The notes under the pieces: generated by a model
Told to the model about the DNA's origin: nothing
The model's input: the letters and a program-made list of their open reading frames with translations, nothing else
The model's database searches: none
Origin: Piscinibacter sp.
Lineage (GTDB): Bacteria; Pseudomonadota; Gammaproteobacteria; Burkholderiales; Burkholderiaceae_C
Direction of reading: 5' to 3'
NCBI GenBank assembly: GCA_017983795.1
Contig: JAGOAS010000001.1
Coordinates: 124,001 to 188,000 of the forward strand
Length of the DNA: 64,000 nucleotides
Shown here: in pieces, positions 1 to 64,000 of the stretch
Layout: each line of letters starts with the position of its first letter
Numbering within the stretch: the stretch's first letter is position 1
Program-made: the position numbers and the translations under genes

Positions 1-1
1 G

Positions 2-622
2 CTGTCGCGGCCGCGCAGCGCCGACGAGTACCGCGCCGTGCTCGAATCGGCCGTCGAGGAGTACGAACGCCTGTCGCGGCTGATCGAGGCGATGCTGTTC
101 CTGGCGCGCGCCGACGATCCGCAGGCGGCGATCGAGCGGCGCTGGGTCGAGCTGTCGCGCCTGCTCGAATGCAGTTGCGGCTACTTCGAGATGCTCGCCG
201 AGGAGAAGGGCGTCGCGCTGCAGGTCTCGCAGCAGGGGCCGGAGCCGGCGCGCCAGCAGGTGTGGGCCGACGGCGCGCTGTTCGTGCGCGCGCTCGGCAA
301 CCTGATCAGCAATGCGCTGCGCTACGCACCGCGCGGCAGCACGGTGATGGTGTCGACGCAGCGCCTCGAAGCCGACGGCAGCGTGCTGCTCGAAGTGTCC
401 AACGAAGGCCCGGCGATCGCGCCCGAGCACCACGAGCAGCTCTTCGAGCGCAGCTTCCGCGTCGACGGCTCACGCGCCGGTTCGGCCCTCAACTCCGGGC
501 TGGGGCTGGCGATCGTCAAGTCCATCATGGACTTGCACGGTGGGCGCGTGGGTGTGCGCAGCGCGCCGGGGGAGCGCACCGTATTCAGCCTGTACTACCC
601 GGGCGCTCAGAACAGGAAGTAG
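2..622 (+). CDS. Sensor histidine kinase, heavy-metal (CusS/CopS) type, C-terminal part
   Basis: The gene runs in from before the window; the open frame begins at base 2 and ends with TAG at 620-622. What is visible is the end of the dimerisation helix (the [12 protein letters not shown] stretch typical of CusS-like kinases) followed by the catalytic ATP-binding domain: N box [10 protein letters not shown] and a G2 box [13 protein letters not shown]. The G1 box reads SNEGPAI where DNGPGI is usual, so nucleotide binding may be altered, although such variants occur in this subfamily. Family members are inner-membrane kinases that sense metals such as copper or silver and phosphorylate an OmpR-type regulator, which would lie upstream, outside the window. 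The last 16 bases overlap the ureC relic on the other strand. Confidence 0.9.
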
Positions 623-684
623 CGCTGCGCCATCGGCAGCACGCTCGCCGGCTCGCAGCTGAGCAATCGGCCGTCGGCGCGCAC
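607..684 (-). pseudogene. ureC: Remnant of the ureC 3' end (urease alpha subunit C terminus)
   Basis: On the minus strand these bases encode a 25-residue C terminus beginning [12 protein letters not shown] and ending [10 protein letters not shown], then TGA. This is the characteristic C terminus of urease alpha subunits (Klebsiella UreC also ends in [10 protein letters not shown]). Upstream on the minus strand the similarity stops abruptly near base 685, where sequence belonging to the truncated LuxR regulator begins. Only 25 of about 570 residues remain, so this is a relic left by a deletion or rearrangement. It pairs with the ureD relic at 15125-15308. Identification is from memory of the family; a BLASTX search would settle it. 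Confidence 0.78.
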
Positions 685-725
685 CCCTCGCCGAGCCGCT
701 GCTCGACTGGCTGCAGGCCCAGGCC

Positions 726-1115
726 GTGGGGCATGCCACCGGCGGCGCGGTGCAGCCGCTCACGCTGGCGCGCCATGGCCGGCGCCTCGTCGTCAAGCTG
801 CACGAGGCCAGCGCGGCCAGCGGCGGCGAAAGCGGCGGCGAGGACGAATGGCTGCTGGTGATGAGCGAGTCGTCCGACGAATCGATCATCGAAGCGCTCG
901 GTCTGGCCTTCAAGCTCACCGCGCGCGAAGCCGAAGTGCTCTATTGGGTGGTGCAGGGCAAGACCAACCGCGACATCGGCGAGATCCTCGGCACCAGCCC
1001 GCGCACGGTGCACAAGCACCTGGAGCATGTCTTCGGCAAGCTCGGCGTGGAGACGCGCACCGCGGCCGCCGGCCTGGCCGTGAGGCGCGTCAAGCAGCTC
1101 GTCGCCGGGCGCTGA
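726..1115 (+). CDS. LuxR-type response regulator, N-terminally truncated (receiver domain lost)
   Basis: A 129-residue product with a full LuxR/FixJ helix-turn-helix at about residues 62-125 ([20 protein letters not shown], then [20 protein letters not shown]). Relatives with this HTH normally carry an N-terminal receiver domain and are often found beside urea-utilisation genes. Here no receiver can be read: coding-like sequence ([10 protein letters not shown]) extends upstream of the ATG only to an in-frame TGA at 660-662, and the ureC relic abuts at about 685. The gene is therefore 5'-truncated at the rearrangement junction. It might still yield a DNA-binding fragment, or be dead. ATG at 726 is the first usable start; none has a clear ribosome-binding site. 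Confidence 0.6.
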
Positions 1116-1204
1116 ATCGGCTCAAGTTCCGGCCGCTGCGGCCGATCACACGGCGTCACCAACTCTCATCCGCGGTGGAAGTGCTGTGCCGCGTCCATGT
1201 CCCC

Positions 1205-2764
1205 ATGCGAAACAATCAGCCAGTGACCCAGCGCGAGCGTGAATTTCCTGACGGATTGACGCTTGTCTCCACCACCGATCCTCAAGGCCGCATCACCCAT
1301 TGCAATGCCGCCTTCGTGCAGGTGAGCGGCTATTCGTACGAGGAGTTGCTCGGCCAGCCGCACAACCTGGTGCGCCACCCGGACATGCCGCCGGAGGCGT
1401 TCAAGGACTTGTGGTCCACCATCGGCCACGGCCGACCCTGGTCGGGCGTGGTGAAGAACCGCTGCAAGAACGGTGACCACTACTGGGTGTTTGCCGACGT
1501 CACGCCGGTGATGGAGAACGGCAAGCCGGTCGGCTACATGTCGGTGCGCCTGAAGCCGACGCGCGAGCAGATTCAGGATGCCGAAGCGCTCTATGCCCGC
1601 GTGCGCGCCGAGCGCGACAGCGCGCGCAAGACCATCCGCCTGCACGCCGGCGGCGTGCGCCGGGTGGGCTGGATCGACTGGCCCTTCATGGTGTACCGCC
1701 TCACGCTCAGCCAGCGTTTCGCCATCGCGCTGGCGATGCTGTTCGCCATCGTCACCCTGCCGGGTTGGGCGGGCTGGCTCGGCCGGCCGCTCGGCTGGCT
1801 GGAGGCCGGGCTGCTGGCCGGCGGGCTGACCTGGTTCTCCACCTGGTTCCACTTCTCGGTGGCGCGGCGGCTCGACGAGTGCACCGAGATCGCCGGGCAG
1901 ATCGCCGGCTGCAACCTGAGCGGGCGCATGGATTACGAACCGCGCCACCCGCTGGGCAAACTGGTGCGCAACATCTGGCTGGCCAGCCTGAACATGCAGG
2001 CCATCGTCGACGACGTGCGTGCCGAGGTGCGCGGCATCACCGCCGCGGCCGGCGAGATCGCCCAGGGCAGCCGCGACCTCGCGGCGCGCACCGAGGAGCA
2101 GTCGGCCAACGTCGAGCAGACCGCCTCGGCGATGGAACAGATCAGCGCCTCGGTGCGCGAGACCGCGAGCGGCGCGCAGCAGGTCAAGAGCACCAGCGAC
2201 GCCGCGGCCGGCATGGCCGAGCGCGGCGATGCGGCCGTGCTCGAGCTGGTCAAGACCATGCAGAGCATCGAGGAGTCGTCGCGCCGCGTCGGCGAGGTGA
2301 TCCAGGTGATCGAGGGCATCGCCTTCCAGACCAACATCCTGGCGCTCAATGCCGCGGTGGAGTCGGCACGCGCCGGCGAGCACGGCAAGGGCTTCGCGGT
2401 GGTGGCCGCCGAGGTGCGCGCGCTGGCGCATCGCTCGGCCGCCGCGGCCAAGGAGATCGGCGCGCTGATCGGCAGCTCGATCGACCAGGTCGGCGACGGC
2501 GCGCAACGCGTGCGCGCCGCCGAGGAGGTGATCCGCACCGTCGTGACCTCGGTCGGCCACATCAGCGAACTGGTGCGCGGCATCAGCCACGCCACCGGCG
2601 AGCAGTCGCAGGGCGTGGGCGAGATCAACGAGGCGATGGGCCAGATCGACGAGACCACGCAGCGCAACGCCGCGCTGGCCGAGCAGGCCTCGGCCGCCTG
2701 CGACACGCTCGAGATGCGCGCCGGCACGCTGGTGCGCGCCGTGCAGATCTTCAAGATGCGCTAG
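1205..2764 (+). CDS. PAS-domain methyl-accepting chemotaxis protein (Aer-like)
   Basis: A 519-residue chemoreceptor. Residues about 15-125 are a PAS domain of the Aer type (GRITHCNAAFVQVSGYSYEE, then the NLVRHPDMP motif that follows in Aer proteins). A hydrophobic stretch at about 165-215 should anchor it in the inner membrane, followed by a HAMP-like linker and the cytoplasmic signalling domain; the conserved hairpin tip (AFQTNILALNAAVESARAGE) is near residue 372. It probably senses redox state or oxygen through a PAS-bound flavin and signals to CheA/CheW. The ATG at 1205 was chosen because the upstream in-frame extension is antisense-like and unrelated to the family. No C-terminal CheR-binding pentapeptide is visible. 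Confidence 0.93.
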   Translation: MRNNQPVTQREREFPDGLTLVSTTDPQGRITHCNAAFVQVSGYSYEELLGQPHNLVRHPDMPPEAFKDLWSTIGHGRPWSGVVKNRCKNGDHYWVFADVTPVMENGKPVGYMSVRLKPTREQIQDAEALYARVRAERDSARKTIRLHAGGVRRVGWIDWPFMVYRLTLSQRFAIALAMLFAIVTLPGWAGWLGRPLGWLEAGLLAGGLTWFSTWFHFSVARRLDECTEIAGQIAGCNLSGRMDYEPRHPLGKLVRNIWLASLNMQAIVDDVRAEVRGITAAAGEIAQGSRDLAARTEEQSANVEQTASAMEQISASVRETASGAQQVKSTSDAAAGMAERGDAAVLELVKTMQSIEESSRRVGEVIQVIEGIAFQTNILALNAAVESARAGEHGKGFAVVAAEVRALAHRSAAAAKEIGALIGSSIDQVGDGAQRVRAAEEVIRTVVTSVGHISELVRGISHATGEQSQGVGEINEAMGQIDETTQRNAALAEQASAACDTLEMRAGTLVRAVQIFKMR

Positions 2765-2883
2765 GGCTCGTCGGGCCCCAAGGCCTCCAGCGGACGCCGC
2801 CACCCCGAACGCACCGGCGCGCTGATCTGGCGCAATGCCGGCGCGCGGCGACGCGGTATCAAGCCGGGAAGGAGCCGCCAGCG

Positions 2884-4317
2884 ATGAAGTCCTTGAGTGG
2901 GGTGGATGGGGTATTTCTCCACCTGGAGACGGCGCAGACGCCGATGCATGTCGCGTCGCTGCACCTGTTCGATCTGCCGGCCGGCGTCACGGCCGATGAC
3001 TTTCTCGCCGAGGTGCGCCGGCAGATGCGCCGGCGCGTGCGCATCGCCCCGGTGCTGACGCGCAAGCTCGCGCCCATGCCGCTGCAGTTCGCCAACCCGG
3101 CGTGGGTGGAGGAAGACCGGCTTGAGTGGGCCTACCACGTGCAGCACATCCGCCTCGAGCCGCCGGGCACGCAGGCGCAGCTGGAGGAACTCGCCGGGCG
3201 GCTGCACTCCGAACTGCTCGACCGCCGGCGCCCGCTGTGGCGCATGGCGGTGATCGACGGGCTCGCGTCGGGCCAGGTGGCCTACTATTTCCAGATCCAC
3301 CACGCGGTGCTCGACGGGCAGGCCGGCGTGCTGCTCGCGCAGGCGTTGTTCGACGTGACGCCGAAGCCGCGCGCCCTGCCGCGTGCCAGGGCGACGGCGG
3401 TGGAGCACCCCGGCGTCGTCGAACTCGCCGCCGCCGCGCTGCGCCACGACGCGGCCCAGTACGTCAAGGTGCTGCGCCACCTGCCCGACGTGGCGCGCAC
3501 GCTCGCCGGGCTGATCGGCGGCCCGCCCGGCGCGAAGAAGGCAGAGGCGCCCGGAGGGCTTGGGCAGAACTTCAGCTTCGGCCCGAAGACGGCGCTGAAC
3601 GTGCCGGTCACCGGCGAGCGCGGTTTCGCCGCCGTGACGCTGCCGCTGGTCGCGCTCAAGGCGCTGGCCGAGGCTCACGAGGCCAAGCTCAACGACATCG
3701 TGCTGGCGCTGTGCGGCGGCGCGCTGCGGCGCTACCTGGCCGCGCACGGCGGCGTGCCCGACAAGCCGCTGATCGCGACCATGCCGATCTCGCTGCGCGC
3801 CAGCGGCAACACCGATTTCTCGGTGCAGGCCACGCTCAGCCTCGTGAACCTGAATACGCACATCGCCGACCCGGTGCAGCGGCTGCGCGCCATCCGCGAT
3901 GCGGCCGGCGCGATGAAGTCGCTGGCGCGGCGCGCCCGTGGCGTCATCCCCACCGACTTCCCCTCGTTCGGCACGCCCTGGCTGCTGCACGGGCTGGCGG
4001 AGCTGTACGCGCGCTCGGGCCTCGTCGAGGCGATGCCGCCCATCGCCAACCTGGTGATCTCCAACGTGCCCGGGCCGCCGGTGCCGCTGTACGCCGCCGG
4101 GGCGCGCATGACGGCCTACTGGCCGCTGTCGATCGTCGAACACGGCGTCGGCCTGAACATCACCGTGATGAGCTACGCTGGCGACATGGGATTCGGCTTC
4201 ACCACGGCGCGCAACGCGGTGCCCGACGCGCGCGAGCTCTCGATCGCGCTGCTCGCGGCGTTCGACGAACTGCTCGCGCGCAGCCCGCGCCGCACTCCTC
4301 GCGCCACCCCTCGCTGA
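2884..4317 (+). CDS. WS/DGAT-family wax ester synthase / acyl-CoA:diacylglycerol acyltransferase
   Basis: A 477-residue member of the bacterial bifunctional wax ester synthase/DGAT family, which esterifies fatty alcohols or diacylglycerol with acyl-CoA to make storage lipid at the inner membrane. The active-site motif HHxxxDG is intact as HHAVLDG at residues 139-145. The N terminus MKSLSGVDGVFLHLET matches family starts, and the C-terminal NVPGPPVPLY motif is present. AAGGAG lies about 10 bases before the ATG. A second, diverged paralogue follows after 16 bases, so the two are probably co-transcribed; whether they form a heteromer or differ in substrate cannot be told. Confidence 0.92.
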   Translation: MKSLSGVDGVFLHLETAQTPMHVASLHLFDLPAGVTADDFLAEVRRQMRRRVRIAPVLTRKLAPMPLQFANPAWVEEDRLEWAYHVQHIRLEPPGTQAQLEELAGRLHSELLDRRRPLWRMAVIDGLASGQVAYYFQIHHAVLDGQAGVLLAQALFDVTPKPRALPRARATAVEHPGVVELAAAALRHDAAQYVKVLRHLPDVARTLAGLIGGPPGAKKAEAPGGLGQNFSFGPKTALNVPVTGERGFAAVTLPLVALKALAEAHEAKLNDIVLALCGGALRRYLAAHGGVPDKPLIATMPISLRASGNTDFSVQATLSLVNLNTHIADPVQRLRAIRDAAGAMKSLARRARGVIPTDFPSFGTPWLLHGLAELYARSGLVEAMPPIANLVISNVPGPPVPLYAAGARMTAYWPLSIVEHGVGLNITVMSYAGDMGFGFTTARNAVPDARELSIALLAAFDELLARSPRRTPRATPR

Positions 4318-4333
4318 TCGACCGGGACCCTGC

Positions 4334-5725
4334 ATGCGCCAACTGAGCGGACACGACGCCAGCTTCCTCGACGCCGACACGCTGCACGCCAACGCCAACG
4401 TCACCTTCGTCCAGATCTACGACCAGAGCACGGTGCCGGGCGGCGTGCTGCGCTTCAAGACCATCCTGGCGCACATCCAGGGGCGGCTGCACCGCTCGCC
4501 GGTCTTTCGCAGCAAGCTGCTGCGCGTGCCGCTGGAGCTCGACGAACCCTACTGGGTGGAAGACGAGCAGTTCGACCTCGAGTACCACGTGCGCCACATC
4601 GCGCTGCCCAAGCCGGGCGACTGGCGCCAGTTCTGCATCCAGGCCTCGCGCATCCACGCGCGTGCGCTCGACCTGCACCGGCCGCTGTGGGAGATCTACG
4701 TCATCGAGGGGCTGGACAGCATCACCGAGCTGCCCGCCGGCAGCTTCGCGCTGCTGACCAAGATCCACCACGCCGCGATCGACGTCGAGAGCCGCAACGA
4801 GTTCATCGAGGTGCTGCACGACGCTACGCGCCGGCCGCCCAAGCCCGAGCCGGCCGAGCCCTGGTTTCCGGAGCGGCCGCCCGGGCCGGTGTCGCTGCTG
4901 CGCCGCGCCGCGCTGCACTGCCTGACCGCGCCGACGCGGCTGCTGCGGCCGCTGCGCCGCGCCGCGCCGGCCACGCTGGCCTTCGCGCGCGACCTGCTGC
5001 ACCCCGAGCGCCACCTCACGGCCACACGCTTCAACGCCGTGGTCACGCCGCATCGCGTATTCGACACGCGGCGCTTCCTGGTGGAGGAGTTCGAGGCGAT
5101 CCGCGCCCTGGTGGACGACGCCGGCATCGACGACGCCGTGCTCGCCGTGTGCGCCGGCGGCCTGCGGCGCTACCTCGCCGCGCATGCGGAGCTGCCCAAG
5201 GCCGAGCTCTGCGCCAACGTGCCGTGGACCATCGGCCTCGGCACGGACATCGAGGATCCGGTGCAACGCCTGGCGCGCATCCACGCCCAGACGGCGCAGG
5301 CGCAGCGGCCGGCGCCCGGGCGTGCGCAGCCGCTGCCGTGCTGCACCATCACCCACGTCACCGCGCCGAGCAAGACGGCCTGGCTGCACGGCGCGCGCAT
5401 GAGCTACTTCTCCGCCATCCTGCCGATCAGCGACGGCATGGGCCTGGTCTTCGCGGTCACCTGCTACGACGGCCGCATCGTCGTCTCGCCCACCTCATGC
5501 CGCGAGCTGATGCCCGACCCGCAGTTCTTCACGCAGTGCCTGCGCGACAGCTTCCAGGAGTACCTGGCGCTGGCGCGGGCCGACGGACGGCCCGCTAGAA
5601 CCGCAGCCGCTCGTGCGTCAGCATCCGATAGGGCCAGGCCATCGGCCCGGACGGCTGGAAGCGCCGCCACGCGCCCTCGGGCTGCGCCAGCCGGTCGGCA
5701 ACGATCCACAGCACCACGGCGTTGA
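4334..5725 (+). CDS. WS/DGAT-family acyltransferase paralogue with altered motif and antisense tail
   Basis: A 463-residue paralogue of the preceding gene, starting MRQLSGHDASFLDADT. The catalytic motif reads HHAAIDV (residues 145-151): the two His and the Asp are kept but the final Gly is Val. The middle is shorter than in the paralogue and the NVPGP motif is not obvious, so activity may differ. Family similarity appears to end near residue 420 (EYLALARADGR). The remaining 43 residues are Arg/Ala-rich and lie antisense to the 3' end of the hydrolase gene (131-bp overlap). A stop at 5596-5598 in the next frame suggests that a small indel removed the original end. The acyltransferase assignment is sound; activity is uncertain. 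Confidence 0.85.
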   Translation: MRQLSGHDASFLDADTLHANANVTFVQIYDQSTVPGGVLRFKTILAHIQGRLHRSPVFRSKLLRVPLELDEPYWVEDEQFDLEYHVRHIALPKPGDWRQFCIQASRIHARALDLHRPLWEIYVIEGLDSITELPAGSFALLTKIHHAAIDVESRNEFIEVLHDATRRPPKPEPAEPWFPERPPGPVSLLRRAALHCLTAPTRLLRPLRRAAPATLAFARDLLHPERHLTATRFNAVVTPHRVFDTRRFLVEEFEAIRALVDDAGIDDAVLAVCAGGLRRYLAAHAELPKAELCANVPWTIGLGTDIEDPVQRLARIHAQTAQAQRPAPGRAQPLPCCTITHVTAPSKTAWLHGARMSYFSAILPISDGMGLVFAVTCYDGRIVVSPTSCRELMPDPQFFTQCLRDSFQEYLALARADGRPARTAAARASASDRARPSARTAGSAATRPRAAPAGRQRSTAPRR

Positions 5726-6407
5726 AGCCCAGGCCCACGTGGCTGCCTGGCACGCGGATGTTCTCGTGCCAGGCCGGATCGCCCTCGATGGTGGCTTCCT
5801 GCGGCGGCACCACGCCGTCGCCGAGCGAATAGAGGCAACTCAGCGGCACGGGCAGCTGCTTGTGCTCGCGCAGCTTCTTGGCGCGCGGCTGCATGGCGTG
5901 CGCGGCCGGGCCCATCGGGTGGGCGATCAGCCGGTACATCGCTTTGACCAGTGGCGGCGAGGCGCTGCCTTCCGGATCGACGCTGATCGGGCTGCCCATG
6001 GTGATGACGCAGCGCACGCATTCCGGCGCCTGGTGCGCGCCGTACATCGCGAACACGCCGCCCAGGCTCCAGCCCACCAGGCTGACCTTGCGGCCGGTCT
6101 TGTGGTGCAGGTAGCGGATCTTCTGTTCGAGCGCGGTGGCGTGTCGGGCGTGGAAGCCGATGTTGCGCCCCAGGCCCCAGGTCTCGACGGCATAGCCGCG
6201 GTTGCGCAGGAACAGCTCGAGCGCGATCAGCGTGGCCTCGCTGCCCATGAAGCCGGGCAGCAGCAGCACCGGGTGGCCGTCGCCGCGCGGTGCCGTGGCC
6301 AGCGCCGGCAGTGACCAGGGCAGCGCCGCGGCCTCGAACAACGCGCGTGCCTCGAGCAGCGAGTAGGCCGTCTTGGGCCGGCCGGTGTGGGGGTATCGCT
6401 TGACCAT
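5595..6407 (-). CDS. Alpha/beta hydrolase (PhaC-like or lipase-like)
   Basis: A 270-residue alpha/beta hydrolase. The nucleophile elbow GWSLGG puts the catalytic Ser at residue 114, and the oxyanion-type segment LLLPGFMGS is at about 48-56. A downstream Asp (SLGDGVVPP) and a His (VPGSHVGLGF) complete a plausible triad. The GWSLGGVFAM sequence and the layout resemble PHA synthase/depolymerase-like or lipase class proteins more than haloalkane dehalogenases; the substrate is unknown. The neighbouring WS/DGAT genes suggest a role in neutral-lipid turnover (inference). ATG at 6407 is preferred; an in-frame ATG three codons upstream is possible. Its last codons overlap the tail of the convergent acyltransferase gene. 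Confidence 0.88.
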   Translation of the reverse strand: MVKRYPHTGRPKTAYSLLEARALFEAAALPWSLPALATAPRGDGHPVLLLPGFMGSEATLIALELFLRNRGYAVETWGLGRNIGFHARHATALEQKIRYLHHKTGRKVSLVGWSLGGVFAMYGAHQAPECVRCVITMGSPISVDPEGSASPPLVKAMYRLIAHPMGPAAHAMQPRAKKLREHKQLPVPLSCLYSLGDGVVPPQEATIEGDPAWHENIRVPGSHVGLGFNAVVLWIVADRLAQPEGAWRRFQPSGPMAWPYRMLTHERLRF

Positions 6408-6436
6408 GCCCCGCATGGTGCACGAAGCGCTGCGCC

Positions 6437-6452
6437 TACGCCACCTTGCGTA
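6437..6452. promoter_or_regulatory. Palindromic operator TACGC-N6-GCGTA upstream of urtA
   Basis: The sequence TACGCCACCTTGCGTA is a 5+5 inverted repeat 76 bases before urtA. A nearly identical copy sits before urtC (11418-11433). In both, a CACCTAAC/GAACCTAG element that could be a -10 region follows about 20 bases later, which would centre the palindrome near -41, the usual place for a class II activator. The protein that binds is unknown; a LuxR-family urea regulator is a reasonable guess. Confidence 0.5.
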
Positions 6453-6528
6453 TTGGGCGAACGCGAGGGCGCACCTAACCTGCGGGCAGCCCGGGATCCA
6501 CCCGGAACAACCGCCAGGAGCCTCGCCC

Positions 6529-7806
6529 ATGAAGACCACCCGCCGCAACGCCTCGAAGTCGCTCACCGCGCTGGCCGCCATCGCCTGCACGATGGGCCTG
6601 CCCAGCATCGCCCGCGCGGCCGACACCATCAAGGTCGGCATCCTGCATTCGCTCTCGGGCACCATGGCCATCTCCGAGACCGTGCTCAAGGACGTGGCCC
6701 TGATGACGATCGAGGAGATCAACGCCAAGGGCGGCGTGATGGGCAAGAAGCTCGAGCCCGTCGTCGTCGACCCGGCCTCGAACTGGCCGCTGTTCGCCGA
6801 GAAGGCCAAGCAGCTGATCGACCAGGACAAGGTGGCCGTGACCTTCGGCTGCTGGACCAGCGTGAGCCGCAAGTCGGTGCTGCCGGTGTTCGAGGAGAAG
6901 AACGCGCTGCTGTTCTACCCGGTGCAGTACGAGGGCGAGGAGCTCAGCAAGAACGTCTTCTACACCGGCGCCGCGCCCAACCAGCAGGCGATTCCCGCCG
7001 TCGAGTACCTGATGAGCAAGGACGGCGGCTCGGCCAAGCGCTTCGTGCTGCTCGGCACCGACTACGTCTACCCGCGCACCACCAACAAGATCTTGCGCGC
7101 CTTCCTCAAGAGCAAGGGCGTCGCCGAGGCCGACATCATGGAGGACTACACGCCCTTCGGCCACAGCGACTACCAGAGCATCATCGCCAAGATCAAGAAG
7201 TTCGCCTCCGAGGGCAAGAAGACCGCGGTGGTGTCGACCATCAACGGCGACTCCAACGTGCCCTTCTACAAGGAGCTCGGCAACCAGGGCCTGAAGGCCA
7301 CCGACGTGCCGGTGGTGGCCTTCTCGGTGGGCGAGGAGGAGCTGCGCGGCGTCGACACCAAGCCGCTGGTGGGCCACCTGGCGGCGTGGAACTACTTCAT
7401 GTCGATCAAGAGCCCGGCCAACACCGCGTTCGTCAAGCAGTGGAGCGATTACGCCAAGGCCAAGGGCATCCCCGGCCACAAGGACAAGCCGCTGACCAAC
7501 GACCCGATGGAAGCCACCTACCTCGGCATCCACATGTGGAAGCAGGCGGTGGAGAAGGCCAAGAGCACCGACAGCGACAAGGTGATCGCGGCGATGGCCG
7601 GCCAGACCTGGCCCGCGCCGGGCGGCTTCATGTCGACCATGGACAAGGAGAACCACCACCTGCACAAGCCGGTGTTCATCGGCGAGATCAAGGCCGACGG
7701 CCAGTTCAACGTGGTGTGGAAGACCAAGGGCCCGGTGGTGGCCGACCCGTGGAGCGACTACATCCCCGAGAACAAGGGCAAGAAGAACGTCCCCGAGAAG
7801 AAGTGA
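6529..7806 (+). CDS. urtA: Urea ABC transporter substrate-binding protein
   Basis: A 425-residue periplasmic binding protein of the UrtA/FmdD family (hydrophobic amino acid/amide type I fold). It captures urea or short-chain amides and delivers them to UrtBC. The precursor has a cleavable signal (residues 1-30, with an RRNASK stretch compatible with Tat export). Family hallmarks are visible: VGILHSLSGTMAISE, the GCWTSVSRKSVLPVFEE segment and LLFYPVQYEGEE. ATG at 6529 follows AGGAG and gives the usual length. It is the first gene of urtABCDE, preceded by the TACGC/GCGTA palindrome. No urease gene survives in this window, so the real substrate or its fate is open. Confidence 0.95.
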   Translation: MKTTRRNASKSLTALAAIACTMGLPSIARAADTIKVGILHSLSGTMAISETVLKDVALMTIEEINAKGGVMGKKLEPVVVDPASNWPLFAEKAKQLIDQDKVAVTFGCWTSVSRKSVLPVFEEKNALLFYPVQYEGEELSKNVFYTGAAPNQQAIPAVEYLMSKDGGSAKRFVLLGTDYVYPRTTNKILRAFLKSKGVAEADIMEDYTPFGHSDYQSIIAKIKKFASEGKKTAVVSTINGDSNVPFYKELGNQGLKATDVPVVAFSVGEEELRGVDTKPLVGHLAAWNYFMSIKSPANTAFVKQWSDYAKAKGIPGHKDKPLTNDPMEATYLGIHMWKQAVEKAKSTDSDKVIAAMAGQTWPAPGGFMSTMDKENHHLHKPVFIGEIKADGQFNVVWKTKGPVVADPWSDYIPENKGKKNVPEKK

Positions 7807-7807
7807 A

Positions 7808-9412
7808 GTGAGCCTGCGTAGCGGTTTTGTCCGGCTCGCTGCCGCGGCGCTGCTCGGCGTGCTGGCGCCCGCATGGGCCCTCACGCCCGAGCAGGCGCGC
7901 GGCATCGCCAGCGGCGACGGCGACGAGCGCATCGAGGCCTTGAACCACGCGGTGGCCGCCGGCGCCGAAGGGCTCGCGCCCTTCGTGCAGGCGCTGCTCG
8001 ACGATGCGGTGAAGGTGGCGGGCGAGCAGGTGTTCGTGCTGCAGGGCGACAAGGCGGTGGATGCCGCCACCGGTGCGCCGGCCACGCTGCCGGCCGAGGC
8101 CGAAGACGTGGTCGTCAACAACCGCGTGCGCGGCGCGCTGCAGGCCGCGCTCGCCTCGCTGCAACTGCTCTCGCCCGAGCTCGCGCTGCGGCGCGCAGCG
8201 GTGGCCGAGCTGCTCGAGCAGTCGCTCGACGAGGCGCAGCTGCCCTTGCTCGACAAGGCGCTGGCCGCCGAGAGCGACGCCGCGCTGAAGGAATCGCTGG
8301 AGCGCATGCGCGCCACCATCCTCGTGGCCTCGCCCGACAAGGCCAAGCGCCTCGCCGCCATCGCCGCGCTCGCGGGCAGCCGCCAGAGCGCGGTGGCGAG
8401 CCTGCTGCAGGAGCGTCTTGCCCCGAATTCGCCGGATGCAGAGACCGATGCCGAGGTGCGCGCCGCGCTCGGCAGCGCGCTCGATGCAGTGCGCTCGCGC
8501 CTGGCCTGGGGCGAGCGCATCGGCGTGATCTTCACCGGCATCAGCCTCGGCTCCATTCTGCTGCTGGCGGCGCTGGGCCTGGCCATCACCTACGGGCTGA
8601 TGGGCGTGATCAACATGGCGCACGGCGAGCTGCTGATGATCGGCGCCTACGCCACCTACCTGGTGCAGAACCTCTTTCGCCAGTTCCTGCCGGGCGCCTT
8701 CGACGCGTACATCGTGGCGGCGATTCCCGCGGCCTTCCTGGCCTCGGCGCTGGTCGGCGCGGCGATGGAGCGCAGCGTCATCCGCTGGCTCTACGGCCGG
8801 CCGCTGGAGACGCTGCTGGCCACCTGGGGCATCAGCCTGGTGCTGATGCAGGGCGTGCGCTCGCTGTTCGGCGCGCAGAACGTGCCGGTGGAGAACCCGG
8901 CCTGGCTGTCGGGCGGCATCGCGGTAATGAGCAACCTCACGCTGCCCTGGAACCGCATCGCCATCATTGCCTTCGCGGCGCTGGTGCTGGCGGCCGTGGC
9001 GCTGCTGATCGCGCGCACGCGGCTGGGCCTGTTCGTGCGCGGCGTGACGCAGAACCGCCGCATGGCCTCCTGCGTGGGCGTCGACACCGCGCGCGTCGAC
9101 ACCTACGCCTTCGCGCTCGGTTCGGGCATCGCCGGCCTGGGCGGCTGCGCGCTCTCGCAGATCGGCAACGTCGGGCCCGATCTGGGCCAGAGCTACATCG
9201 TCGACAGCTTCCTGGTCGTCGTGCTCGGCGGTGTCGGCCAGCTCGCCGGCACCGTCTACGCCGCGCTCGGCCTGGGCGTGCTCAACAAGCTGCTCGAAGG
9301 CTGGGCCGGCGCGGTGCTGGCCAAGATCATGGTGCTCGTCTTCATCGTGATCTTCATCCAGAAGCGGCCGCAGGGCATCTTCGCGATGAAGGGCCGGAGT
9401 GCCGAGGCATGA
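7808..9412 (+). CDS. urtB: Urea ABC transporter permease UrtB
   Basis: A 534-residue inner-membrane permease. As in other UrtB proteins, an unusual N-terminal extracytoplasmic helical domain of about 230 residues (after a signal-like segment, residues 1-25) precedes a LivH-type transmembrane domain with the motif GLAITYGLMGVINMAHGELL. The start is GTG at 7808, one base after the urtA stop, so the two are tightly coupled. The expected next gene, urtC, is displaced by about 2 kb: a REP-like palindrome and an antisense helicase gene separate them. Transport of urea should still be possible if urtC-E are expressed from their own promoter. Confidence 0.95.
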   Translation: MSLRSGFVRLAAAALLGVLAPAWALTPEQARGIASGDGDERIEALNHAVAAGAEGLAPFVQALLDDAVKVAGEQVFVLQGDKAVDAATGAPATLPAEAEDVVVNNRVRGALQAALASLQLLSPELALRRAAVAELLEQSLDEAQLPLLDKALAAESDAALKESLERMRATILVASPDKAKRLAAIAALAGSRQSAVASLLQERLAPNSPDAETDAEVRAALGSALDAVRSRLAWGERIGVIFTGISLGSILLLAALGLAITYGLMGVINMAHGELLMIGAYATYLVQNLFRQFLPGAFDAYIVAAIPAAFLASALVGAAMERSVIRWLYGRPLETLLATWGISLVLMQGVRSLFGAQNVPVENPAWLSGGIAVMSNLTLPWNRIAIIAFAALVLAAVALLIARTRLGLFVRGVTQNRRMASCVGVDTARVDTYAFALGSGIAGLGGCALSQIGNVGPDLGQSYIVDSFLVVVLGGVGQLAGTVYAALGLGVLNKLLEGWAGAVLAKIMVLVFIVIFIQKRPQGIFAMKGRSAEA

Positions 9413-9422
9413 CGTATGGATT

Positions 9423-9492
9423 CCGTTCGGGCTGAGCTTGTCGAAGCCCGCCGCGTGCCCCACCAGGCCTTCGACAGGCTCAGGCCGAACGG
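9423..9492. repeat. REP-like interspersed palindrome
   Basis: A 70-bp element whose ends are inverted: CCGTTCGGGCTGAGC at the left and GCTCAGGCCGAACGG at the right, with TTGTCGAAG and CTTCGACAG as inner arms. A second copy with the same arms lies at 58212-58295. This arm sequence is a common dispersed palindrome in Burkholderiales (family knowledge). Here it marks the left edge of the segment that splits urtB from urtC, and could also act as a transcription terminator for urtAB. Confidence 0.85.
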
Positions 9493-9501
9493 ATATGGCC
9501 G

Positions 9502-11373
9502 TCAGGCTGCCGCCGCGAACCCCGCGCTGACGGCCGCGAGCGACTTGCGCACACGCTCCACGATCGGTGAACGGCCGTGCGCCGCGAGCACCAGTTCGCG
9601 GGTCGATCGGGTCATGGCGACGTAGAGCAGCCGCACCGCCTCTTCGAGCGACTCGTCGCGCATGGGCAATGCCTGCAACCCCGCGACGATCACGACGGGA
9701 AACTCCAGGCCCTTGGCGCTGTGCATGGTCAGCAGCTTGACGCTGGGGAAAGACCAGTCGAAGCGCTTGAACGCCTGGGCGTTCATCGACTGGTATGCGA
9801 TGCCACGCTCGGCCAGGGTGGCCTCGACGGCCTTCATCAGATACTTGGCGCGCAGCAGAATGGCGATATCGCTCGGGGCGTGGCCCGCCGCGAGCGCAGC
9901 GGCCACGCGGTCGGCAACGAGTGTTGCCTCTTCGCGTTCATGGCGCGCCTCGATCAACACCGGCAGCGGCCCGCGCCGCCCGGCCGTCGCCGGCGTCACG
10001 CGCTGGATCTCGTCTTCGCCCCGCTCTTCGGCCTGCAGCAAAGATTCGGCACAGTGCATCGCCAGCGCCAGAACCTCCGCCGTATTGCGATAGTTCAGCT
10101 TCAGGATGCTGGTGCGCCCGCTCGCCTTGATGCCGACGCTGGCGAAGCTGAAGCGGCGGCGCTGCTTCTGGTAGATCGATTGCGCGTCGTCGTAGAGCAC
10201 GAGCAGGCTCTGCGTGGCGGGTGAAACCATGCGCGCCGCCATGCGCAGCCAGGCTTCCTCGAAATCGTGTGCCTCGTCGATCAGCAGGGCGCTGTACTGG
10301 CCCGCCGGCACGCGGCCGGTGTCGACGGCGCGGCAGGTCGAGTCGGCCAGCGCTGCGAAGTAGGCATCGCCCTTCAGGTCGCGCGGCACATCCAGTTGGT
10401 AGCTGCGCACCATGTCCTGGCACCAGGAGTGGAAGGTGCGAACCTGCACGCGCTCGTCCACCCCGCGCTCGCGCAGCAGGGCGTCGATGCGATCGGCCAG
10501 CGTGCGGTTGAAGCACAAGACCAGGATGGGCTGGTCGGGCCGCACGGCCTTCGCCAACTGCTCGGCGCGGTAGATCAAGATCATCGTCTTGCCCGAGCCG
10601 GCGGCGCCGTGGATGACGCGGTGACCCTCACCGAGCGTGCGTGCGATCTGCTCCTGCTGCAGATCCATCACCTGCAACAGGTCGGGGAGCACAGGGGCAG
10701 ACGCCGCGGCGTCGGGCTCGTCGAGTCCGAGCGCACGCTGCACGGGCACGCGGATCTCCGGGAAGAGATGCCAGCGGACACGATCGCGCTGCGGCAGCGT
10801 CAGCGTGTGCGGGTAGTGCACGGTGAACATGCCCCACAGGCGCTGCTGGAACACATCCGGCGCGACCTCATCGCCGAGGTCGTCGCGCAGCAGCGACTGG
10901 TGCGGCGCGAACACATCGGCGAAATCGGTGTCCTGGAGTTCAGCGCCGCGGAGATTCGAGAACACCACGCCCCAGCCGTAAGGGAAGAGCAGCTTTCCTC
11001 GGAACGGCCCCTCCGCATGCACGAGGGTCGGGTCGGTCGACATCAGATCGACCAGTTCCAGGGCGTAGTCGCGCGCCTGGCGCAGCGGATTGCCCTCGGT
11101 CACCATGCCGCGCTCGGTGGCCAGCGTCACGCTGTCGCGGGTCGCGCCCTGCAGGGTCGAACGCTTCCAGTGCTTGACCTCGAGCAACAACACGCCCCAG
11201 CGCGGGCTCAGCACCACGAAGTCGGGCTGCCGGGCGCGCGGGCCGATGGGCACGTTGTGCCAGACGATGTAGTCGTCTTCCAGGCAGCGCTTGAGTTGTC
11301 GCAGCACGGCGCGCTCGCCGGCATTGGCGCAACGCTGGTCGATGTGGGTCAGTCCCTGCGGAAAGAGAGCCAT
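9502..11373 (-). CDS. NERD-domain UvrD/Rep-like helicase
   Basis: A 623-residue protein. Residues about 15-120 look like a nuclease-related NERD domain (QPDFVVLSPRWGVLLLEVKHW has the D...EVK nuclease pattern). The rest is superfamily 1 helicase: Walker A GAAGSGKT near 255, motif II LLIDEAHDF near 367, Q/R-rich motif III, and the C-terminal motifs LLTMHSAKGLEFPVVIVAGL and RLLYVAMTRSTREL. It probably acts in DNA repair or defence-linked DNA processing; the exact role is unknown. ATG at 11373 is chosen; the 47-codon upstream extension crosses the urtC promoter. It is antisense between urtB and urtC, an unusual place that suggests insertion into the operon. Confidence 0.9.
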   Translation of the reverse strand: MALFPQGLTHIDQRCANAGERAVLRQLKRCLEDDYIVWHNVPIGPRARQPDFVVLSPRWGVLLLEVKHWKRSTLQGATRDSVTLATERGMVTEGNPLRQARDYALELVDLMSTDPTLVHAEGPFRGKLLFPYGWGVVFSNLRGAELQDTDFADVFAPHQSLLRDDLGDEVAPDVFQQRLWGMFTVHYPHTLTLPQRDRVRWHLFPEIRVPVQRALGLDEPDAAASAPVLPDLLQVMDLQQEQIARTLGEGHRVIHGAAGSGKTMILIYRAEQLAKAVRPDQPILVLCFNRTLADRIDALLRERGVDERVQVRTFHSWCQDMVRSYQLDVPRDLKGDAYFAALADSTCRAVDTGRVPAGQYSALLIDEAHDFEEAWLRMAARMVSPATQSLLVLYDDAQSIYQKQRRRFSFASVGIKASGRTSILKLNYRNTAEVLALAMHCAESLLQAEERGEDEIQRVTPATAGRRGPLPVLIEARHEREEATLVADRVAAALAAGHAPSDIAILLRAKYLMKAVEATLAERGIAYQSMNAQAFKRFDWSFPSVKLLTMHSAKGLEFPVVIVAGLQALPMRDESLEEAVRLLYVAMTRSTRELVLAAHGRSPIVERVRKSLAAVSAGFAAAA

Positions 11374-11417
11374 CGCTTGTTCTTCGATTCTTCTCGGACG
11401 ACTGTAGCCCATGCGTC

Positions 11418-11433
11418 TACGCCAACTTGCGTA
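11418..11433. promoter_or_regulatory. Palindromic operator TACGC-N6-GCGTA upstream of urtC
   Basis: TACGCCAACTTGCGTA, one base different in the spacer from the site before urtA, 38 bases before the urtC start and within the 98-bp divergent region shared with the helicase gene. The repetition at both interrupted halves of the transporter operon supports a functional operator/activator site that gives urtCDE its own promoter. Confidence 0.55.
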
Positions 11434-11471
11434 TGGCTTGCGCGGCAGTGTGAACCTAGTCTCGACCCTCG

Positions 11472-12593
11472 ATGAGTGTCGTCCTGCCCGCCTCCGCGCC
11501 ACTGCCGCCGCCAACGCGGCTGCTCTCCCCGCCCGCCTGGGGTGGCGTCATCGCCGCGCTGCTCGCCGTCGCCGTGCTGGCGCCGCTGCTCAACCTCGTC
11601 GTGCCCGAGGGCAGCGTGTTCCACCTGAGTGACTTCGCCGTGGCGCTGCTGGGCAAGATCATGTGCTACGCGATCTGCGCGCTGGCGTTGGACCTGATCT
11701 GGGGCTACACCGGCATCCTCTCGCTCGGCCACGGCCTGTTCTTCGCGCTCGGCGGCTACGCGATGGGCATGTACCTGATGCGCGAGATCGGGCGCGACGG
11801 CCAGTACCGCGCCGACATGCCCGACTTCATGGTGTTCCTCAACTGGAAGGAATACCCCTGGCACTGGGCCTTGAGCGACAGCTTCGCCTTCCAGATGGCG
11901 ATGGTGCTGCTGGTGCCCGCGCTGCTGGCCTTCGTTTTCGGCTTCTTCGCCTTCCGCTCGCGCATCAAGGGCGTGTACTTCTCCATCATCACGCAGGCGA
12001 TGACCTACGCGGCGATGCTGCTCTTCTTCCGCAACGAGACGGGCTTCGGCGGCAACAACGGCTTCACCGACTTCAAGCGGCTGCTCGGCATCCCGATCGC
12101 CACGCCGGCCACGCGCATGGCGCTGTTCGTGATCACCGGCCTGGTGCTGATCGGCTTCTACCTGCTCGCGCGCTTGCTCGTGGCCAGCAAGTTCGGCCGC
12201 GTGCTGCAGGCCATCTGCGATGCCGAGAGCCGCGTGATGTTCACCGGCTACGACCCCATCCGCTACAAGCTGACGATCTGGGTGATCTCGGCGGTGATGT
12301 GCGGCATCGCCGGCGCGCTCTACGTGCCGCAGGTGGGCATCATCAACCCGGGCGAGATGAGCCCGGCCGCCTCCATCGAGATGGCAATCTGGGCCGCGGT
12401 GGGCGGGCGCGGCACGCTGATCGGCCCCATCGTCGGCGCCTTCTTCGTCAACGGCGGCAAGAGCGTGTTCACGCAGTACTTCCCCGAGTTCTGGCTCTAC
12501 GTGCTGGGCGCGCTGTTCATCGCGGTGACGCTGTTCCTGCCGCAGGGCATCGTCGGCCTGTTCCGGCGCGCGAACAAGGAGGAGGGATCGTGA
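11472..12593 (+). CDS. urtC: Urea ABC transporter permease UrtC
   Basis: A 373-residue LivM-type membrane permease, the partner of UrtB. Features typical of UrtC are visible: LIWGYTGILSLGHGLFFALGGY, a long loop after helix 3 (YRADMPDFMVFLNWKEYPWHW) that distinguishes UrtC from LivM, and RNETGFGGNNGFTDF. There are roughly ten hydrophobic segments. The ATG at 11472 has only a weak upstream Shine-Dalgarno. Its stop overlaps the GTG of urtD. It is preceded by its own palindrome-bearing promoter region because the helicase gene separates it from urtB. Confidence 0.95.
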   Translation: MSVVLPASAPLPPPTRLLSPPAWGGVIAALLAVAVLAPLLNLVVPEGSVFHLSDFAVALLGKIMCYAICALALDLIWGYTGILSLGHGLFFALGGYAMGMYLMREIGRDGQYRADMPDFMVFLNWKEYPWHWALSDSFAFQMAMVLLVPALLAFVFGFFAFRSRIKGVYFSIITQAMTYAAMLLFFRNETGFGGNNGFTDFKRLLGIPIATPATRMALFVITGLVLIGFYLLARLLVASKFGRVLQAICDAESRVMFTGYDPIRYKLTIWVISAVMCGIAGALYVPQVGIINPGEMSPAASIEMAIWAAVGGRGTLIGPIVGAFFVNGGKSVFTQYFPEFWLYVLGALFIAVTLFLPQGIVGLFRRANKEEGS

Positions 12594-13471
12594 CCCCGGA
12601 GCTGATGCAGGCGGGCGCGAAGATCCGCGAGGAACACCAGAAAGTCGTCGAGGCCAGGGCAGTGTCGGGTGCGGCGAGCTATGGCCGCGTGGTCCGGCCC
12701 GGCGAGGTGGATACCGCGCACGGCGCCATCCTCTACCTCGACGACATCACGGTCAGCTTCGACGGCTTCAAGGCGCTCAACGCGCTGTCGCTCTCGATCA
12801 GCGCCGGCGAACTGCGCTGCATCATCGGCCCGAACGGCGCCGGCAAGACGACGATGATGGACGTCATCACCGGCAAGACGCGCCCCGACGCCGGCCGCGC
12901 CTTCTTCGGCTCGACCATCGATCTGCTGCGCCTGCGCGAGAACGACATCGCCGCCATCGGCATCGGCCGCAAGTTCCAGAAGCCGACGGTGTTCGAGCAG
13001 CTCTCGGTGTTCGAGAACCTCGAGCTGGCGCTCAAGACCGACCACGGCGTGCGCGCCTCGATGTTCTTCCGCCTGAGCGGCGCGCAGCTCGACCGCATCG
13101 GCGAGGTGCTGGCGCTGATCCACCTGAAGGCGAGCGCGCAGCGCAGCGCCGGGCTGCTCAGCCACGGCCAGAAGCAGTGGCTGGAGATCGGCATGCTGCT
13201 GATGCAGGATCCGAAGCTGCTGCTGCTCGACGAGCCCGTCGCCGGCATGACCGACGAGGAGACCGAGCGCACCGCCGAGCTCTTCCTCTCGCTGGAAGGC
13301 AGCCACTCGCTGGTGGTGGTGGAGCACGACATGAGCTTCATCGGCGCGCTGACGCAGGGCCGCGCCGACAAGAAGGTGACGGTGCTGCACGAGGGCAGCG
13401 TGCTGGCCGAGGGTTCGCTGAAGGACGTGCAGGCGAACGAGAAGGTCGTCGAGGTCTACCTCGGCCGATGA
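12590..13471 (+). CDS. urtD: Urea ABC transporter ATP-binding protein UrtD
   Basis: A 293-residue cytoplasmic ATPase of the LivG type. Walker A GPNGAGKTT is near residue 86 and Walker B LLLLDEPVAG near 208. The signature sequence reads LLSHGQKQWLEIGMLL, the form normal for UrtD. It powers urea uptake together with UrtE. GTG at 12590 overlaps the urtC stop (GTGA); an internal ATG at 12605 is an alternative. The N-terminal extension of about 40 residues before the nucleotide-binding domain is somewhat long for the family. Confidence 0.94.
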   Translation: MTPELMQAGAKIREEHQKVVEARAVSGAASYGRVVRPGEVDTAHGAILYLDDITVSFDGFKALNALSLSISAGELRCIIGPNGAGKTTMMDVITGKTRPDAGRAFFGSTIDLLRLRENDIAAIGIGRKFQKPTVFEQLSVFENLELALKTDHGVRASMFFRLSGAQLDRIGEVLALIHLKASAQRSAGLLSHGQKQWLEIGMLLMQDPKLLLLDEPVAGMTDEETERTAELFLSLEGSHSLVVVEHDMSFIGALTQGRADKKVTVLHEGSVLAEGSLKDVQANEKVVEVYLGR

Positions 13472-14175
13472 GCGAGCACACCATGCTGAAGGTCGACGGC
13501 ATCCACCAGTACTACGGCGGCTCGCACATCCTGCGCGGCGTCGGCTTCGAGGCGAAGGCCGGCGAGGTGACCGTGGTGCTGGGCCGCAACGGCGTGGGCA
13601 AGACCACGCTGCTCAAGGCGCTGATGGGCGTGGTGCCGGTGAAGGCCGGCACGATCCGCCTGGACGGCCAGGACATCACGCGCGACAGCCCCTTCGCGCG
13701 CGTGCGCAAGGGCGTGGGCTACGTGCCGCAGGGGCGCGAGATCTTCGGCCGCCTCACGGTGGAGGAGAACCTGCGCATGGGCCTGGCCTGCAAGCCGGGC
13801 GGCACGCCCATTCCGGCCGAGCTGTTCGAGCTCTTCCCGGTGCTCGAGCAGATGATCGGCCGGCGCGGCGGCGATCTCTCCGGCGGCCAGCAGCAGCAGC
13901 TCGCCATCGCGCGCGCGCTCGCCGCCGCGCCCAGGCTGCTGATCCTCGACGAGCCGACCGAGGGCATCCAGCCCAGCATCATCAAGGACATCGGCCGCGT
14001 GATCCGCATGCTGGCCGCGCGCAAGACCATGGCCATCGTGCTGGTCGAGCAGTACTACGACTTCGCCGCCGAGCTGGCCGACCAGTACCTGCTGATGGAG
14101 CGCGGCGAGATCGTGCAGCGCGGCCGCGGCGCGACGATGGAGCGCGAGGGCGTGCGCGAGCGCATGGCGATCTGA
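13468..14175 (+). CDS. urtE: Urea ABC transporter ATP-binding protein UrtE
   Basis: A 235-residue LivF-type ATPase, the second motor subunit of the urea transporter. Walker A GRNGVGKTT, signature LSGGQQQQLAIARAL and Walker B LLILDEPTEGIQPS are all intact; the TEGIQP variant is characteristic of UrtE. The ATG overlaps the urtD stop by ATGA, as is usual for the operon. Only 14 bases separate its stop from that of the convergent NorF-like gene. In many Burkholderiales ureD-ureABC would lie nearby; here only a ureD fragment remains about 1 kb further on. Confidence 0.95.
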   Translation: MSEHTMLKVDGIHQYYGGSHILRGVGFEAKAGEVTVVLGRNGVGKTTLLKALMGVVPVKAGTIRLDGQDITRDSPFARVRKGVGYVPQGREIFGRLTVEENLRMGLACKPGGTPIPAELFELFPVLEQMIGRRGGDLSGGQQQQLAIARALAAAPRLLILDEPTEGIQPSIIKDIGRVIRMLAARKTMAIVLVEQYYDFAAELADQYLLMERGEIVQRGRGATMEREGVRERMAI

Positions 14176-14189
14176 GCGGGGCAGCCGCG

Positions 14190-14456
14190 TCAGCGCGAGC
14201 CGAGATGCAGGGCCACGACGGCGAGGATCACCAACAGCAGCCAGCCGACGACGAAGCGGCGCCACACGGCCGGCGCGCCGCGCAGCTCCATGAAATCGAG
14301 CGCGATGGCCAGGCCCTTGAACAGCGACAGGCCGAAGACCGTGAGCAGCGGCCAGAGCGGCACCGTCCACAGCCCCGTCTCGCCGATCCACCAGGAAGCC
14401 GCGGTGGCCGCCAGCATGGCCCACCACAGCCTGTCGATGCGCTGCGCGGCACTCAT
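14190..14456 (-). CDS. Small membrane protein, cytochrome c oxidase subunit IV / NorF-like
   Basis: An 88-residue protein with three predicted membrane segments (residues about 10-30, 32-50 and 65-85). It resembles the short subunit IV/NorF proteins encoded next to NorE-type subunit III proteins. In denitrifiers NorEF is needed for full nitric oxide reductase activity; in others the pair accompanies oxidases. The ATG overlaps the upstream NorE-like stop by ATGA, so the pair is co-translated. No catalytic norB/norC or cox genes are in view, so assignment rests on size, topology and the partner. Confidence 0.75.
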   Translation of the reverse strand: MSAAQRIDRLWWAMLAATAASWWIGETGLWTVPLWPLLTVFGLSLFKGLAIALDFMELRGAPAVWRRFVVGWLLLVILAVVALHLGSR

Positions 14457-15061
14457 CGCAGCACGTACACCAGCGGGAACAGCACGACCCAGAGCAGGTC
14501 GACCATGTGCCAGAACGCCGTCACGGTTTCCGGCGCGTGCGTGTTGCCGCCCTTCCACCCGCGCCGCGGCGCCAGCCAGGCGATGCCCGACAGCAGCAGC
14601 ACGGCGGCCAGCACGTGCATGAAGTGGAAGCCCGTCAGCAGGTAGTAGAAGGTCCAGAAGGTGTCGGTATCCAGGTCGTAGCCGGCGCGCACCTTGGCCC
14701 GGTATTCGAGGCTCTTGAGCAGCAGGAATCCGACGCCGAAGCCTGCCGCGCCCCACAGCCAGCGGGCGCCGCGGCGCGCCGTGCCGCCGCGCAGCGCCTG
14801 CACCCCGCGCGCCGCGCACCAGCTGCCGGTGAGCAGCAGCGCGGTGTTCGCGGCGCCGAGATGCAGATCCAGCGTCGCCTGCCCGGCGTGGAAGACCGAG
14901 GGCTCGCGCATCCGGGCGAACGAGAAGACGATGAACATCAGGCCGAAGGTCAGCATCTCGATGCCGATGATCAGCCACATCGCGAGGTCGCCGGCGAGGC
15001 GGGTGTCCTGGCGCGCCGATGCCGGCCAGGCGGCCGATGCGGTGGTGGTGTCTGCGGACAT
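14453..15061 (-). CDS. Cytochrome c oxidase subunit III family protein, NorE-like
   Basis: A 202-residue membrane protein with about five hydrophobic helices and subunit III landmarks: LAMWLIIGIEMLTFGLMF, LLLTGFHFMHVLAAVLLL and AFWHMVDLLWVVLFPLVYVL. Its length fits NorE-type accessory subunits rather than the seven-helix CoxC. NorE helps nitric oxide reductase or oxidase assembly and function in the inner membrane. ATG at 15061 is preferred; a TTG at 15103 would add 14 residues but runs into the palindrome that probably controls the operon. The palindrome at 15106-15122 suggests NO-responsive repression. Confidence 0.82.
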   Translation of the reverse strand: MSADTTTASAAWPASARQDTRLAGDLAMWLIIGIEMLTFGLMFIVFSFARMREPSVFHAGQATLDLHLGAANTALLLTGSWCAARGVQALRGGTARRGARWLWGAAGFGVGFLLLKSLEYRAKVRAGYDLDTDTFWTFYYLLTGFHFMHVLAAVLLLSGIAWLAPRRGWKGGNTHAPETVTAFWHMVDLLWVVLFPLVYVLR

Positions 15062-15105
15062 CTCGGCGGGCCCAGGCTGCGGCGGCCCTGCAAGCGTGTT
15101 CAAAG

Positions 15106-15122
15106 AAGCATTATGAATGCTT
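15106..15122. promoter_or_regulatory. NsrR-like palindrome upstream of the norEF-like pair
   Basis: AAGCATT-ATG-AATGCTT is a perfect 7+7 inverted repeat. In its wider setting, AAGAAGCATTATGAATGCTT followed by ATT, it matches most positions of the NsrR consensus (AAGATGCATTT-N-AAATGCATCTT type). NsrR is an iron-sulfur Rrf2 repressor released by nitric oxide. The site is 45-61 bases before the NorE-like start codon. No nsrR gene is in the window. Confidence 0.5.
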
Positions 15123-15124
15123 AT

Positions 15125-15308
15125 TCAAGGGGCGGGCTTGCGCAGGAGCAAGCCGCCGGGCGGATGCACCAGCACGTGGTGGCAGATGGCTGGCCCTTCG
15201 GGAGTAGAGACAGCGCAGCACGCGCAGCGGGCCGTCGTGGCGGTGGTGGGCTTGCGTGCTGTCGCCGTCGCGGGGGTGGTCGAGTTCGAGTCGGCCGTGC
15301 CAGCCCAT
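15125..15308 (-). pseudogene. ureD: Frameshifted 5' fragment of ureD (urease accessory protein)
   Basis: Reading from ATG at 15308 the minus strand gives MGWHGRLELDHPRDGD and then HRHDGPLRVLRCLYS, matching the start of betaproteobacterial UreD (urease nickel-insertion chaperone). At about 15203-15206 one extra base shifts the frame; the next frame continues the expected sequence PEGPAICHHVLVHPPGG. Similarity ends near 15150 at a small perfect hairpin (15135-15154), and the shifted frame stops at 15125-15127. About 60 of roughly 280 codons remain. With the ureC tail at 607-684 it indicates loss or relocation of the urease operon. Identification is by recognition of the conserved N-terminal pattern. 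Confidence 0.78.
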
Positions 15309-15359
15309 GGATGCGCGAAAGAGTCTGCCGGGCAGTGTAGCCAGGCGCGGGGCATGTAC

Positions 15360-15767
15360 TCACTGGCATCTGCCGGGCGCGGGCACGGCGATCTGCTGCC
15401 AGCCGCCGTCGGCGCCGACCACCTTGACCCACTGGCCGGCGGCCGCGGCCGTGGCCACGCAGGCGTTGAGCAGGGCGCTGCACTGGCCGGCGGCATCGCA
15501 GCGCGCGGGGCAGCCGGTCGACAGCGCCGTGCCGCAGACCTGCGCACCGACCCTGCACTGGTTGCCGGTGTGCACCGTGTAGCCGGTGGCGGCGGCGCCG
15601 GCGCGCCAGCGCGCCGTGTAGGTGTAGCTGCCCGTGCGCGCCGTATCGCAGGTGCTGCCGCTCGTGGCCAGGCCGAGCGCGGCGCGGTGCAGCTTGGCGA
15701 GAACGGGCCAGGCGGCGCCGAGCGCGAGGCACAGCGCGAGCAGGGCAACGGGCAGGCGCAGCGTCAT
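15360..15767 (-). CDS. Secreted Cys-rich protein of unknown function
   Basis: A 135-residue protein with a clear signal peptide (MTLRLPVALLALCLALGAAWPVLA). The mature part is Ala/Gly/Thr-rich with seven Cys residues, which suggests disulfide bonds in the periplasm or outside the cell. No family is recognised. A run of ten G residues (15783-15792) lies 16-25 bases before its start codon and could vary in length. It lies downstream of an unknown membrane protein and an Ivy-type lysozyme inhibitor on the same strand. Confidence 0.65.
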   Translation of the reverse strand: MTLRLPVALLALCLALGAAWPVLAKLHRAALGLATSGSTCDTARTGSYTYTARWRAGAAATGYTVHTGNQCRVGAQVCGTALSTGCPARCDAAGQCSALLNACVATAAAAGQWVKVVGADGGWQQIAVPAPGRCQ

Positions 15768-15794
15768 GGGTGCCTTTCGCGCGGGGGGGGGGCC

Positions 15795-16319
15795 TCAGGC
15801 GGAGCGCATCTGCCGGTAGGCGATCACGAGGCGCAGCGCGCTGAGCAGCGAGATGCCCACGCCGTACAGCGCTCCCAGCGTCATGCCGAGCACCGAGCCC
15901 TGGTCGCCGAGCAGCATGCCGGCCAGCGCGCCGACCAGGGCGCCGGCCAGCCCGACCAGCAACGGCCACAGCGTGAGGTAGGTGAGCACGGTGGCGAGAA
16001 GGCGGCCGAAGCCCATCGTCCACGACGGGCCGGTCTGCGACTTCACGCCGATGATGATCTTCTTGCGCAGCAGGTGCCCGAAGGCGAATATGCAGGCCTG
16101 GTCGCCCGGGCGCAGGTAGGGCGCCACTTCGGCCATGCACAGGCGCACGTTCTTCAGCGTCGTGTCGCCGATCTGCAGCAGCGGGATCTCCGTGGCGACG
16201 CGCACGAGCGCGCCGACCGGCACCGTGACGTTGCCGAAGCGGTCCTCGTTGCCGACGGCCACGAAGCCGCCGCCGGTCGCACCGGCCACCTGCCTGATCT
16301 CTCCGCAGTAGCGGGTCAT
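15795..16319 (-). CDS. Membrane protein of unknown function
   Basis: A 174-residue protein. The first 95 residues are soluble and beta-rich in appearance (MTRYCGEIRQVAGATGGGF, with LCMAEVAPYLRPGDQACIFAFG). Residues about 105-165 contain two or three hydrophobic helices with Gly-rich faces (VGLAGALVGALAGMLLG). The pattern recalls small proteins with a soluble sensing or scaffold part anchored by a C-terminal hairpin, but no family is recognised. It starts 16 bases after the stop of the Ivy-like gene, so the two may be co-transcribed. Confidence 0.7.
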   Translation of the reverse strand: MTRYCGEIRQVAGATGGGFVAVGNEDRFGNVTVPVGALVRVATEIPLLQIGDTTLKNVRLCMAEVAPYLRPGDQACIFAFGHLLRKKIIIGVKSQTGPSWTMGFGRLLATVLTYLTLWPLLVGLAGALVGALAGMLLGDQGSVLGMTLGALYGVGISLLSALRLVIAYRQMRSA

Positions 16320-16335
16320 CGCCTGCCTCCCGACC

Positions 16336-16755
16336 TCATTGCGAGCGGAACTCGCGCTTCCAGAGCCGGCCGAGCTCCTGGCTCAGCGCCGGGCCGGGGG
16401 CGCCCAGCAGCGTCACCTGGCCGCGTTCGTGAAGCTGGCCGTAGACCTTGCCGCTGGCCGGCGCATAGAGCAGCAGCAGGTTGTGCTCGGCGCAGTCGTG
16501 CGGCTTGCACGGCGAGGCCACCTGGTAGTCCACCGACTCGAAGCGGTGCGCTCGCAGCAGCGCGCTGTTGCTCAGGCGCGCGATCCAGGGCAGCTTCGCC
16601 TTCGGGCCGAGGGCCGCGGCGTAGGCGCTGCGGAAGCGGGCGTCGCGCAGCAGATCCTCGGGCGTGGCCAGGGGCGGCTCGGCGGCGCCGGCGGCGGCCA
16701 GCAGCAGCGCCGCGCCGAGGGCGCAGGCCGGATGTCGGGGCGATGGCAGCGTCAT
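16336..16755 (-). CDS. Inhibitor of vertebrate lysozyme (Ivy) family protein
   Basis: A 139-residue periplasmic protein with a signal peptide ending near AAGAAE (residue 25). It carries the CKPHDC loop at residues 83-88, the diagnostic motif of Ivy: the His enters the lysozyme active site and the two Cys form a disulfide. The surrounding sequence (ALLRAHRFESVDYQVASPCKPHDCAEHNLL) fits the family apart from normal variation. Ivy protects peptidoglycan from c-type lysozymes and may also restrain the cell's own lytic transglycosylases. It is divergent from the LuxR-type gene at 16861. Confidence 0.85.
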   Translation of the reverse strand: MTLPSPRHPACALGAALLLAAAGAAEPPLATPEDLLRDARFRSAYAAALGPKAKLPWIARLSNSALLRAHRFESVDYQVASPCKPHDCAEHNLLLLYAPASGKVYGQLHERGQVTLLGAPGPALSQELGRLWKREFRSQ

Positions 16756-16803
16756 GGGCGCTCTCCTTGCATGACCGGGAGCGTACGCAGGCGCGGCGCC
16801 GGC

Positions 16804-16826
16804 GCAGCTCCCATTTGGGAAGGCGA
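16804..16826 (+). promoter_or_regulatory. Promoter-like element GCAGCTCCC-N9-GGCGA
   Basis: GCAGCTCCC, then a TCCCATTTGGGA palindrome (16809-16820), then GGCGA and a TATGCT that could be a -10 box, 35 bases before the LuxR-type gene. A very similar arrangement (GCAGCTCCC-N10-GGCGA followed by TCTAGG) precedes the tautomerase gene at 38783. The shared layout suggests a common regulator or promoter class. Confidence 0.4.
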
Positions 16827-16860
16827 GCCGCTATGCTGGCTGCATGCGCCGGCCGCGCCC

Positions 16861-18000
16861 ATGAACGCCTCGAACGACCCCCTGCTCCACGAGCTCACCG
16901 ACGCGGTCTACCGCTGCGTGCTCGAGCCCGACGGATGGTCGCAGGTGATGGCGCTGATGCGGCAGCGCTTCCCGTCGTCGGCGCAGACCTTCTACTTCCT
17001 CGAGCGCGACGCGCGCCGGCTGCGCGCCGTCTGCCTCGACGGCATCGAGCGCAGGCGGCTGGCCGATTTCGATGCCCTGTTCTTCGCCGGCGACAACCCG
17101 TGGATGCGCGTCAGCGAGCGGCTGCATCGCCCCGGCATCGTGCGCACCAACGAACGCCTCGACGCGGTGCTGGGCGAGGAGGGCGCGCTCTACCGCTGCG
17201 CCTACTACCACGACTGGATGCGGCCCCAGGGCTTTCACTTCACCATCGGCAACACGCTGCTCGCCGAGGCCGGTACGATCGCCAACGTGACGCTCATGCG
17301 GCCGCGCGACATGCCGACCTTCGACGCCGCCGAGGTGCGCGACTTCGAGACGCTTACCGGCCACATGCGGCGCGCACTCGCCCTGAGCGCGCGCCTGGAG
17401 CGCGAGGATCCGCGCCTGGCGCGCGCGCAGGCGCTGGCCGGCCTGCCGCTGCCGGTGGCGGTGGTGCGCGCCGATCTGGGCCTCGTGTATGCCAACGCGG
17501 CGATGGAGCGGCTGCTCGCGCAGCCCTGCGGCCTGCACCTGCGCGCCGGCCGGCTGGCCGCGGCGAGCGCCGAACTGCAGCCGCGGCTGGCCGCGCTGGC
17601 GGCGCGTGCGGCCGATGGCGTGGCGGCGGATGGCGCGGCGCTGTGGCTGCGCGAACGCGGCGGCAGCCGCCGCCTGCGGCTCGAGGTGCTGCCCTGCCGC
17701 GGCGCGGCGAATACGCTGCTGCCGCCGCAGCGGCTCGCGATGCTGGTGGCGCAGCCGGCCAGCGCCTCGCCGGCCGAACTCGTCGGCGCCCTGGTCGAGC
17801 TGTGCGGCTGCACGCGCTCGGAAGCGCGTCTGGCCGCCGCTCTGGGCGCCGGCCAGGGCCTGCGCGAGGCGGCCGGCCGCCTCGGCATCAGCTACGAATC
17901 GGCGCGCGTCTACCTGAAGGCGGTGTACCGCAAGCTCGACGTGCACGATCGCGCCCAGCTCGTCGGCCGCCTGGCGCGTCTGGGCGACTGGCAGGCCTGA
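16861..18000 (+). CDS. LuxR-family transcriptional regulator with an unusual N-terminal domain
   Basis: A 379-residue regulator with a C-terminal LuxR-type HTH (about residues 310-372: LCGCTRSEARLAAALGAGQG, then GISYESARVYLKAVYRKLDV). A PAS-like segment lies near 185-280 (LPLPVAVVRADLGLVYANAAMERLL). The N-terminal 170 residues resemble the helical region of LuxR regulators found beside oxidoreductase or aromatic genes; its ligand is unknown. The ATG at 16861 fits the family start. It neighbours a convergent AraC regulator and may control either the Ivy divergent unit or itself. The target is not determinable. Confidence 0.87.
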   Translation: MNASNDPLLHELTDAVYRCVLEPDGWSQVMALMRQRFPSSAQTFYFLERDARRLRAVCLDGIERRRLADFDALFFAGDNPWMRVSERLHRPGIVRTNERLDAVLGEEGALYRCAYYHDWMRPQGFHFTIGNTLLAEAGTIANVTLMRPRDMPTFDAAEVRDFETLTGHMRRALALSARLEREDPRLARAQALAGLPLPVAVVRADLGLVYANAAMERLLAQPCGLHLRAGRLAAASAELQPRLAALAARAADGVAADGAALWLRERGGSRRLRLEVLPCRGAANTLLPPQRLAMLVAQPASASPAELVGALVELCGCTRSEARLAAALGAGQGLREAAGRLGISYESARVYLKAVYRKLDVHDRAQLVGRLARLGDWQA

Positions 18001-18009
18001 GCGCGCCGT

Positions 18010-18969
18010 TCAGCCCAGCGCGCTGCGCCGGTAGTCGCTCGGCGGCAGCCCCAGGTGCGCGCGGAATACGCGGCTGAAGTGCGCCATGTTGGAGAAGCCG
18101 AAGTCGAAGGCGATGTCGGTGAGCGAGCGGTGCGCCTGCGCGCGGTCGTCCAGGCAGCGGCGGCAGCCGTCGAGGCGGCGCCGCAGGATGTAGCCGGCGA
18201 CGCCGTCGGGCTCCTCGGCGAAGGCGTTGTAGAGCTGGCGGCGGCTGCAGTTGAGCGCCAGCGCGATGCTGTCGACGCTGAGCGCCGGGTCGCCGAGCCG
18301 CTCGCCGACATGCTGCTTGATGCGCTCGCGCAGTGCCTCGCGCTGCGTCTGCGCGGTGCCGATGCCGGCGAGATCGAGCATGGCCAGATGCACGAGTTGC
18401 GTGATCGCGTCGCCGACGCCGCGCGCGCCGGTTTCCGACATGCCGGGCAGCTCGCGGTAGGCGTTGCGCATGGTCTCGAGCGCGATGCGCGCCACGCCGC
18501 CGCTGCCGCCGAGGCGGCGCGCCATCAGCGCATCGAGGGCGAGGCCGCGTTCGACCAGCCGGTCTTTCGGCAGCATCACGATCAGGTGTTCCACGCGCAC
18601 CGGGTTGGCCACCGCGTAGCTGTCGGTGGTGTCGTAGATGCTCCACTGGTCGGGCGTCACCCAGGCCTCGCGGCCCTTCTGCTCGACGCCGGCGCAGCCC
18701 ACCCAGGGCGCGACGATCTTCAGGTAGCCGACTTCCGACTGCCGCACCAGCGAGGCCGAGCGCGTGACGCGGTGGCGGTTCGCTTCGAGCCGCGTCAGCA
18801 CGATGTCGCCGGCGTGCACGGTGGCGACGCGGCCGTCGAACTCGCTGTCGCCGTAGAGGTCGGAGTCGAGCCCGTGGAAGAGGCGGTGCAGCCAGTCGGT
18901 CCAGAACCCCGGCCGTTCGGCGGCCGAGACCTGGTCGGTGCTCATCGCGCTGACGACGGGATTGCCCAT
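18010..18969 (-). CDS. AraC-family regulator with AraC-binding-like N-terminal domain
   Basis: About 319 residues. The N-terminal 200 residues match the AraC_binding_2 (FeaR/NahR-neighbour) type: VGYLKIVAPWVGCAGVEQKGR, DQWSIYDTTDSYAV. The last 100 carry the double HTH with DIAFDFGFSNMAHFSRVFRAHLGLPPSDYR. Regulators of this kind often activate catabolism of aromatic or amine compounds. It is divergent from the Liv-type transporter and aldehyde dehydrogenase (19281-25223), which is the likely target. Three in-frame ATGs (18999, 18969, 18945) compete; 18969 is used here and 18945 is also plausible. Confidence 0.88.
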   Translation of the reverse strand: MGNPVVSAMSTDQVSAAERPGFWTDWLHRLFHGLDSDLYGDSEFDGRVATVHAGDIVLTRLEANRHRVTRSASLVRQSEVGYLKIVAPWVGCAGVEQKGREAWVTPDQWSIYDTTDSYAVANPVRVEHLIVMLPKDRLVERGLALDALMARRLGGSGGVARIALETMRNAYRELPGMSETGARGVGDAITQLVHLAMLDLAGIGTAQTQREALRERIKQHVGERLGDPALSVDSIALALNCSRRQLYNAFAEEPDGVAGYILRRRLDGCRRCLDDRAQAHRSLTDIAFDFGFSNMAHFSRVFRAHLGLPPSDYRRSALG

Positions 18970-19170
18970 GGGCGCGAGCGTAGCGGCGGGGGACCCCACC
19001 CCTCAAGCCCTGCGGCCGGCGCATCGGGAAAGCCCTAGGCAGCCTGCACGGATCGTCAAGGCGGGGTGCACGGCTGGCAAAGCCGCGGCGCGGCGCCGCT
19101 CGAACAATCCGGCCCGAACCCCTTCCACCGGCCGGATCGAGCCGGGCCTTCAACTCCACGGAGACAGACC

Positions 19171-19284
19171 ATGGAACACACGGAGTCGAACTTCTCGCGG
19201 GCCGAGCGCCGGGCCGCTCCCAAGCCGGCCCGCACCCCCTCGGGGGGTCGTCCGGCGTACTCGACGGACGGGGGGTTGTCATGA
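19171..19284 (+). CDS. 37-codon leader ORF built from a dispersed repeat
   Basis: ATG at 19171 (preceded by GGAGACAGACC) opens a 37-residue frame, [20 protein letters not shown] and onward, whose TGA overlaps the ATG of the next gene (ATGA at 19281-19284). Most of it is one copy of the 65-bp repeat described at 19196-19260. Translation of this leader could couple to the binding-protein gene. It may be a by-product of repeat insertion; the good start region and the precise overlap are the only support. Confidence 0.4.
   Translation: MEHTESNFSRAERRAAPKPARTPSGGRPAYSTDGGLS
19196..19260 (+). repeat. 65-bp dispersed coding repeat, copy 1
   Basis: Starts CGCGGGCCGAGCGCCGGGCC and ends TCCGGCGTAC. 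It matches the reverse complement of 30151-30215 at 62 of 65 positions; weaker similarity continues to the GTCAT that contains the start codon of the downstream gene. It contains the internal inverted repeats GGCCGCTCCCAAGCCGGCC and CCCCTCGGGG. Both copies are read in the same frame ([12 protein letters not shown]). Confidence 0.9.
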
Positions 19285-20474
19285 GCACTCGCCGCACCGT
19301 CGTCCAGGCGCTCGCCGCCTCTTCCGCCGCGCTGGCCTTCCCGTCCATCGTGCGCGCGCAGGCCGCGCCGGTGCGCGTCGGCTACGCGATCGCCCGCACC
19401 GGCCCCTGGACCACCGGCGCGCAGGTCAGCCAGGAGCCCAACTACCTGCTGTGGGCCGAGCAGCAGAACGCCGCCGGCGGGCTGAACGTGAAGGGCACGA
19501 AGCGGCCGATCGAGCTGATCGGCAGCGACGACCAGAGCAACACCGAGACCTGCGTGCGCACCTACGAGAAGCTGATGGGCAGCGACAAGGTCGACCTGGT
19601 GCTGCCGCCCTGGGGCAGCAACGCCAACTTCGCCGTCGCGCCGCTGGCCAACCGCATGGGCTACCCCTTCCTTGCGCCGACCGCGCTGAGCCGGCGCCTG
19701 ATCGAGATGAAGCTGCCGTATTTCTTCCTGATGCTGCAGCAGCCCAAGCCGATGATGGATGCGCTGGTCGACATGCTGAAGGCCAACGGCGCGAAGACGG
19801 CCGTGGTGATCTACGTCGACGACCTGTTCGGCCTGGAGAACTACGCCGCGCTCAAGGTGGCGCTGGCCGGCACGGGCATTGGCATCGTCGAGGACAAGAG
19901 CTACCCGCTGGGCGTGAAGGACCTCTCGCCGGTGCTGCGCTCCATGAAGGACAAGAACCCCGACGCCTTCATCGGCCTGACCTACCCGCCCGACACCATC
20001 CTGGCCAGCCGGCAGAGCAAGGAGATCGGCTTCAACCCGAAATTCTTCTACGGCTCGGTGGGCACCGCCTTCCAGCTCTACCGCAACGTGATGGGCCCCG
20101 CCGCCGAGGGCGTGCTCGGCATGGGCTCGTGGAACGGCAAGACCAGCGCCGGCGCCAAGGCCTACTTCGATGCCCACGTGGCCAGGTTCGGCGCGCAGAA
20201 GGAACCCGACCGCTGGGCCAGCGGCGCCACCTGGGCGGCGCTGGAGATCCTCACCGCCGCGGTGGGCAAGGTCGGCCTGGACCGCAAGGCGATCCGCGAC
20301 TACGTGGCCGGCAACGAGCACGCCACCATCCTCGGCAAGATCAGGTTCGCCGGCAGCGAGAACGTGGGTACGCCGGGGACCGTGAGCCAATGGCAGAAGG
20401 GCGAGTTCGAGGTGGTGTGGCCGAAGGGCAATGCCACGGCGCCGCTCGTGGCGCAGAAGCCGGCCTGGGTCTGA
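19281..20474 (+). CDS. Liv-type ABC transporter substrate-binding protein
   Basis: A 397-residue type I periplasmic binding protein of the LivJ/HAAT class with a 26-residue signal (RRTVVQALAASSAALAFPS). It starts the mature protein with VRVGYAIARTGPWTTGAQVS. The family imports branched amino acids, amides or aromatic acids. Here the genes downstream encode the full permease and ATPases plus a benzaldehyde-type dehydrogenase, and an AraC regulator lies upstream, so an aromatic or aldehyde-forming substrate is likely (inference). ATG at 19281 overlaps the leader ORF stop. Confidence 0.9.
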   Translation: MSTRRTVVQALAASSAALAFPSIVRAQAAPVRVGYAIARTGPWTTGAQVSQEPNYLLWAEQQNAAGGLNVKGTKRPIELIGSDDQSNTETCVRTYEKLMGSDKVDLVLPPWGSNANFAVAPLANRMGYPFLAPTALSRRLIEMKLPYFFLMLQQPKPMMDALVDMLKANGAKTAVVIYVDDLFGLENYAALKVALAGTGIGIVEDKSYPLGVKDLSPVLRSMKDKNPDAFIGLTYPPDTILASRQSKEIGFNPKFFYGSVGTAFQLYRNVMGPAAEGVLGMGSWNGKTSAGAKAYFDAHVARFGAQKEPDRWASGATWAALEILTAAVGKVGLDRKAIRDYVAGNEHATILGKIRFAGSENVGTPGTVSQWQKGEFEVVWPKGNATAPLVAQKPAWV

Positions 20475-20480
20475 GCCGAG

Positions 20481-21359
20481 ATGACCCCCGGCGCCTGGCT
20501 CGAACTGATCGCCTCCGGCCTCATCACCGGCGGCGTCTACGCGCTGGTGGCGCTGGGGCTCAACCTGCAGTACGGGCTGATGCGCATCCTGAACATCGCG
20601 CATGGCGAGTTCCTGATGGTCGGCGCCTTCATCACCTGGATGGCGAGCACGCAGTTCGGCATTTCGCCGCTGGCGATGATTCCCATCGCCTTCGCCTTGC
20701 TGATGGCGGTGGGCCTGGCGGTGCATCGCCTCGTCTTCCGCCGCCTCACCCGCACCAGCCCCAACCTCGACGTGTTCGAGGCGCGCGGCCTGATGGTCAG
20801 CTTCGGCCTGATGTTCCTGGTGCAGAACTTCGCGCAGATGCTGTGGGGCGGCGATCTGCGCGGCTACGACTTTCTCACCGAGCCCGTGCACATCGGCTCC
20901 GCCCAGTTCGCCGCCAACAAGCTGCTGCTGCTTGCGCTGGCGCTGGCCTTCAGCGCCGCGCTGATCGTCGGGTTGAACAAGACGCTCTACGGCAAGGGCG
21001 TGCGCGCGCTGATGCAGTCGCCCACCGGCGCGCAGCTGGTGGGCATCGATACCGAACGGCTGCACCCGCTGATGTTCGGCGTCGGCCTCGGGCTCTCGGG
21101 CGTGGCCGGCTGCCTACTGTCGATGACCTACACCATCTCGCCGAGCATGGGCGAGCCCTACACGGTGACGGCGCTGATCGTCATCACGCTGGGCGGCTTC
21201 GGCAGCATGAGCGGCGCGCTGGTCGGCGGCCTGGCGCTGGGCGTCATCGAGGCGGTCGGCATGCATTTCACCAGCCCGTCGCTGAAGGCGCTGCTGTCCT
21301 ACGGCATCTTCATCGCCGTGCTGCTGTGGCGGCCCAACGGTCTCTTCACCCGCAGATGA
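20481..21359 (+). CDS. Liv-type ABC transporter permease (LivH family)
   Basis: A 292-residue inner-membrane permease with about eight hydrophobic segments and the family signature LGLNLQYGLMRILNIAHGEF near the N terminus. It forms the transmembrane channel together with the LivM-type product of the next gene. It begins six bases after the binding-protein stop, and its own stop overlaps the following ATG (ATGA at 21356), so expression is coupled. Substrate is inferred only from neighbours. Confidence 0.92.
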   Translation: MTPGAWLELIASGLITGGVYALVALGLNLQYGLMRILNIAHGEFLMVGAFITWMASTQFGISPLAMIPIAFALLMAVGLAVHRLVFRRLTRTSPNLDVFEARGLMVSFGLMFLVQNFAQMLWGGDLRGYDFLTEPVHIGSAQFAANKLLLLALALAFSAALIVGLNKTLYGKGVRALMQSPTGAQLVGIDTERLHPLMFGVGLGLSGVAGCLLSMTYTISPSMGEPYTVTALIVITLGGFGSMSGALVGGLALGVIEAVGMHFTSPSLKALLSYGIFIAVLLWRPNGLFTRR

Positions 21360-22276
21360 ACACCCGGCGCGATCTGCTCGTCCTCTTCGCGCTGGCCGGC
21401 TGGGCGCTGGCGGTGCCGCACTACGGCAGCGATTTCGCCGTCTCGATGGCGCTCACCTGCCTGATGTATGCCGCGCTGTCGTCGAGCTGGAGCCTGTTCT
21501 GCGGCAGCACGCGCTACCTCTCGCTGGCCACCCCGGCCTTCTTCGGCATCGGCGCCTATACCAGCGCGCTGATGCTGGAGGCCTCCGGCTGGTGGGCGGC
21601 CATCGCGCTCGGCGCCGCCATCGCCGCCGGCGTGGCGATGCTGATGGGTGCGGCCGTGCTGCACCTGCGCGGCACCTACTTCGCGGTGCTGACCTTCGGC
21701 ATGACCGAGCTGATCCGCCACGCCATCACCTACTGGGAGAAGCAGGTCACCGGCACGGTGGGGCGCGTGCTCGGCGTGGTGCCCGAGCGCGACACCATCT
21801 ACCTCACCGTGCTCGCGCTGGCGGTGCTGGCCATCCTCGTCTCCATCCTGGTGCGGCGCAGCCGCTTCGGCCTGGCGATGCAGGGCATCGGCGCCGACGA
21901 GCAGCGTGCGCAGACGCTGGGCGTCGACACGCGCCTCGTCAAGATCGCCGGCTTCGCGCTGACCGCCGCCTTCGCCGGCGCGGTGGGCGCGGCGATGAGC
22001 GTGCGCTGGACCTACATCGACCCGGCCACCGTGTTCAACCCCTTCATCGGCTTCCAGACCGTGCTGATCGCGCTGATCGGCGGCGCCGCCACGCTGTGGG
22101 GGCCGCTGATCGCCGCGGTGGTATTCAGCCTGCTCGCCGAGACGCTGCGCCTGCAGCTGCCGCAGCTCTACATGATGGCGCTCGGGCTGCTGCTGATCCT
22201 CTCGGTGCTCTACCTGCCCGGCGGGCTGGCCTCGCTGCGGCGCGACAGCTTCAAGTGGAAGAAGGGCGCGGCATGA
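21356..22276 (+). CDS. Liv-type ABC transporter permease (LivM family)
   Basis: A 306-residue permease with about nine membrane segments. LivM landmarks are present: SSSWSLFCGSTRYLSLATPAFFGIGAYTSA, LHLRGTYFAVLTFGMTELIRH and GADEQRAQTLGVDTRLVKI. It pairs with the preceding LivH-type subunit. Start and stop both overlap neighbours by four bases, typical for this operon type. The second landmark region is well conserved and gives confidence in the reading frame. Confidence 0.92.
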   Translation: MNTRRDLLVLFALAGWALAVPHYGSDFAVSMALTCLMYAALSSSWSLFCGSTRYLSLATPAFFGIGAYTSALMLEASGWWAAIALGAAIAAGVAMLMGAAVLHLRGTYFAVLTFGMTELIRHAITYWEKQVTGTVGRVLGVVPERDTIYLTVLALAVLAILVSILVRRSRFGLAMQGIGADEQRAQTLGVDTRLVKIAGFALTAAFAGAVGAAMSVRWTYIDPATVFNPFIGFQTVLIALIGGAATLWGPLIAAVVFSLLAETLRLQLPQLYMMALGLLLILSVLYLPGGLASLRRDSFKWKKGAA

Positions 22277-23015
22277 ACGGCCACCCGCTGCTCGAGGCGC
22301 GCGGCGTGACGGTTCGCTTCGGCGGGCTGATCGCCGTCGACCAGGTCAGCGCGGCCTTCGCGCCGGGCGAACTGGTGGGCATCATCGGCCCGAACGGCGC
22401 GGGCAAGACCACCTTCTTCAATGCGCTGTCGGGCGTGATCGAGCCGACATCGGGTGAGCTGTTCGCCGCCGGCACACGCCTCACCGGCGCAAAGCCGCAC
22501 CGCTTCGCGCAGCAGGGCATCGCCCGCACCTTCCAGACGCCGCGCGTATTCGCCGAGCTGAGCGTGGCGGCCAACATCGATTTCGGTTTGCAATTCGCCG
22601 GCCGCCAACGCAGCGGCTCCTGGCTGCTGAAGGACGAAGCCAGCGTCCTGAACCTGATCGGCCTGGCGGCCCAGGCTGCGTTGCCGGCCGCGGCGATCAC
22701 GCCCAGCCAGCAGCGCCTGCTGGAGATCGGCATGGCGCTGGCCACGCGCCCCAAGCTGCTGCTGCTCGACGAGGTGGCTGCCGGCCTGACCGAAAGCGAG
22801 ATCGAGAGCATGGCGCAGCTGATCCGCCGCCTGCGCGACGACCTGGATCTCACCGTGATCTGGATCGAGCACGCGGTGACCACGCTGCTGCGCCACGTCG
22901 AACGCGTGCTGGTGCTGCACCAGGGCCGCAAGATCGCCGACGGCACGCCGGCCGAGGTGGTGCGCAATGCCGAGGTGGTGGAGGCCTACCTCGGCGATGA
23001 AATGGTCGAGCCCGC

Positions 23016-23019
<4 letters not shown>
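22273..23019 (+). CDS. Liv-type ABC transporter ATP-binding protein (LivG family) with non-canonical signature
   Basis: A 248-residue ATPase. Walker A GPNGAGKTT (residues about 38-46) and Walker B LLLLDEVAAGLTE are intact, with the H-loop His in WIEHAV. The signature motif, normally LS-GQ-, reads ITPSQQRLLEIGMAL, so the Ser-Gly-Gly core is replaced by Pro-Ser. In a heterodimer one degenerate composite site is tolerated, so transport may still work. It overlaps both neighbours by ATGA. Confidence 0.9.
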
Positions 23020-25223
<2,204 letters not shown>

Positions 25224-25250
25224 GCGGGCCATGTGGCTACACTCGCCACC

Positions 25251-25535
25251 ATGCATCCGCTGATCGAAACCCACCGCGCCGAACTGCTGGCCTTGGCCCG
25301 CAGGCGCGGCGTCACGGGCGTTCGGATCTTCGGTTCCATGAGCCGTGGCGATGGCGGTGACGACAGCGACGTCGATCTGCTGGTGACGCTGGCCCCCGGA
25401 ACCAGCGCGCTGGCGCTGGGCGGCCTGTTGCTCGATGCACAGGAGTTGCTGGGTCGCCGCGTCGACGTCGTTACCGAAGCGAGCCTGCACCCCGCGCTGC
25501 GCGAGCGCGTGCTGGCAGTCTCCGTGCCGCTGTGA
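25251..25535 (+). CDS. MNT-type nucleotidyltransferase, putative antitoxin MntA
   Basis: A 94-residue minimal nucleotidyltransferase. The signature GSMSRGDGGDDSDVD (residues 28-42) fits the GSxxRG...SDxD pattern, with the two Asp ligands for Mg. In the MntA/HepT system this protein adds AMP groups to the HEPN toxin and neutralises it. The following HEPN gene starts with GTG overlapping this stop, the standard order. ATG at 25251 is used; a GTG at 25233 is less likely. The pair is unrelated in function to the neighbours and may be a mobile module. Confidence 0.88.
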   Translation: MHPLIETHRAELLALARRRGVTGVRIFGSMSRGDGGDDSDVDLLVTLAPGTSALALGGLLLDAQELLGRRVDVVTEASLHPALRERVLAVSVPL

Positions 25536-25888
25536 AGCCCGGCCCCGAATCGGATCGGGTGCTGCTGGCGCACATGCGCGACTGCCTGACCCGGATCCGC
25601 GAGTACACCCAAGGCGATCGCTCGCGCTTCGAGGGTTCACGCCTGGTGCAGGACGCCGTGGTTCGCAACCTGCAGACCCTGACCGAATCAAGCCAGCGCT
25701 TGTCGAGCGAGGTCAGGGGTACCGAGCCACAGGTTCCCTGGCGCGAACTCGCCGGGTTTCGCAACGTCATTGTTCACGGCTACCTCGGGGTGGATCTCGA
25801 AGCCATCTGGCTGGTCGTCGAACAGGATCTGCCGACGCTGGCCGAGGCTGTCGAACGCATGGCCTTGCGCTTGAGCGCCGACGGCTGA
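25532..25888 (+). CDS. HEPN-domain protein (DUF86), putative HepT toxin
   Basis: A 118-residue all-helical HEPN protein. The RNase motif is present as RNVIVHGY at residues 77-84 (Rx4H), followed by the DUF86-typical WLVVEQDLPTL. HepT toxins cleave RNA or tRNA ends and are silenced by AMPylation near the GY Tyr by MntA. Start is GTG at 25532, overlapping the mntA stop, which couples translation. The module sits between the aldehyde dehydrogenase and a convergent purine-catabolism operon. Confidence 0.87.
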   Translation: MKPGPESDRVLLAHMRDCLTRIREYTQGDRSRFEGSRLVQDAVVRNLQTLTESSQRLSSEVRGTEPQVPWRELAGFRNVIVHGYLGVDLEAIWLVVEQDLPTLAEAVERMALRLSADG

Positions 25889-26180
25889 TCGCGGCCTCCC
25901 GCTGAGGTTTCGGACAACCCTTAACAGATCCTACCCGCCGCACCGAGCGGCGGTGTGCAGATTCGTCGTCCGGAATCCGATGCGGTTGCCCCCGTGAGCG
26001 GCGTTCGTCATAAGTCGCTGAGGCAATGAGACCGCTTCGCCCAATGATCCTCGGTCGGCTGGCCGTCCCGAGAACAGCTCGTACATCGCCAGCGTGCCGA
26101 CGACGACGAGGCCGGAGAACGCCGGCCCCATCGGCATCGAACCGCTCGTGTTGATCCGCAGCCGGCGCAGCCTCGCGCGC
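25889..26180. other. Intergenic region without a supported gene
   Basis: 292 bases between two convergent genes. It holds one clear hairpin (25935-25953) and a 68-codon minus-strand frame at 25931-26137 whose product (MPMGPAFSGLVVVGTLAMYE start) has one hydrophobic stretch but no recognisable family and no good ribosome-binding site. GC is slightly lower than in the flanking genes. It could hold the decayed end of a former gene. Confidence 0.5.
25935..25953. terminator. Hairpin between convergent genes, possible terminator
   Basis: CCGCCGC-ACCGA-GCGGCGG, a perfect 7-bp stem with a 5-base loop, 47 bases after the HepT stop. No T-run follows on either strand, so intrinsic termination would be weak; it may instead protect 3' ends. 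Confidence 0.35.
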
Positions 26181-27404
26181 TCAACCCAGCAGATCGAACA
26201 GCGTGCGCGCCACCACCTTGGTGGCGCGGCGCAGGTCCTCCAGCACGATGTGCTCGTCGGCGCGCTTGGCGTTGCTCTCCAGCACGGTGCGCGGGCCGGC
26301 GCCGTAGATCACGGCCGGGATGCCGCGCTCGCAGTACAGGCGCACGTCGGTATAGAGCGGCGTGCCCGAGGTCGGAATCTTCTCGCCGAATACCGCCTCG
26401 CCGTGCTTGCACAGCGCCTCCACCAGCGGCGCGTTGCCGGGCAGCGGCGTGAGCGCACGCGCCAGCAGCATGCGCTTCACCTCCACCGTGATGCCGGGCA
26501 CCGCCTTGGCCGCCTCCGCGATGACGCGGCGCAGCGTTGCTTCCACCTCGGTGGGGTTCTCCTCCGGGATCATGCGGCGATCGAGCTTGAGCACCACCTT
26601 GCCGGGCACGACGTTGGTGTTGGTGCCGCCCTGGATCAGGCCGACGTTGAGGTACGGGTGCTTGATGCCCGCCACCTTGGAGCTGACCTGCTTGTAGAGC
26701 GCATTCTGCGCATACAGCGCGTTGAGGATGGCGGTGGCGCCCTGCAGCGCGTCGACGCCCGTGTCGGGAATGGCGGCGTGCGCCATGCGGCCGTGCACCG
26801 TCACCTCCAGCTGCAGGCAGCCGTTGTGCGCCGTCACCACCTGGTAGCTGAAGCCGGCCGCGATCAACAGGTCGGGCTTGGTGTAGCCCTTCTCGAGCAG
26901 CCAGCCGGGGCCGAGCTCGCCGCCGAACTCCTCGTCGTAGGTGAAGTGCAGCTCGACGCCGCCCTTGAGCGGCGCGCCCAGCGATTCGAGCGCGCGGGTG
27001 GCGAAGATGAAGGTGCTGAAGTCGCACTTGCTCACCGCGGCGGCGCGGCCGTAGAGCCTGCCCTCGTGCACCTCGCCGCCGTAGGGCGGGTAGGTCCAGC
27101 CTTCGCCGGGGGGCACGACGTCGCCGTGGGCGTTCAGCGCCACGGTGCGGCCGGCGCCGTACTTGCGCCGCACGATCAGGTTGGTGATCGATTCGAGCCC
27201 GGCGGCCTTCACCTGCTCGGCCGGCACCGGAAACTTCTCGGCCTCGAAGCCGAAGCCTTTCAGCAGTTCGGCGGTGCGCTCGGCATGCGGCGCGTTGTTG
27301 CCCGGCGGCGTGTCGGTGGGCACCTGCACCAGGGCCTGCAGGGTGCGCACCTGCTCGTCGAAGTGGGCGTCGATCCAGGCGTCGAGTTTTTCGTAGGCAG
27401 TCAT
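26181..27404 (-). CDS. M20-family metallohydrolase (ArgE/DapE-like)
   Basis: A 407-residue M20 amidohydrolase/deacylase with the metal-binding pattern: NAHGDVVP (first His/Asp), a bridging Asp region, DEEFGGELGP (Glu pair), and the dimerisation domain VHGRMAHAAIPDTG. These enzymes use two Zn or Mn ions to cleave amide or carbamoyl bonds. It is the last gene of the purine operon and overlaps the uraD-allC stop by ATGA, so it is probably part of allantoin breakdown. The window has no gene for turning ureidoglycolate to glyoxylate, and this enzyme is a candidate for it or for another carbamoyl intermediate (inference). Confidence 0.85.
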   Translation of the reverse strand: MTAYEKLDAWIDAHFDEQVRTLQALVQVPTDTPPGNNAPHAERTAELLKGFGFEAEKFPVPAEQVKAAGLESITNLIVRRKYGAGRTVALNAHGDVVPPGEGWTYPPYGGEVHEGRLYGRAAAVSKCDFSTFIFATRALESLGAPLKGGVELHFTYDEEFGGELGPGWLLEKGYTKPDLLIAAGFSYQVVTAHNGCLQLEVTVHGRMAHAAIPDTGVDALQGATAILNALYAQNALYKQVSSKVAGIKHPYLNVGLIQGGTNTNVVPGKVVLKLDRRMIPEENPTEVEATLRRVIAEAAKAVPGITVEVKRMLLARALTPLPGNAPLVEALCKHGEAVFGEKIPTSGTPLYTDVRLYCERGIPAVIYGAGPRTVLESNAKRADEHIVLEDLRRATKVVARTLFDLLG

Positions 27405-29215
27405 GACAGTTCTTCGTCCAGTTGGCCGAGCAGGTGCAGGAAGGCACGCACGCTGAGATCGGCGTCGTCGTTGGTGGTGGATTCGAGCGGGTTGTGGCTG
27501 ATGCCGGCGTTCAGGCCGCGCACGAACAGCATGGCCTGCGGCATCACCTCGTGCAGCTTCATCGCGTCGTGGCCGGCACCGCTGGGCATGCGGAACACCG
27601 GCAGGCCGAGCGCTTCGACGGCGCGCTCCCAGCGCTGCTGCCACGCGGGCGCGCTGGGCGCGGCGGAAGCGCGCATGGTCTCCTCGACCTTGTGCTGCAG
27701 GCCGCGGCGCTGGCAGATCGCTTTCAGTTCGGCGAGCACGTCGCGCGCGAGTGCGTCACGCGCGGCGTTCGTCGTGGCGCGCAGGTCCAGGCTGAAGGTG
27801 CAGCGGCCGGGCACGACGTTGATCGAGCCGTTGGGCACGTTCAGCATGCCCACGGTCCCGACGGTGACGGCGGGACCGTTCGGATCCTTGCCGACCACAT
27901 CGGGCACGCTCGCCGCGCGCTTCTCGACGTACTGCGCCAGCTCGGCCACCGCCACCGCCGCATCACGGCGCCGGTTCATCGGCGTGGTGCCGGCGTGGCT
28001 GGCCATGCCGGTCACCTCGCACTGGTAGCGCACGCCGCCGTTGATGGAAGTGACCACGCCCAGCGGCAGATCGAGTTCGTTGAGCACCGGCCCCTGCTCG
28101 ATGTGCACCTCGACGAAGCCGAGGTAGCGCGCCGCATCCCGCTTCTCGGCGCGGATCGCTTCCAGCGTGGCGGGTAGGCCGGCGGAGCGCATCGCCGCGC
28201 GCATCGTGATGCCGTCGGCATCCTTCTGGTCGAGCCAGGTGGGTTCGAAATCGCCGGTCACCGCGCCCGAGCCGAGAAAGGTCGCCTTGTAGCGCTGGCC
28301 TTCTTCTTCCGCGAAGCCGATCACCTCGATGCCGAAGGGCAGGCGCCTGCCCGCGCGGTGCAGCTCGTGCACCGCCACCAGCGGCACGAAGATGCCCAGG
28401 CGCCCGTCGTACTTGCCGCCGTTGCGCACGGTGTCGTAGTGGCTGCCGGTGAGCAGCCGCTTCGCCGAGGCGTCGCGGCCGTGATAGACGCCCACCACGT
28501 TGCCCACCGCATCGACGCGCACCTCGTCGAAGCCGCAGTCGCGCATCCAGCGCTGCAGCTGCACCTGGCAGGCCTGGTGCGCCGCGGTGAGATAGGTGAC
28601 GGTGAGCTGGCCCTGTTCGGCGTAGCCGGGGTCGCTGTGGCGGGCGAGGAGTTCGGCGCAGTCCCACACCTGGTTGCCGAGCACGGGCTCGAAGCCGAAC
28701 TTGTCGGCCAGCCGCATCTCGGCGATGCGGTGGATGTTGCGCAGGCACTCGGCGAGCTCGAAGTCCGGGTGGTTCTCGAGCCGGCGCGCGAAGGTGGCGA
28801 TGATCTCGGCGCGCGTGAGCCCGCTGCCGCGCGGCCCGCGCACGGCGAGGATGAAGGGCCAGCCGAAGCGCGCGTTGTAGTCGGCGTTGAGCTGCTGGAT
28901 GCGCGCGAATTCGGCGGGCGAGCAGTTCGTCAGGCCCGACGTGGTCTGCTCGTTGGTCGATTCGGCGGTGAGCGTCTTGCTGACCATCGCCTTGCCGGCC
29001 AGCTCCGGGTGGGCGCGGATCAGCGCGAGCTGCGCCTCGCGGCCGGCTTCGGCCAGCACCTGCACCAGCGCATGCTTGAGTTGCGCCAGCGACTTGAACG
29101 GCCGGCGCTGCAGCGCACGCTCGGCGATCCAGGGCGAGTGCTCGTACAGGCCGTCGAGCCAACGCGCGGCATCTTGCGCGCTCGCCGCATTGAGTTGTTC
29201 CAGCGTGATGGTCAT
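27401..29215 (-). CDS. Bifunctional OHCU decarboxylase / allantoate amidohydrolase (UraD-AllC fusion)
   Basis: A 604-residue fusion. Residues 1-170 are UraD, which decarboxylates OHCU to S-allantoin (HPELAGK with catalytic His at 69-75; ESTNEQ near 85; FGWPFILAVRG near 117). Residues about 178-604 are an AllC-type allantoate amidohydrolase of the M20 carbamoylase class: GSHYDTV at 257-263, EEEGQRY, HIEQGPVLN and a SHAGTTPM segment. It releases ammonia and ureidoglycine from allantoate. Fusing two steps separated by allantoinase (PuuE, the next gene upstream) is notable. The ATG at 29215 overlaps the puuE stop by ATGA. Confidence 0.92.
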   Translation of the reverse strand: MTITLEQLNAASAQDAARWLDGLYEHSPWIAERALQRRPFKSLAQLKHALVQVLAEAGREAQLALIRAHPELAGKAMVSKTLTAESTNEQTTSGLTNCSPAEFARIQQLNADYNARFGWPFILAVRGPRGSGLTRAEIIATFARRLENHPDFELAECLRNIHRIAEMRLADKFGFEPVLGNQVWDCAELLARHSDPGYAEQGQLTVTYLTAAHQACQVQLQRWMRDCGFDEVRVDAVGNVVGVYHGRDASAKRLLTGSHYDTVRNGGKYDGRLGIFVPLVAVHELHRAGRRLPFGIEVIGFAEEEGQRYKATFLGSGAVTGDFEPTWLDQKDADGITMRAAMRSAGLPATLEAIRAEKRDAARYLGFVEVHIEQGPVLNELDLPLGVVTSINGGVRYQCEVTGMASHAGTTPMNRRRDAAVAVAELAQYVEKRAASVPDVVGKDPNGPAVTVGTVGMLNVPNGSINVVPGRCTFSLDLRATTNAARDALARDVLAELKAICQRRGLQHKVEETMRASAAPSAPAWQQRWERAVEALGLPVFRMPSGAGHDAMKLHEVMPQAMLFVRGLNAGISHNPLESTTNDDADLSVRAFLHLLGQLDEELS

Positions 29216-30243
29216 GCCTTGGCCTCGTAGGGATGCACCTGCTTCCAGTGGCGCGCGATGTCGATGCGGCGGCACACCCAGACGCGGTCGTGGCGCTCGA
29301 TGTGGTCGAGGAAACGCTGCAGCGCGCGCATGCGCCCCGGCCGCCCGAGCAGGCGGCAGTGCATGCCGACGCTGAGCATCTTGGGCGCCTCCTCGCCCTC
29401 GGCATAGAGCACGTCGAAGGCGTCGCGCAGGTAGGTGAAGAAGTCTTCGCCCTGGCTGAAGCCCTGCGGCAGCGAGAAGCGCATGTCGTTGGTGTCCAGC
29501 GTGTAGGGCACGATCAGCTGCGGCACCGTGCTGCCGTCGGTCTTGGTCACCGGCGTCCAGAACGGCAGGTCGTCGCCGTAGTAGTCGCTGTCGTACTCGA
29601 AGCCGCCGTAGTCGGCCACGAGGCGCCGCGTGTTGGGGCTGTCGCGGCCGGTGTACCAGCCCAGCGGGCGTTCGCCGGTCAGGCGCTGGATGATCTCCAT
29701 GCCGATGCGCATGTGCTCGCGCTCCTGCGCCTCGTCCATGGTCTGGTAGTGGATCCAGCGCCAGCCGTGGCAGGCGATCTCGTGCTCGAGCTCGACGAAG
29801 GCCTGCGTCAGCTCGGGATGGCGTTCGAGCGCCATCGAGACACCGAACACGGTGAGCGGCAGGCCGCGGCGCTCGAACTCGCGCAGCAGCCGCCACACGC
29901 CCACGCGCGAGCCGTATTCGTAGACCGACTCCATGCTGAGGTGCCGATCCGGGTAGGCGGCCGGGTTGAACAGCTCGGAGAGAAACTGCTCGCTGCCGGC
30001 ATCGCCGTGCAGCACGCAGTTCTCGCCGCCTTCCTCGTAGTTCAGCACGAACTGCACGGCGATGCGTGCGTTGCCGGGCCAGCGCGCGTGCGGCGGGTTG
30101 CGGCCGTAGCCGATCAGGTCGCGGGGGTATGACGACCCCTCGCCCGGCGGGTACGCCGGACGATCCCCCAAGGGGATGCGGGCCGGCTTGGGAGCGGCCC
30201 GGCGCTCGGCCCGCGGCGACGTAGGTAGCTTCGGTTGTTTCAT
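29212..30243 (-). CDS. puuE: Allantoinase PuuE (polysaccharide-deacetylase fold)
   Basis: A 343-residue PuuE-type allantoinase, a metal-independent or weakly metal-dependent enzyme that opens the allantoin ring to allantoate. Family sequence starts at about residue 39 ([20 protein letters not shown]) and includes [19 protein letters not shown] and [14 protein letters not shown]. Residues about 10-31 are encoded by the dispersed 65-bp repeat, so the normal N terminus (usually Met plus a few residues before YPRDL) has been replaced by repeat-derived sequence. ATG at 30243 overlaps the regulator stop. Activity is likely, since the fold is untouched. Confidence 0.92.
30151..30215 (-). repeat. 65-bp dispersed coding repeat, copy 2 (inside puuE)
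   Basis: Reverse complement matches 19196-19260 at 62 of 65 bases. It is read in the same frame as copy 1 and adds [20 protein letters not shown] to the N terminus of PuuE. Beyond the core, similarity continues toward a GTCAT at about 30129-30133, which here falls within the codons for SSYPR. Confidence 0.9.
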
Positions 30244-30983
30244 GGGGCGTAGGGCTTGAGGGCATCGCCGAGGTCGGGTGTGCGCGGGTCGAGGCGCAGG
30301 TTGTGCTCGACGTTGTGCAGGTGCTCGTCCATCAGCTTGACGGCGGCGCGGGCGTCGCGCCGGGCGAGCGCGTCGACGATGGCGACGTGCTCGGCGAAGG
30401 AGTGCTCGGCCGAATGCGAGGACTGGTACATCAGCGCGATCAGCGAGGAGCGCGTCACCAGGTCGGCCAGCGCGTCGGCCAGCACCTGGTTGCCCAGCAT
30501 CTGCGCGATGAGCACGTGGAAGTCGGCCAGCAGCCGCGTGCGGCCGGAGACATCGGTGCGCTGCACGGCGGCCTGCTCGTCGCGCAGGTGGGTGCGCAGT
30601 TCGGCGAGCTGGGCGTCGCTCAGCTCGGCGGCGGCGCGCCGGATCATGGCCGACTCGAGCATGTGCCGCACCTCGAACACCTGGCGCGCCTCCTCGATGC
30701 TCGGCTCGGCCACGCGTGCGCCGCGCGCCGGCTCGAGCGTCACCAGCTTGTCGCGGCTGAGCTGGTTGAGCGCCTGGCGCACCAGGGTGCGCGAGACCTT
30801 GAATATATCGGCGATCTTCTGCTCGGCCAGCTTGGTGCCGGGCATCAGGCGGCGCTCGACGATGGCCGAGGTGATCGACTCGACGATGCGCTGCGTGCTG
30901 GTGCCGGCCTCCACGCTGGCGCGCGGCTTGCTCGCCTTCGCGGGGCTGCGGACGACCTGCAGGGGAGGGTTGCTGCGTGCCAT
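30240..30983 (-). CDS. GntR-family regulator of purine catabolism (FCD domain)
   Basis: A 247-residue FadR-subfamily regulator: winged HTH at about residues 35-95 ([39 protein letters not shown]) and a helical FCD ligand domain ([20 protein letters not shown], then two His in FHVLIAQML and HVAIVDAL that could bind metal). It is the first gene of the puuE-uraD/allC-M20 operon and is divergent from uraH. The perfect palindrome AAAGTGTATACACTTT between the two start codons, and a related site before puuD, are its likely operators. The probable ligand is urate, allantoin or a related ureide (inference). Confidence 0.9.
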
Positions 30984-31004
30984 GGGGTACTTGATCCGGT
31001 CCGC

Positions 31005-31020
31005 AAAGTGTATACACTTT
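31005..31020. promoter_or_regulatory. GntR operator palindrome AAAGTGTATACACTTT
   Basis: A perfect 16-bp palindrome in the 78-bp space between the divergent GntR and uraH genes. The core TGTATACA has the centre expected for FadR-type GntR proteins. It can serve both promoters, including autoregulation. A related site occurs at 31458-31470. Confidence 0.7.
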
Positions 31021-31061
31021 CGGCGACGCCGCAAGCAAAAACCCGTCAAGGAGAAGATGTC

Positions 31062-31418
31062 ATGGGCAAGCTCACCACCCACGTGCTCGACACCGCCAAC
31101 GGCTGCCCGGCCGCCGGCATGGCCGTGCGGCTGTACCGCCTCGGTGCCGACGGCGCGGCCGTCGAACTCGAGCGCATCACCCTCAACCACGATGGCCGCG
31201 CCGACGCGCCGCTGCTGCAGGGCGAGGAGTTTCAGCCCGGGCGCTACCGCCTGGTGTTCGGCGTGGCGGCCTACTTCCGCGCGCGCGGCGCGGCGCTCGC
31301 CGAGCCGCCCTTCCTCGACGAGGTGCCGCTGGACTTCGGCCTCGCCACGGTCGGCCAGCATTACCACGTGCCGCTGCTGGCCAGCCCCTGGTCGTACTCG
31401 ACCTACCGCGGCAGCTGA
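31062..31418 (+). CDS. uraH: 5-hydroxyisourate hydrolase (transthyretin-like)
   Basis: A 118-residue transthyretin-like enzyme that hydrolyses 5-hydroxyisourate, the urate oxidase product, to OHCU. The family marks are present: [17 protein letters not shown] at the start (catalytic His), an Arg in [27 protein letters not shown] at the C-terminal end (YRGS tetrapeptide). Ribosome-binding site AAGGAGA precedes the ATG. It stands alone, divergent from the regulator, and feeds the UraD domain encoded on the other strand. Confidence 0.96.
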
Positions 31419-31457
31419 GGGCGGATCCGGGAAAGTCCCGATCGCGGCGTGTGCCGC

Positions 31458-31470
31458 AGTGTATACAGTT
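31458..31470. promoter_or_regulatory. Second GntR-type operator before puuD
   Basis: AGTGTATACAGTT shares the TGTATACA core and flanking AGTG/CAGT with the perfect palindrome at 31005-31020. It is about 130 bases before puuD, in the 180-bp intergenic region, so puuD is probably in the same regulon. Confidence 0.6.
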
Positions 31471-31598
31471 TGATTGCGTCGCCGCGGAGCCCGGTGCCCC
31501 CAACCGGTCGCGACATTCCCGCCTCACAGAGCCCGCTGTGGTGAGGTTGCACACAGGCCCGCTGCTTGCGCGGCCGGTGGCGAAAGGGAGTGACGCGC

Positions 31599-32795
31599 AT
31601 GGAAGCGTATGTTCTGGACTGGGTCAACCTGCTGCTGCGCTGGGCCCACGTCATCGTGGCGATCGCCTGGATCGGCTCCTCGTTCTATTTCGTCTTTCTC
31701 GACAACAGCCTGACGAAGCCGAGCGCGCCCGATCTGGTCGAGAAGGGCGTCGACGGTGAACTCTGGGCCGTGCACGGCGGCGGCTTCTACCACCCGCAGA
31801 AGTACATGGTGGCGCCCAAGTCGCTGCCACCCAACCTGCACTGGTTCTACTGGGAGAGCTACTCCACCTGGCTGACGGGCTTCGCGCTCTTCACGGTGCT
31901 CTACCTCTACCAGGCCGGCACCTTCCTGATCGACAGGAACCTGTATGCCTGGTCGCCGGCCGGCGCCATCGCCGCGGCGCTCGGCTTCCTCGTCGTGTTC
32001 TGGGCGGTCTACGACGCCATCTGCCGCGTCTTCGGCCAGCGCGAGGGCGGCGACCGCATCGTCGGCATCGGCGTCACCATCACCGTGATCCTCGCCTCCT
32101 GGCTCGCCTGCCAGCTCTTCGCGGGCCGCGCCGCCTTCCTGCTGGTGGGCGCGATGCTGGCCACGGCGATGAGCGCCAACGTATTCTTCTGGATCATCCC
32201 GGGGCAGCGCACCGTGATGGCGCAGATGAAGGCCGGCCAGCCCGTCGATCCGGTGCACGGCCAGCGCGCCAAGCAGCGCAGCGTGCACAACACCTACTTC
32301 ACGCTGCCGGTGCTGATCGCGATGCTCAGCAACCACTACGGCTTCCTCTACGGCGCGCAGCACAACTGGCTGGTGCTGGTGCTGGTGATGCTGGCCGGCG
32401 CCCTGATCCGCCATTCCTTCGTGGCGCGCCACAAGGCGCTGGTGGCCGGCAAGCGCGTGCCTTGGGAGTATGCGGTCGTGGGTACCGCGCTGATCGTGGC
32501 GCTGGCGCTGTGGCTTGCGCCCGCACCGGCGGCCAAGAGCGCCAGCGCGGCGCCGCCCAGCTTCGCGCAGGTGCGCGCGCTGGTCGAGCAACGCTGCGCC
32601 ATGTGCCACAACGAGCAGGTCATCAGCAAGGGCGTGCAGCTGCACACGCCCGAGCTGATCGCGAAGAACGCGCAGGCGCTCTACCAGCAGGCGGTGGTGC
32701 TCAAGGCCATGCCGCTGAACAACGCCACGCAGATCACCGACGAGGAACGGTCCTTGCTGGGCCGCTGGTACGAGGCCGGCGCGGCCAGCCGTTGA
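31599..32795 (+). CDS. puuD: Membrane-bound urate oxidase PuuD with cytochrome c domain
   Basis: A 398-residue PuuD protein. Eight or so membrane helices (DUF989-type, starting LLLRWAHVIVAIAWIGSSFY) are followed by a C-terminal c-type cytochrome domain with heme motif CAMCH at residues 333-337 and Met axial ligand candidates in LKAMPLNNATQITD. Such proteins hydroxylate urate to 5-hydroxyisourate and pass electrons to the respiratory chain, replacing soluble uricase. ATG at 31599 (GGGAG upstream) is chosen over 31566 because it matches the family start. A TGTATACA operator lies upstream. Confidence 0.93.
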   Translation: MEAYVLDWVNLLLRWAHVIVAIAWIGSSFYFVFLDNSLTKPSAPDLVEKGVDGELWAVHGGGFYHPQKYMVAPKSLPPNLHWFYWESYSTWLTGFALFTVLYLYQAGTFLIDRNLYAWSPAGAIAAALGFLVVFWAVYDAICRVFGQREGGDRIVGIGVTITVILASWLACQLFAGRAAFLLVGAMLATAMSANVFFWIIPGQRTVMAQMKAGQPVDPVHGQRAKQRSVHNTYFTLPVLIAMLSNHYGFLYGAQHNWLVLVLVMLAGALIRHSFVARHKALVAGKRVPWEYAVVGTALIVALALWLAPAPAAKSASAAPPSFAQVRALVEQRCAMCHNEQVISKGVQLHTPELIAKNAQALYQQAVVLKAMPLNNATQITDEERSLLGRWYEAGAASR

Positions 32796-32835
32796 GCGCG
32801 CCAACACATCTTTCTACAACGACGAGGAGACCCCC

Positions 32836-33828
32836 ATGAAGCGCATTCCCATCCATCGCGCCGCGCTGATCGCCGCCATCGCCCTGACGGCGGGCGCGGC
32901 GCAGGCGCAGTCCAGCGTCACACTCTCCGGCCTGCTCGACGTGAGCGCCGGCCAGTCGAAGGCGGCCGGCAGCACCAGTCGCGTCTGGGGCGTGGACAAC
33001 GGCAACATGACCACCAGCTGGTTCGGCGCCAGCGGCAGCGAGGATCTGGGCGGCGGCCTCTCGGCGCTGTTCACGCTGCAGTCCTTCATGCGCGCCGACA
33101 CCGGCGCCTCGGGCCGTTTCGGCGCCGACACCTTCTGGGCGCGCAACGCCTTCGTCGGCCTGGCCAGCAAGGATTTCGGCAAGGTCACGCTCGGCCGCAA
33201 CACCACGCCCTTCTTCGTCACCACGCTGTCGTTCAACCCCTTCGGCGATTCCTTCGGCTACTCGCCCAGCATCCGCCACTACTTCACCAGCGGCACGCTG
33301 ACCGGCGATTCGGGCTGGAGCGATTCGGTGCTCTACACCAGCCCCAATCTCGGCGGCGCGACGCTGCAGCTGTTCATGGCGGCCGCCGAGGCGGGCAGCA
33401 ATGGCCGCAACCACGGTGTCAACCTGCGCTGGGGCAGCGGGGCCATCGATGCCGCCTTCTCCTGGCAGGACGTGAAGAAGGACGGCGCCACCGCCGTGGC
33501 CGACACCAAGGCCTGGCAGGCCGCGGCCAGCTACGACTTCGGCGTGGCCAAGGCCTTCGGCCAGTACGGCAAGGTCGACAACAAGACCACCGGCAACTCG
33601 TATGACATCGCCGGCCTGGGCGCCAGCGTGCCGCTGGGCAACGGCAAGGTGCTCGCGCAGTGGGGCCAGATCAAGCCCGAGACCGGCGCCAAGCGCAAGA
33701 CCTTCTCGGCCGGCTACGACTACTTCCTCTCCAAGCGCACCGACCTCTACGCGGTGGCGATGAGCGACAAGATAGCCGGCCAATCGAGCGGCAGCGCCTT
33801 CTCGGTCGGCATCCGCCATCGCTACTGA
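32836..33828 (+). CDS. Gram-negative general porin
   Basis: A 330-residue outer-membrane beta-barrel with signal peptide cut after AQAQ (residue 25). SSVTLSGLLDVSAGQ begins the mature barrel, and GASGSEDLGGGLSALFTLQS and NAFVGLASKDFGKVTLGR are typical of betaproteobacterial 16-strand porins. The C terminus is IRHRY: Tyr is the less common final aromatic residue recognised by the Bam complex. Its place between puuD and a purine permease suggests that it admits purines or ureides (inference). AGGAG precedes the ATG. Confidence 0.93.
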   Translation: MKRIPIHRAALIAAIALTAGAAQAQSSVTLSGLLDVSAGQSKAAGSTSRVWGVDNGNMTTSWFGASGSEDLGGGLSALFTLQSFMRADTGASGRFGADTFWARNAFVGLASKDFGKVTLGRNTTPFFVTTLSFNPFGDSFGYSPSIRHYFTSGTLTGDSGWSDSVLYTSPNLGGATLQLFMAAAEAGSNGRNHGVNLRWGSGAIDAAFSWQDVKKDGATAVADTKAWQAAASYDFGVAKAFGQYGKVDNKTTGNSYDIAGLGASVPLGNGKVLAQWGQIKPETGAKRKTFSAGYDYFLSKRTDLYAVAMSDKIAGQSSGSAFSVGIRHRY

Positions 33829-33864
33829 GCGCACGAACGCACGAAGGCACACGAGGAGACGAGC

Positions 33865-35340
33865 ATGAGCGACACCACCGTCCACCCCGTCGACGAGAAA
33901 CTCCCGAGCGCGCGTCTCGCGGCGCTGGGCCTGCAGCATGTGCTGGTGATGTATGCCGGCGCCATCGCCGTGCCCCTGATCGTCGGCCGCGCGCTCAAGC
34001 TCGCGCCCGAGCAGGTGGCGCTGCTGATCTCGGCCGATCTGTTCTGCTGCGGCCTGGTCACGCTGATCCAGTCGCTCGGCGTGACGCGCTGGTTCGGCAT
34101 CAAGCTGCCGGTGATGATGGGCGTGACCTTCGCCGCCGTCGGGCCGATGGTGGCGTTCGCCAACGCCATGCCGGGCGTGGAGGGCGCGCGCGCCATCTTC
34201 GGCGCCATCATCGGCGCGGGCGTGATCTCGATGATCATCGCGCCGGTGGTCAGCAAGCTGCTGCGCTTCTTCCCGCCGGTGGTCACCGGCACCATCATCG
34301 CCATCATCGGCATCAGCCTGATGCGCGTCGGCGTGGGCTGGGCCATGGGCGGCCCGGCCAACCTGGCGCAGAACGTCGACGTGCCCAAGCTGGTTGCCAT
34401 GGTCGACGCGGCCAAGGCCACGGCGGAAGCGGCGAGCGCGCCGGTCAAGCTGACGGCGCCGATCCCGATGAGCAACAACGCCAACTACGGCGCGCTCGAC
34501 AACATGGCGGTGGCTGCGGCGGTGCTGGTATTCATCCTGCTGCTGGTGAAATACGCCAAGGGCTTCATCGCCAACATCTCGGTGCTGCTGGGCATCGTCG
34601 CCGGCTGCGCGGTGGCCATCGCGATGGGCAAGATGAATTTCGACAAGGTGGCCAAGGCGCACTGGTTCGACGTGGTCACGCCCTTCGCCTTCGGCATGCC
34701 GAGCTTCGACATCGTGATGATCCTCACCATGGCGCTGGTGATGATCGTGGTGATGATCGAATCGACCGGCATGTTCCTCGCGCTCTCGGATCTCACCGGC
34801 AAGAAGATCGACCAGCCCGCGCTCGCCGCAGGGCTGCGCACCGACGGCCTGGGCACGCTGATCGGCGGCCTGTTCAACACCTTCCCCTACACCAGCTTCT
34901 CGCAGAACGTCGGGCTGGTGGGCGTCACCGGCGTGAAGAGCCGCTGGGTGTGCGTGGCCGGCGGCATCATCATGATCGTGCTGGGCATGCTGCCCAAGAT
35001 GGCGGCCTTCGTCGAAGCCATTCCGCAGTTCGTGCTCGGCGGCGCCGGCCTGGTGATGTTCGGCATGGTGGCGGCCACCGGCATCCGCATCCTCGCGAAC
35101 GTGGACTTCAAGGGCAACCGCCACAACCTCTACATCGTCGCGCTGTCCATCGGCTTCGGCCTGATCCCGCTGGTGGCGCCGCGCTGGATGCAGCAGATGG
35201 CGCACAGCCTGCACCCGCTGCTCGAGTCGGGCATCCTGCTCACCTCGGTGGCGGCGGTGGCGCTCAACATCTTCTTCAACGGCGCGCAGGAAGACCGCGC
35301 CGGCGCGATCGAGGCGGCCAAGACGGCCGAGGCGCACTGA
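33865..35340 (+). CDS. NCS2 (NAT) family purine permease, probably urate/xanthine
   Basis: A 491-residue inner-membrane permease with about 14 helices. The nucleobase-ascorbate signature is present as QNVGLVGVTG, and the ESTGMFLAL segment carries the Glu that binds the purine. Together with the porin and PuuD it should supply urate or xanthine to the catabolic pathway by proton symport. It starts 36 bases after the porin stop with a GAGGAG ribosome-binding site. The stop codon lies only two bases from that of the convergent kinase gene. Confidence 0.93.
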   Translation: MSDTTVHPVDEKLPSARLAALGLQHVLVMYAGAIAVPLIVGRALKLAPEQVALLISADLFCCGLVTLIQSLGVTRWFGIKLPVMMGVTFAAVGPMVAFANAMPGVEGARAIFGAIIGAGVISMIIAPVVSKLLRFFPPVVTGTIIAIIGISLMRVGVGWAMGGPANLAQNVDVPKLVAMVDAAKATAEAASAPVKLTAPIPMSNNANYGALDNMAVAAAVLVFILLLVKYAKGFIANISVLLGIVAGCAVAIAMGKMNFDKVAKAHWFDVVTPFAFGMPSFDIVMILTMALVMIVVMIESTGMFLALSDLTGKKIDQPALAAGLRTDGLGTLIGGLFNTFPYTSFSQNVGLVGVTGVKSRWVCVAGGIIMIVLGMLPKMAAFVEAIPQFVLGGAGLVMFGMVAATGIRILANVDFKGNRHNLYIVALSIGFGLIPLVAPRWMQQMAHSLHPLLESGILLTSVAAVALNIFFNGAQEDRAGAIEAAKTAEAH

Positions 35341-35342
35341 GC

Positions 35343-36827
35343 TCAGCGCAGCGCCCAGAGCTTCTCGAGAAGGCGTCTGCGCTCGGCGTCGCGCGTGAGC
35401 GCCTGCGCCAGCGCGGCGAAGAAGACCTCGCGCGTGGCCGCCTCGGCGGCCGCGCGGCGCGCCAGCAGCGCGGCGATCGGGCCGATCTGCTCGGCCAGCA
35501 CGCGCGCGGCGCGTTCGACCAGCCCCGGCTGCATCGGCGTCGTGCCCAGCACGGGCAGGGCGGCGTCGGTGGCGGGGCGTGCTGCCGGTGCCTGTGAGGG
35601 CGCGGCGGCGGCCGAGCGCAGCAGGTGCTGCGCGCGCGCCACGAAGCGCACGCCCTCGGGCGGGTCGAGCGTCTCGCGGGCCAGCGTCGTGATCAGCGTG
35701 GCGAGATCGCTCGAGCGTCGCGTCGCGTCGCGCACCACGTGGCGCGTCATCGGCCCGAGCTGCGGCAGCAGCAGCCGCTCGATCGCCAGCAGCGCTTTCG
35801 CGTCCCAGCCGGTCGGCAGCGGCGCCGACGCTGCGGCGCGGGGCGGCGTGCTGCCGTGCGGCATCACCGCCGGCGGCCGCGGCATGGCCTGCGTCGGCGC
35901 CTCGGCGCGCGCGCTGCGCAGCCGGCGCATCGTGTCGGCCGACACGCGCGGCGCGAGCGCGCCGCCGGCGGCCGCGGCCAGCGCGGCGCGCATCTGCGCC
36001 GCGTCGGCGAATCGATCGGCCGGGCGCTTGGCCATCGCGCGTGCCGCCAAGGCGTCGAAGGCGGCCGGCACCGGTGGCTCCAGCGGCAGCGTCGAGGGCG
36101 GCGGCGGTTCGTCGTGCAGCACCTGGTACATCACCGCGCCGGCCGAGCCGCGGAAGGGCGCGCTGCCGGTGAGCAGCTCGTAGAGCAGCACGCCGCAGGA
36201 GAAGATGTCGACGCGTGCGTCGGGCGCCTCGTCGGTGTAGCGCTCCGGCGCCATGTAGCCGGGCGAGCCGAGCACGGTGGTGTGGTGGGTGCAGCCGCTG
36301 CCGTCGATGCGCGCGATGCCGAAGTCGGTCACCTTGAGCCGGCCCTCGGCGGTGAGCAGCAGGTTGGCCGGCTTGATGTCGCGGTGCCACACGCCCTGGG
36401 CGTGGGCGCATTCGAGCGCGTCGAGCAGCTGCACGATGACGCTCAGCGTGTCGGCCAGCGGCAGCCGGAAGCCGTGCACCACCGTCTCGTGCAGCGACAC
36501 GCCGGCCACGTATTCCATCGCGATGTAGCGCTGCGGCCCGGTCTGCGCGTACTCGTAGACCGAGACGATATTCGGGTGCGAGAGCCGGCCCGCGGCCTGC
36601 GCCTCGTTGCGGAAGCGGCTCTCGCCGTCGAGATCGCGCGCCTCGGGGGCCAGCAGCGCGCTGCGGATCGCCTTGATCGCGACGTTGCGGTGGATGTCGG
36701 GGTCGAGCGCCTCGTAGACCACGCCCATCGCGCCTTCGCCGAGCACGCGCGTGACGCGGTACTTGCCGAAGCTCGCCGGCAGCGGGGCGTGCTGCTGAGC
36801 ATCCAGCGCCAACGGCCGCGCACTCAT
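35343..36827 (-). CDS. Hanks-type serine/threonine protein kinase
   Basis: A 494-residue soluble kinase. The P-loop GEGAMG is at residues 30-35, the catalytic Lys at 52 (VAIK), HRDIKPAN at 148-155 and DFG at 168-170, with SPGYMAPE as the activation-end motif; all catalytic residues are kept. The kinase domain ends near 285. The remaining 200 residues have no transmembrane segment or PASTA repeats and carry a helical C-terminal region (about 350-494) of unknown role. It overlaps the preceding heme-sensor gene by ATGA, so the two are made together. Substrates are unknown. Confidence 0.92.
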   Translation of the reverse strand: MSARPLALDAQQHAPLPASFGKYRVTRVLGEGAMGVVYEALDPDIHRNVAIKAIRSALLAPEARDLDGESRFRNEAQAAGRLSHPNIVSVYEYAQTGPQRYIAMEYVAGVSLHETVVHGFRLPLADTLSVIVQLLDALECAHAQGVWHRDIKPANLLLTAEGRLKVTDFGIARIDGSGCTHHTTVLGSPGYMAPERYTDEAPDARVDIFSCGVLLYELLTGSAPFRGSAGAVMYQVLHDEPPPPSTLPLEPPVPAAFDALAARAMAKRPADRFADAAQMRAALAAAAGGALAPRVSADTMRRLRSARAEAPTQAMPRPPAVMPHGSTPPRAAASAPLPTGWDAKALLAIERLLLPQLGPMTRHVVRDATRRSSDLATLITTLARETLDPPEGVRFVARAQHLLRSAAAAPSQAPAARPATDAALPVLGTTPMQPGLVERAARVLAEQIGPIAALLARRAAAEAATREVFFAALAQALTRDAERRRLLEKLWALR

Positions 36828-37705
36828 GACGGCGCTCCTTCCAGCATCTTCATCGCCTGCACCAGGCTGCGCCGCATGCGCGTGAAGGAGGCGGCGAGCC
36901 GGCCGATCTCGTCGTGTGCGCCGGAGGCGAAGCCCGGGGCCGAGAGCTCGCCCAGGCTGACGCGGTCGGCCAGGCGCGCGAGTTTCGTCACCGGCCGGAT
37001 CACCAGCCACCACAGCATCGCGTTGAGCGCCACGGCGATGAGCACGAACACCGCCGACAGCATGCCCATGAACAGCGCCCAGGCGGCGTGGGCGCGCGCC
37101 AGCGGCACGGCCGTCGGCACCGACACCATCTGTGCCCCCACCACCTCGCCGAGCTGCCAGCCGAAGCCGTTGGCCGGGCCGTATTTCTCGACCAGGGTGC
37201 GCGGCGCCGTCTCCACCGTGCTGTGGCAGCGCAGGCAGGCGCCGTCGGCGATGCGGATCGGGCGCGCGATGTAGAGCGCACGGCCGGCCGGTGTGTCGCG
37301 CTCGCCGACGAACTCCTTCAGATCGGCCGACTTGCGGAATTCGGCGATCACGTCGGCCTCCCACTCCAGCGCGCGGTCGCGCGGGTTGGTCGGGTTCAGC
37401 GTGGCTTCCTTGTAGGCGTACTCGGGGTGGTTCTTCTGGATCCTGGCCAGCACCTCGGTGGCCGAGAAGGCCGGCACCGACTGCGGCAGGAAGGCGTACT
37501 TCATCTGCGTCTCGAGCAGCGGCGCCACCTGCGTGGAGGTGTAGCTGCGCACCGCCAGCGCCTTCTCGAGCAGCAGGCGTGCCTGCTGCAGCGTCTCCTG
37601 CTGCGCGTTTCGCTCGAGCATGCGGCGCGTCATCGCGCCGGTGGCCACGAGGCCGAGCAGGAAGATCAGCACGAACACCAGGTTGAACTTGAGCAGCAGC
37701 TTCAT
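36824..37705 (-). CDS. c-type heme (Tll0287-like, DUF3365) HAMP membrane sensor
   Basis: A 293-residue protein with an N-terminal membrane helix (residues 5-25), a periplasmic DUF3365/Tll0287-like domain that binds c-type heme through CLRCHS (157-162), a second helix (about 208-238) and a HAMP domain (about 240-290). It ends right after HAMP: there is no kinase, cyclase or chemotaxis output of its own. Such domains sense redox state or gas ligands. Its stop overlaps the Ser/Thr kinase start, and its start overlaps the FecR-like stop, which suggests that the HAMP signals to the kinase in trans (inference). Confidence 0.88.
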   Translation of the reverse strand: MKLLLKFNLVFVLIFLLGLVATGAMTRRMLERNAQQETLQQARLLLEKALAVRSYTSTQVAPLLETQMKYAFLPQSVPAFSATEVLARIQKNHPEYAYKEATLNPTNPRDRALEWEADVIAEFRKSADLKEFVGERDTPAGRALYIARPIRIADGACLRCHSTVETAPRTLVEKYGPANGFGWQLGEVVGAQMVSVPTAVPLARAHAAWALFMGMLSAVFVLIAVALNAMLWWLVIRPVTKLARLADRVSLGELSAPGFASGAHDEIGRLAASFTRMRRSLVQAMKMLEGAPS

Positions 37706-38646
37706 CGTGTCGTCTCCGTGACCGCGGCCAGCGGCCAGTTCATCACGCCGTCGAACCTGATCGGCTGCGGCTCGGTGCGCTGCACGATCACCGTCGGCTT
37801 CGGCCGGTATCGCTCGGGGAACAGGGTGCGGCTCCACTCGGGATGGCTGCGCACGCCGGCCACCAGCGCGGCGCGGAAGGCGCGGTCGCCGGCGCGGGCG
37901 GCGAAGCGCGGCACGGCGAGTGCGCGCAGTGCCGCTTCGCCGTCGATCCAGCGCGCCACCTCGGCATAGCTCACCGGCGTGCCGGCGCCGGGCTCGACCG
38001 GCCGCGCCTGCCAGCGCGCGGTGCGGCGCGGCAGCGAGTCGGCGAAGGAACGCGGCAGGCCTTGCAGCAGATCGGCGGGCGGGCGGCGCGCGCTCGTCGC
38101 GCTGGCGCGGCCGCGGCGCACGAAGGCATCGCCCTCGGCGAGCGCCATCTCCTGGGTGGCGGCGTCGGGCTCGCTCACGCGCGCCTGACCGCTCTCGACG
38201 AATACCAGCACGGCCTCGGGCGCGACGCGCAGCACCGCCGTGCCGGCGAGCGTGTGCAGGTCGGCCGCGGCGCTGGCGATGCCCGTCAGCGCGCCGGCGC
38301 CGCTGGCCACCTTGAGCCAGCCGCGCATCAGGTAGAGCGTGGCGGCGCGCTCGCCGAAGCGGCCCGCGGCGCGCGGTTGCAGCATCAGCTCGGTGTCGGG
38401 GCCGAGGTCGAGCGCGCTGCCGTCGGCGAGTTCGAGGCGCACGAGGCGTGCATCGGGCCCGGCGCGCACGATGTCCTCGTCGTGCACGCGCAGGCCCTCG
38501 GCGACCGCGAAGCGCTGGGCCTCGCGCACTACGCTGGCCTCGCCCTCGGCGATGGTGACGATGCCGATCGAGGCCGCCGCGCACCAGGCGGGCAGGGCCC
38601 CCAGAAGGGCGAGAAGTCCGGCGCGTGGAAAGGTGAGGCGCTTCAT
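37702..38646 (-). CDS. FecR-domain periplasmic protein
   Basis: A 314-residue secreted protein with signal peptide (residues 1-25, LLALLGALPAWCAAA) and a FecR domain at about 30-140 (GEASVVREAQRFAVAEGLRV, DGSALDLGPDTELML, LHTLAGTAVLRVAPEAVLVF). Classical FecR proteins regulate an ECF sigma factor from the periplasm; none is encoded here and there is no internal membrane anchor. It is the first gene of a three-gene unit with ATGA overlaps (FecR-like, heme sensor, kinase), so it is likely a periplasmic partner of the sensor. ATG at 38646 was preferred over 38664 for a better signal peptide. Confidence 0.85.
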   Translation of the reverse strand: MKRLTFPRAGLLALLGALPAWCAAASIGIVTIAEGEASVVREAQRFAVAEGLRVHDEDIVRAGPDARLVRLELADGSALDLGPDTELMLQPRAAGRFGERAATLYLMRGWLKVASGAGALTGIASAAADLHTLAGTAVLRVAPEAVLVFVESGQARVSEPDAATQEMALAEGDAFVRRGRASATSARRPPADLLQGLPRSFADSLPRRTARWQARPVEPGAGTPVSYAEVARWIDGEAALRALAVPRFAARAGDRAFRAALVAGVRSHPEWSRTLFPERYRPKPTVIVQRTEPQPIRFDGVMNWPLAAVTETTR

Positions 38647-38729
38647 CGTGACTCCATGCGGCATACAGCTCGCGATGAAGTCAGCTTAAGAGCGGGCACT
38701 GCGCTGCGCGTCATCCAGAATGGGGGGAC

Positions 38730-38753
38730 GCAGCTCCCTTTCGTGGGGGGCGA
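38730..38753 (+). promoter_or_regulatory. Promoter-like element GCAGCTCCC-N10-GGCGA
   Basis: The same GCAGCTCCC and GGCGA blocks as at 16804-16826, with one base more between them, followed by TCTAGG as a possible -10, 30 bases before the tautomerase gene. See the earlier entry. Confidence 0.4.
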
Positions 38754-38782
38754 TTCTAGGTAGACGACTCTGGAGATCTCAC

Positions 38783-38992
38783 ATGCCCACCCTGCGCGTC
38801 GAACTCTTCGAAGGCCGCAGCGCCGAGCAGAAGCGCGCCCTGGCGAAGGAACTCACCGAGGCCTGCGTGCGCGTGCTCGGCAGCAGCGCCGACAGCGTCG
38901 ACGTGATCTTCCAGGACGTGAAGCGCGAGAACTGGGCGAGCGGCGGCGTGCTTTGGTCGGACAGGCAGGCCGCCAAGCCGGCCGGCGGCTGA
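38783..38992 (+). CDS. 4-oxalocrotonate tautomerase family protein
   Basis: A 69-residue tautomerase. After removal of the Met, Pro1 (MPTLRVELFEGRS) is the catalytic base; the helix SAEQKRALAKELTEACVRVLG and the segment VDVIFQDVKRENWASGG fit the DmpI/4-OT group, with Arg in place for substrate carboxylates. These enzymes interconvert enol and keto acids in aromatic or hydroxy-acid catabolism. The ATG at 38783 gives the required Pro2. It stands alone with no obvious pathway partner. Confidence 0.92.
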   Translation: MPTLRVELFEGRSAEQKRALAKELTEACVRVLGSSADSVDVIFQDVKRENWASGGVLWSDRQAAKPAGG

Positions 38993-39009
38993 GGCCGGCC
39001 CGCGCGACC

Positions 39010-39504
39010 TCAGTCGTCGCGGCCGCGCCCGCGGCCATGGCCGCGGTCCTTGTCGCCGTGCTTGTCGTGTCCGCGCCCGCGGCCTTCGTCGTGGCCGCGG
39101 CGGTCATCGTCGCGGTAGCGGTCGCGATGCCGCGGCGGGGGCGGCGGCGCGTAGTGCTGGTGGTACTGCGGCACGTAGACCTGCTGGTACCACTGGTCCT
39201 GCACGAAATAGACGGGCTGGTTGCAGGCGGCGTAGCGCGCGCAGTGGCGGCGCCAGTTGCGCGCGTGGCCGGGCGGCACGTGCAGGTAGATGGGCTGCTG
39301 CACCACCGCCACGGGCGCCGGCTGGATGACCACCGGCTGCGGGTACATCAGCACCGGCGGCGGCATGTTGCCGATGTTGATGCGGCCATAGAAGCCGGGT
39401 TGGCCGACGTCGATGGACACGCCGACGTTGACATCGGCGGCATGGGCCGGCGCGAGCGCGGCCGGCAGGGTCAGCACAGCGGCGAGCAGGGGACGGAACA
39501 TCAC
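39010..39504 (-). CDS. Secreted protein with His/Arg/Asp-rich C-terminal tail, unknown function
   Basis: A 164-residue exported protein: signal peptide to about residue 22 (APAHA), a Pro/Val-rich middle (INIGNMPPPVLMYPQPVVIQ) with two Cys (HCARYAACNQ), and from residue 105 a very polar tail of His, Arg, Asp and Gly (for example RGHDEGRGRGHDKHGD). Similar proteins of unknown role are common in Burkholderiales; the tail could bind metal or nucleic acid. It is not in an obvious operon. The alternative start one codon later makes no difference. Confidence 0.75.
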   Translation of the reverse strand: MMFRPLLAAVLTLPAALAPAHAADVNVGVSIDVGQPGFYGRINIGNMPPPVLMYPQPVVIQPAPVAVVQQPIYLHVPPGHARNWRRHCARYAACNQPVYFVQDQWYQQVYVPQYHQHYAPPPPPRHRDRYRDDDRRGHDEGRGRGHDKHGDKDRGHGRGRGRDD

Positions 39505-39570
39505 GGTACTCCTCGAAGAGCCGGCGAGTATGGCACCGGGCGTCGGCCCCTCTGTTACCAGTCCTAATCG

Positions 39571-40866
39571 TCAATCGCCCGGGCTGCCGCGCCAGCGCGC
39601 CACCTCCTGCGCCTTCACCTCGCCGGCCGCATGGCCCCAGCTGCTGCGCAGGTGGCTGGCCAGCGCGGCGATCTCGTCGTCGGCGAGCGCCAGGCCGAAA
39701 GGCGGCATGCCGAAGGGACGCGGATTGCCGCGCGTGGCCGGCGCGAAGCCGCCGTGCACGATCACGCGGATCAGGTTGACCGGCGGCTCCATGTTCACCA
39801 GCCGGTTGCCGGCCAGCGCCGGCGCGATCGTGCTGCCGCCGGCGGTGCGCGCGCCTTCGCCGTTCGCGCCATGGCAATCGCTGCAATGTTTGTCGTAGAG
39901 CTTGGCGCCGGCTTCCTGGCGCGCCGGGTCGGGCGGCTTGCGGCTGCTCGCAGTCGCGGCCTGCTGCGGCAGGGCCTCGAGGAATACCGCGATGGCGCGC
40001 AGGTCGTCCTCGCGCAGATGCTGCAGGCTGCGGTAGACCACGTCGGCCATCGGGCCGAGCGCGGCGCCGTGCGGCGAAGTGCCGTCGCGCAGCAGGGCGA
40101 CGATGTCGTCCAGCGGCCAGTCGGCCACGCCGGCCTGATCGGGCGCGGTGAGCGCCGGCGCATACCAGTTGCGCATCGGGATCAGGCCGCCGTCCAGCGA
40201 CATGCCGGCCTCGGGCGTGGCGCCGAACAGGTTGCGCCCGCCATGGCAGGCCGCGCAATGGCCGAGGCCGCGCACCAGGTAGGCGCCGCGGTTCCAATCA
40301 GCGCTGCGGCCCGCGTCCTGCTCGGGCGCGCCGGGGCGGAAGAAGAGCGCGCGCCACAGCGCCAGCGCAAGCTGCGTGTCGTAGGGGAAGTCCAGCGCGT
40401 GCGGCCGGTTCGGCTGGTGCACCGGCGCCAGGCTGCGCAGGTAGAAGTAGATCGCGTCGCTGTCTTCGCGCGTGATGCGCGAGAAGTCAGGATACGGGAA
40501 GGCCGGGTAGAGCAAGCGGCCGTCGAAGGAGCGGCCGTGGTGCATGGCGCGCCAGAAATGCGCGGCGCTCCAGCGGCCCAGGCCGGTGTCGGGGTCGGGC
40601 GTGAGGTTGCCTGCGTAGACCGTGCCGAAGGGCGTGGCGATGCCGCGCCCGCCGGCCCAGGGCGTGCCGCCGCGCGCGCTGTGGCAGGTGATGCAGTTGC
40701 CGATGCGCACGAGGTACTCGCCGCGCGTCACCTGCTCGGGCGTGCCGTTCGAGGGCGCGCTGCCCTCGGCGATGGGCTCCTCGCCGCGCAGGTTGAGCCA
40801 GGCCACCGCCGCGGCGAGCGCGGCAAGCAGCAGCAGCAGCGGAGCGAGCAGCCAGCGCCTGAGCAT
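39571..40866 (-). CDS. Triheme c-type cytochrome (alcohol dehydrogenase cytochrome subunit type)
   Basis: A 431-residue membrane-anchored or exported cytochrome with one N-terminal hydrophobic helix (residues 5-25) and three heme sites: CITCH 58-62, CAACH 204-208, CSDCH 328-332. The three-domain layout is that of the cytochrome subunits of membrane alcohol, aldose or gluconate dehydrogenases, which pass electrons to ubiquinone or an oxidase. No dehydrogenase subunit is nearby. It follows a diheme cytochrome and a pilin gene in one operon, 11 bases after the diheme gene. Confidence 0.92.
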   Translation of the reverse strand: MLRRWLLAPLLLLLAALAAAVAWLNLRGEEPIAEGSAPSNGTPEQVTRGEYLVRIGNCITCHSARGGTPWAGGRGIATPFGTVYAGNLTPDPDTGLGRWSAAHFWRAMHHGRSFDGRLLYPAFPYPDFSRITREDSDAIYFYLRSLAPVHQPNRPHALDFPYDTQLALALWRALFFRPGAPEQDAGRSADWNRGAYLVRGLGHCAACHGGRNLFGATPEAGMSLDGGLIPMRNWYAPALTAPDQAGVADWPLDDIVALLRDGTSPHGAALGPMADVVYRSLQHLREDDLRAIAVFLEALPQQAATASSRKPPDPARQEAGAKLYDKHCSDCHGANGEGARTAGGSTIAPALAGNRLVNMEPPVNLIRVIVHGGFAPATRGNPRPFGMPPFGLALADDEIAALASHLRSSWGHAAGEVKAQEVARWRGSPGD

Positions 40867-40877
40867 CGCGGCGCGCC

Positions 40878-41561
40878 TCAATGCGGGACGCTGCCGCACT
40901 CGAGCGGCGGCGGCGCGGGTAGCGATGCGGCCGCGTGCGCCGGCTGCGGCACCGGCCGGCTCGAAAGCCAGGCGGCGACGGCGCTCACGTCCTCGGGGTT
41001 CAGGCGCCTGGCGATGTCGGCCATGCAATCGGGCGCGTGCGCGCGGCGCTGGCCGTTGGCCCAGGCGCCGAGCTGGCCCTTCAGGTAGTCGCGCGGCAGG
41101 CCCAGCAGGCCGGGAATGGCGGGCGCCGTGCCGGTCAGCGCGCGGCCGTGGCAGGCCGCGCAGGCGGGCAGCTTGCGCGCCGCGTCGCCCTGCAGCGCGA
41201 GCTTCTCGCCCAGCGCCAGCGCGGCCGGCTCGTCGTTCGCCGCGGCCGGCGCCGGGTAGGGCGCTTCGATCGCGGCGAAGTGCTCGGCGATCTCGCGCAG
41301 GTAGTCGTCGCCGAGGTGGTCGACGAGGTAGACCATGGGCGCGTAGCGGCGCCGCCCCTCGCGGAAGTTGACCAGCTGGTTGAAGAGGTAGAGCGCCGGC
41401 TTGCCGGCGATGCGCGGGTGGTAGCCGTCGGGCGCGGCGCGGCCCTCCCTGCCGTGGCAGGCGGTGCAGGCGAGTACGCGCTGGGCCAGGCTGTCCTGCG
41501 GCGGCGCGGCCTCGGCCAGCGTGCAGGCGAGCAGGGTCGCGGCGAGCAGCGCGCGCTTCAT
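40878..41561 (-). CDS. Diheme c-type cytochrome (c4-like)
   Basis: A 227-residue periplasmic diheme cytochrome with an 18-residue signal peptide (LLAATLLACTLAEA). Heme sites are CTACH at 32-36 and CAACH at 134-138, each followed by a Met-containing segment (YAPMVYLV, ADCMADIA-like) as in cytochrome c4. It would shuttle electrons between the triheme protein and an oxidase. Its ATG overlaps the pilin stop by ATGA, so translation of the cytochrome depends on that of the pilin, an unusual pairing. Confidence 0.9.
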   Translation of the reverse strand: MKRALLAATLLACTLAEAAPPQDSLAQRVLACTACHGREGRAAPDGYHPRIAGKPALYLFNQLVNFREGRRRYAPMVYLVDHLGDDYLREIAEHFAAIEAPYPAPAAANDEPAALALGEKLALQGDAARKLPACAACHGRALTGTAPAIPGLLGLPRDYLKGQLGAWANGQRRAHAPDCMADIARRLNPEDVSAVAAWLSSRPVPQPAHAAASLPAPPPLECGSVPH

Positions 41562-42028
41562 CGGCAGTTCAAGGGCAGGAAGCGCGCCGCCACGCTGCTG
41601 CGGTCGGTCCCGTGCACCGTCATCGGCGCCGGCGCGCTTGCGCCCGCGCACACCCAGGCCACCGGCACCACGGGTGCGTCCTCCACCACCGCGGGGCGCA
41701 GCGTCAGCGTCTTGCCCTTGATCGCGCCATTGGCCTGGTTGCCGAAGGTGACGTGCACCGCGCCCTGTTCGACGGTCACCGCCGAGACGAGGTTGCCGAC
41801 GATGCGATCGGCCGCCGGCAGCGCGGCCGCGGCGTTGTCGGCCGGCAGCGTGTGCGTCAGCCTCCAGATCGCCGCGACGTTCGGCTTGGCGACGTCGGCC
41901 AGCTTCATGGCCTCGACGATCTGGTCGCGCACGATGCGGTCCTGCAGCGAGGGCATGGCCAGCGTCGCCAGGATGGCGATCACCGCCAGCACCATCAGCA
42001 CCTCGATCAGCGTGAAGCCGCGCTTCAT
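41558..42028 (-). CDS. Type IV pilin-like protein
   Basis: A 156-residue prepilin with the cleavage and methylation site KRG|FTLIEV and the hydrophobic helix LMVLAVIAILATLAMP. The rest is a globular head; two Cys near the C terminus (WVCAGAS and LNCR) could close the usual disulfide-bonded D region. Assembly needs a type IV pilus or type II secretion machinery encoded elsewhere. It overlaps the LysR stop upstream and the cytochrome start downstream, each by ATGA. A role in extracellular electron transfer, DNA uptake or a pseudopilus is possible; none is proven. Confidence 0.88.
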   Translation of the reverse strand: MKRGFTLIEVLMVLAVIAILATLAMPSLQDRIVRDQIVEAMKLADVAKPNVAAIWRLTHTLPADNAAAALPAADRIVGNLVSAVTVEQGAVHVTFGNQANGAIKGKTLTLRPAVVEDAPVVPVAWVCAGASAPAPMTVHGTDRSSVAARFLPLNCR

Positions 42029-42945
42029 GACGAGGCTCCCGGCGCGCGCTGCCACCACGGCCCGTCGAGCTGGATCTTCAGGAAATCGATGAAGGTGCTC
42101 ACCTTGCCCGGCACCAGCTTGGGCGAGGGGAATACCGCATGCAGTTCCTGCGTGGGCAGGGCGAAATCCGCCAGCACCGCGACCACCGCGCCGTCGGCCA
42201 GCGACTCGCGCGCCACGTACCACGGCAGCACCGCGAGGCCCAGCCCGGCGCGGCAGGCGGCCAGCACGGCGGAGAGGTTGTTGGAGCGCAGCGGGCCCTT
42301 CACCGGCACCGAGCTCGCGCCGCCTTCCGGCGCAGCGAAGCTCCAGCGGTCGTCGCCCTGCACGCTGCTGTAGACCAGGCAGTCGTGCTGCGCCAGCTCG
42401 GCCGGCGTGCGCGGCGTGCCGCGCCGCTGCAGATACTCCGGCGAGGCGGCGGTGAGCCAGGGGTTGACGCCCAGGTAGCGCGCGCCGAGCGCGGAATCGG
42501 CCAGCCGGCCCATGCGCAGCGCCACGTCCACGCCTTGCTCGACGAGGTTGACGTAGCGGTCGTCGAAGCTCAGGTCGATGGTGATGTCGGGATGCTCGCG
42601 CATGAACTTCAGCGCCAGCGGCGTCAGCACGCGCCGGCCGAAGGCCACCGAGGTGCTGATGCGCAGCTGCCCGCGCACCGTGCTCTGCAGCAGCGCGGCG
42701 AGGTTGTCGGCCTCCTCCAGCTCGCGCTGGATGGCCTTGCACTTCTCGTAGTAGAGCGTGCCGATCTCGGTCGGGCTCACGCCGCGGGTGTTGCGGTTGA
42801 GCAGCCGCGCGCCGAGCTGCGCCTCCAGCGCGGCGACGTGCTTGGTCGCCGTCGGCTGGGTGATGCCCAGGTCGGACGAAGCCTTGCTGAAGCTGCCGGT
42901 CTCGACGATGCGCGCGAACAGTTGCACGCCGGTAATGCGGTCCAT
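42025..42945 (-). CDS. LysR-family transcriptional regulator
   Basis: A 306-residue LysR regulator (CrgA/AphB-like group) with N-terminal HTH (FARIVETGSFSKASSDLGITQ) and the type 2 periplasmic-binding-like effector domain. It is divergent from gcl, with an ATTCC-N5-GGAAT box between them, yet it is also the first gene of the pilin-cytochrome operon (ATGA overlap with the pilin). ATG at 42945 matches family starts; upstream in-frame Met codons would run into the operator. Its effector is unknown; glyoxylate-pathway control is suggested by the divergent gene. Confidence 0.9.
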   Translation of the reverse strand: MDRITGVQLFARIVETGSFSKASSDLGITQPTATKHVAALEAQLGARLLNRNTRGVSPTEIGTLYYEKCKAIQRELEEADNLAALLQSTVRGQLRISTSVAFGRRVLTPLALKFMREHPDITIDLSFDDRYVNLVEQGVDVALRMGRLADSALGARYLGVNPWLTAASPEYLQRRGTPRTPAELAQHDCLVYSSVQGDDRWSFAAPEGGASSVPVKGPLRSNNLSAVLAACRAGLGLAVLPWYVARESLADGAVVAVLADFALPTQELHAVFPSPKLVPGKVSTFIDFLKIQLDGPWWQRAPGASS

Positions 42946-42974
42946 GGTGCGAATGATGCCCTGAGCCGCCGGCC

Positions 42975-42991
42975 CATTCCTGCACGGAATG
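42975..42991. promoter_or_regulatory. LysR-type box CATTCC-N5-GGAATG
   Basis: A perfect 6+6 inverted repeat with the T-N11-A pattern, between the LysR start (42945) and gcl (43077). It is the expected place for autoregulation and for activation or repression of gcl. Confidence 0.55.
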
Positions 42992-43076
42992 ACAAACATG
43001 CCCGACCTGATCTTCTCGCCGCGCGCCGCGCCGCCGACCATCGCCCCCAGTCGAATCAACGTACTAGGAGACTCGC

Positions 43077-44867
<1,791 letters not shown>

Positions 44868-44885
44868 CTTCGCCAAGGAAACACC

Positions 44886-45686
44886 ATGCCCCGCTTCGCC
44901 GCCAACCTCTCCATGCTCTTCACCGAGCATCCCTTCCTCGATCGCTTCGAGCGCGCCGCGCGTGCCGGCTTCGGTGCGGTCGAGTTCCTGTTTCCCTATG
45001 CACACACGCCGGGCGAAGTCGCGGCGCGGCTGAAGGGCAACAAGCTGCAGTGCGTGCTGCACAACCTGCCGGCCGGCGACTGGGAGGCCGGCGAGCGTGG
45101 CATCGCCTGCCTGCCCGACCGCATCGACGAGTTCCGCGCCGGCGTGGCCAAGGCCATCGAGTACGCGCAGGCGCTCGGCGCGCCGCAACTCAACTGCCTG
45201 GCCGGCAAGGCGCCGCTGGGGGCCGATCCGACGATGCTGCGCCAGACCTTCGTCGCCAACCTGCGCTACGCCGCGGCCGAGCTGAAGCGCGCGAACCTCA
45301 GGCTGCTGATCGAGCCGATCAACACCTACGACATCCCCGGCTTCTTCCTCCACCGCACGGCGCAGGCGATCGCGATCATGGACGAGGTCGGCGCCGACAA
45401 CCTCTTCCTGCAGTACGACGTCTACCACGCGCAGCGCAGCGAGGGCGAGCTGGCCGCGACGCTGGCGAAGCATCTCGCGCGCATCGCCCACGTGCAGATC
45501 GCCGACAACCCGGGCCGCAACGAACCCGGCACGGGCGAGATCAACCATGCCTTCCTGTTCGGCCACCTGGCGCGCATCGGCTACCGCGGCTTCGTCGGCT
45601 GCGAATACAAGCCCGCCAATGGCGGCGCAGGGGGCACCGAGGCCGGCCTGGGCTGGCTCGAGAACGCGCGCCGGCAACTGCGCTGA
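44886..45686 (+). CDS. hyi: Hydroxypyruvate isomerase
   Basis: A 266-residue TIM-barrel enzyme of the xylose-isomerase-like superfamily that interconverts hydroxypyruvate and tartronate semialdehyde. It begins MPRFAANLSMLFTEHPFLDRF, as in E. coli Hyi, and keeps the metal ligands: Glu in LLIEPINTYDIPGFFL, Asp in QYDVYHAQR, His in AHVQIADNPGRNEPGTGEI and Glu in GCEYKP. It lies 18 bases after gcl and 27 before glxR, in the standard order of the glyoxylate operon. Confidence 0.95.
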   Translation: MPRFAANLSMLFTEHPFLDRFERAARAGFGAVEFLFPYAHTPGEVAARLKGNKLQCVLHNLPAGDWEAGERGIACLPDRIDEFRAGVAKAIEYAQALGAPQLNCLAGKAPLGADPTMLRQTFVANLRYAAAELKRANLRLLIEPINTYDIPGFFLHRTAQAIAIMDEVGADNLFLQYDVYHAQRSEGELAATLAKHLARIAHVQIADNPGRNEPGTGEINHAFLFGHLARIGYRGFVGCEYKPANGGAGGTEAGLGWLENARRQLR

Positions 45687-45713
45687 TTCCTTTCCTTCGA
45701 ACGAGACAACGAC

Positions 45714-46613
45714 ATGACGTCATCCCCGCAGAAGATCGGCTTCATCGGTCTGGGCATCATGGGCGCGCCGATGGCGCTGCACCTGATCCAGGCCGGCCAC
45801 CAGCTCTTCGTCTACACGCGCGGCAAGGTGCATCCCGAGATCGCCGCCAGCAGCGCCACCCAGTGCACCAGCCCGCGCGGCGTGGCCGAGCGCGCCGAGG
45901 TGATCTTCACGATGGTGCCGGACACGCCGGACGTGGAGAAGGTGCTGTTCGCCGACAACGGCGTGGCGGCCGGGCTGGGCAAGGGCAAGACCGTGGTCGA
46001 CATGAGCTCGATCTCGCCGATCGAGACCAAGGCCTTCGCCAAGCGCATCAACGAACTCGGCTGCGACTACCTGGACGCGCCGGTGTCGGGCGGCGAAGTG
46101 GGCGCCAAGGCCGCCAGCCTGACCATCATGGTCGGCGGCCCGCAAGCCGCCTTCGACCGCGTGCTGCCGCTCTTCCAGCTGATGGGCAAGAACATCACCC
46201 TGGTCGGCGGCAACGGCGACGGCCAGACCACCAAGGTGGCCAACCAGATCATCGTGGCGCTGAATATCGCGGCGGTGGGTGAAGCGCTGGTATTCGCCAG
46301 CAAGGCGGGCGCGGACCCGGCCAAGGTCAGGCAGGCACTGATGGGCGGCTTCGCGGCCAGCCGCATCCTCGAAGTGCACGGCGAGCGCATGATCAAGCGC
46401 ACCTTCGCCCCGGGCTTCCGCATCCAGCTGCACCAGAAGGATCTGAACCTCGCGCTGCAAGGCGCGAAGCAACTCGGCGTGAGCCTGCCCGGCACGGCCA
46501 ACGCGGCACAGCTGATGCAGGCCTGCGCGGCGCACGGCCTGGCCGACAGCGACCACTCGGCCCTCGTGCGTGCTTTGGAGATCCTCGCGAAACACGAGGT
46601 GGCGGCGGGATAA
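45714..46613 (+). CDS. glxR: Tartronate semialdehyde reductase GlxR
   Basis: A 299-residue beta-hydroxyacid dehydrogenase that reduces tartronate semialdehyde to D-glycerate with NAD(P)H. The Rossmann motif is GFIGLGIMGAPMA, the substrate segment DAPVSGGEVGAKAASL, and the catalytic Lys lies in TTKVANQIIV. From about residue 62 to the end it is almost identical to GarR (62375-63256), while the first 60 residues differ clearly, a mosaic pattern that suggests gene conversion. It is third in the gcl operon. Confidence 0.95.
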   Translation: MTSSPQKIGFIGLGIMGAPMALHLIQAGHQLFVYTRGKVHPEIAASSATQCTSPRGVAERAEVIFTMVPDTPDVEKVLFADNGVAAGLGKGKTVVDMSSISPIETKAFAKRINELGCDYLDAPVSGGEVGAKAASLTIMVGGPQAAFDRVLPLFQLMGKNITLVGGNGDGQTTKVANQIIVALNIAAVGEALVFASKAGADPAKVRQALMGGFAASRILEVHGERMIKRTFAPGFRIQLHQKDLNLALQGAKQLGVSLPGTANAAQLMQACAAHGLADSDHSALVRALEILAKHEVAAG

Positions 46614-46622
46614 TCCGCGGCC

Positions 46623-47924
46623 ATGACGACGCCCAGCCCCCACACCGATCCGCGCGGCTTTCTGCGCGCCCTCTACGACGCCGCGGTGGCGCGCGCGCTG
46701 CCCGCCGAGACGACGGCGCCCTGGCTGCCGCAGCCGCCCAAGGGCCGCACCGTGGTGATCGGTGCCGGCAAGGCGGGCGGCGCGATGGCGCAGGCCGTCG
46801 ATGCGCTGTGGCCCCAGGGAGCGCCGCTGTCGGGCCTGGTCGTCACGCGCTACGACCATGTGCCGCCGGCCTACAAGGCGAAGCCGGGCCGCATCGACGT
46901 CGTCGAAGCCGCACACCCGGTGCCCGACGAAGCCGGCCGGCGCGCCGCGCAGCGCATCGCGCAACTCGCGCAAGGGCTGACGGCCGACGACCTCGTGCTG
47001 TGCCTGATCTCGGGCGGCGGCTCGGCGTTGCTGTCGCTGCCCGCGCCCGGCATCTCGCTGGAGGAGAAGCAGGCCATCAACAAGGCGCTGCTCAAGAGCG
47101 GCGCGGCCATCGACGAGATGAACTGCGTGCGCAAGCACCTCTCGGCGATCAAGGGCGGGCGCCTCGCGACCCACTGCGCGCCGGCGCGTGTGGTGACGCT
47201 CTTGATCAGCGACGTGCCGGGCGATGCGCCCGAAGTCATCGCCAGCGGCCCCACGGTGCCCGACAGCACGACCTGCGCCGACGCGCTGGCGATCCTCAAC
47301 CGCTACGGCATCGACATCCCGCCCGCCGCGCGCGCCGGGCTGGAGAGCGGTGCCTTCGAGTCGCCCAAGCCGGGCGATGCGCGCTTCGCCGGCCACCAGG
47401 TGCACATGATCGCCACGCCGCGCCAGAGCCTGGAAGCGGCCGCGGCGATGGCACGCGCGGCCGGCATCACGCCCTACATCCTCAGCGACGAGATCGAAGG
47501 CGAATCACGCGAGGTCGGCAAGGTGCACGCCGCGCTGGCGCGTTCGGTGGCGCATGCCGGCACGCCGTTCGCGAAGCCCTGCGTGATCTTGAGCGGCGGT
47601 GAGACCACCGTCACGGTCAAGAGCAAAGGGGGCCGCGGCGGCCGCGCCACCGAGTTCCTGCTCGGCTGCGCGATCGCGCTGCAGGGCCAGCCGGGGGTGC
47701 ACGTGCTCGCGGCCGACACCGACGGCATCGACGGCGTGGAGGACAACGCCGGCGCCATCGTCACGCCCGACACGCTGGCGCGCGCCCGCGCGATGGGCAT
47801 GAAGGCGCAGGAGTTTCTCGACGCCAACAATGCCTACGGCTTCTTCGCGCCGCTCTCCGACCTGGTGATACCTGGCCCGACCTTTACCAACGTCAACGAT
47901 TTCCGCGCGCTGCTGATCACCTGA
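46623..47924 (+). CDS. ttuD: Glycerate 2-kinase / TtuD-type (MOFRL family)
   Basis: A 433-residue protein of the GckA/TtuD family, which phosphorylates glycerate to 2-phosphoglycerate (older literature calls TtuD hydroxypyruvate reductase). The DUF4147 N-terminal domain carries VVIGAGKAGGAMA and LISGGGSALL; the C-terminal MOFRL domain has ILSGGETTVTVKSKGGRGGRATEF and TDGIDG. It begins nine bases after glxR and closes the path from glyoxylate to central metabolism; glycerate from the GarR branch would be handled here too. Confidence 0.92.
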   Translation: MTTPSPHTDPRGFLRALYDAAVARALPAETTAPWLPQPPKGRTVVIGAGKAGGAMAQAVDALWPQGAPLSGLVVTRYDHVPPAYKAKPGRIDVVEAAHPVPDEAGRRAAQRIAQLAQGLTADDLVLCLISGGGSALLSLPAPGISLEEKQAINKALLKSGAAIDEMNCVRKHLSAIKGGRLATHCAPARVVTLLISDVPGDAPEVIASGPTVPDSTTCADALAILNRYGIDIPPAARAGLESGAFESPKPGDARFAGHQVHMIATPRQSLEAAAAMARAAGITPYILSDEIEGESREVGKVHAALARSVAHAGTPFAKPCVILSGGETTVTVKSKGGRGGRATEFLLGCAIALQGQPGVHVLAADTDGIDGVEDNAGAIVTPDTLARARAMGMKAQEFLDANNAYGFFAPLSDLVIPGPTFTNVNDFRALLIT

Positions 47925-47932
47925 ACCGGATA

Positions 47933-49129
47933 ATGATCGGGCCGAGTGCCCGACTCATGGATCAGACCACGATCATCATCGTTCTCGCGGTTCATCTGGT
48001 CTGCTCGGGCGCGCTCTTCTGGGTGATCGGGCGCGCGATGCCGCCGCACAGCGGCGCGAACCGCTGGGCCCTGGGCGCGGTGCTGTTCGGCCTGGCCTAC
48101 GCCGGCCGGCTGCTGGCGGGGCCGACGCCGACCTGGCCGGCGATGCTGCTGCTCGACGGCGCGATGGCCCTGGCCTCGCTGCTCTTCCTCACCGGGCTGC
48201 GCCAGTTCGTCGCCCTGCCGGCCGGGCGCTGGCCGCTCGTCGCCCTGTTCCTGCTCGGCTTCGCCGCCGTGCACGCGCTCGCGGTCTGGAGCCTCGCGGC
48301 GGCCGGAAGGCACATGCTGCTCAACCTGCTGCTCAGCGTGCTGTACGGCACGCTCGCCCTCGAGGCGCTGCGTGCCCGCCCGCGGCAGGCGCGCGCGCTG
48401 CGGCCGCCGCTGCTGATGCTGGTGCTGATGATGGGCTCGCTGGCGCTGCTCACGCTGCTGCGCGGCCTCGCCTTCCCGCTGGTCGGCACCGGGCCGCTGC
48501 ACCACGGCCTGTTCGGGCAGCTCTACTACGGCTATGCCTCGCTCGCCTCGGTGATGCTGGGCCTCAACCTGGTGTGGCTGGTATTCGCGCGCCTGAACAC
48601 GCAGCTCGCCGAACTGGCCTCGCACGATGCGCTGACGCGGCTGCTCAACCGCAACGGCCTCGACGATGTGGTGCGCCGCCACTTCGCGGCGCGCGAGAGC
48701 CGGCCGGTGACGCTGCTGCAGATCGACATCGACCACTTCAAGCGCGTCAACGACAACCACGGCCACGCCGCCGGCGACGCGGTGCTGCGCGAGATCGCCG
48801 CGGCCTTGTCGGCCAGCGTGCGGGCGAGCGACTTCATCGCACGCACCGGCGGCGAGGAGTTTCTGGTCGGCTGCGTGGCGGCCGACGACGGCGTGGCCTG
48901 GGCGCTGGCCGAGCGGCTGCTCGCCGCGGTGCGCCGGCTCGACATCCGCGTGCCCGGGGTGAAAGTGCCGCTGCATTGCACGGTGAGCATCGGCATCTCG
49001 CGCCGCTGCAACGACAAGGCCGGCTGGGAACGCGGCTGGGCCGAGGCCGACGAGGCGCTCTACGCCGCCAAGGCGGCCGGGCGCGACCGCATCGTCGCCG
49101 CCGGCGCGATGCGCGCCGACCTGCGCTGA
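47933..49129 (+). CDS. Membrane diguanylate cyclase (GGDEF)
   Basis: A 398-residue protein with about six N-terminal membrane helices (residues 10-215) and a C-terminal GGDEF domain (about 225-395). The active site reads TGGEEF near residue 304, which is catalytically competent, and DIDHFKRVNDNHGHAAGD has the Mg- and GTP-binding residues. An RxxD inhibitory site (RASD, five residues before GGEEF) is present. It should make c-di-GMP in response to an unknown membrane signal. It follows ttuD by eight bases; an ATG at 47957 is an alternative start. Confidence 0.92.
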   Translation: MIGPSARLMDQTTIIIVLAVHLVCSGALFWVIGRAMPPHSGANRWALGAVLFGLAYAGRLLAGPTPTWPAMLLLDGAMALASLLFLTGLRQFVALPAGRWPLVALFLLGFAAVHALAVWSLAAAGRHMLLNLLLSVLYGTLALEALRARPRQARALRPPLLMLVLMMGSLALLTLLRGLAFPLVGTGPLHHGLFGQLYYGYASLASVMLGLNLVWLVFARLNTQLAELASHDALTRLLNRNGLDDVVRRHFAARESRPVTLLQIDIDHFKRVNDNHGHAAGDAVLREIAAALSASVRASDFIARTGGEEFLVGCVAADDGVAWALAERLLAAVRRLDIRVPGVKVPLHCTVSIGISRRCNDKAGWERGWAEADEALYAAKAAGRDRIVAAGAMRADLR

Positions 49130-49139
49130 GGCGGCAAGC

Positions 49140-50696
49140 TCAGGTCACCGGCGCCGGATTGAACAGCACCAGCGCATTGCGCAGCCGGTGCCGCTCGGCC
49201 CAGGTGCGCTCGCCGCTGGCGGTGGCGAGCAAGCGGTGGAACAGCTCCCAGCCCATGGCCTCGATGCTGGCCTCGCCGCTGGCGATGCGGCCGGCGTCGA
49301 CGTCCATCAGGTCGTGCCAGCGCCGCGCCAGCTCGCTGCGCGTGGCGACCTTGATCACCGGGCATTCGGCCAGGCCGTAGGGCGTGCCGCGGCCGGTGGT
49401 GAAGACGTGCAGGTTCATGCCGGCGGCCAGCTGCAGCGTGCCGCAGATGAAATCGCTGGCCGGCGTGGCGGCGTAGATCAGGCCGCGCTGATCGCGCGCG
49501 AGTTTTTCGCCGGGTGCCAGCACGCCGGCGATGGGCGCGCTGCCGCTCTTGACGATCGAGCCCATCGCCTTCTCGACGATGTTCGCGAGCCCGCCCTTCT
49601 TGTTGCCCGGCGTGGTGTTGGCGCTGCGGTCGACGCGGCCGCGCTGCAGGTAGGCGTCGTACCAGGCCATCTCGCGCACCATCGCCTCGGCGACTTCGGG
49701 CGTGGCGGCGCGCGCGGTGAGCTGGTCGATGGCGTCGCGCACCTCGGTGACCTCGCTGAACATCACGGTGGCGCCGGCGCGCACCAGCAGGTCGCTCATG
49801 AAGCCGACCGCCGGGTTGGCGGTGACACCCGAGAAGGCATCGCTGCCGCCGCATTGCACGCCCACCACCAGCTCGGAGGCCGGCACGGTTTCGCGGCGGC
49901 GCTGGTTGAGGCGCTCGAGGTGCACGCGTGCCTGGCGCAGGATGGAATCGATCATCGAGCCGAAGCCGACATGCGCTTCGTCCTGCAGGCAGACGACGTC
50001 GAGCTGCGGCTCTTGCGCCGCGGCGTCGATGGGGATGACGCCCGGAGGCAGCAGGCGATCCGGCTGCAGCTTCTCGCAGCCCAGGCTCACCACCATGACC
50101 TCGCCGCCGAAGTTCGGATTCAGGCTGATGTGGCGCAGCGTGCGGATCGGGATCACCGCGTCGGGCGCGTCGATCGCCACGCCGCAGCCGTAGCCGTGCT
50201 CCAGCCCGATCACGTCGTCGACATGCGGATAGAGCGGCAGCAGCTCGCGGCGGATGCGCTCGACCGCGTGCTCCACCACGCCGGCCACGCACTGCACGGT
50301 GGTGGTGATGGCCAGCAGGTTGCGCGTGCCCACCGAGCCGTCGGCATTGCGGAAGCCCTGGAAGGTGAAGCCCTCCAGCGGATCGAGCGGCGGGCGCGGC
50401 GCGTCGGCCATCGGCAGATTGGCCAGGCCGCGCGCGTCGGGCAGGCGCAGCAGCTTCTCGTGCACCCAGCGGCCGGCCGCGATGGGCGCGAGCGCGAAGC
50501 CGATCGCCACATCGTAGCGGCGCACCGCCGCGCCTTCGGCGATGTCGGAGAGCGCCACCTTGTGGCCCTGCGGCACGCGCTCCTTCAGCACCAGGCCGCC
50601 GGGCAGCGCGGTGCCGGCGTCCAGCCCGCCGTCGTTGGCGACGATCGCGACGTTGTCGCGATCGTTCATGCGGATGATGTGAGGGGCGGTGTTCAC
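49140..50696 (-). CDS. garD: Galactarate dehydratase (UxaA/GarD family)
   Basis: A 518-residue enzyme of the altronate/galactarate dehydratase family. The N-terminal SAF domain (residues 8-85, [18 protein letters not shown]) and the catalytic domain with [32 protein letters not shown] and [19 protein letters not shown] fit GarD better than UxaA because of the aldarate context. It dehydrates galactarate to 5-keto-4-deoxy-glucarate. It is the last gene of the minus-strand arm of the sugar-acid regulon, one base after the TctC gene. Confidence 0.9.
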
Positions 50697-50697
50697 G

Positions 50698-51675
50698 TCA
50701 CTCCGGCTTCACGTTGCCGTCCTTGACCACCTTCTGCCACTTGGCCAGTTCGCTGCGGCCGAAGGCGGCGAACTGCTCGGGCGTATTCGCCACATGGTCC
50801 AGGCCCAGGCCGTCCATCTTCGCCTTCACCTCGGCGCTGGCGAGGATCTTCCCGATCTCCGCGTTCAGGCGCTGCACCACCGGCGCCGGCGTGCCGGCCG
50901 GGGCGTAGATGGCCTGCCAGCTGGCGACGTCGAAGCCGGCGATGCCGGCCTCCTGCAGCGTCGGCACCTCGGGCAGCACCTTGCTGCGCTTCGCGGAGGT
51001 GACCGCCAGTGCGCGCACCTTGCCCGACTGCACGTGCGGCAGTGCGACGGTGGCGGTCTCGAAGCTCATCGGGATCTGGCCGCCGATCACGTCCTGCACC
51101 GCCGGTGCGCTGCCCTTGTAGGGCACGTGCACGAGCGGCGCGCCGGCGAGCAGCTTGAACATCTCGCCGCTCATGTGCTGCGAGCTGCCCTGGCCGGCCG
51201 ACGCGAAGGGCAGCGGCTCCTTCTTCGCGGCGGCGACGACGTCGGCCACCGTCTTGTACGGTTGACTCCCGCCCACCAGCAGCACGTTGGAGATGCTGCC
51301 GAGCAGGATCACCGGCGCGAAATCTTTCGCCGCGTCGTAGGGCATCCTGGGCTGCAGCGCCGGGTTGATCGCGTGGCTGGCGATGGTGCCGAGCAGGAAG
51401 GTGTAGCCGTCGGGGGCGGACTTGGCGGCCGCGTCGGCGCCGATCACGCCGCCGGCGCCGGCCTTGTTCTCGATCACCACGGTCTGCTTGAGCGCGGCTT
51501 GCAGCTTCTCGCCCACGGTGCGGGCGAGGATGTCGCTGGTGCCGCCGGCGGCGAAGGGCACGATGATGCGGATCGGCTGCCTGGCCGGCCACTCCTGCGC
51601 AAAGGCGAGCGAGGGCAGGGCGGTAGCCGTGGCGAAGGCGAGCGTGGCCACGAGGCTGCGGCGTGAGACGGACAT
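50698..51675 (-). CDS. Bug/TctC-family periplasmic binding protein
   Basis: A 325-residue tripartite tricarboxylate transporter binding protein with a 26-residue signal ([20 protein letters not shown]). The start of the mature protein ([30 protein letters not shown]) and the central [20 protein letters not shown] are typical. No TctA/TctB membrane genes accompany it, a common situation in Burkholderiales, so it may borrow a distant transporter or sense solute. Its place among aldarate genes suggests that it binds a uronate or aldarate. Confidence 0.92.
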
Positions 51676-51696
51676 GGAAGGCTCCGGTTGGAAAGA

Positions 51697-52707
51697 TCAG
51701 GGCAGGGCGATCGCCTCGACCCAGTTGGGATTGCGGCCGACGGCGAGTTCGTGGCGCAGCGTGAGCGCGCCGCTGGCCGCATCGATGGCGTGCAGACCGA
51801 CGGTGTTGGAGAGCTGGCCGGCGGCGATCAGGAAACGGCCCGAGGGCGTGACGGCGAAGCTGCGCGGCTGCGTCTGCGTGGGCCAGTGGCCGATGGGCGC
51901 GAGCCGGCCCTGCGCATCGATCGCGAAGCCGGCCAGCGTGCTCGAGCGGCGTTCGCTCGCGTAGAGGAAGCGCGCGTCGGGCGTGAGGCGCAGCTCGGCG
52001 CCCCAGGGCTCGCCGGCGAAGCCGGGCGGCAGGAAGGAGACGGTCTGCAGCGCGCTCAGTTGGCCGCTGGCGGTGTCGACGGCCAGCACGTCGAGCGTGG
52101 CGTCGAGTTCGTTGAGCAGCCAGGCGATGCGGCCGTTCGGGTGGAAGGCGAGATGGCGCGCACCCGCGCCGCGGCGGCCGGCGAAAGCGGGCGGGGCGAG
52201 CGGCGTCAAGCTGCCGCGCTCGGCATCGAAGGCGAACTGCAGCAGCTGGTCGCCGCCCAGCGAAGTGGCATAGGCGAAGCGGTTGCCCGGCGTCGCGCGC
52301 ATCGCATGCGCCTTGGGCGGCGTGGTCTGTTGCCAGCAGGGCGGCTGCGGTGTGCCGTCGGCAGCGATGGGGTTGAGCGCGATCAGGCTGCCGCCGTAGG
52401 AGGCGCTGAACAGCCAGCGCCCGGAGGCGTCCACGGCGATGTGCGCCATGCTCTGCGCGAGCGGCGCTTCGCCGAGCGCCGTGAGCGTGCCCTCGCGCGC
52501 ATCGATGGCGAAGGCGAGCACGCGCCAGGGCTCGTTGCGCACGGCGGCGTAGAGCACGCGCCGATCCGGCCGCAGCGCCAGTGGCATCACGGTGCCGCCG
52601 CAGGGCACGCTCTGCCGCAGCGCCAGCGTGCCGCGCGCTTCGTCGAGCGCGAGCACCGAGATCTCGCCGCTGTCGGCGTTGCTGACGTAGACGACGGTTC
52701 CGCTCAT
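51697..52707 (-). CDS. YbhE-type lactonase (7-bladed beta-propeller)
   Basis: A 336-residue beta-propeller of the 6-phosphogluconolactonase (Pgl/YbhE) family; repeated blades such as VYVSNADSGEISVLALDEARG and RFLYASERRSSTLAGFAIDA are visible. Cytoplasmic in this family, as no signal peptide is present. In this context it most likely opens the aldarolactone made by the uronate dehydrogenase Udh to the free aldarate, and is less likely to act in the pentose phosphate pathway. It lies five bases after dctM on the minus strand. Confidence 0.88.
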   Translation of the reverse strand: MSGTVVYVSNADSGEISVLALDEARGTLALRQSVPCGGTVMPLALRPDRRVLYAAVRNEPWRVLAFAIDAREGTLTALGEAPLAQSMAHIAVDASGRWLFSASYGGSLIALNPIAADGTPQPPCWQQTTPPKAHAMRATPGNRFAYATSLGGDQLLQFAFDAERGSLTPLAPPAFAGRRGAGARHLAFHPNGRIAWLLNELDATLDVLAVDTASGQLSALQTVSFLPPGFAGEPWGAELRLTPDARFLYASERRSSTLAGFAIDAQGRLAPIGHWPTQTQPRSFAVTPSGRFLIAAGQLSNTVGLHAIDAASGALTLRHELAVGRNPNWVEAIALP

Positions 52708-52711
52708 GGCC

Positions 52712-53995
52712 TCACTTCAGCAGCAGGTTCGGCAGCCACATCGCGAAGCCCGGCACGTAGGTCACCAGCATCAGCGCGGCGATCAGCGCGCCGTAGAAGG
52801 GCCAGATGGTCTTCATCACCTCGCCCACCGAGATCTCGCCGATGGTGCAGCCGACGAACTGCGTCGTGCCCACCGGCGGCGTATTCAGGCCGAGCGCGCA
52901 GTTGATCAGCATGACGATGCCGAACTGCTCGGTGCTCATGCCGTACTGCTGGCAGATCGGCAGGAAGATCGGCGTGCAGATCAGGATGGTCGCCGCCATG
53001 TCGAGAAAGGTGCCGAGCACGAACAGGATGACGTTGACCCACAGGAAGATCATCCACGACGAGCTGGTCGTGGCCGCGAGCGCCTGGCCGGTGAGCTCGG
53101 CCACGCCGTACAGGCCGATCAGGTAGCCGAACATCGAGCTGATGCCGATCAGCAGCAGCACCGTGCCGGTGGTCTTCACCGCCTTGGCCGCCGCCTTGAG
53201 GAACTGCTCGCGCGTCAGCTTGCGATAGACCACCGCCGAGAGGAACAGCGCCCACACCACCGCCACCGAGGCCGATTCCGTCGCGGTGAAGGCGCCCGAG
53301 AGAATGCCCGCGATGATGATCACCACCACCAGCAGCCCCGGCAGCGAAGCCGCGAAGGACTGGCCGACGATGGCCCAGCCGGGGAACGTGCCTTTCGGGT
53401 AGCCGCGCTTCACCGCCACGGCGTAGGCCGCGACCAGGTTGCAGACCGTCAGGATGATGGCCGGCACGATACCCGCGAGGATCAGTGCCGCGATGCTCAC
53501 CTTGCCGCTGGCCGCCAGCGTGAAGATGATCATGTTGTGCGAGGTGGGCATCAGCGCGCCGACCAGCGAGGCGTGCGTGGTCACGTTGACGGCGTAGTCG
53601 GCGTGGTAGCCCTCCTTCTTCATCTGCGGAATGAGCACCGCGCCCATCGCCGAGACGTCGGCCACCGGCGAACCCGATACGCCGCCGAAGAGGGTGCAGG
53701 CCAGCACGTTCGTCATGCCCAGGCCGCCGCGCACGTGGCCGGCCAGCGCCTTGGCGAAGCCGACGATGCGGTCGGCCACGCCGCCGTACATCATGATCTC
53801 GCCGGCGAAGATGAAGAACGGGATCGCCAGGAACGAGAACGGGTTCATCCCGGAGATCATCTGCTGGAAGCCCACCGCCAGCGGCAGGCCTTCGTAGAGG
53901 ATGGTCGCGAGCGACGACAGCCCGATCGAGAAGGCCACCGGCACGCCCAGCAGCAGCAGGAGCGTGAAGCTCACGCACAAGATGGTCAATGCCAT
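52712..53995 (-). CDS. dctM: TRAP transporter large permease (DctM)
   Basis: A 427-residue membrane protein with about 12 helices, the ion-coupled transport subunit of a TRAP system. Landmarks: LLLGVPVAFSIGLSS, GVSGSPVADVSAMGAVLIPQM (the re-entrant loop motif) and LNTPPVGTTQFVGC. It works with DctQ and the DctP binding protein to import an organic acid with Na+. It overlaps dctQ by ten bases. Neighbouring udh points to hexuronates as substrates. Confidence 0.94.
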   Translation of the reverse strand: MALTILCVSFTLLLLLGVPVAFSIGLSSLATILYEGLPLAVGFQQMISGMNPFSFLAIPFFIFAGEIMMYGGVADRIVGFAKALAGHVRGGLGMTNVLACTLFGGVSGSPVADVSAMGAVLIPQMKKEGYHADYAVNVTTHASLVGALMPTSHNMIIFTLAASGKVSIAALILAGIVPAIILTVCNLVAAYAVAVKRGYPKGTFPGWAIVGQSFAASLPGLLVVVIIIAGILSGAFTATESASVAVVWALFLSAVVYRKLTREQFLKAAAKAVKTTGTVLLLIGISSMFGYLIGLYGVAELTGQALAATTSSSWMIFLWVNVILFVLGTFLDMAATILICTPIFLPICQQYGMSTEQFGIVMLINCALGLNTPPVGTTQFVGCTIGEISVGEVMKTIWPFYGALIAALMLVTYVPGFAMWLPNLLLK

Positions 53996-54474
53996 GCCGG
54001 CTCCACCTCTTCACCCTCGAGCAGCGCCAGGATGTGTTCGAGCGAGAACAGCGCCACCAGCACGCCCGCGAAGGCCGGCGGCGCGTACTTGAAGGCCTCC
54101 GAGACGCCCAGCGTCGGGATCTTGTAGGCCGCCACGCTCTGCGCCAGCACCGCGCACTGCCAGGCCATCACCACGCCGAAGATCAGCACCAGCGCGTGGA
54201 TCAGCAACTCCATCTTCAGGCGCAGCCATTCGGGCGCGAGCACCAGCAGCGATTCGAGCCCGATGTGGCCGGCGTCGCGCACGCCCACCGCCATGCCCAG
54301 CATGGTGACGTACAGCACCAGCAGCACCGCGCCGCTCTCGGCCCAGGTGGGCGTGTCGTTGAAGACATAGCGGCCGATCACCTGGTAGAGCACGGCGACG
54401 ATCAGCAGCACCAGCCCGCCCACGCCCACGCGCAGGCACAGCCGCGCCAGCGCGGCGCAGAAGCGCGAGTACAT
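53986..54474 (-). CDS. dctQ: TRAP transporter small permease (DctQ)
   Basis: A 162-residue protein with four predicted helices, the small membrane subunit of the TRAP transporter. RYVFNDTPTWAESGAVLLVLYVTMLG and VRDAGHIGLESLL are the conserved DctQ features, including the Trp-Ala-Glu segment. It contacts DctM and is required for the transport cycle. It starts 10 bases after dctP and overlaps dctM, consistent with a single transcript. Confidence 0.93.
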   Translation of the reverse strand: MYSRFCAALARLCLRVGVGGLVLLIVAVLYQVIGRYVFNDTPTWAESGAVLLVLYVTMLGMAVGVRDAGHIGLESLLVLAPEWLRLKMELLIHALVLIFGVVMAWQCAVLAQSVAAYKIPTLGVSEAFKYAPPAFAGVLVALFSLEHILALLEGEEVEPAWH

Positions 54475-54484
54475 GTGCGTCGCT

Positions 54485-55450
54485 CTACTTGACGTCGTTG
54501 ATGCGGCGGACCATGTCCTGCAGCTTCGGATCTTTCAGGAACTTGTCGTAGACCGGCTTCATCGCCGCCTGGAAGCTGGCCTTGTCGACCTCGACGATCT
54601 GCGCGCCGGCGGCCTTCACCACCGCCAGTGACTTGGCCTCGCGCTCGTCCCACAGCTTGCGCATGGTGCCGACGCTCTCCTTGGCCGCAGCGCGGATCTG
54701 CTTCTGCTCGTCGGGGCTGAGGCCGTCCCAGACCTTCTTGCTGAACAGCAGGATCTCGGGCGCCATCGAGTGCTCGGTCTTGTTGTAGTACTTGGCCACC
54801 TCGAAGTGGCGCGAGCTCTCGTAGCTCGGGTAGTTGTTCTCGGCGGCGTCCACGAGGCCGGTCTTGAGCGCGGTGTAGACCTCGCCGAAGGGCATGGGCG
54901 TGGCGTTGGCGCCCATGGCCTCGAGCAGCGAGACCCACAGGTCGCTCTGCTGCACGCGCACCTTCAGGCCCTTCGCGTCGGCGAGCGTCTTGACCGGCTT
55001 CTTCACCGAGTAGATCGAGCGCGCTCCGCTGTCGTAGAAGGCCAGGCCGATGAAGCCCTGAGCCTCGCAGTCCTTTAGGATCTCCTCGCCGATGGCGCCG
55101 TCCAGCACCTTGCGCATGTGCTCGGTGCTGCGGAACAGGAAGGGCATGGTCGGCACCATGGTGGCCGGGCAGATGTTGTTCATCGGCGCCACGTTCACGC
55201 GCGTCATCGCCAGCGCGCCGAGCTTGGTCTGCTCGATGGTGTCCTTCTCGTTGCCGAGTGCCGACTTGGCGAACACCTTGATGCTGTGCTTTCCGCCACT
55301 GCTCCTGGCCAGCGTCTCGCTCATGTGGCGCACGGCGAGCACGGTGGGGTAGTCGTCGGGGTGGATGTCGGACGAGCGGAACTCGGTGGCCTGCGCGGCG
55401 ACGGCGCTTGCACCCAGCAGCGCGGCCAGCGCGCACGAACGGAAGGGCAT
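54485..55450 (-). CDS. dctP: TRAP transporter solute-binding protein (DctP)
   Basis: A 321-residue periplasmic binding protein with signal peptide [20 protein letters not shown] and DctP features: [23 protein letters not shown], the Arg that binds the carboxylate in [13 protein letters not shown], and [22 protein letters not shown]. It resembles binding proteins for glucuronate and galacturonate. It is encoded 40 bases after udh and starts the dctPQM series. Confidence 0.93.
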
Positions 55451-55490
55451 CGTTGTCTCCTTGGGGGTCTTGTGTACGGGCTACTCGAAT

Positions 55491-56312
55491 TCACTCGAAG
55501 GGGCCGTTGCGCACGAAGGCGCCGCCCTGGCAGACCGCGGCCGGGTCGCGCAGGTCGATCGCTGGCTGGCGCGCCTCGGCGGCGGCGCGGAAGGGCTCGG
55601 AGCTGTCCTGCGGCCGGTAGCCGACGTGGTGCGCGCTGCTGTTGTCCCACCAGGCGACGGCGTTGTCCGACATGCCGTACATCACCGTGTGGCCGACCAC
55701 CGGCGCGGCCAGCGCGGCGACGACGAGGCGCTCCAGGTCGTCGTAGCTCAGCCAGGTGGCGAGCATGCGGCGGTCTTTCGGCTCGGGGAAGGAGGAGCCG
55801 ATGCGCAGGCTCACGGTCTCGAGGCCGTAGCGGTCCCAGTAGAACTGCGCGAGGTTCTCGCCGAAGGCTTTCGACAGGCCGTAGTGGCCGTCCGGCCGCG
55901 GCATCGCGGCGGGGGTGAGCACCTCGTCCTGGCGGTAGAAGCCGGTGACGTGGTTGGAGCTGGCGAAGACGATGCGCCGCGTGCCGGCGCGCCGCGCCGC
56001 TTCGTAGACGTTGTAGCTGCCGACGATGTTGGCCTGCAGGATGGCGTCGAAGTCGTGCTCGGTGGACAGGCCGCCGAGGTGCACCACGGCCTCCACGTCC
56101 TTCAGCAGCGCGAAGACGGCGGCGCGGTCGGCCAGGTCGGCGCGCTGCACTTCCTCGCCGGGCGCGGCGGCGCCGAGCTCGGCGATGTCGGAGACTCGCA
56201 GGGCGTCGCAACGCGTCTTCAGGCGCGGGCGCAGCACGCGGCCCAGGCCGCCGGCGGCGCCGGTGAGCAGCAGGCGGCGAAAGCGCAGCGAAGATGTAGT
56301 AGGGGCACTCAT
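55491..56312 (-). CDS. udh: Uronate dehydrogenase (NAD-dependent, SDR/epimerase fold)
   Basis: A 273-residue extended SDR enzyme. The NAD motif is LTGAAGGLG, the active-site pair YGLSK (Tyr, Lys) with Ser in FASSNHVTGFY, as in characterised Udh proteins. It oxidises D-glucuronate or D-galacturonate to the aldarolactone. First gene of the minus-strand arm (udh-dctPQM-lactonase-tctC-garD). The N terminus is a few residues longer than usual. A GTTGTCGTATAAC element lies 28 bases before the ATG. Confidence 0.92.
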   Translation of the reverse strand: MSAPTTSSLRFRRLLLTGAAGGLGRVLRPRLKTRCDALRVSDIAELGAAAPGEEVQRADLADRAAVFALLKDVEAVVHLGGLSTEHDFDAILQANIVGSYNVYEAARRAGTRRIVFASSNHVTGFYRQDEVLTPAAMPRPDGHYGLSKAFGENLAQFYWDRYGLETVSLRIGSSFPEPKDRRMLATWLSYDDLERLVVAALAAPVVGHTVMYGMSDNAVAWWDNSSAHHVGYRPQDSSEPFRAAAEARQPAIDLRDPAAVCQGGAFVRNGPFE

Positions 56313-56340
56313 GGTGTGTACCGCTTGAGGTAGGACATCA

Positions 56341-56353
56341 GTTGTCGTATAAC
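56341..56353. promoter_or_regulatory. GntR-type operator candidate GTTGTCGTATAAC
   Basis: An imperfect palindrome in the 109-bp divergent region between udh and the GntR gene. The TTGTCGTATAA core resembles the TTGTxxTACAA half-sites of uronate GntR regulators and the inner part of the inverted repeat at 57181-57212. Confidence 0.5.
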
Positions 56354-56421
56354 TTCACTCATTCTTGGATCCGACCCTGCGCCTGTCAAGGCAAGCGGAT
56401 CGGGGTTTATCCGGAGGGGAC

Positions 56422-57147
56422 ATGAATCAGGACGTCCTGGCCGCGCGGCGGCCGCGCACGCTCGCCCTGGGGCTGGTGGATGCGCTCGGCGAGCGCATCC
56501 GCGACGGCCGGCTGAATGCCGGCGACAAGCTGCCCACCGAGGCCGAGGTGATGGCCGAGTTCGGCGTCAGCCGCACGGTGGTGCGCGAGGCCATCTCCAA
56601 GCTGCAGGCGGCCGGCATGGTCGAGACGCGCCACGGCATCGGCACCTTCGTGGTCGGCCCGGGCGATGCCTCGGCCTTCCGCATCGAGCCGCAGCAGCTC
56701 GCCACGCTGCGCGACGTGGTGGCGGTGCTGGAGCTGCGCATCGGCGTCGAGAGCGAGGCCGCCGGCCTCGCGGCGCAGCGGCGCACGGCCGCGAACCTGG
56801 CGGCGATGCGTGCCGCGCTGGCCGCCTTCGCCGCGGCGGTGGAGGAGGGGCGCGACGCGGTGGCGGCCGACTTCCAGCTGCACAGCGAGATCGCGCGCGC
56901 CACGCAGAACGAGCACTTCGCCGGCCTGATGGCCACGCTCGGCGCGCAGATCATTCCGCGCGCGCGGCTCGAGGCTTCCGGCGTGATCGACCCGCAGCGC
57001 CAGGCCTACCTGCGGCGCGTCAACGCCGAGCACGAGAGCATCGTCGACGCCATCGCCGCCAAGGACGCCGATGCGGCGCGCGCGGCCATGCGCACGCATC
57101 TCGCCAACAGCCGCGAGCGGCGCCGCCGCGCCGTCGAGGCTCCGTAG
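56422..57147 (+). CDS. FadR-subfamily GntR regulator of sugar-acid catabolism
   Basis: A 241-residue regulator with winged HTH (residues 20-80: GDKLPTEAEVMAEFGVSRTV, ISKLQAAGMVETRHGIGTFV) and an FCD domain (VVAVLELRIGVESEAAGLAA; metal-binding Asp/His pattern DFQLHSEIA and HESIVDAI). The uronate regulators UxuR, ExuR and GulR belong here. It is divergent from udh and upstream of the gudD arm, with operator-like elements on both sides. The inducer is probably a uronate or aldarate. ATG at 56422 follows GGAGGGG. Confidence 0.91.
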   Translation: MNQDVLAARRPRTLALGLVDALGERIRDGRLNAGDKLPTEAEVMAEFGVSRTVVREAISKLQAAGMVETRHGIGTFVVGPGDASAFRIEPQQLATLRDVVAVLELRIGVESEAAGLAAQRRTAANLAAMRAALAAFAAAVEEGRDAVAADFQLHSEIARATQNEHFAGLMATLGAQIIPRARLEASGVIDPQRQAYLRRVNAEHESIVDAIAAKDADAARAAMRTHLANSRERRRRAVEAP

Positions 57148-57180
57148 TAACCCTGAGTCGATTCGCCTTGAATCGGCGCC

Positions 57181-57212
57181 ATTCAAGTTGTACGATGACA
57201 TACAACTTGAAT
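57181..57212. promoter_or_regulatory. 32-bp perfect inverted repeat upstream of tctC
   Basis: ATTCAAGTTGTA and TACAACTTGAAT are perfect 12-bp arms around CGATGACA, ending 26 bases before the tctC ATG. As DNA it offers two TTGTA-type half-sites for a dimeric GntR regulator; as RNA it would form a 12-bp hairpin at the 5' end of the transcript. No T-run follows, so it is not a typical terminator. Confidence 0.6.
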
Positions 57213-57238
57213 CCTCAGCCCGCCCCGACCGACCCATC

Positions 57239-58195
57239 ATGAAGAGACTGCTGACCCTGGCCGCACTCGCGTTCGCCCTGGCCGCGCCGGCCCACGCCTG
57301 GCCCGACAAGCCCATCACCCTGGTCGTGCCCTTCCCGCCGGGCGGCTCGACCGACACGCTGGCGCGCAGCATCGGCGCCGAGATGCAGAAGAAGCTCGGC
57401 CAGACGGTGATCGTCGACAACAAGGCCGGCGCCACCGGCACCATCGGCACCGCGCAGGTGGTGCGCGCCGCGCCCGACGGCTACACGGTGCTGGTGTCCT
57501 CGCTCGGCCCCTTCGTGATCGCGCCCTACCTGATCAAGAACGTGCCCTACGACGCCGGCAAGGATCTCGACCTGCTCACCGTCGCCGTGCAGGCGCCCAA
57601 CGTCCTGGTGGTGCCGGCGGCCTCGCCCTTCAAGAGCGTGGCCGACGTGATCGCGGCGCAGAAGAAGACGCCCGAGAAGATCACCTTCGCCTCCTCGGGC
57701 AACGGCTCGTCGGATCACCTGACCGCCGAGCTGTTCTGGCTGCAGAGCGGCACCAGCGGCATCCACGTGCCCTACAAGGGCGGTGCGCCGGCCATCAGCG
57801 ATCTGCTCGGCGGCCAGGTCGACGCCTCGTTCCAGAACATCAACGCGATCCTCCCGCACGTCAACGCCGGCAAGCTGCGCGCCCTGGCCGTGACCGGCGC
57901 GAAACGCTCGGCGCTGCTGCCCAATGTGCCGACGCTGGCCGAAGCGGGCGTGAAGGATGCCGACGTCTATTCGTGGCAGGGCATCGCCGCGCCCAAGGGC
58001 CTGCCGGCGGACGTGAAGGCCAAGCTGCACGCGGCGATCGTCGCCGCGCTCAACGACCCGGCCGTTCGCCCCAAATTGCTCGAAGTCGGCTTCGAGATCG
58101 TCGCCAACACGCCGGCCGAGTTCGCCGCCTTCCAGGCCGCCGAGTCGGCCCGCTGGAAGAAGCTGATCGAGACCCGCAAGATCACCGCGGATTGA
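57239..58195 (+). CDS. Bug/TctC-family periplasmic binding protein
   Basis: A 318-residue binding protein with a 20-residue signal (MKRLLTLAALAFALAAPAHA) and the family pattern WPDKPITLVVPFPPGGSTDT, AAPDGYTVLVSS and HVPYKGGAPAISDLLGGQVD. It is the first gene of the plus-strand arm of the aldarate regulon, downstream of a 32-bp inverted repeat. It has no partner membrane genes. With two further TctC proteins nearby it probably recognises glucarate, galactarate or a related acid. Confidence 0.92.
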   Translation: MKRLLTLAALAFALAAPAHAWPDKPITLVVPFPPGGSTDTLARSIGAEMQKKLGQTVIVDNKAGATGTIGTAQVVRAAPDGYTVLVSSLGPFVIAPYLIKNVPYDAGKDLDLLTVAVQAPNVLVVPAASPFKSVADVIAAQKKTPEKITFASSGNGSSDHLTAELFWLQSGTSGIHVPYKGGAPAISDLLGGQVDASFQNINAILPHVNAGKLRALAVTGAKRSALLPNVPTLAEAGVKDADVYSWQGIAAPKGLPADVKAKLHAAIVAALNDPAVRPKLLEVGFEIVANTPAEFAAFQAAESARWKKLIETRKITAD

Positions 58196-58211
58196 TGACC
58201 CACACCTCACA

Positions 58212-58295
58212 CCGTTCGGCCTGAGCCTGTCGAAGGCCATGCGCGTGGCACCTTGCTGCCCGTTGCCGGCCCTTCGACAGGCTCAGGGCGAACGG
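58212..58295. repeat. REP-like interspersed palindrome, second copy
   Basis: An 84-bp element with outer arms CCGTTCGGCCTGAGCCTGTC and its complement ending CGAACGG, inner arms GTCGAAGG and CCTTCGAC. Arms match the copy at 9423-9492 almost base for base while the loops differ. It sits between tctC and gudD and may attenuate read-through. Confidence 0.85.
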
Positions 58296-58317
58296 GTTCT
58301 GCTCCACCGGTCTTGAC

Positions 58318-59646
58318 ATGAACAACACCCCCGTCGTCACCCAGCTGCAGGCGATTCCGGTCGCCGGCCGCGACAGCATGCTGCTCAACCTGAGCGGCGC
58401 GCATGGTCCCTTCTTCACGCGCAACCTGCTCATCCTCACCGACAGCGCCGGCCACACCGGCGTCGGCGAGGTGCCGGGCGGCGAGAAGATCCGCCAGACG
58501 CTGGAGGATGCGCGCGAGCTGGTCGTCGGCCAGCCGGTGGCCAACGTGCAGGCGGTGATGCAGACGATGCAGCGCGCCTTCGCCGACCGCGATGCCGGCG
58601 GGCGCGGCCTGCAGACCTTCGACCTGCGCACCACCATTCATGCCGTCACCGCCGTCGAATCGGCGATGCTCGATCTGCTCGGCCAGCATCTCGGCCTGCC
58701 GGTGGCGGCGCTGCTCGGCGAAGGGCAGCAGCGCGAGGCGGTGGAGATGCTCGGGTATCTCTTCTTCGTCGGCGACCGCAACAAGACCGATCTGCCCTAT
58801 GCCGAAGAACCGGGCGCGGACAACGCCTGGTTCCGCCTGCGCCACCAGGAAGCGCTGACGCCCGAGGCGGTGGTGCGCTTAGCCGTTGCCGCGCGCGAGC
58901 GCTACGGCTTCAACGACTTCAAGCTCAAGGGCGGCGTGCTCGCGGGCGATGCGGAAGTGGACGCGGTGATCGCGCTGCACGAGCGCTTCCCCGAGGCGCG
59001 CGTGACGCTCGATCCGAACGGCGGCTGGCTCTTGAAGGACGCGATCCGCCTGGGCCAACGCATGCGCGGCGTGGTGGCCTATGCGGAAGACCCGTGCGGC
59101 GCCGAGCAGGGCTTCAGCGGCCGCGAGGTGATGGCCGAGTTCCGCCGCGCCACCGGGTTGCCCACCGCCACCAACATGGTCGCCACCGACTGGCGCCAGA
59201 TGGCGCATGCGCTGGCGCTGCAGTCGGTCGACATCCCGCTGGCCGACCCGCATTTCTGGACCCTGGCCGGCAGCGTGCGCGTCGCCCAGACCTGCCGCGA
59301 CTGGGGCCTGACCTGGGGCTCGCATTCGAACAACCACTTCGACGTCTCGCTGGCGATGTTCACGCACGTCGGCGCGGCCGCGCCGGGCAAGGTGACGGCG
59401 ATCGACACGCACTGGATCTGGCAGGACGGCCAGCGCCTCACGAAAGACCCGCTGCGCATCGTGAACGGCCACGTGCAGGTGCCGAAGAAGCCGGGCCTGG
59501 GTGTGGAGCTCGACATGGCCGAAGTCGCCAAGGCGCACGAGCTCTACCGGCAGCACGGCCTCGGCGCGCGTGACGACGCGATGGCGATGCAGTACCTCAT
59601 CCCCGGCTGGAAGTTCGACAACAAGCGGCCCTGCATGGTCCGCTGA
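58318..59646 (+). CDS. gudD: Glucarate dehydratase
   Basis: A 442-residue enolase-superfamily enzyme that dehydrates D-glucarate (or L-idarate) to 5-keto-4-deoxy-glucarate. The KxK motif is NDFKLKGG near residue 205; metal ligands are in [17 protein letters not shown] and [10 protein letters not shown]; the catalytic His lies in [19 protein letters not shown]. Length and sequence are close to characterised GudD. It pairs with GarD from the other arm so that both aldarate stereoisomers enter the same path. Confidence 0.95.
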
Positions 59647-59662
59647 CACCAGGAGACCCGTC

Positions 59663-60613
59663 TTGAAGCGAATCATCCTCGCTGCCGCGCTGGCTGCGCT
59701 CGCCTTCCATGCCGCCGCGCAGCAGTGGCCGAGCAAGCCGATCCGCATCGTCGTGCCCTATCCGCCGGGCGGTTCGTCGGACATCATCGCCCGCGCCATC
59801 TCGCAGCCGCTGTCGGAGGCGCTCAAGCAGACGGTGATCGTCGAGAACCGCGCCGGCGCCAACGGCAACACCGGCACCGATGCCGTCGCCAAGAGCAACG
59901 ACGGCCACACGCTGCTGCTGTGCGACACCGGCGCCCTGGCGATCACACCCTCGGTCTACAAGCAGCTGCCCTTCGACCCGAGCAAGGATCTGCGCGGCGT
60001 CACCATGCTGGCCTACTCGCCGCACCTGCTGGTGGTGCACCCCTCGGTGCCGGCCAACAACCTGCAGGAGCTGGTGGCGCTCTCGCACAAGGAGAAGCTC
60101 AACTTCGCGGTGACGGCCATCGGCAGCGCGCCGCACCTGGCCGGCGTGGCGGTGGAGAAGGCGACGAAGGCCGAGTGGACCTACATCCCCTACAAGGGCG
60201 GCTCGCAGGCGATCGGCGACACCGTCGCCGGCCAGACCCAGGTGCTGATGAACGGCATGCTCGCCACGCTGCCCATGGTGCAGTCGGGCAAGCTCAAGGT
60301 GCTGGGCGTCTCCAAGGCGACGCGCGTGCCGCTGCTGGCCAAGGTGCCGACCATCGCGGAGCAGGGCGTGAAGGGCTTCGAGTCGGGCACCTGGCAGGGC
60401 GTGCTGGTGCCGGCCGCCACGCCGCCGGCGGTGGTGAACCGCCTCGCCACCGAGCTGACGCGCATCATCCGCCTGCCCGAGGTGCGCGAGCGCCTGGTGT
60501 CGCAGGGCGCCGAGGTCTACACCATGACGCCGACGGAGTTCAGCGCCTTCTTCGAGCGCGAGCGCAAGAACTGGGCCGCCGTGGTCGCCGCGGGCGGCGT
60601 GAAGATCGATTGA
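59663..60613 (+). CDS. Bug/TctC-family periplasmic binding protein
   Basis: A 316-residue binding protein with signal MKRIILAAALAALAFHAAAQ (first codon TTG, with AGGAG 8 bases upstream). The mature part has QWPSKPIRIVVPYPPGGSSD and IPYKGGSQAIGDTVAGQTQV. TTG at 59663 is the only start that gives a proper signal peptide. It is the third TctC protein of this regulon, between gudD and a hydroxyacid dehydrogenase. No membrane partner genes are present. Confidence 0.9.
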   Translation: MKRIILAAALAALAFHAAAQQWPSKPIRIVVPYPPGGSSDIIARAISQPLSEALKQTVIVENRAGANGNTGTDAVAKSNDGHTLLLCDTGALAITPSVYKQLPFDPSKDLRGVTMLAYSPHLLVVHPSVPANNLQELVALSHKEKLNFAVTAIGSAPHLAGVAVEKATKAEWTYIPYKGGSQAIGDTVAGQTQVLMNGMLATLPMVQSGKLKVLGVSKATRVPLLAKVPTIAEQGVKGFESGTWQGVLVPAATPPAVVNRLATELTRIIRLPEVRERLVSQGAEVYTMTPTEFSAFFERERKNWAAVVAAGGVKID

Positions 60614-60626
60614 GGATCGAGGCTCG

Positions 60627-61583
60627 ATGAACAAGCACCGCATCCTGCAGGCCGGCCGGCTGCTGCCTTCGCTCGAAGCGAAGCTGGCCGCCGAGTTCGA
60701 CACCGTGCTGCTCGCCGAGCAGGGCGATCCGGCGGCCTTCCTCGCCGCGCACGGCGGCGAGTTCGAGGGCTTCGTCACCTCGGCGGGCGTGGGCGTCACG
60801 GCCGACATGCTGGCGCGGCTGCCCCGGCTGCGCGCGATCTCCAGCTTCGGCGTCGGGCTGGACAAGCTGGATCTTGCCGCCGCCCAAGTGCGCGGCATCG
60901 CCGTCGGCTACACGCCCGACGTGCTGAACGACTGCGTGGCCGATCTGGCGATGGCGTTGATGCTCGACGTCGGCCGGCGCATCAGCGAAGCCGATCGTTT
61001 CGTGCGCCGCGGCGGCTGGACCACGCCGGGCGCGAAGAGCTTTCCGCTGGCGCGCAAGGTGAGCGGCGCCAAGCTGGGCATCGTCGGCCTGGGCCGCATC
61101 GGCCAGACCATCGCGAAGCGCGCCACCGGCTTCGAGATGGACATCCGCTACCACAGCCGGCGGCCTGTAGCAGGCGTGGCCTGGGCGCACGAGCCCTCGC
61201 TGATCGAGCTGGCGCGCTGGTGCGATTACCTGGTGGTCATCACCGCCGGCGGCGCGGGCACGCGGCACCTGGTGAACGACGCGGTGCTGGACGCGCTCGG
61301 CCCGCGCGGCTTCGTGATCAACGTGGCGCGCGGCTCGGTGATCGACGAAGCGGCGCTGGTGCGCGCGCTCGTCGACAAGCGCATCGCCGGCGCCGGGCTG
61401 GACGTATTCGAGAACGAGCCGAACGTGCCGCGCGCGCTCTTCGAGCTCGACAACGTGGTGCTGCTGCCGCACATTGCCAGCGGCACCGAGGAGACGCGCC
61501 AGGCCATGGCCGACCGCGTATTCGACAACCTGCAAGGCTTCTTCCGCGACGGCCGCATGGTCTCGCCCGCCCCGCTTCCCTGA
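60627..61583 (+). CDS. D-isomer-specific 2-hydroxyacid dehydrogenase (hydroxypyruvate/glyoxylate reductase type)
   Basis: A 318-residue NAD(P)-dependent dehydrogenase. The cofactor motif is GIVGLGRIGQTIAKR; the catalytic residues are Arg in NVARGSVIDE, Glu in DVFENEPNVP and His in LLPHIASGTEETR. It would reduce glyoxylate, hydroxypyruvate or 2-keto acids to D-hydroxyacids such as D-glycerate. Its place before garL and garR fits a side route from the aldolase products to glycerate. It starts 13 bases after the TctC stop. Confidence 0.9.
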   Translation: MNKHRILQAGRLLPSLEAKLAAEFDTVLLAEQGDPAAFLAAHGGEFEGFVTSAGVGVTADMLARLPRLRAISSFGVGLDKLDLAAAQVRGIAVGYTPDVLNDCVADLAMALMLDVGRRISEADRFVRRGGWTTPGAKSFPLARKVSGAKLGIVGLGRIGQTIAKRATGFEMDIRYHSRRPVAGVAWAHEPSLIELARWCDYLVVITAGGAGTRHLVNDAVLDALGPRGFVINVARGSVIDEAALVRALVDKRIAGAGLDVFENEPNVPRALFELDNVVLLPHIASGTEETRQAMADRVFDNLQGFFRDGRMVSPAPLP

Positions 61584-61593
61584 AGGACATCCC

Positions 61594-62355
61594 ATGAGAG
61601 AAAACCGACTGCGCACGCTGTGGAGCGAGGACAAGGCCGCCGTCAACGGCTGGCTGGCGATCGCCAACAGCTTCTGCGCCGAGACCATGGCCCACCAGGG
61701 CTGGGACACGCTGACCATCGACCTGCAGCACGGCGTGGTCGACTACCAGGCCATGGTGGGCATGCTGCAGGCCATCTCCACCACCGCCACCGTGCCCATC
61801 GTGCGCGTGCCCTGGCTGGAGCCGGGCATCATCATGAAGACGCTGGACGCCGGTGCCTACGGCGTGATCTGCCCGATGGTCAATACGCGCGAAGAGGCGC
61901 AGCGCTTCGTCGCCTACACCAGCTACGCGCCCAAGGGCACCAGAAGCTTCGGCCCGGTGCGCGCGCTGCTGTACGGCGGCGCCGACTACCCGACGCAGGC
62001 CAACGACACCATCGTGCGCTTCGCGATGATCGAGACCGCGCAGGCGCTCGACAACCTCGACGCCATCCTCGGCGTCGAAGGCCTGGACGCGATCTACATC
62101 GGCCCCTCGGACCTGTCGCTGGCGCTGGGCTGCAAGCCGCAGTTCGACGACGTCGAGCCCAAGGTGGCGCAGGCCATCGACCACATCGTCGCGCGCGCCA
62201 AGGCGCATGGCGTGGTGGCCGGCATCCACAACGGCCGCAGCGACGTCGCCAAGGCGCGCATCGCCCGTGGCTTCCGCTTCGTGACGGTGAGCTCGGACGC
62301 GCGCCTGATCGCGGCGGGTTCACAACAGGTGCTGGCCGAGATGCGCCAGCGCTGA
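61594..62355 (+). CDS. garL: HpcH/HpaI-family aldolase, 5-keto-4-deoxy-D-glucarate aldolase type
   Basis: A 253-residue class II aldolase. Metal ligands Glu and Asp are in FAMIETAQALDNLD and YIGPSDLSLALG, and the Arg/His that polarise the substrate are in NGWLAIANSF...TIDLQHGVVDYQAM. It cleaves 5-keto-4-deoxy-glucarate to pyruvate and tartronate semialdehyde. Upstream GudD/GarD make the substrate and the next gene garR reduces the product, which supports the GarL role over HpaI. ATG at 61594 follows GAAGGACA. Confidence 0.88.
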   Translation: MRENRLRTLWSEDKAAVNGWLAIANSFCAETMAHQGWDTLTIDLQHGVVDYQAMVGMLQAISTTATVPIVRVPWLEPGIIMKTLDAGAYGVICPMVNTREEAQRFVAYTSYAPKGTRSFGPVRALLYGGADYPTQANDTIVRFAMIETAQALDNLDAILGVEGLDAIYIGPSDLSLALGCKPQFDDVEPKVAQAIDHIVARAKAHGVVAGIHNGRSDVAKARIARGFRFVTVSSDARLIAAGSQQVLAEMRQR

Positions 62356-62374
62356 ACGAAGAAAGGACATCACC

Positions 62375-63256
62375 ATGAAGCTGGGATTCATCGGCCTCGG
62401 GATCATGGGTGCGCCCATGGCAGGCCATCTGCGTGCCGCCGGGCATGACTTGTTCGTCAACACGCGCAGCCAGGTGCCGCAGGCCTTGCGCGACGCCGGC
62501 GCGGTGGCCTGCGCCTCGCCCAAGGAAGTGGCGCAGCGCGCCGACGTGATCTTCACCATGGTGCCGGACACGCCGGACGTGGAGAAGGTGCTGTTCGCGG
62601 AGAACGGCGTGGCGGCGGGACTCTCCAAGGGCAAGACCGTGGTCGACATGAGCTCGATCTCGCCGATCGAGACCAAGGCCTTCGCCAAGAGGATCAACGA
62701 ACTCGGCTGCGACTACCTGGATGCACCGGTGTCGGGTGGCGAAGTCGGTGCCAAGGCCGCAAGCCTGACCATCATGGTCGGCGGTCCGCAGGCCGCGTTC
62801 GATCGCGTGCTGCCGCTCTTCCAGCTGATGGGCAAGAACATCACCCTGGTGGGCGGCAATGGCGACGGCCAGACCACCAAGGTGGCCAACCAGATCATCG
62901 TGGCGCTCAACATCGCGGCGGTGGGCGAAGCGCTGGTCTTCGCCAGCAAGGCCGGCGCCGACCCGGCCAAGGTGCGGCAGGCGCTGATGGGCGGCTTCGC
63001 GGCCAGCCGCATCCTCGAAGTGCATGGCGAGCGCATGATCAAGCGCACGTTCAATCCGGGCTTCAGGATCCAACTGCACCAGAAGGACCTGAACCTCGCG
63101 CTGCAAGGCGCGAAGCAACTCGGCGTGAGCCTGCCCGGCACGGCCAACGCGGCGCAGCTGATGCAGGCCTGTGCGGCGCACGGGCTGGCCGACAGCGATC
63201 ACTCGGCGCTGGTGCGTGCCTTGGAGATCCTCGCCAGGCACGAGGTCGCTGCGTAG
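62375..63256 (+). CDS. garR: Tartronate semialdehyde reductase GarR
   Basis: A 293-residue beta-hydroxyacid dehydrogenase that reduces tartronate semialdehyde to glycerate. Rossmann motif GFIGLGIMGAPMA, DAPVSGGEVGAKAASL and the catalytic Lys in TTKVANQIIV. It is nearly identical to GlxR (45714-46613) after about residue 57, whereas the first 57 residues differ. It ends the gar/gud operon; a hairpin follows at 63287-63303. Glycerate made here would be phosphorylated by TtuD from the other operon. Confidence 0.95.
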   Translation: MKLGFIGLGIMGAPMAGHLRAAGHDLFVNTRSQVPQALRDAGAVACASPKEVAQRADVIFTMVPDTPDVEKVLFAENGVAAGLSKGKTVVDMSSISPIETKAFAKRINELGCDYLDAPVSGGEVGAKAASLTIMVGGPQAAFDRVLPLFQLMGKNITLVGGNGDGQTTKVANQIIVALNIAAVGEALVFASKAGADPAKVRQALMGGFAASRILEVHGERMIKRTFNPGFRIQLHQKDLNLALQGAKQLGVSLPGTANAAQLMQACAAHGLADSDHSALVRALEILARHEVAA

Positions 63257-63286
63257 CTTCGGTAACACGACTGAGTTGCCTCAATC

Positions 63287-63303
63287 CCGACCGTGGCGGT
63301 CGG
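63287..63303 (+). terminator. Possible intrinsic terminator after garR
   Basis: CCGACCG-TGG-CGGTCGG, a perfect 7-bp stem with a 3-base loop, 31 bases after the garR stop, followed by TTGTCC. The T-run is short, so strength is uncertain. The rest of 63257-63396 shows no gene. Confidence 0.5.
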
Positions 63304-63396
63304 TTGTCCCCGGAGACCCTTTGATCCACCGCAAGACGGTGCTTCGAGGGGCAAGAGACATTCCGCTCCATCAAAGAGCACAACCGGGGACTGCGA

Positions 63397-64000
63397 TTGG
63401 AAACCCACACCACCCTCAGCGGCGTCGGCGCTCGGCCGATGCGTCCGTTGCGGCCGCGTCGTGTGGCGCCGGGCTCTGAGCCCGCGCCCGTCGCCGGCGG
63501 CAGTGCCTTCTGGGCCGCAGTTCTCGGGCCCGCCTTGCCCGCCGATGTCGTCGCCGAATTGCAGGAGCTGGCGCAGGTGCGCGAGCTGCCGGCCGGCAGC
63601 CTGCTGGTGTCGAGCCGCGAACCCGCGCGTGACCTCTGCCTGATCGCCCGCGGCGACGCGGCGCTGGGCAGCGCGCCGGCCGACGGCAGCTTCCAGCCCG
63701 AGCGCAGCGTGCAGGGCCCGGCTTGGCTGGACGCGAGCAGCGCCTGGCTGGGCGCCGCACCCGCGCAGGATGCCGTGGCGGTGTCGGACGTGACCCTGGT
63801 CAGCGTGCCGCGCGCCGATGTGCAGGCCCTGATGCAGCGTCATCCGGAACTGGCACGGCGGCTCGTGGTGACGCTGGCGCGCCAGGTGCAGTCGCTCACG
63901 GTGGCCACGCACGACCTGATGCACAAGGACGCCGAGGGCCGCTTCGCCGCGTGGCTGCTGCAGCGCTGCTGCAGCGAAGCGGCGAGCGACGGCAGCGTCA
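63397..64000 (+). CDS. Crp/Fnr-type cyclic-nucleotide-binding-fold regulator, partial
   Basis: An open frame that runs off the window end, 201 codons if it starts at TTG 63397 (or 187 from ATG 63439). From residue about 50 it has the cNMP-binding beta-barrel pattern (ELQELAQVRELPAGSLLVSS, LCLIARGDAALG) and then the long dimer helix (MQRHPELARRLVVTLARQVQ, HDLMHKDAEGRFAAWLLQRC), as in Crp/Fnr proteins just before the HTH, which would lie outside. The cyclic-nucleotide-binding Arg motif is not recognisable, and no Fnr-type N-terminal Cys cluster is seen. The target is unknown. Confidence 0.75.
   Translation, partial: METHTTLSGVGARPMRPLRPRRVAPGSEPAPVAGGSAFWAAVLGPALPADVVAELQELAQVRELPAGSLLVSSREPARDLCLIARGDAALGSAPADGSFQPERSVQGPAWLDASSAWLGAAPAQDAVAVSDVTLVSVPRADVQALMQRHPELARRLVVTLARQVQSLTVATHDLMHKDAEGRFAAWLLQRCCSEAASDGSV

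Follow-up and report, generated by a model that had tools for sequence, protein, structure and literature searches.

An intact urea transporter between relics of ureC and ureD in a Piscinibacter genome, probably left over from a recent loss of urease

Operons for urease and for the urea ABC transporter adjoin one another in many lineages, as described in the accessible portion of PMC3098086. Linked urt/ure loci of this kind, in Burkholderiales as well as in other bacteria, have the same five-subunit Urt transporter and the same UreE, UreF, and UreG accessory proteins as the genome described here, which differs from them in being without UreA, UreB, UreC, and UreD. A urea transporter without urease is also on record in nitrifiers: the available part of PMC10753782 gives Nitrosomonas mobilis Ms1 and N. 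europaea ATCC 19718 as having utp present and ure genes absent. The likeness extends to the transporter without its enzyme; however, the Nitrosomonas utp product is a different type of transporter from the ATP-driven Urt, and that part of the same source describes no accessory genes or relics for these cases (PMC10753782). For a genome that retains urt and ureEFG without ureABC, word searches of open-licence literature found no description within the portions of the papers available, PMC5767232, PMC10753782, PMC3098086, PMC12342949, and PMC13296017 among them.

The genome in question comprises 4.24 Mb in 45 contigs (99.73% complete, 0.01% contamination). The whole stretch of DNA analyzed, hereafter the window, is 64,000 nucleotides long and corresponds to bases 124001-188000 of one 459,688-base contig. 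Among named records, those closest to its UrtA belong to Burkholderiales in the Piscinibacter/Leptothrix/Sphaerotilus group. Seven genomes served for comparison within the genus (G001 to G007, with G007 as the sister genome), and the ureC and ureD ends stand on a single contig in G001, G003, G004, G005, and G006 and on separate contigs in G002 and G007. A survey of the family took in 299 genomes, each scanned for UreC, UrtA, and UreF, with the window's own genome as G000. The features of the locus are as follows, in window coordinates and with their supporting matches.

38..622, plus strand: sensor histidine kinase, C-terminal part (HATPase_c 1.7e-23)
607..687, minus strand: ureC relic, the last ~25 codons of the urease alpha subunit (UreC search and DNA identity)
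687..1115, plus strand: LuxR-type response regulator, truncated (GerE 3e-17, no Response_reg)
1205..2764, plus strand: PAS-MCP chemoreceptor between luxR and urtA (MCPsignal 2e-47, PAS)
2905-4317 and 4334-5725, plus strand: two WS/DGAT acyltransferases (WS_DGAT_cat 2.5e-59 and 4.6e-50)
5595..6429 (start approximate), minus strand: alpha/beta hydrolase (Abhydrolase_6 1.7e-5, slightly under the curated cut-off)
6529..7806, plus strand: urtA, urea-binding protein (TIGR03407, 596.9 bits against a cut-off of 492.75; 94% at the amino acid level to G005)
7808..9412, plus strand: urtB, permease (TIGR03409, 425.1 against 250.3)
9502..11376 (ORF open to 11514, likely start 11376), minus strand: NERD/UvrD-type helicase (UvrD_C 7.5e-26, NERD 2e-16)
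11472..12593, plus strand: urtC, permease (TIGR03408, 448 against 296.2)
12590..13471, plus strand: urtD, ATPase (TIGR03411, 373.8 against 304.1)
13483..14175 (ORF start possible at 13468), plus strand: urtE, ATPase (TIGR03410, 343.5 against 285.8)
14190..15103, minus strand: cytochrome oxidase subunit III-like and IV-like genes (COX3 1.1e-8, COX4_pro 2.2e-11)
15149..15308, minus strand: ureD relic, the first ~52 codons with a frameshift (same-genus DNA comparison and alignment)
18010..18963, minus strand: AraC-type regulator (HTH_18, AraC_binding_2)

All five transporter proteins, UrtA to UrtE, exceed their curated NCBIfam cut-offs and have no internal stops, and by sequence they qualify as members of the Urt family. 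The usual uninterrupted urtABCDE run is broken by the helicase gene, which parts urtAB from urtCDE on the opposite strand, an unbroken layout not being required for membership. Because the sister genome, whose urease persists, has the same helicase-urtC junction, the helicase insertion looks older than the loss of urease. A scan of 11300-11560 for one promoter type found no sigma-70-like promoter before urtC. Of the columns that never vary among 83 homologues, UrtA retains all 214. Among solved proteins, AmiC (1pea), an amide sensor, is a much poorer match to it than 8hic, 7s6f, and 7s6e, whose names describe urea-binding proteins, and than 8tg1, whose name goes no further than extracellular ligand-binding receptor. 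Because only two of its residues are unique to this genome among 84 sequences, UrtA gives no sign of a new specificity, and nothing that we saw points to a changed transport substrate for Urt.

The accessory genes are in similar condition. About 4.5-6.4 kb to the left of the window (locus L108, roughly -6427 to -4460 in window coordinates) stand intact ureG, ureF, and ureE, a full-length set of three: UreG reaches 322.6 bits with TIGR00101 (cut-off 204.2), UreE reaches 248.5 bits with NF009762 (cut-off 221), and UreF, which has no NCBIfam match, reaches 141.9 bits with PF01730 (cut-off 23.3) and was also recovered in the genome scan. Across the eight Urt and UreEFG proteins, counted after homologues under set identity and coverage thresholds had been dropped, a single invariant column departs, at residue 249 of UrtC, which keeps 134 of its 135.

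Urease itself is represented by two scraps. One is the 3' end of ureC, its stop codon at 607-609 on the minus strand. The 593-aa UreC protein of the sister genome has a single match in this genome, at C45:124610-124699 on the minus strand (window 610-699), covering UreC residues 564-593 at 77% identity (E 2.3e-7), and the DNA from 602 or 609 to 684 or 685 is 84-90% identical to ureC 3' ends in G001 and G003 to G007, among the matches listed. The other is the 5' end of ureD, with a start codon at 15308 and a similarity that stops near 15149; positions 15146-15345 are 80-88% identical at the DNA level to the ureD start region in all seven same-genus genomes. Chance matches, considered as an explanation of the relics, are ruled out by the single UreC match and by synteny. 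Pfam profiles miss both scraps because the UreD and urease-alpha models do not cover the ends that survive, the former beginning at residue 45 of the G005 protein and the latter corresponding to residues 21-145 of G007 UreC. Their intact partners are full-length open frames, UreD in 7/7 same-genus genomes and UreC in each of the six whose ureC stretch was compared. A preliminary description of this DNA had placed relics of ureC and ureD on either side of an intact urtABCDE set, and the UreC match, the DNA identity, the synteny, and the NCBIfam cut-offs confirm it.

Searches of the whole genome returned zero profile matches at E<=1e-3 to UreC (PF00449), UreD (PF01774), or UreA (PF00547), the last of which was found in both same-genus genomes searched. 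The genome-wide search comprised UreA, UreC, and UreD, with UreB (PF00699) outside it, and scraps are all that it leaves of the urease structural subunits and UreD. These results bear out the earlier proposal that urease was lost while Urt, whose five proteins are intact, was kept, and they do not support its alternative, a urease moved elsewhere in the genome. The description of the urease operon as decayed was overstated, as ureEFG survive intact. Other routes fare no better. The carboxyltransferase domain of urea carboxylase (CT_A_B, PF02626), by which urea amidolyase was judged with allophanate hydrolase outside the search, has 0 matches here and was found in 6 of 14 control genomes, so the suggested urea amidolyase route lacks its domain. 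Formamidase/acetamidase (FmdA_AmdA, PF03069), the one amidase searched for and the marker used for short-chain amide utilization, is absent from the genome and present in both relatives searched, G001 and G007; together with the fully conserved invariant columns of UrtA, this speaks against the idea that Urt now serves another amide.

Relatives reveal what the locus has lost. Their order runs from rne through ureG-ureF-ureE and ureC-ureB-ureA on the minus strand to sensor kinase-luxR-urtABCDE on the plus strand, and then to ureD on the minus strand, some kilobases beyond urtABCDE; the sensor kinase is of hybrid type, with HisKA, HATPase_c, and receiver domains (G006). All five same-genus genomes in which a single contig contains both ends share the ureC-luxR-urtABCDE-ureD order and relative orientation, with ureC and ureD full-length and open. 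The preliminary description had called for a comparison with sister species, and intact ureC and ureD in the same order are what that comparison found. Our genome lacks the stretch between the final codons of ureC and the central part of luxR. In G001, G003, G004, G005, and G006, this stretch measures 6533-6927 bp and contains ureA and ureB, almost the whole of ureC, the sensor kinase, and the LuxR receiver domain. What remains of luxR is its DNA-binding half, with the receiver domain lost and a deletion junction at ~686. The full-length relative in G001 has Response_reg at residues 11-122 and GerE at 254-308, and the luxR DNA from 669 or 687 onward is 85-87% identical in 7/7 same-genus genomes. 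At the ureC stop codon, a sensor kinase has been inserted that is missing from the syntenic place in the sister genome, where the ureC end follows directly. Its whole ORF of 504 aa runs from -892 to 622, starting 892 bases left of the window, and its last codons overlap the ureC relic on the opposite strand. At the other end, about four fifths of ureD is gone and the oxidase III/IV-like genes now adjoin the stump; by comparison with the relatives, at least one further rearrangement appears to have removed most of the gene.

We consider it likely that urease was lost recently and in this lineage specifically, by deletion and rearrangement, and that the surviving genes are leftovers and not a new urea pathway. 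A deletion of ~6.5-6.9 kb would have removed ureA and ureB together with nearly all of ureC, as well as the sensor kinase and the half of LuxR that contains the receiver, and at least one further rearrangement would have taken most of ureD, with ureEFG and urtA to urtE left intact, most simply as remnants of a recent loss. Because urease could no longer be assembled, the conversion of imported urea to ammonia through urease or urea amidolyase would be impossible. Native regulation of the locus has probably been lost too, because the sensor kinase and the receiver are gone. In 27 of the 58 named relatives with ~10 kb of upstream sequence, a DNA-binding domain homologous to that of the LuxR-type regulator precedes urtA in the same orientation, which suggests a urea-linked two-component system.

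Divergence of the relics is as expected from a recent loss: at codon positions 1 and 2, over columns conserved in all relatives compared, they are not detectably faster-diverging than urtCDE (4/131 changed versus 28/1527, p 0.31, with short relics and low power). Third positions changed in 3/46 cases in the relics, 20/520 in urtCDE (p 0.42), and 11/263 in ureEFG (p 0.45). Pairwise dN/dS against the same-genus genomes is ~0.18-0.55 for urt and 0.05-0.43 for ureEFG. In a three-way comparison of nonsynonymous to synonymous changes along the lineage, which for urt covers urtC, urtD, and urtE only, few genomes enter and no relaxation was seen, either in urtCDE (15.5:13.5 versus 18.75:21.25 in the sister genome, p 0.81) or in ureEFG (2:9 versus 14:23, p 0.29). 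The control genes rne and HAD had 9.5:9.5 versus 8.5:25.5 (p 0.07), if anything more nonsynonymous change on the branch of our genome.

Unrelaxed urtCDE and ureEFG also fit continued use. One could propose that selection maintains Urt, along with UreEFG, for a purpose independent of urease, such as the import of a different amide, the recapture of urea, or the handling of nickel by UreEFG. All eight proteins are intact with their conserved residues kept, as this proposal expects, neither gene set shows relaxation, and ureEFG changed less than the relics at positions 1 and 2 (9/953 versus 4/131), a difference that is not significant (p 0.06). Yet FmdA is missing too, no urea carboxylase domain is present, the two unique residues of UrtA give no hint of altered specificity, and no selection signal reached significance; we regard the proposal as unlikely. 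The relics are too short, or too recently freed, to reveal whether selection holds urt and ureEFG. A bolder version, which strikes us as quite improbable, has Urt and UreEFG selected for an undescribed role, with an importer of urea or small amides supplying an unknown consumer and UreEFG acting as nickel chaperones for another enzyme. If that were true, a new enzyme would be indicated, since none of the known enzymes of urea and amide breakdown covered by the search is present.

The division of the genome into 45 contigs and the many lineage-specific insertions at the locus could be taken to mean that the apparent loss is an artefact of assembly or mis-binning and that the living organism has a complete urease. 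This is very hard to reconcile with two scraps that lie within one contig, with conserved synteny on either side, with a ureD scrap that has its own frameshift, and with the lack of any UreA, UreC, or UreD match on any contig of a genome so nearly complete and so little contaminated; we hold such an artefact to be very improbable. The preliminary description had also supposed that a single ureD...ureC operon was disrupted when the urt block entered it by insertion or inversion. The relics that flank the block do lie on the same strand, but because order and orientation are the same in 5/5 same-genus genomes, where both genes are full-length and open, the block stands in its ancestral place, older than the genus, and the deletions are what is new. 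We give that supposition almost no credence. It is possible that an older insertion parted ureD from ureABC before the genus arose, an event that would have left the ureC and ureD frames open.

The family survey indicates how often comparable states occur. Among the 299 genomes, 237 have a UreC match, 241 a UreF match, and 223 a UrtA above the cut-off. Four of the UreC matches are weak (E 2.4e-6 to 3.4e-4, in G036, G087, G166, and G188) and may be other amidohydrolases. The 62 genomes without a PF00449 match consist of 20 listed and 42 derived as the complement of the positives. At E<1e-148, used as a proxy for the curated cut-off, UrtA is present without UreC in eight (G000, G011, G034, G047, G123, G150, G229, and G246), three of them at least 90% complete (G000, G011, and G034); G188 (98% complete, UrtA 8.6e-154, no UreF) is added if its weak UreC match is discounted, and the UreC-less G015 (UrtA 1.5e-117) and G275 (4.3e-106), with intermediate matches, were left out of the count. 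UreF at E<1e-15 occurs without UreC in 5/299 (G000, G015, G150, G246, and G327), and only G000 among these is at least 90% complete; weaker UreF matches in G017, G216, G233, G293, and G306 (E 3e-5 to 7.2e-4) were left out. The combination of urt and UreF without UreC is rare in this family sample, each ingredient being known. G011 resembles our genome in having Urt without the urease alpha subunit but differs in that a urea carboxylase-type protein adjoins urt (L124:13083-16814, CT_A_B 1.2e-96), a domain that our genome is without. In G034, an assembly of 340 contigs without a UreC or UreF match, urtDE-ureD is followed by a penicillin-binding protein gene (L126:1-6631).

The locus is a genuine, if fairly unremarkable, example of a pathway in the course of being lost. 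It offers a clean snapshot of the dismantling of a nitrogen pathway, in which a single missing stretch accounts for the enzyme and its sensor and the importer and nickel-insertion helpers have been spared, and it can serve to test in what sequence the parts of a pathway disappear. It also calls for caution in annotation, as urtABCDE plus ureEFG read as "urea utilization" can mislead, and surveys that use ureG, ureF, or urtA as markers would score this genome as ureolytic.

Other genes across the locus have varied histories. The chemoreceptor is shared with the sister genome (86% identity to G007:C51 over 672-2752), and the acyltransferase pair (2905..5725) has no syntenic match above 100 bits in the same-genus stretches compared. 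The alpha/beta hydrolase is likewise a point in which the locus departs from its relatives. The oxidase III/IV-like pair sits between urtE and the ureD relic, its matches in relatives lie elsewhere (G007:C148 and G005:C1:891793), and no oxidase subunit I was present among the ORFs scanned nearby. The AraC-type regulator directly adjoins ureD in G001, G003, and G005, has its best match on a different contig in G004 and G006, and is separated from the ureD relic in the window by ~2.7 kb of inserted DNA. Known RNA switches gave no Rfam match in the window at the gathering threshold. Farther to the right, 26181-35340 is a urate/purine catabolism cluster with an allantoinase PuuE, a Urate_ox_N protein, a xanthine permease, and an OHCU decarboxylase fused to an allantoate amidohydrolase-like domain that scores under the fusion model's cut-off, and a glyoxylate carboligase lies at 43077. 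The amidohydrolase route of purine breakdown would yield ammonia, not urea, at that step.
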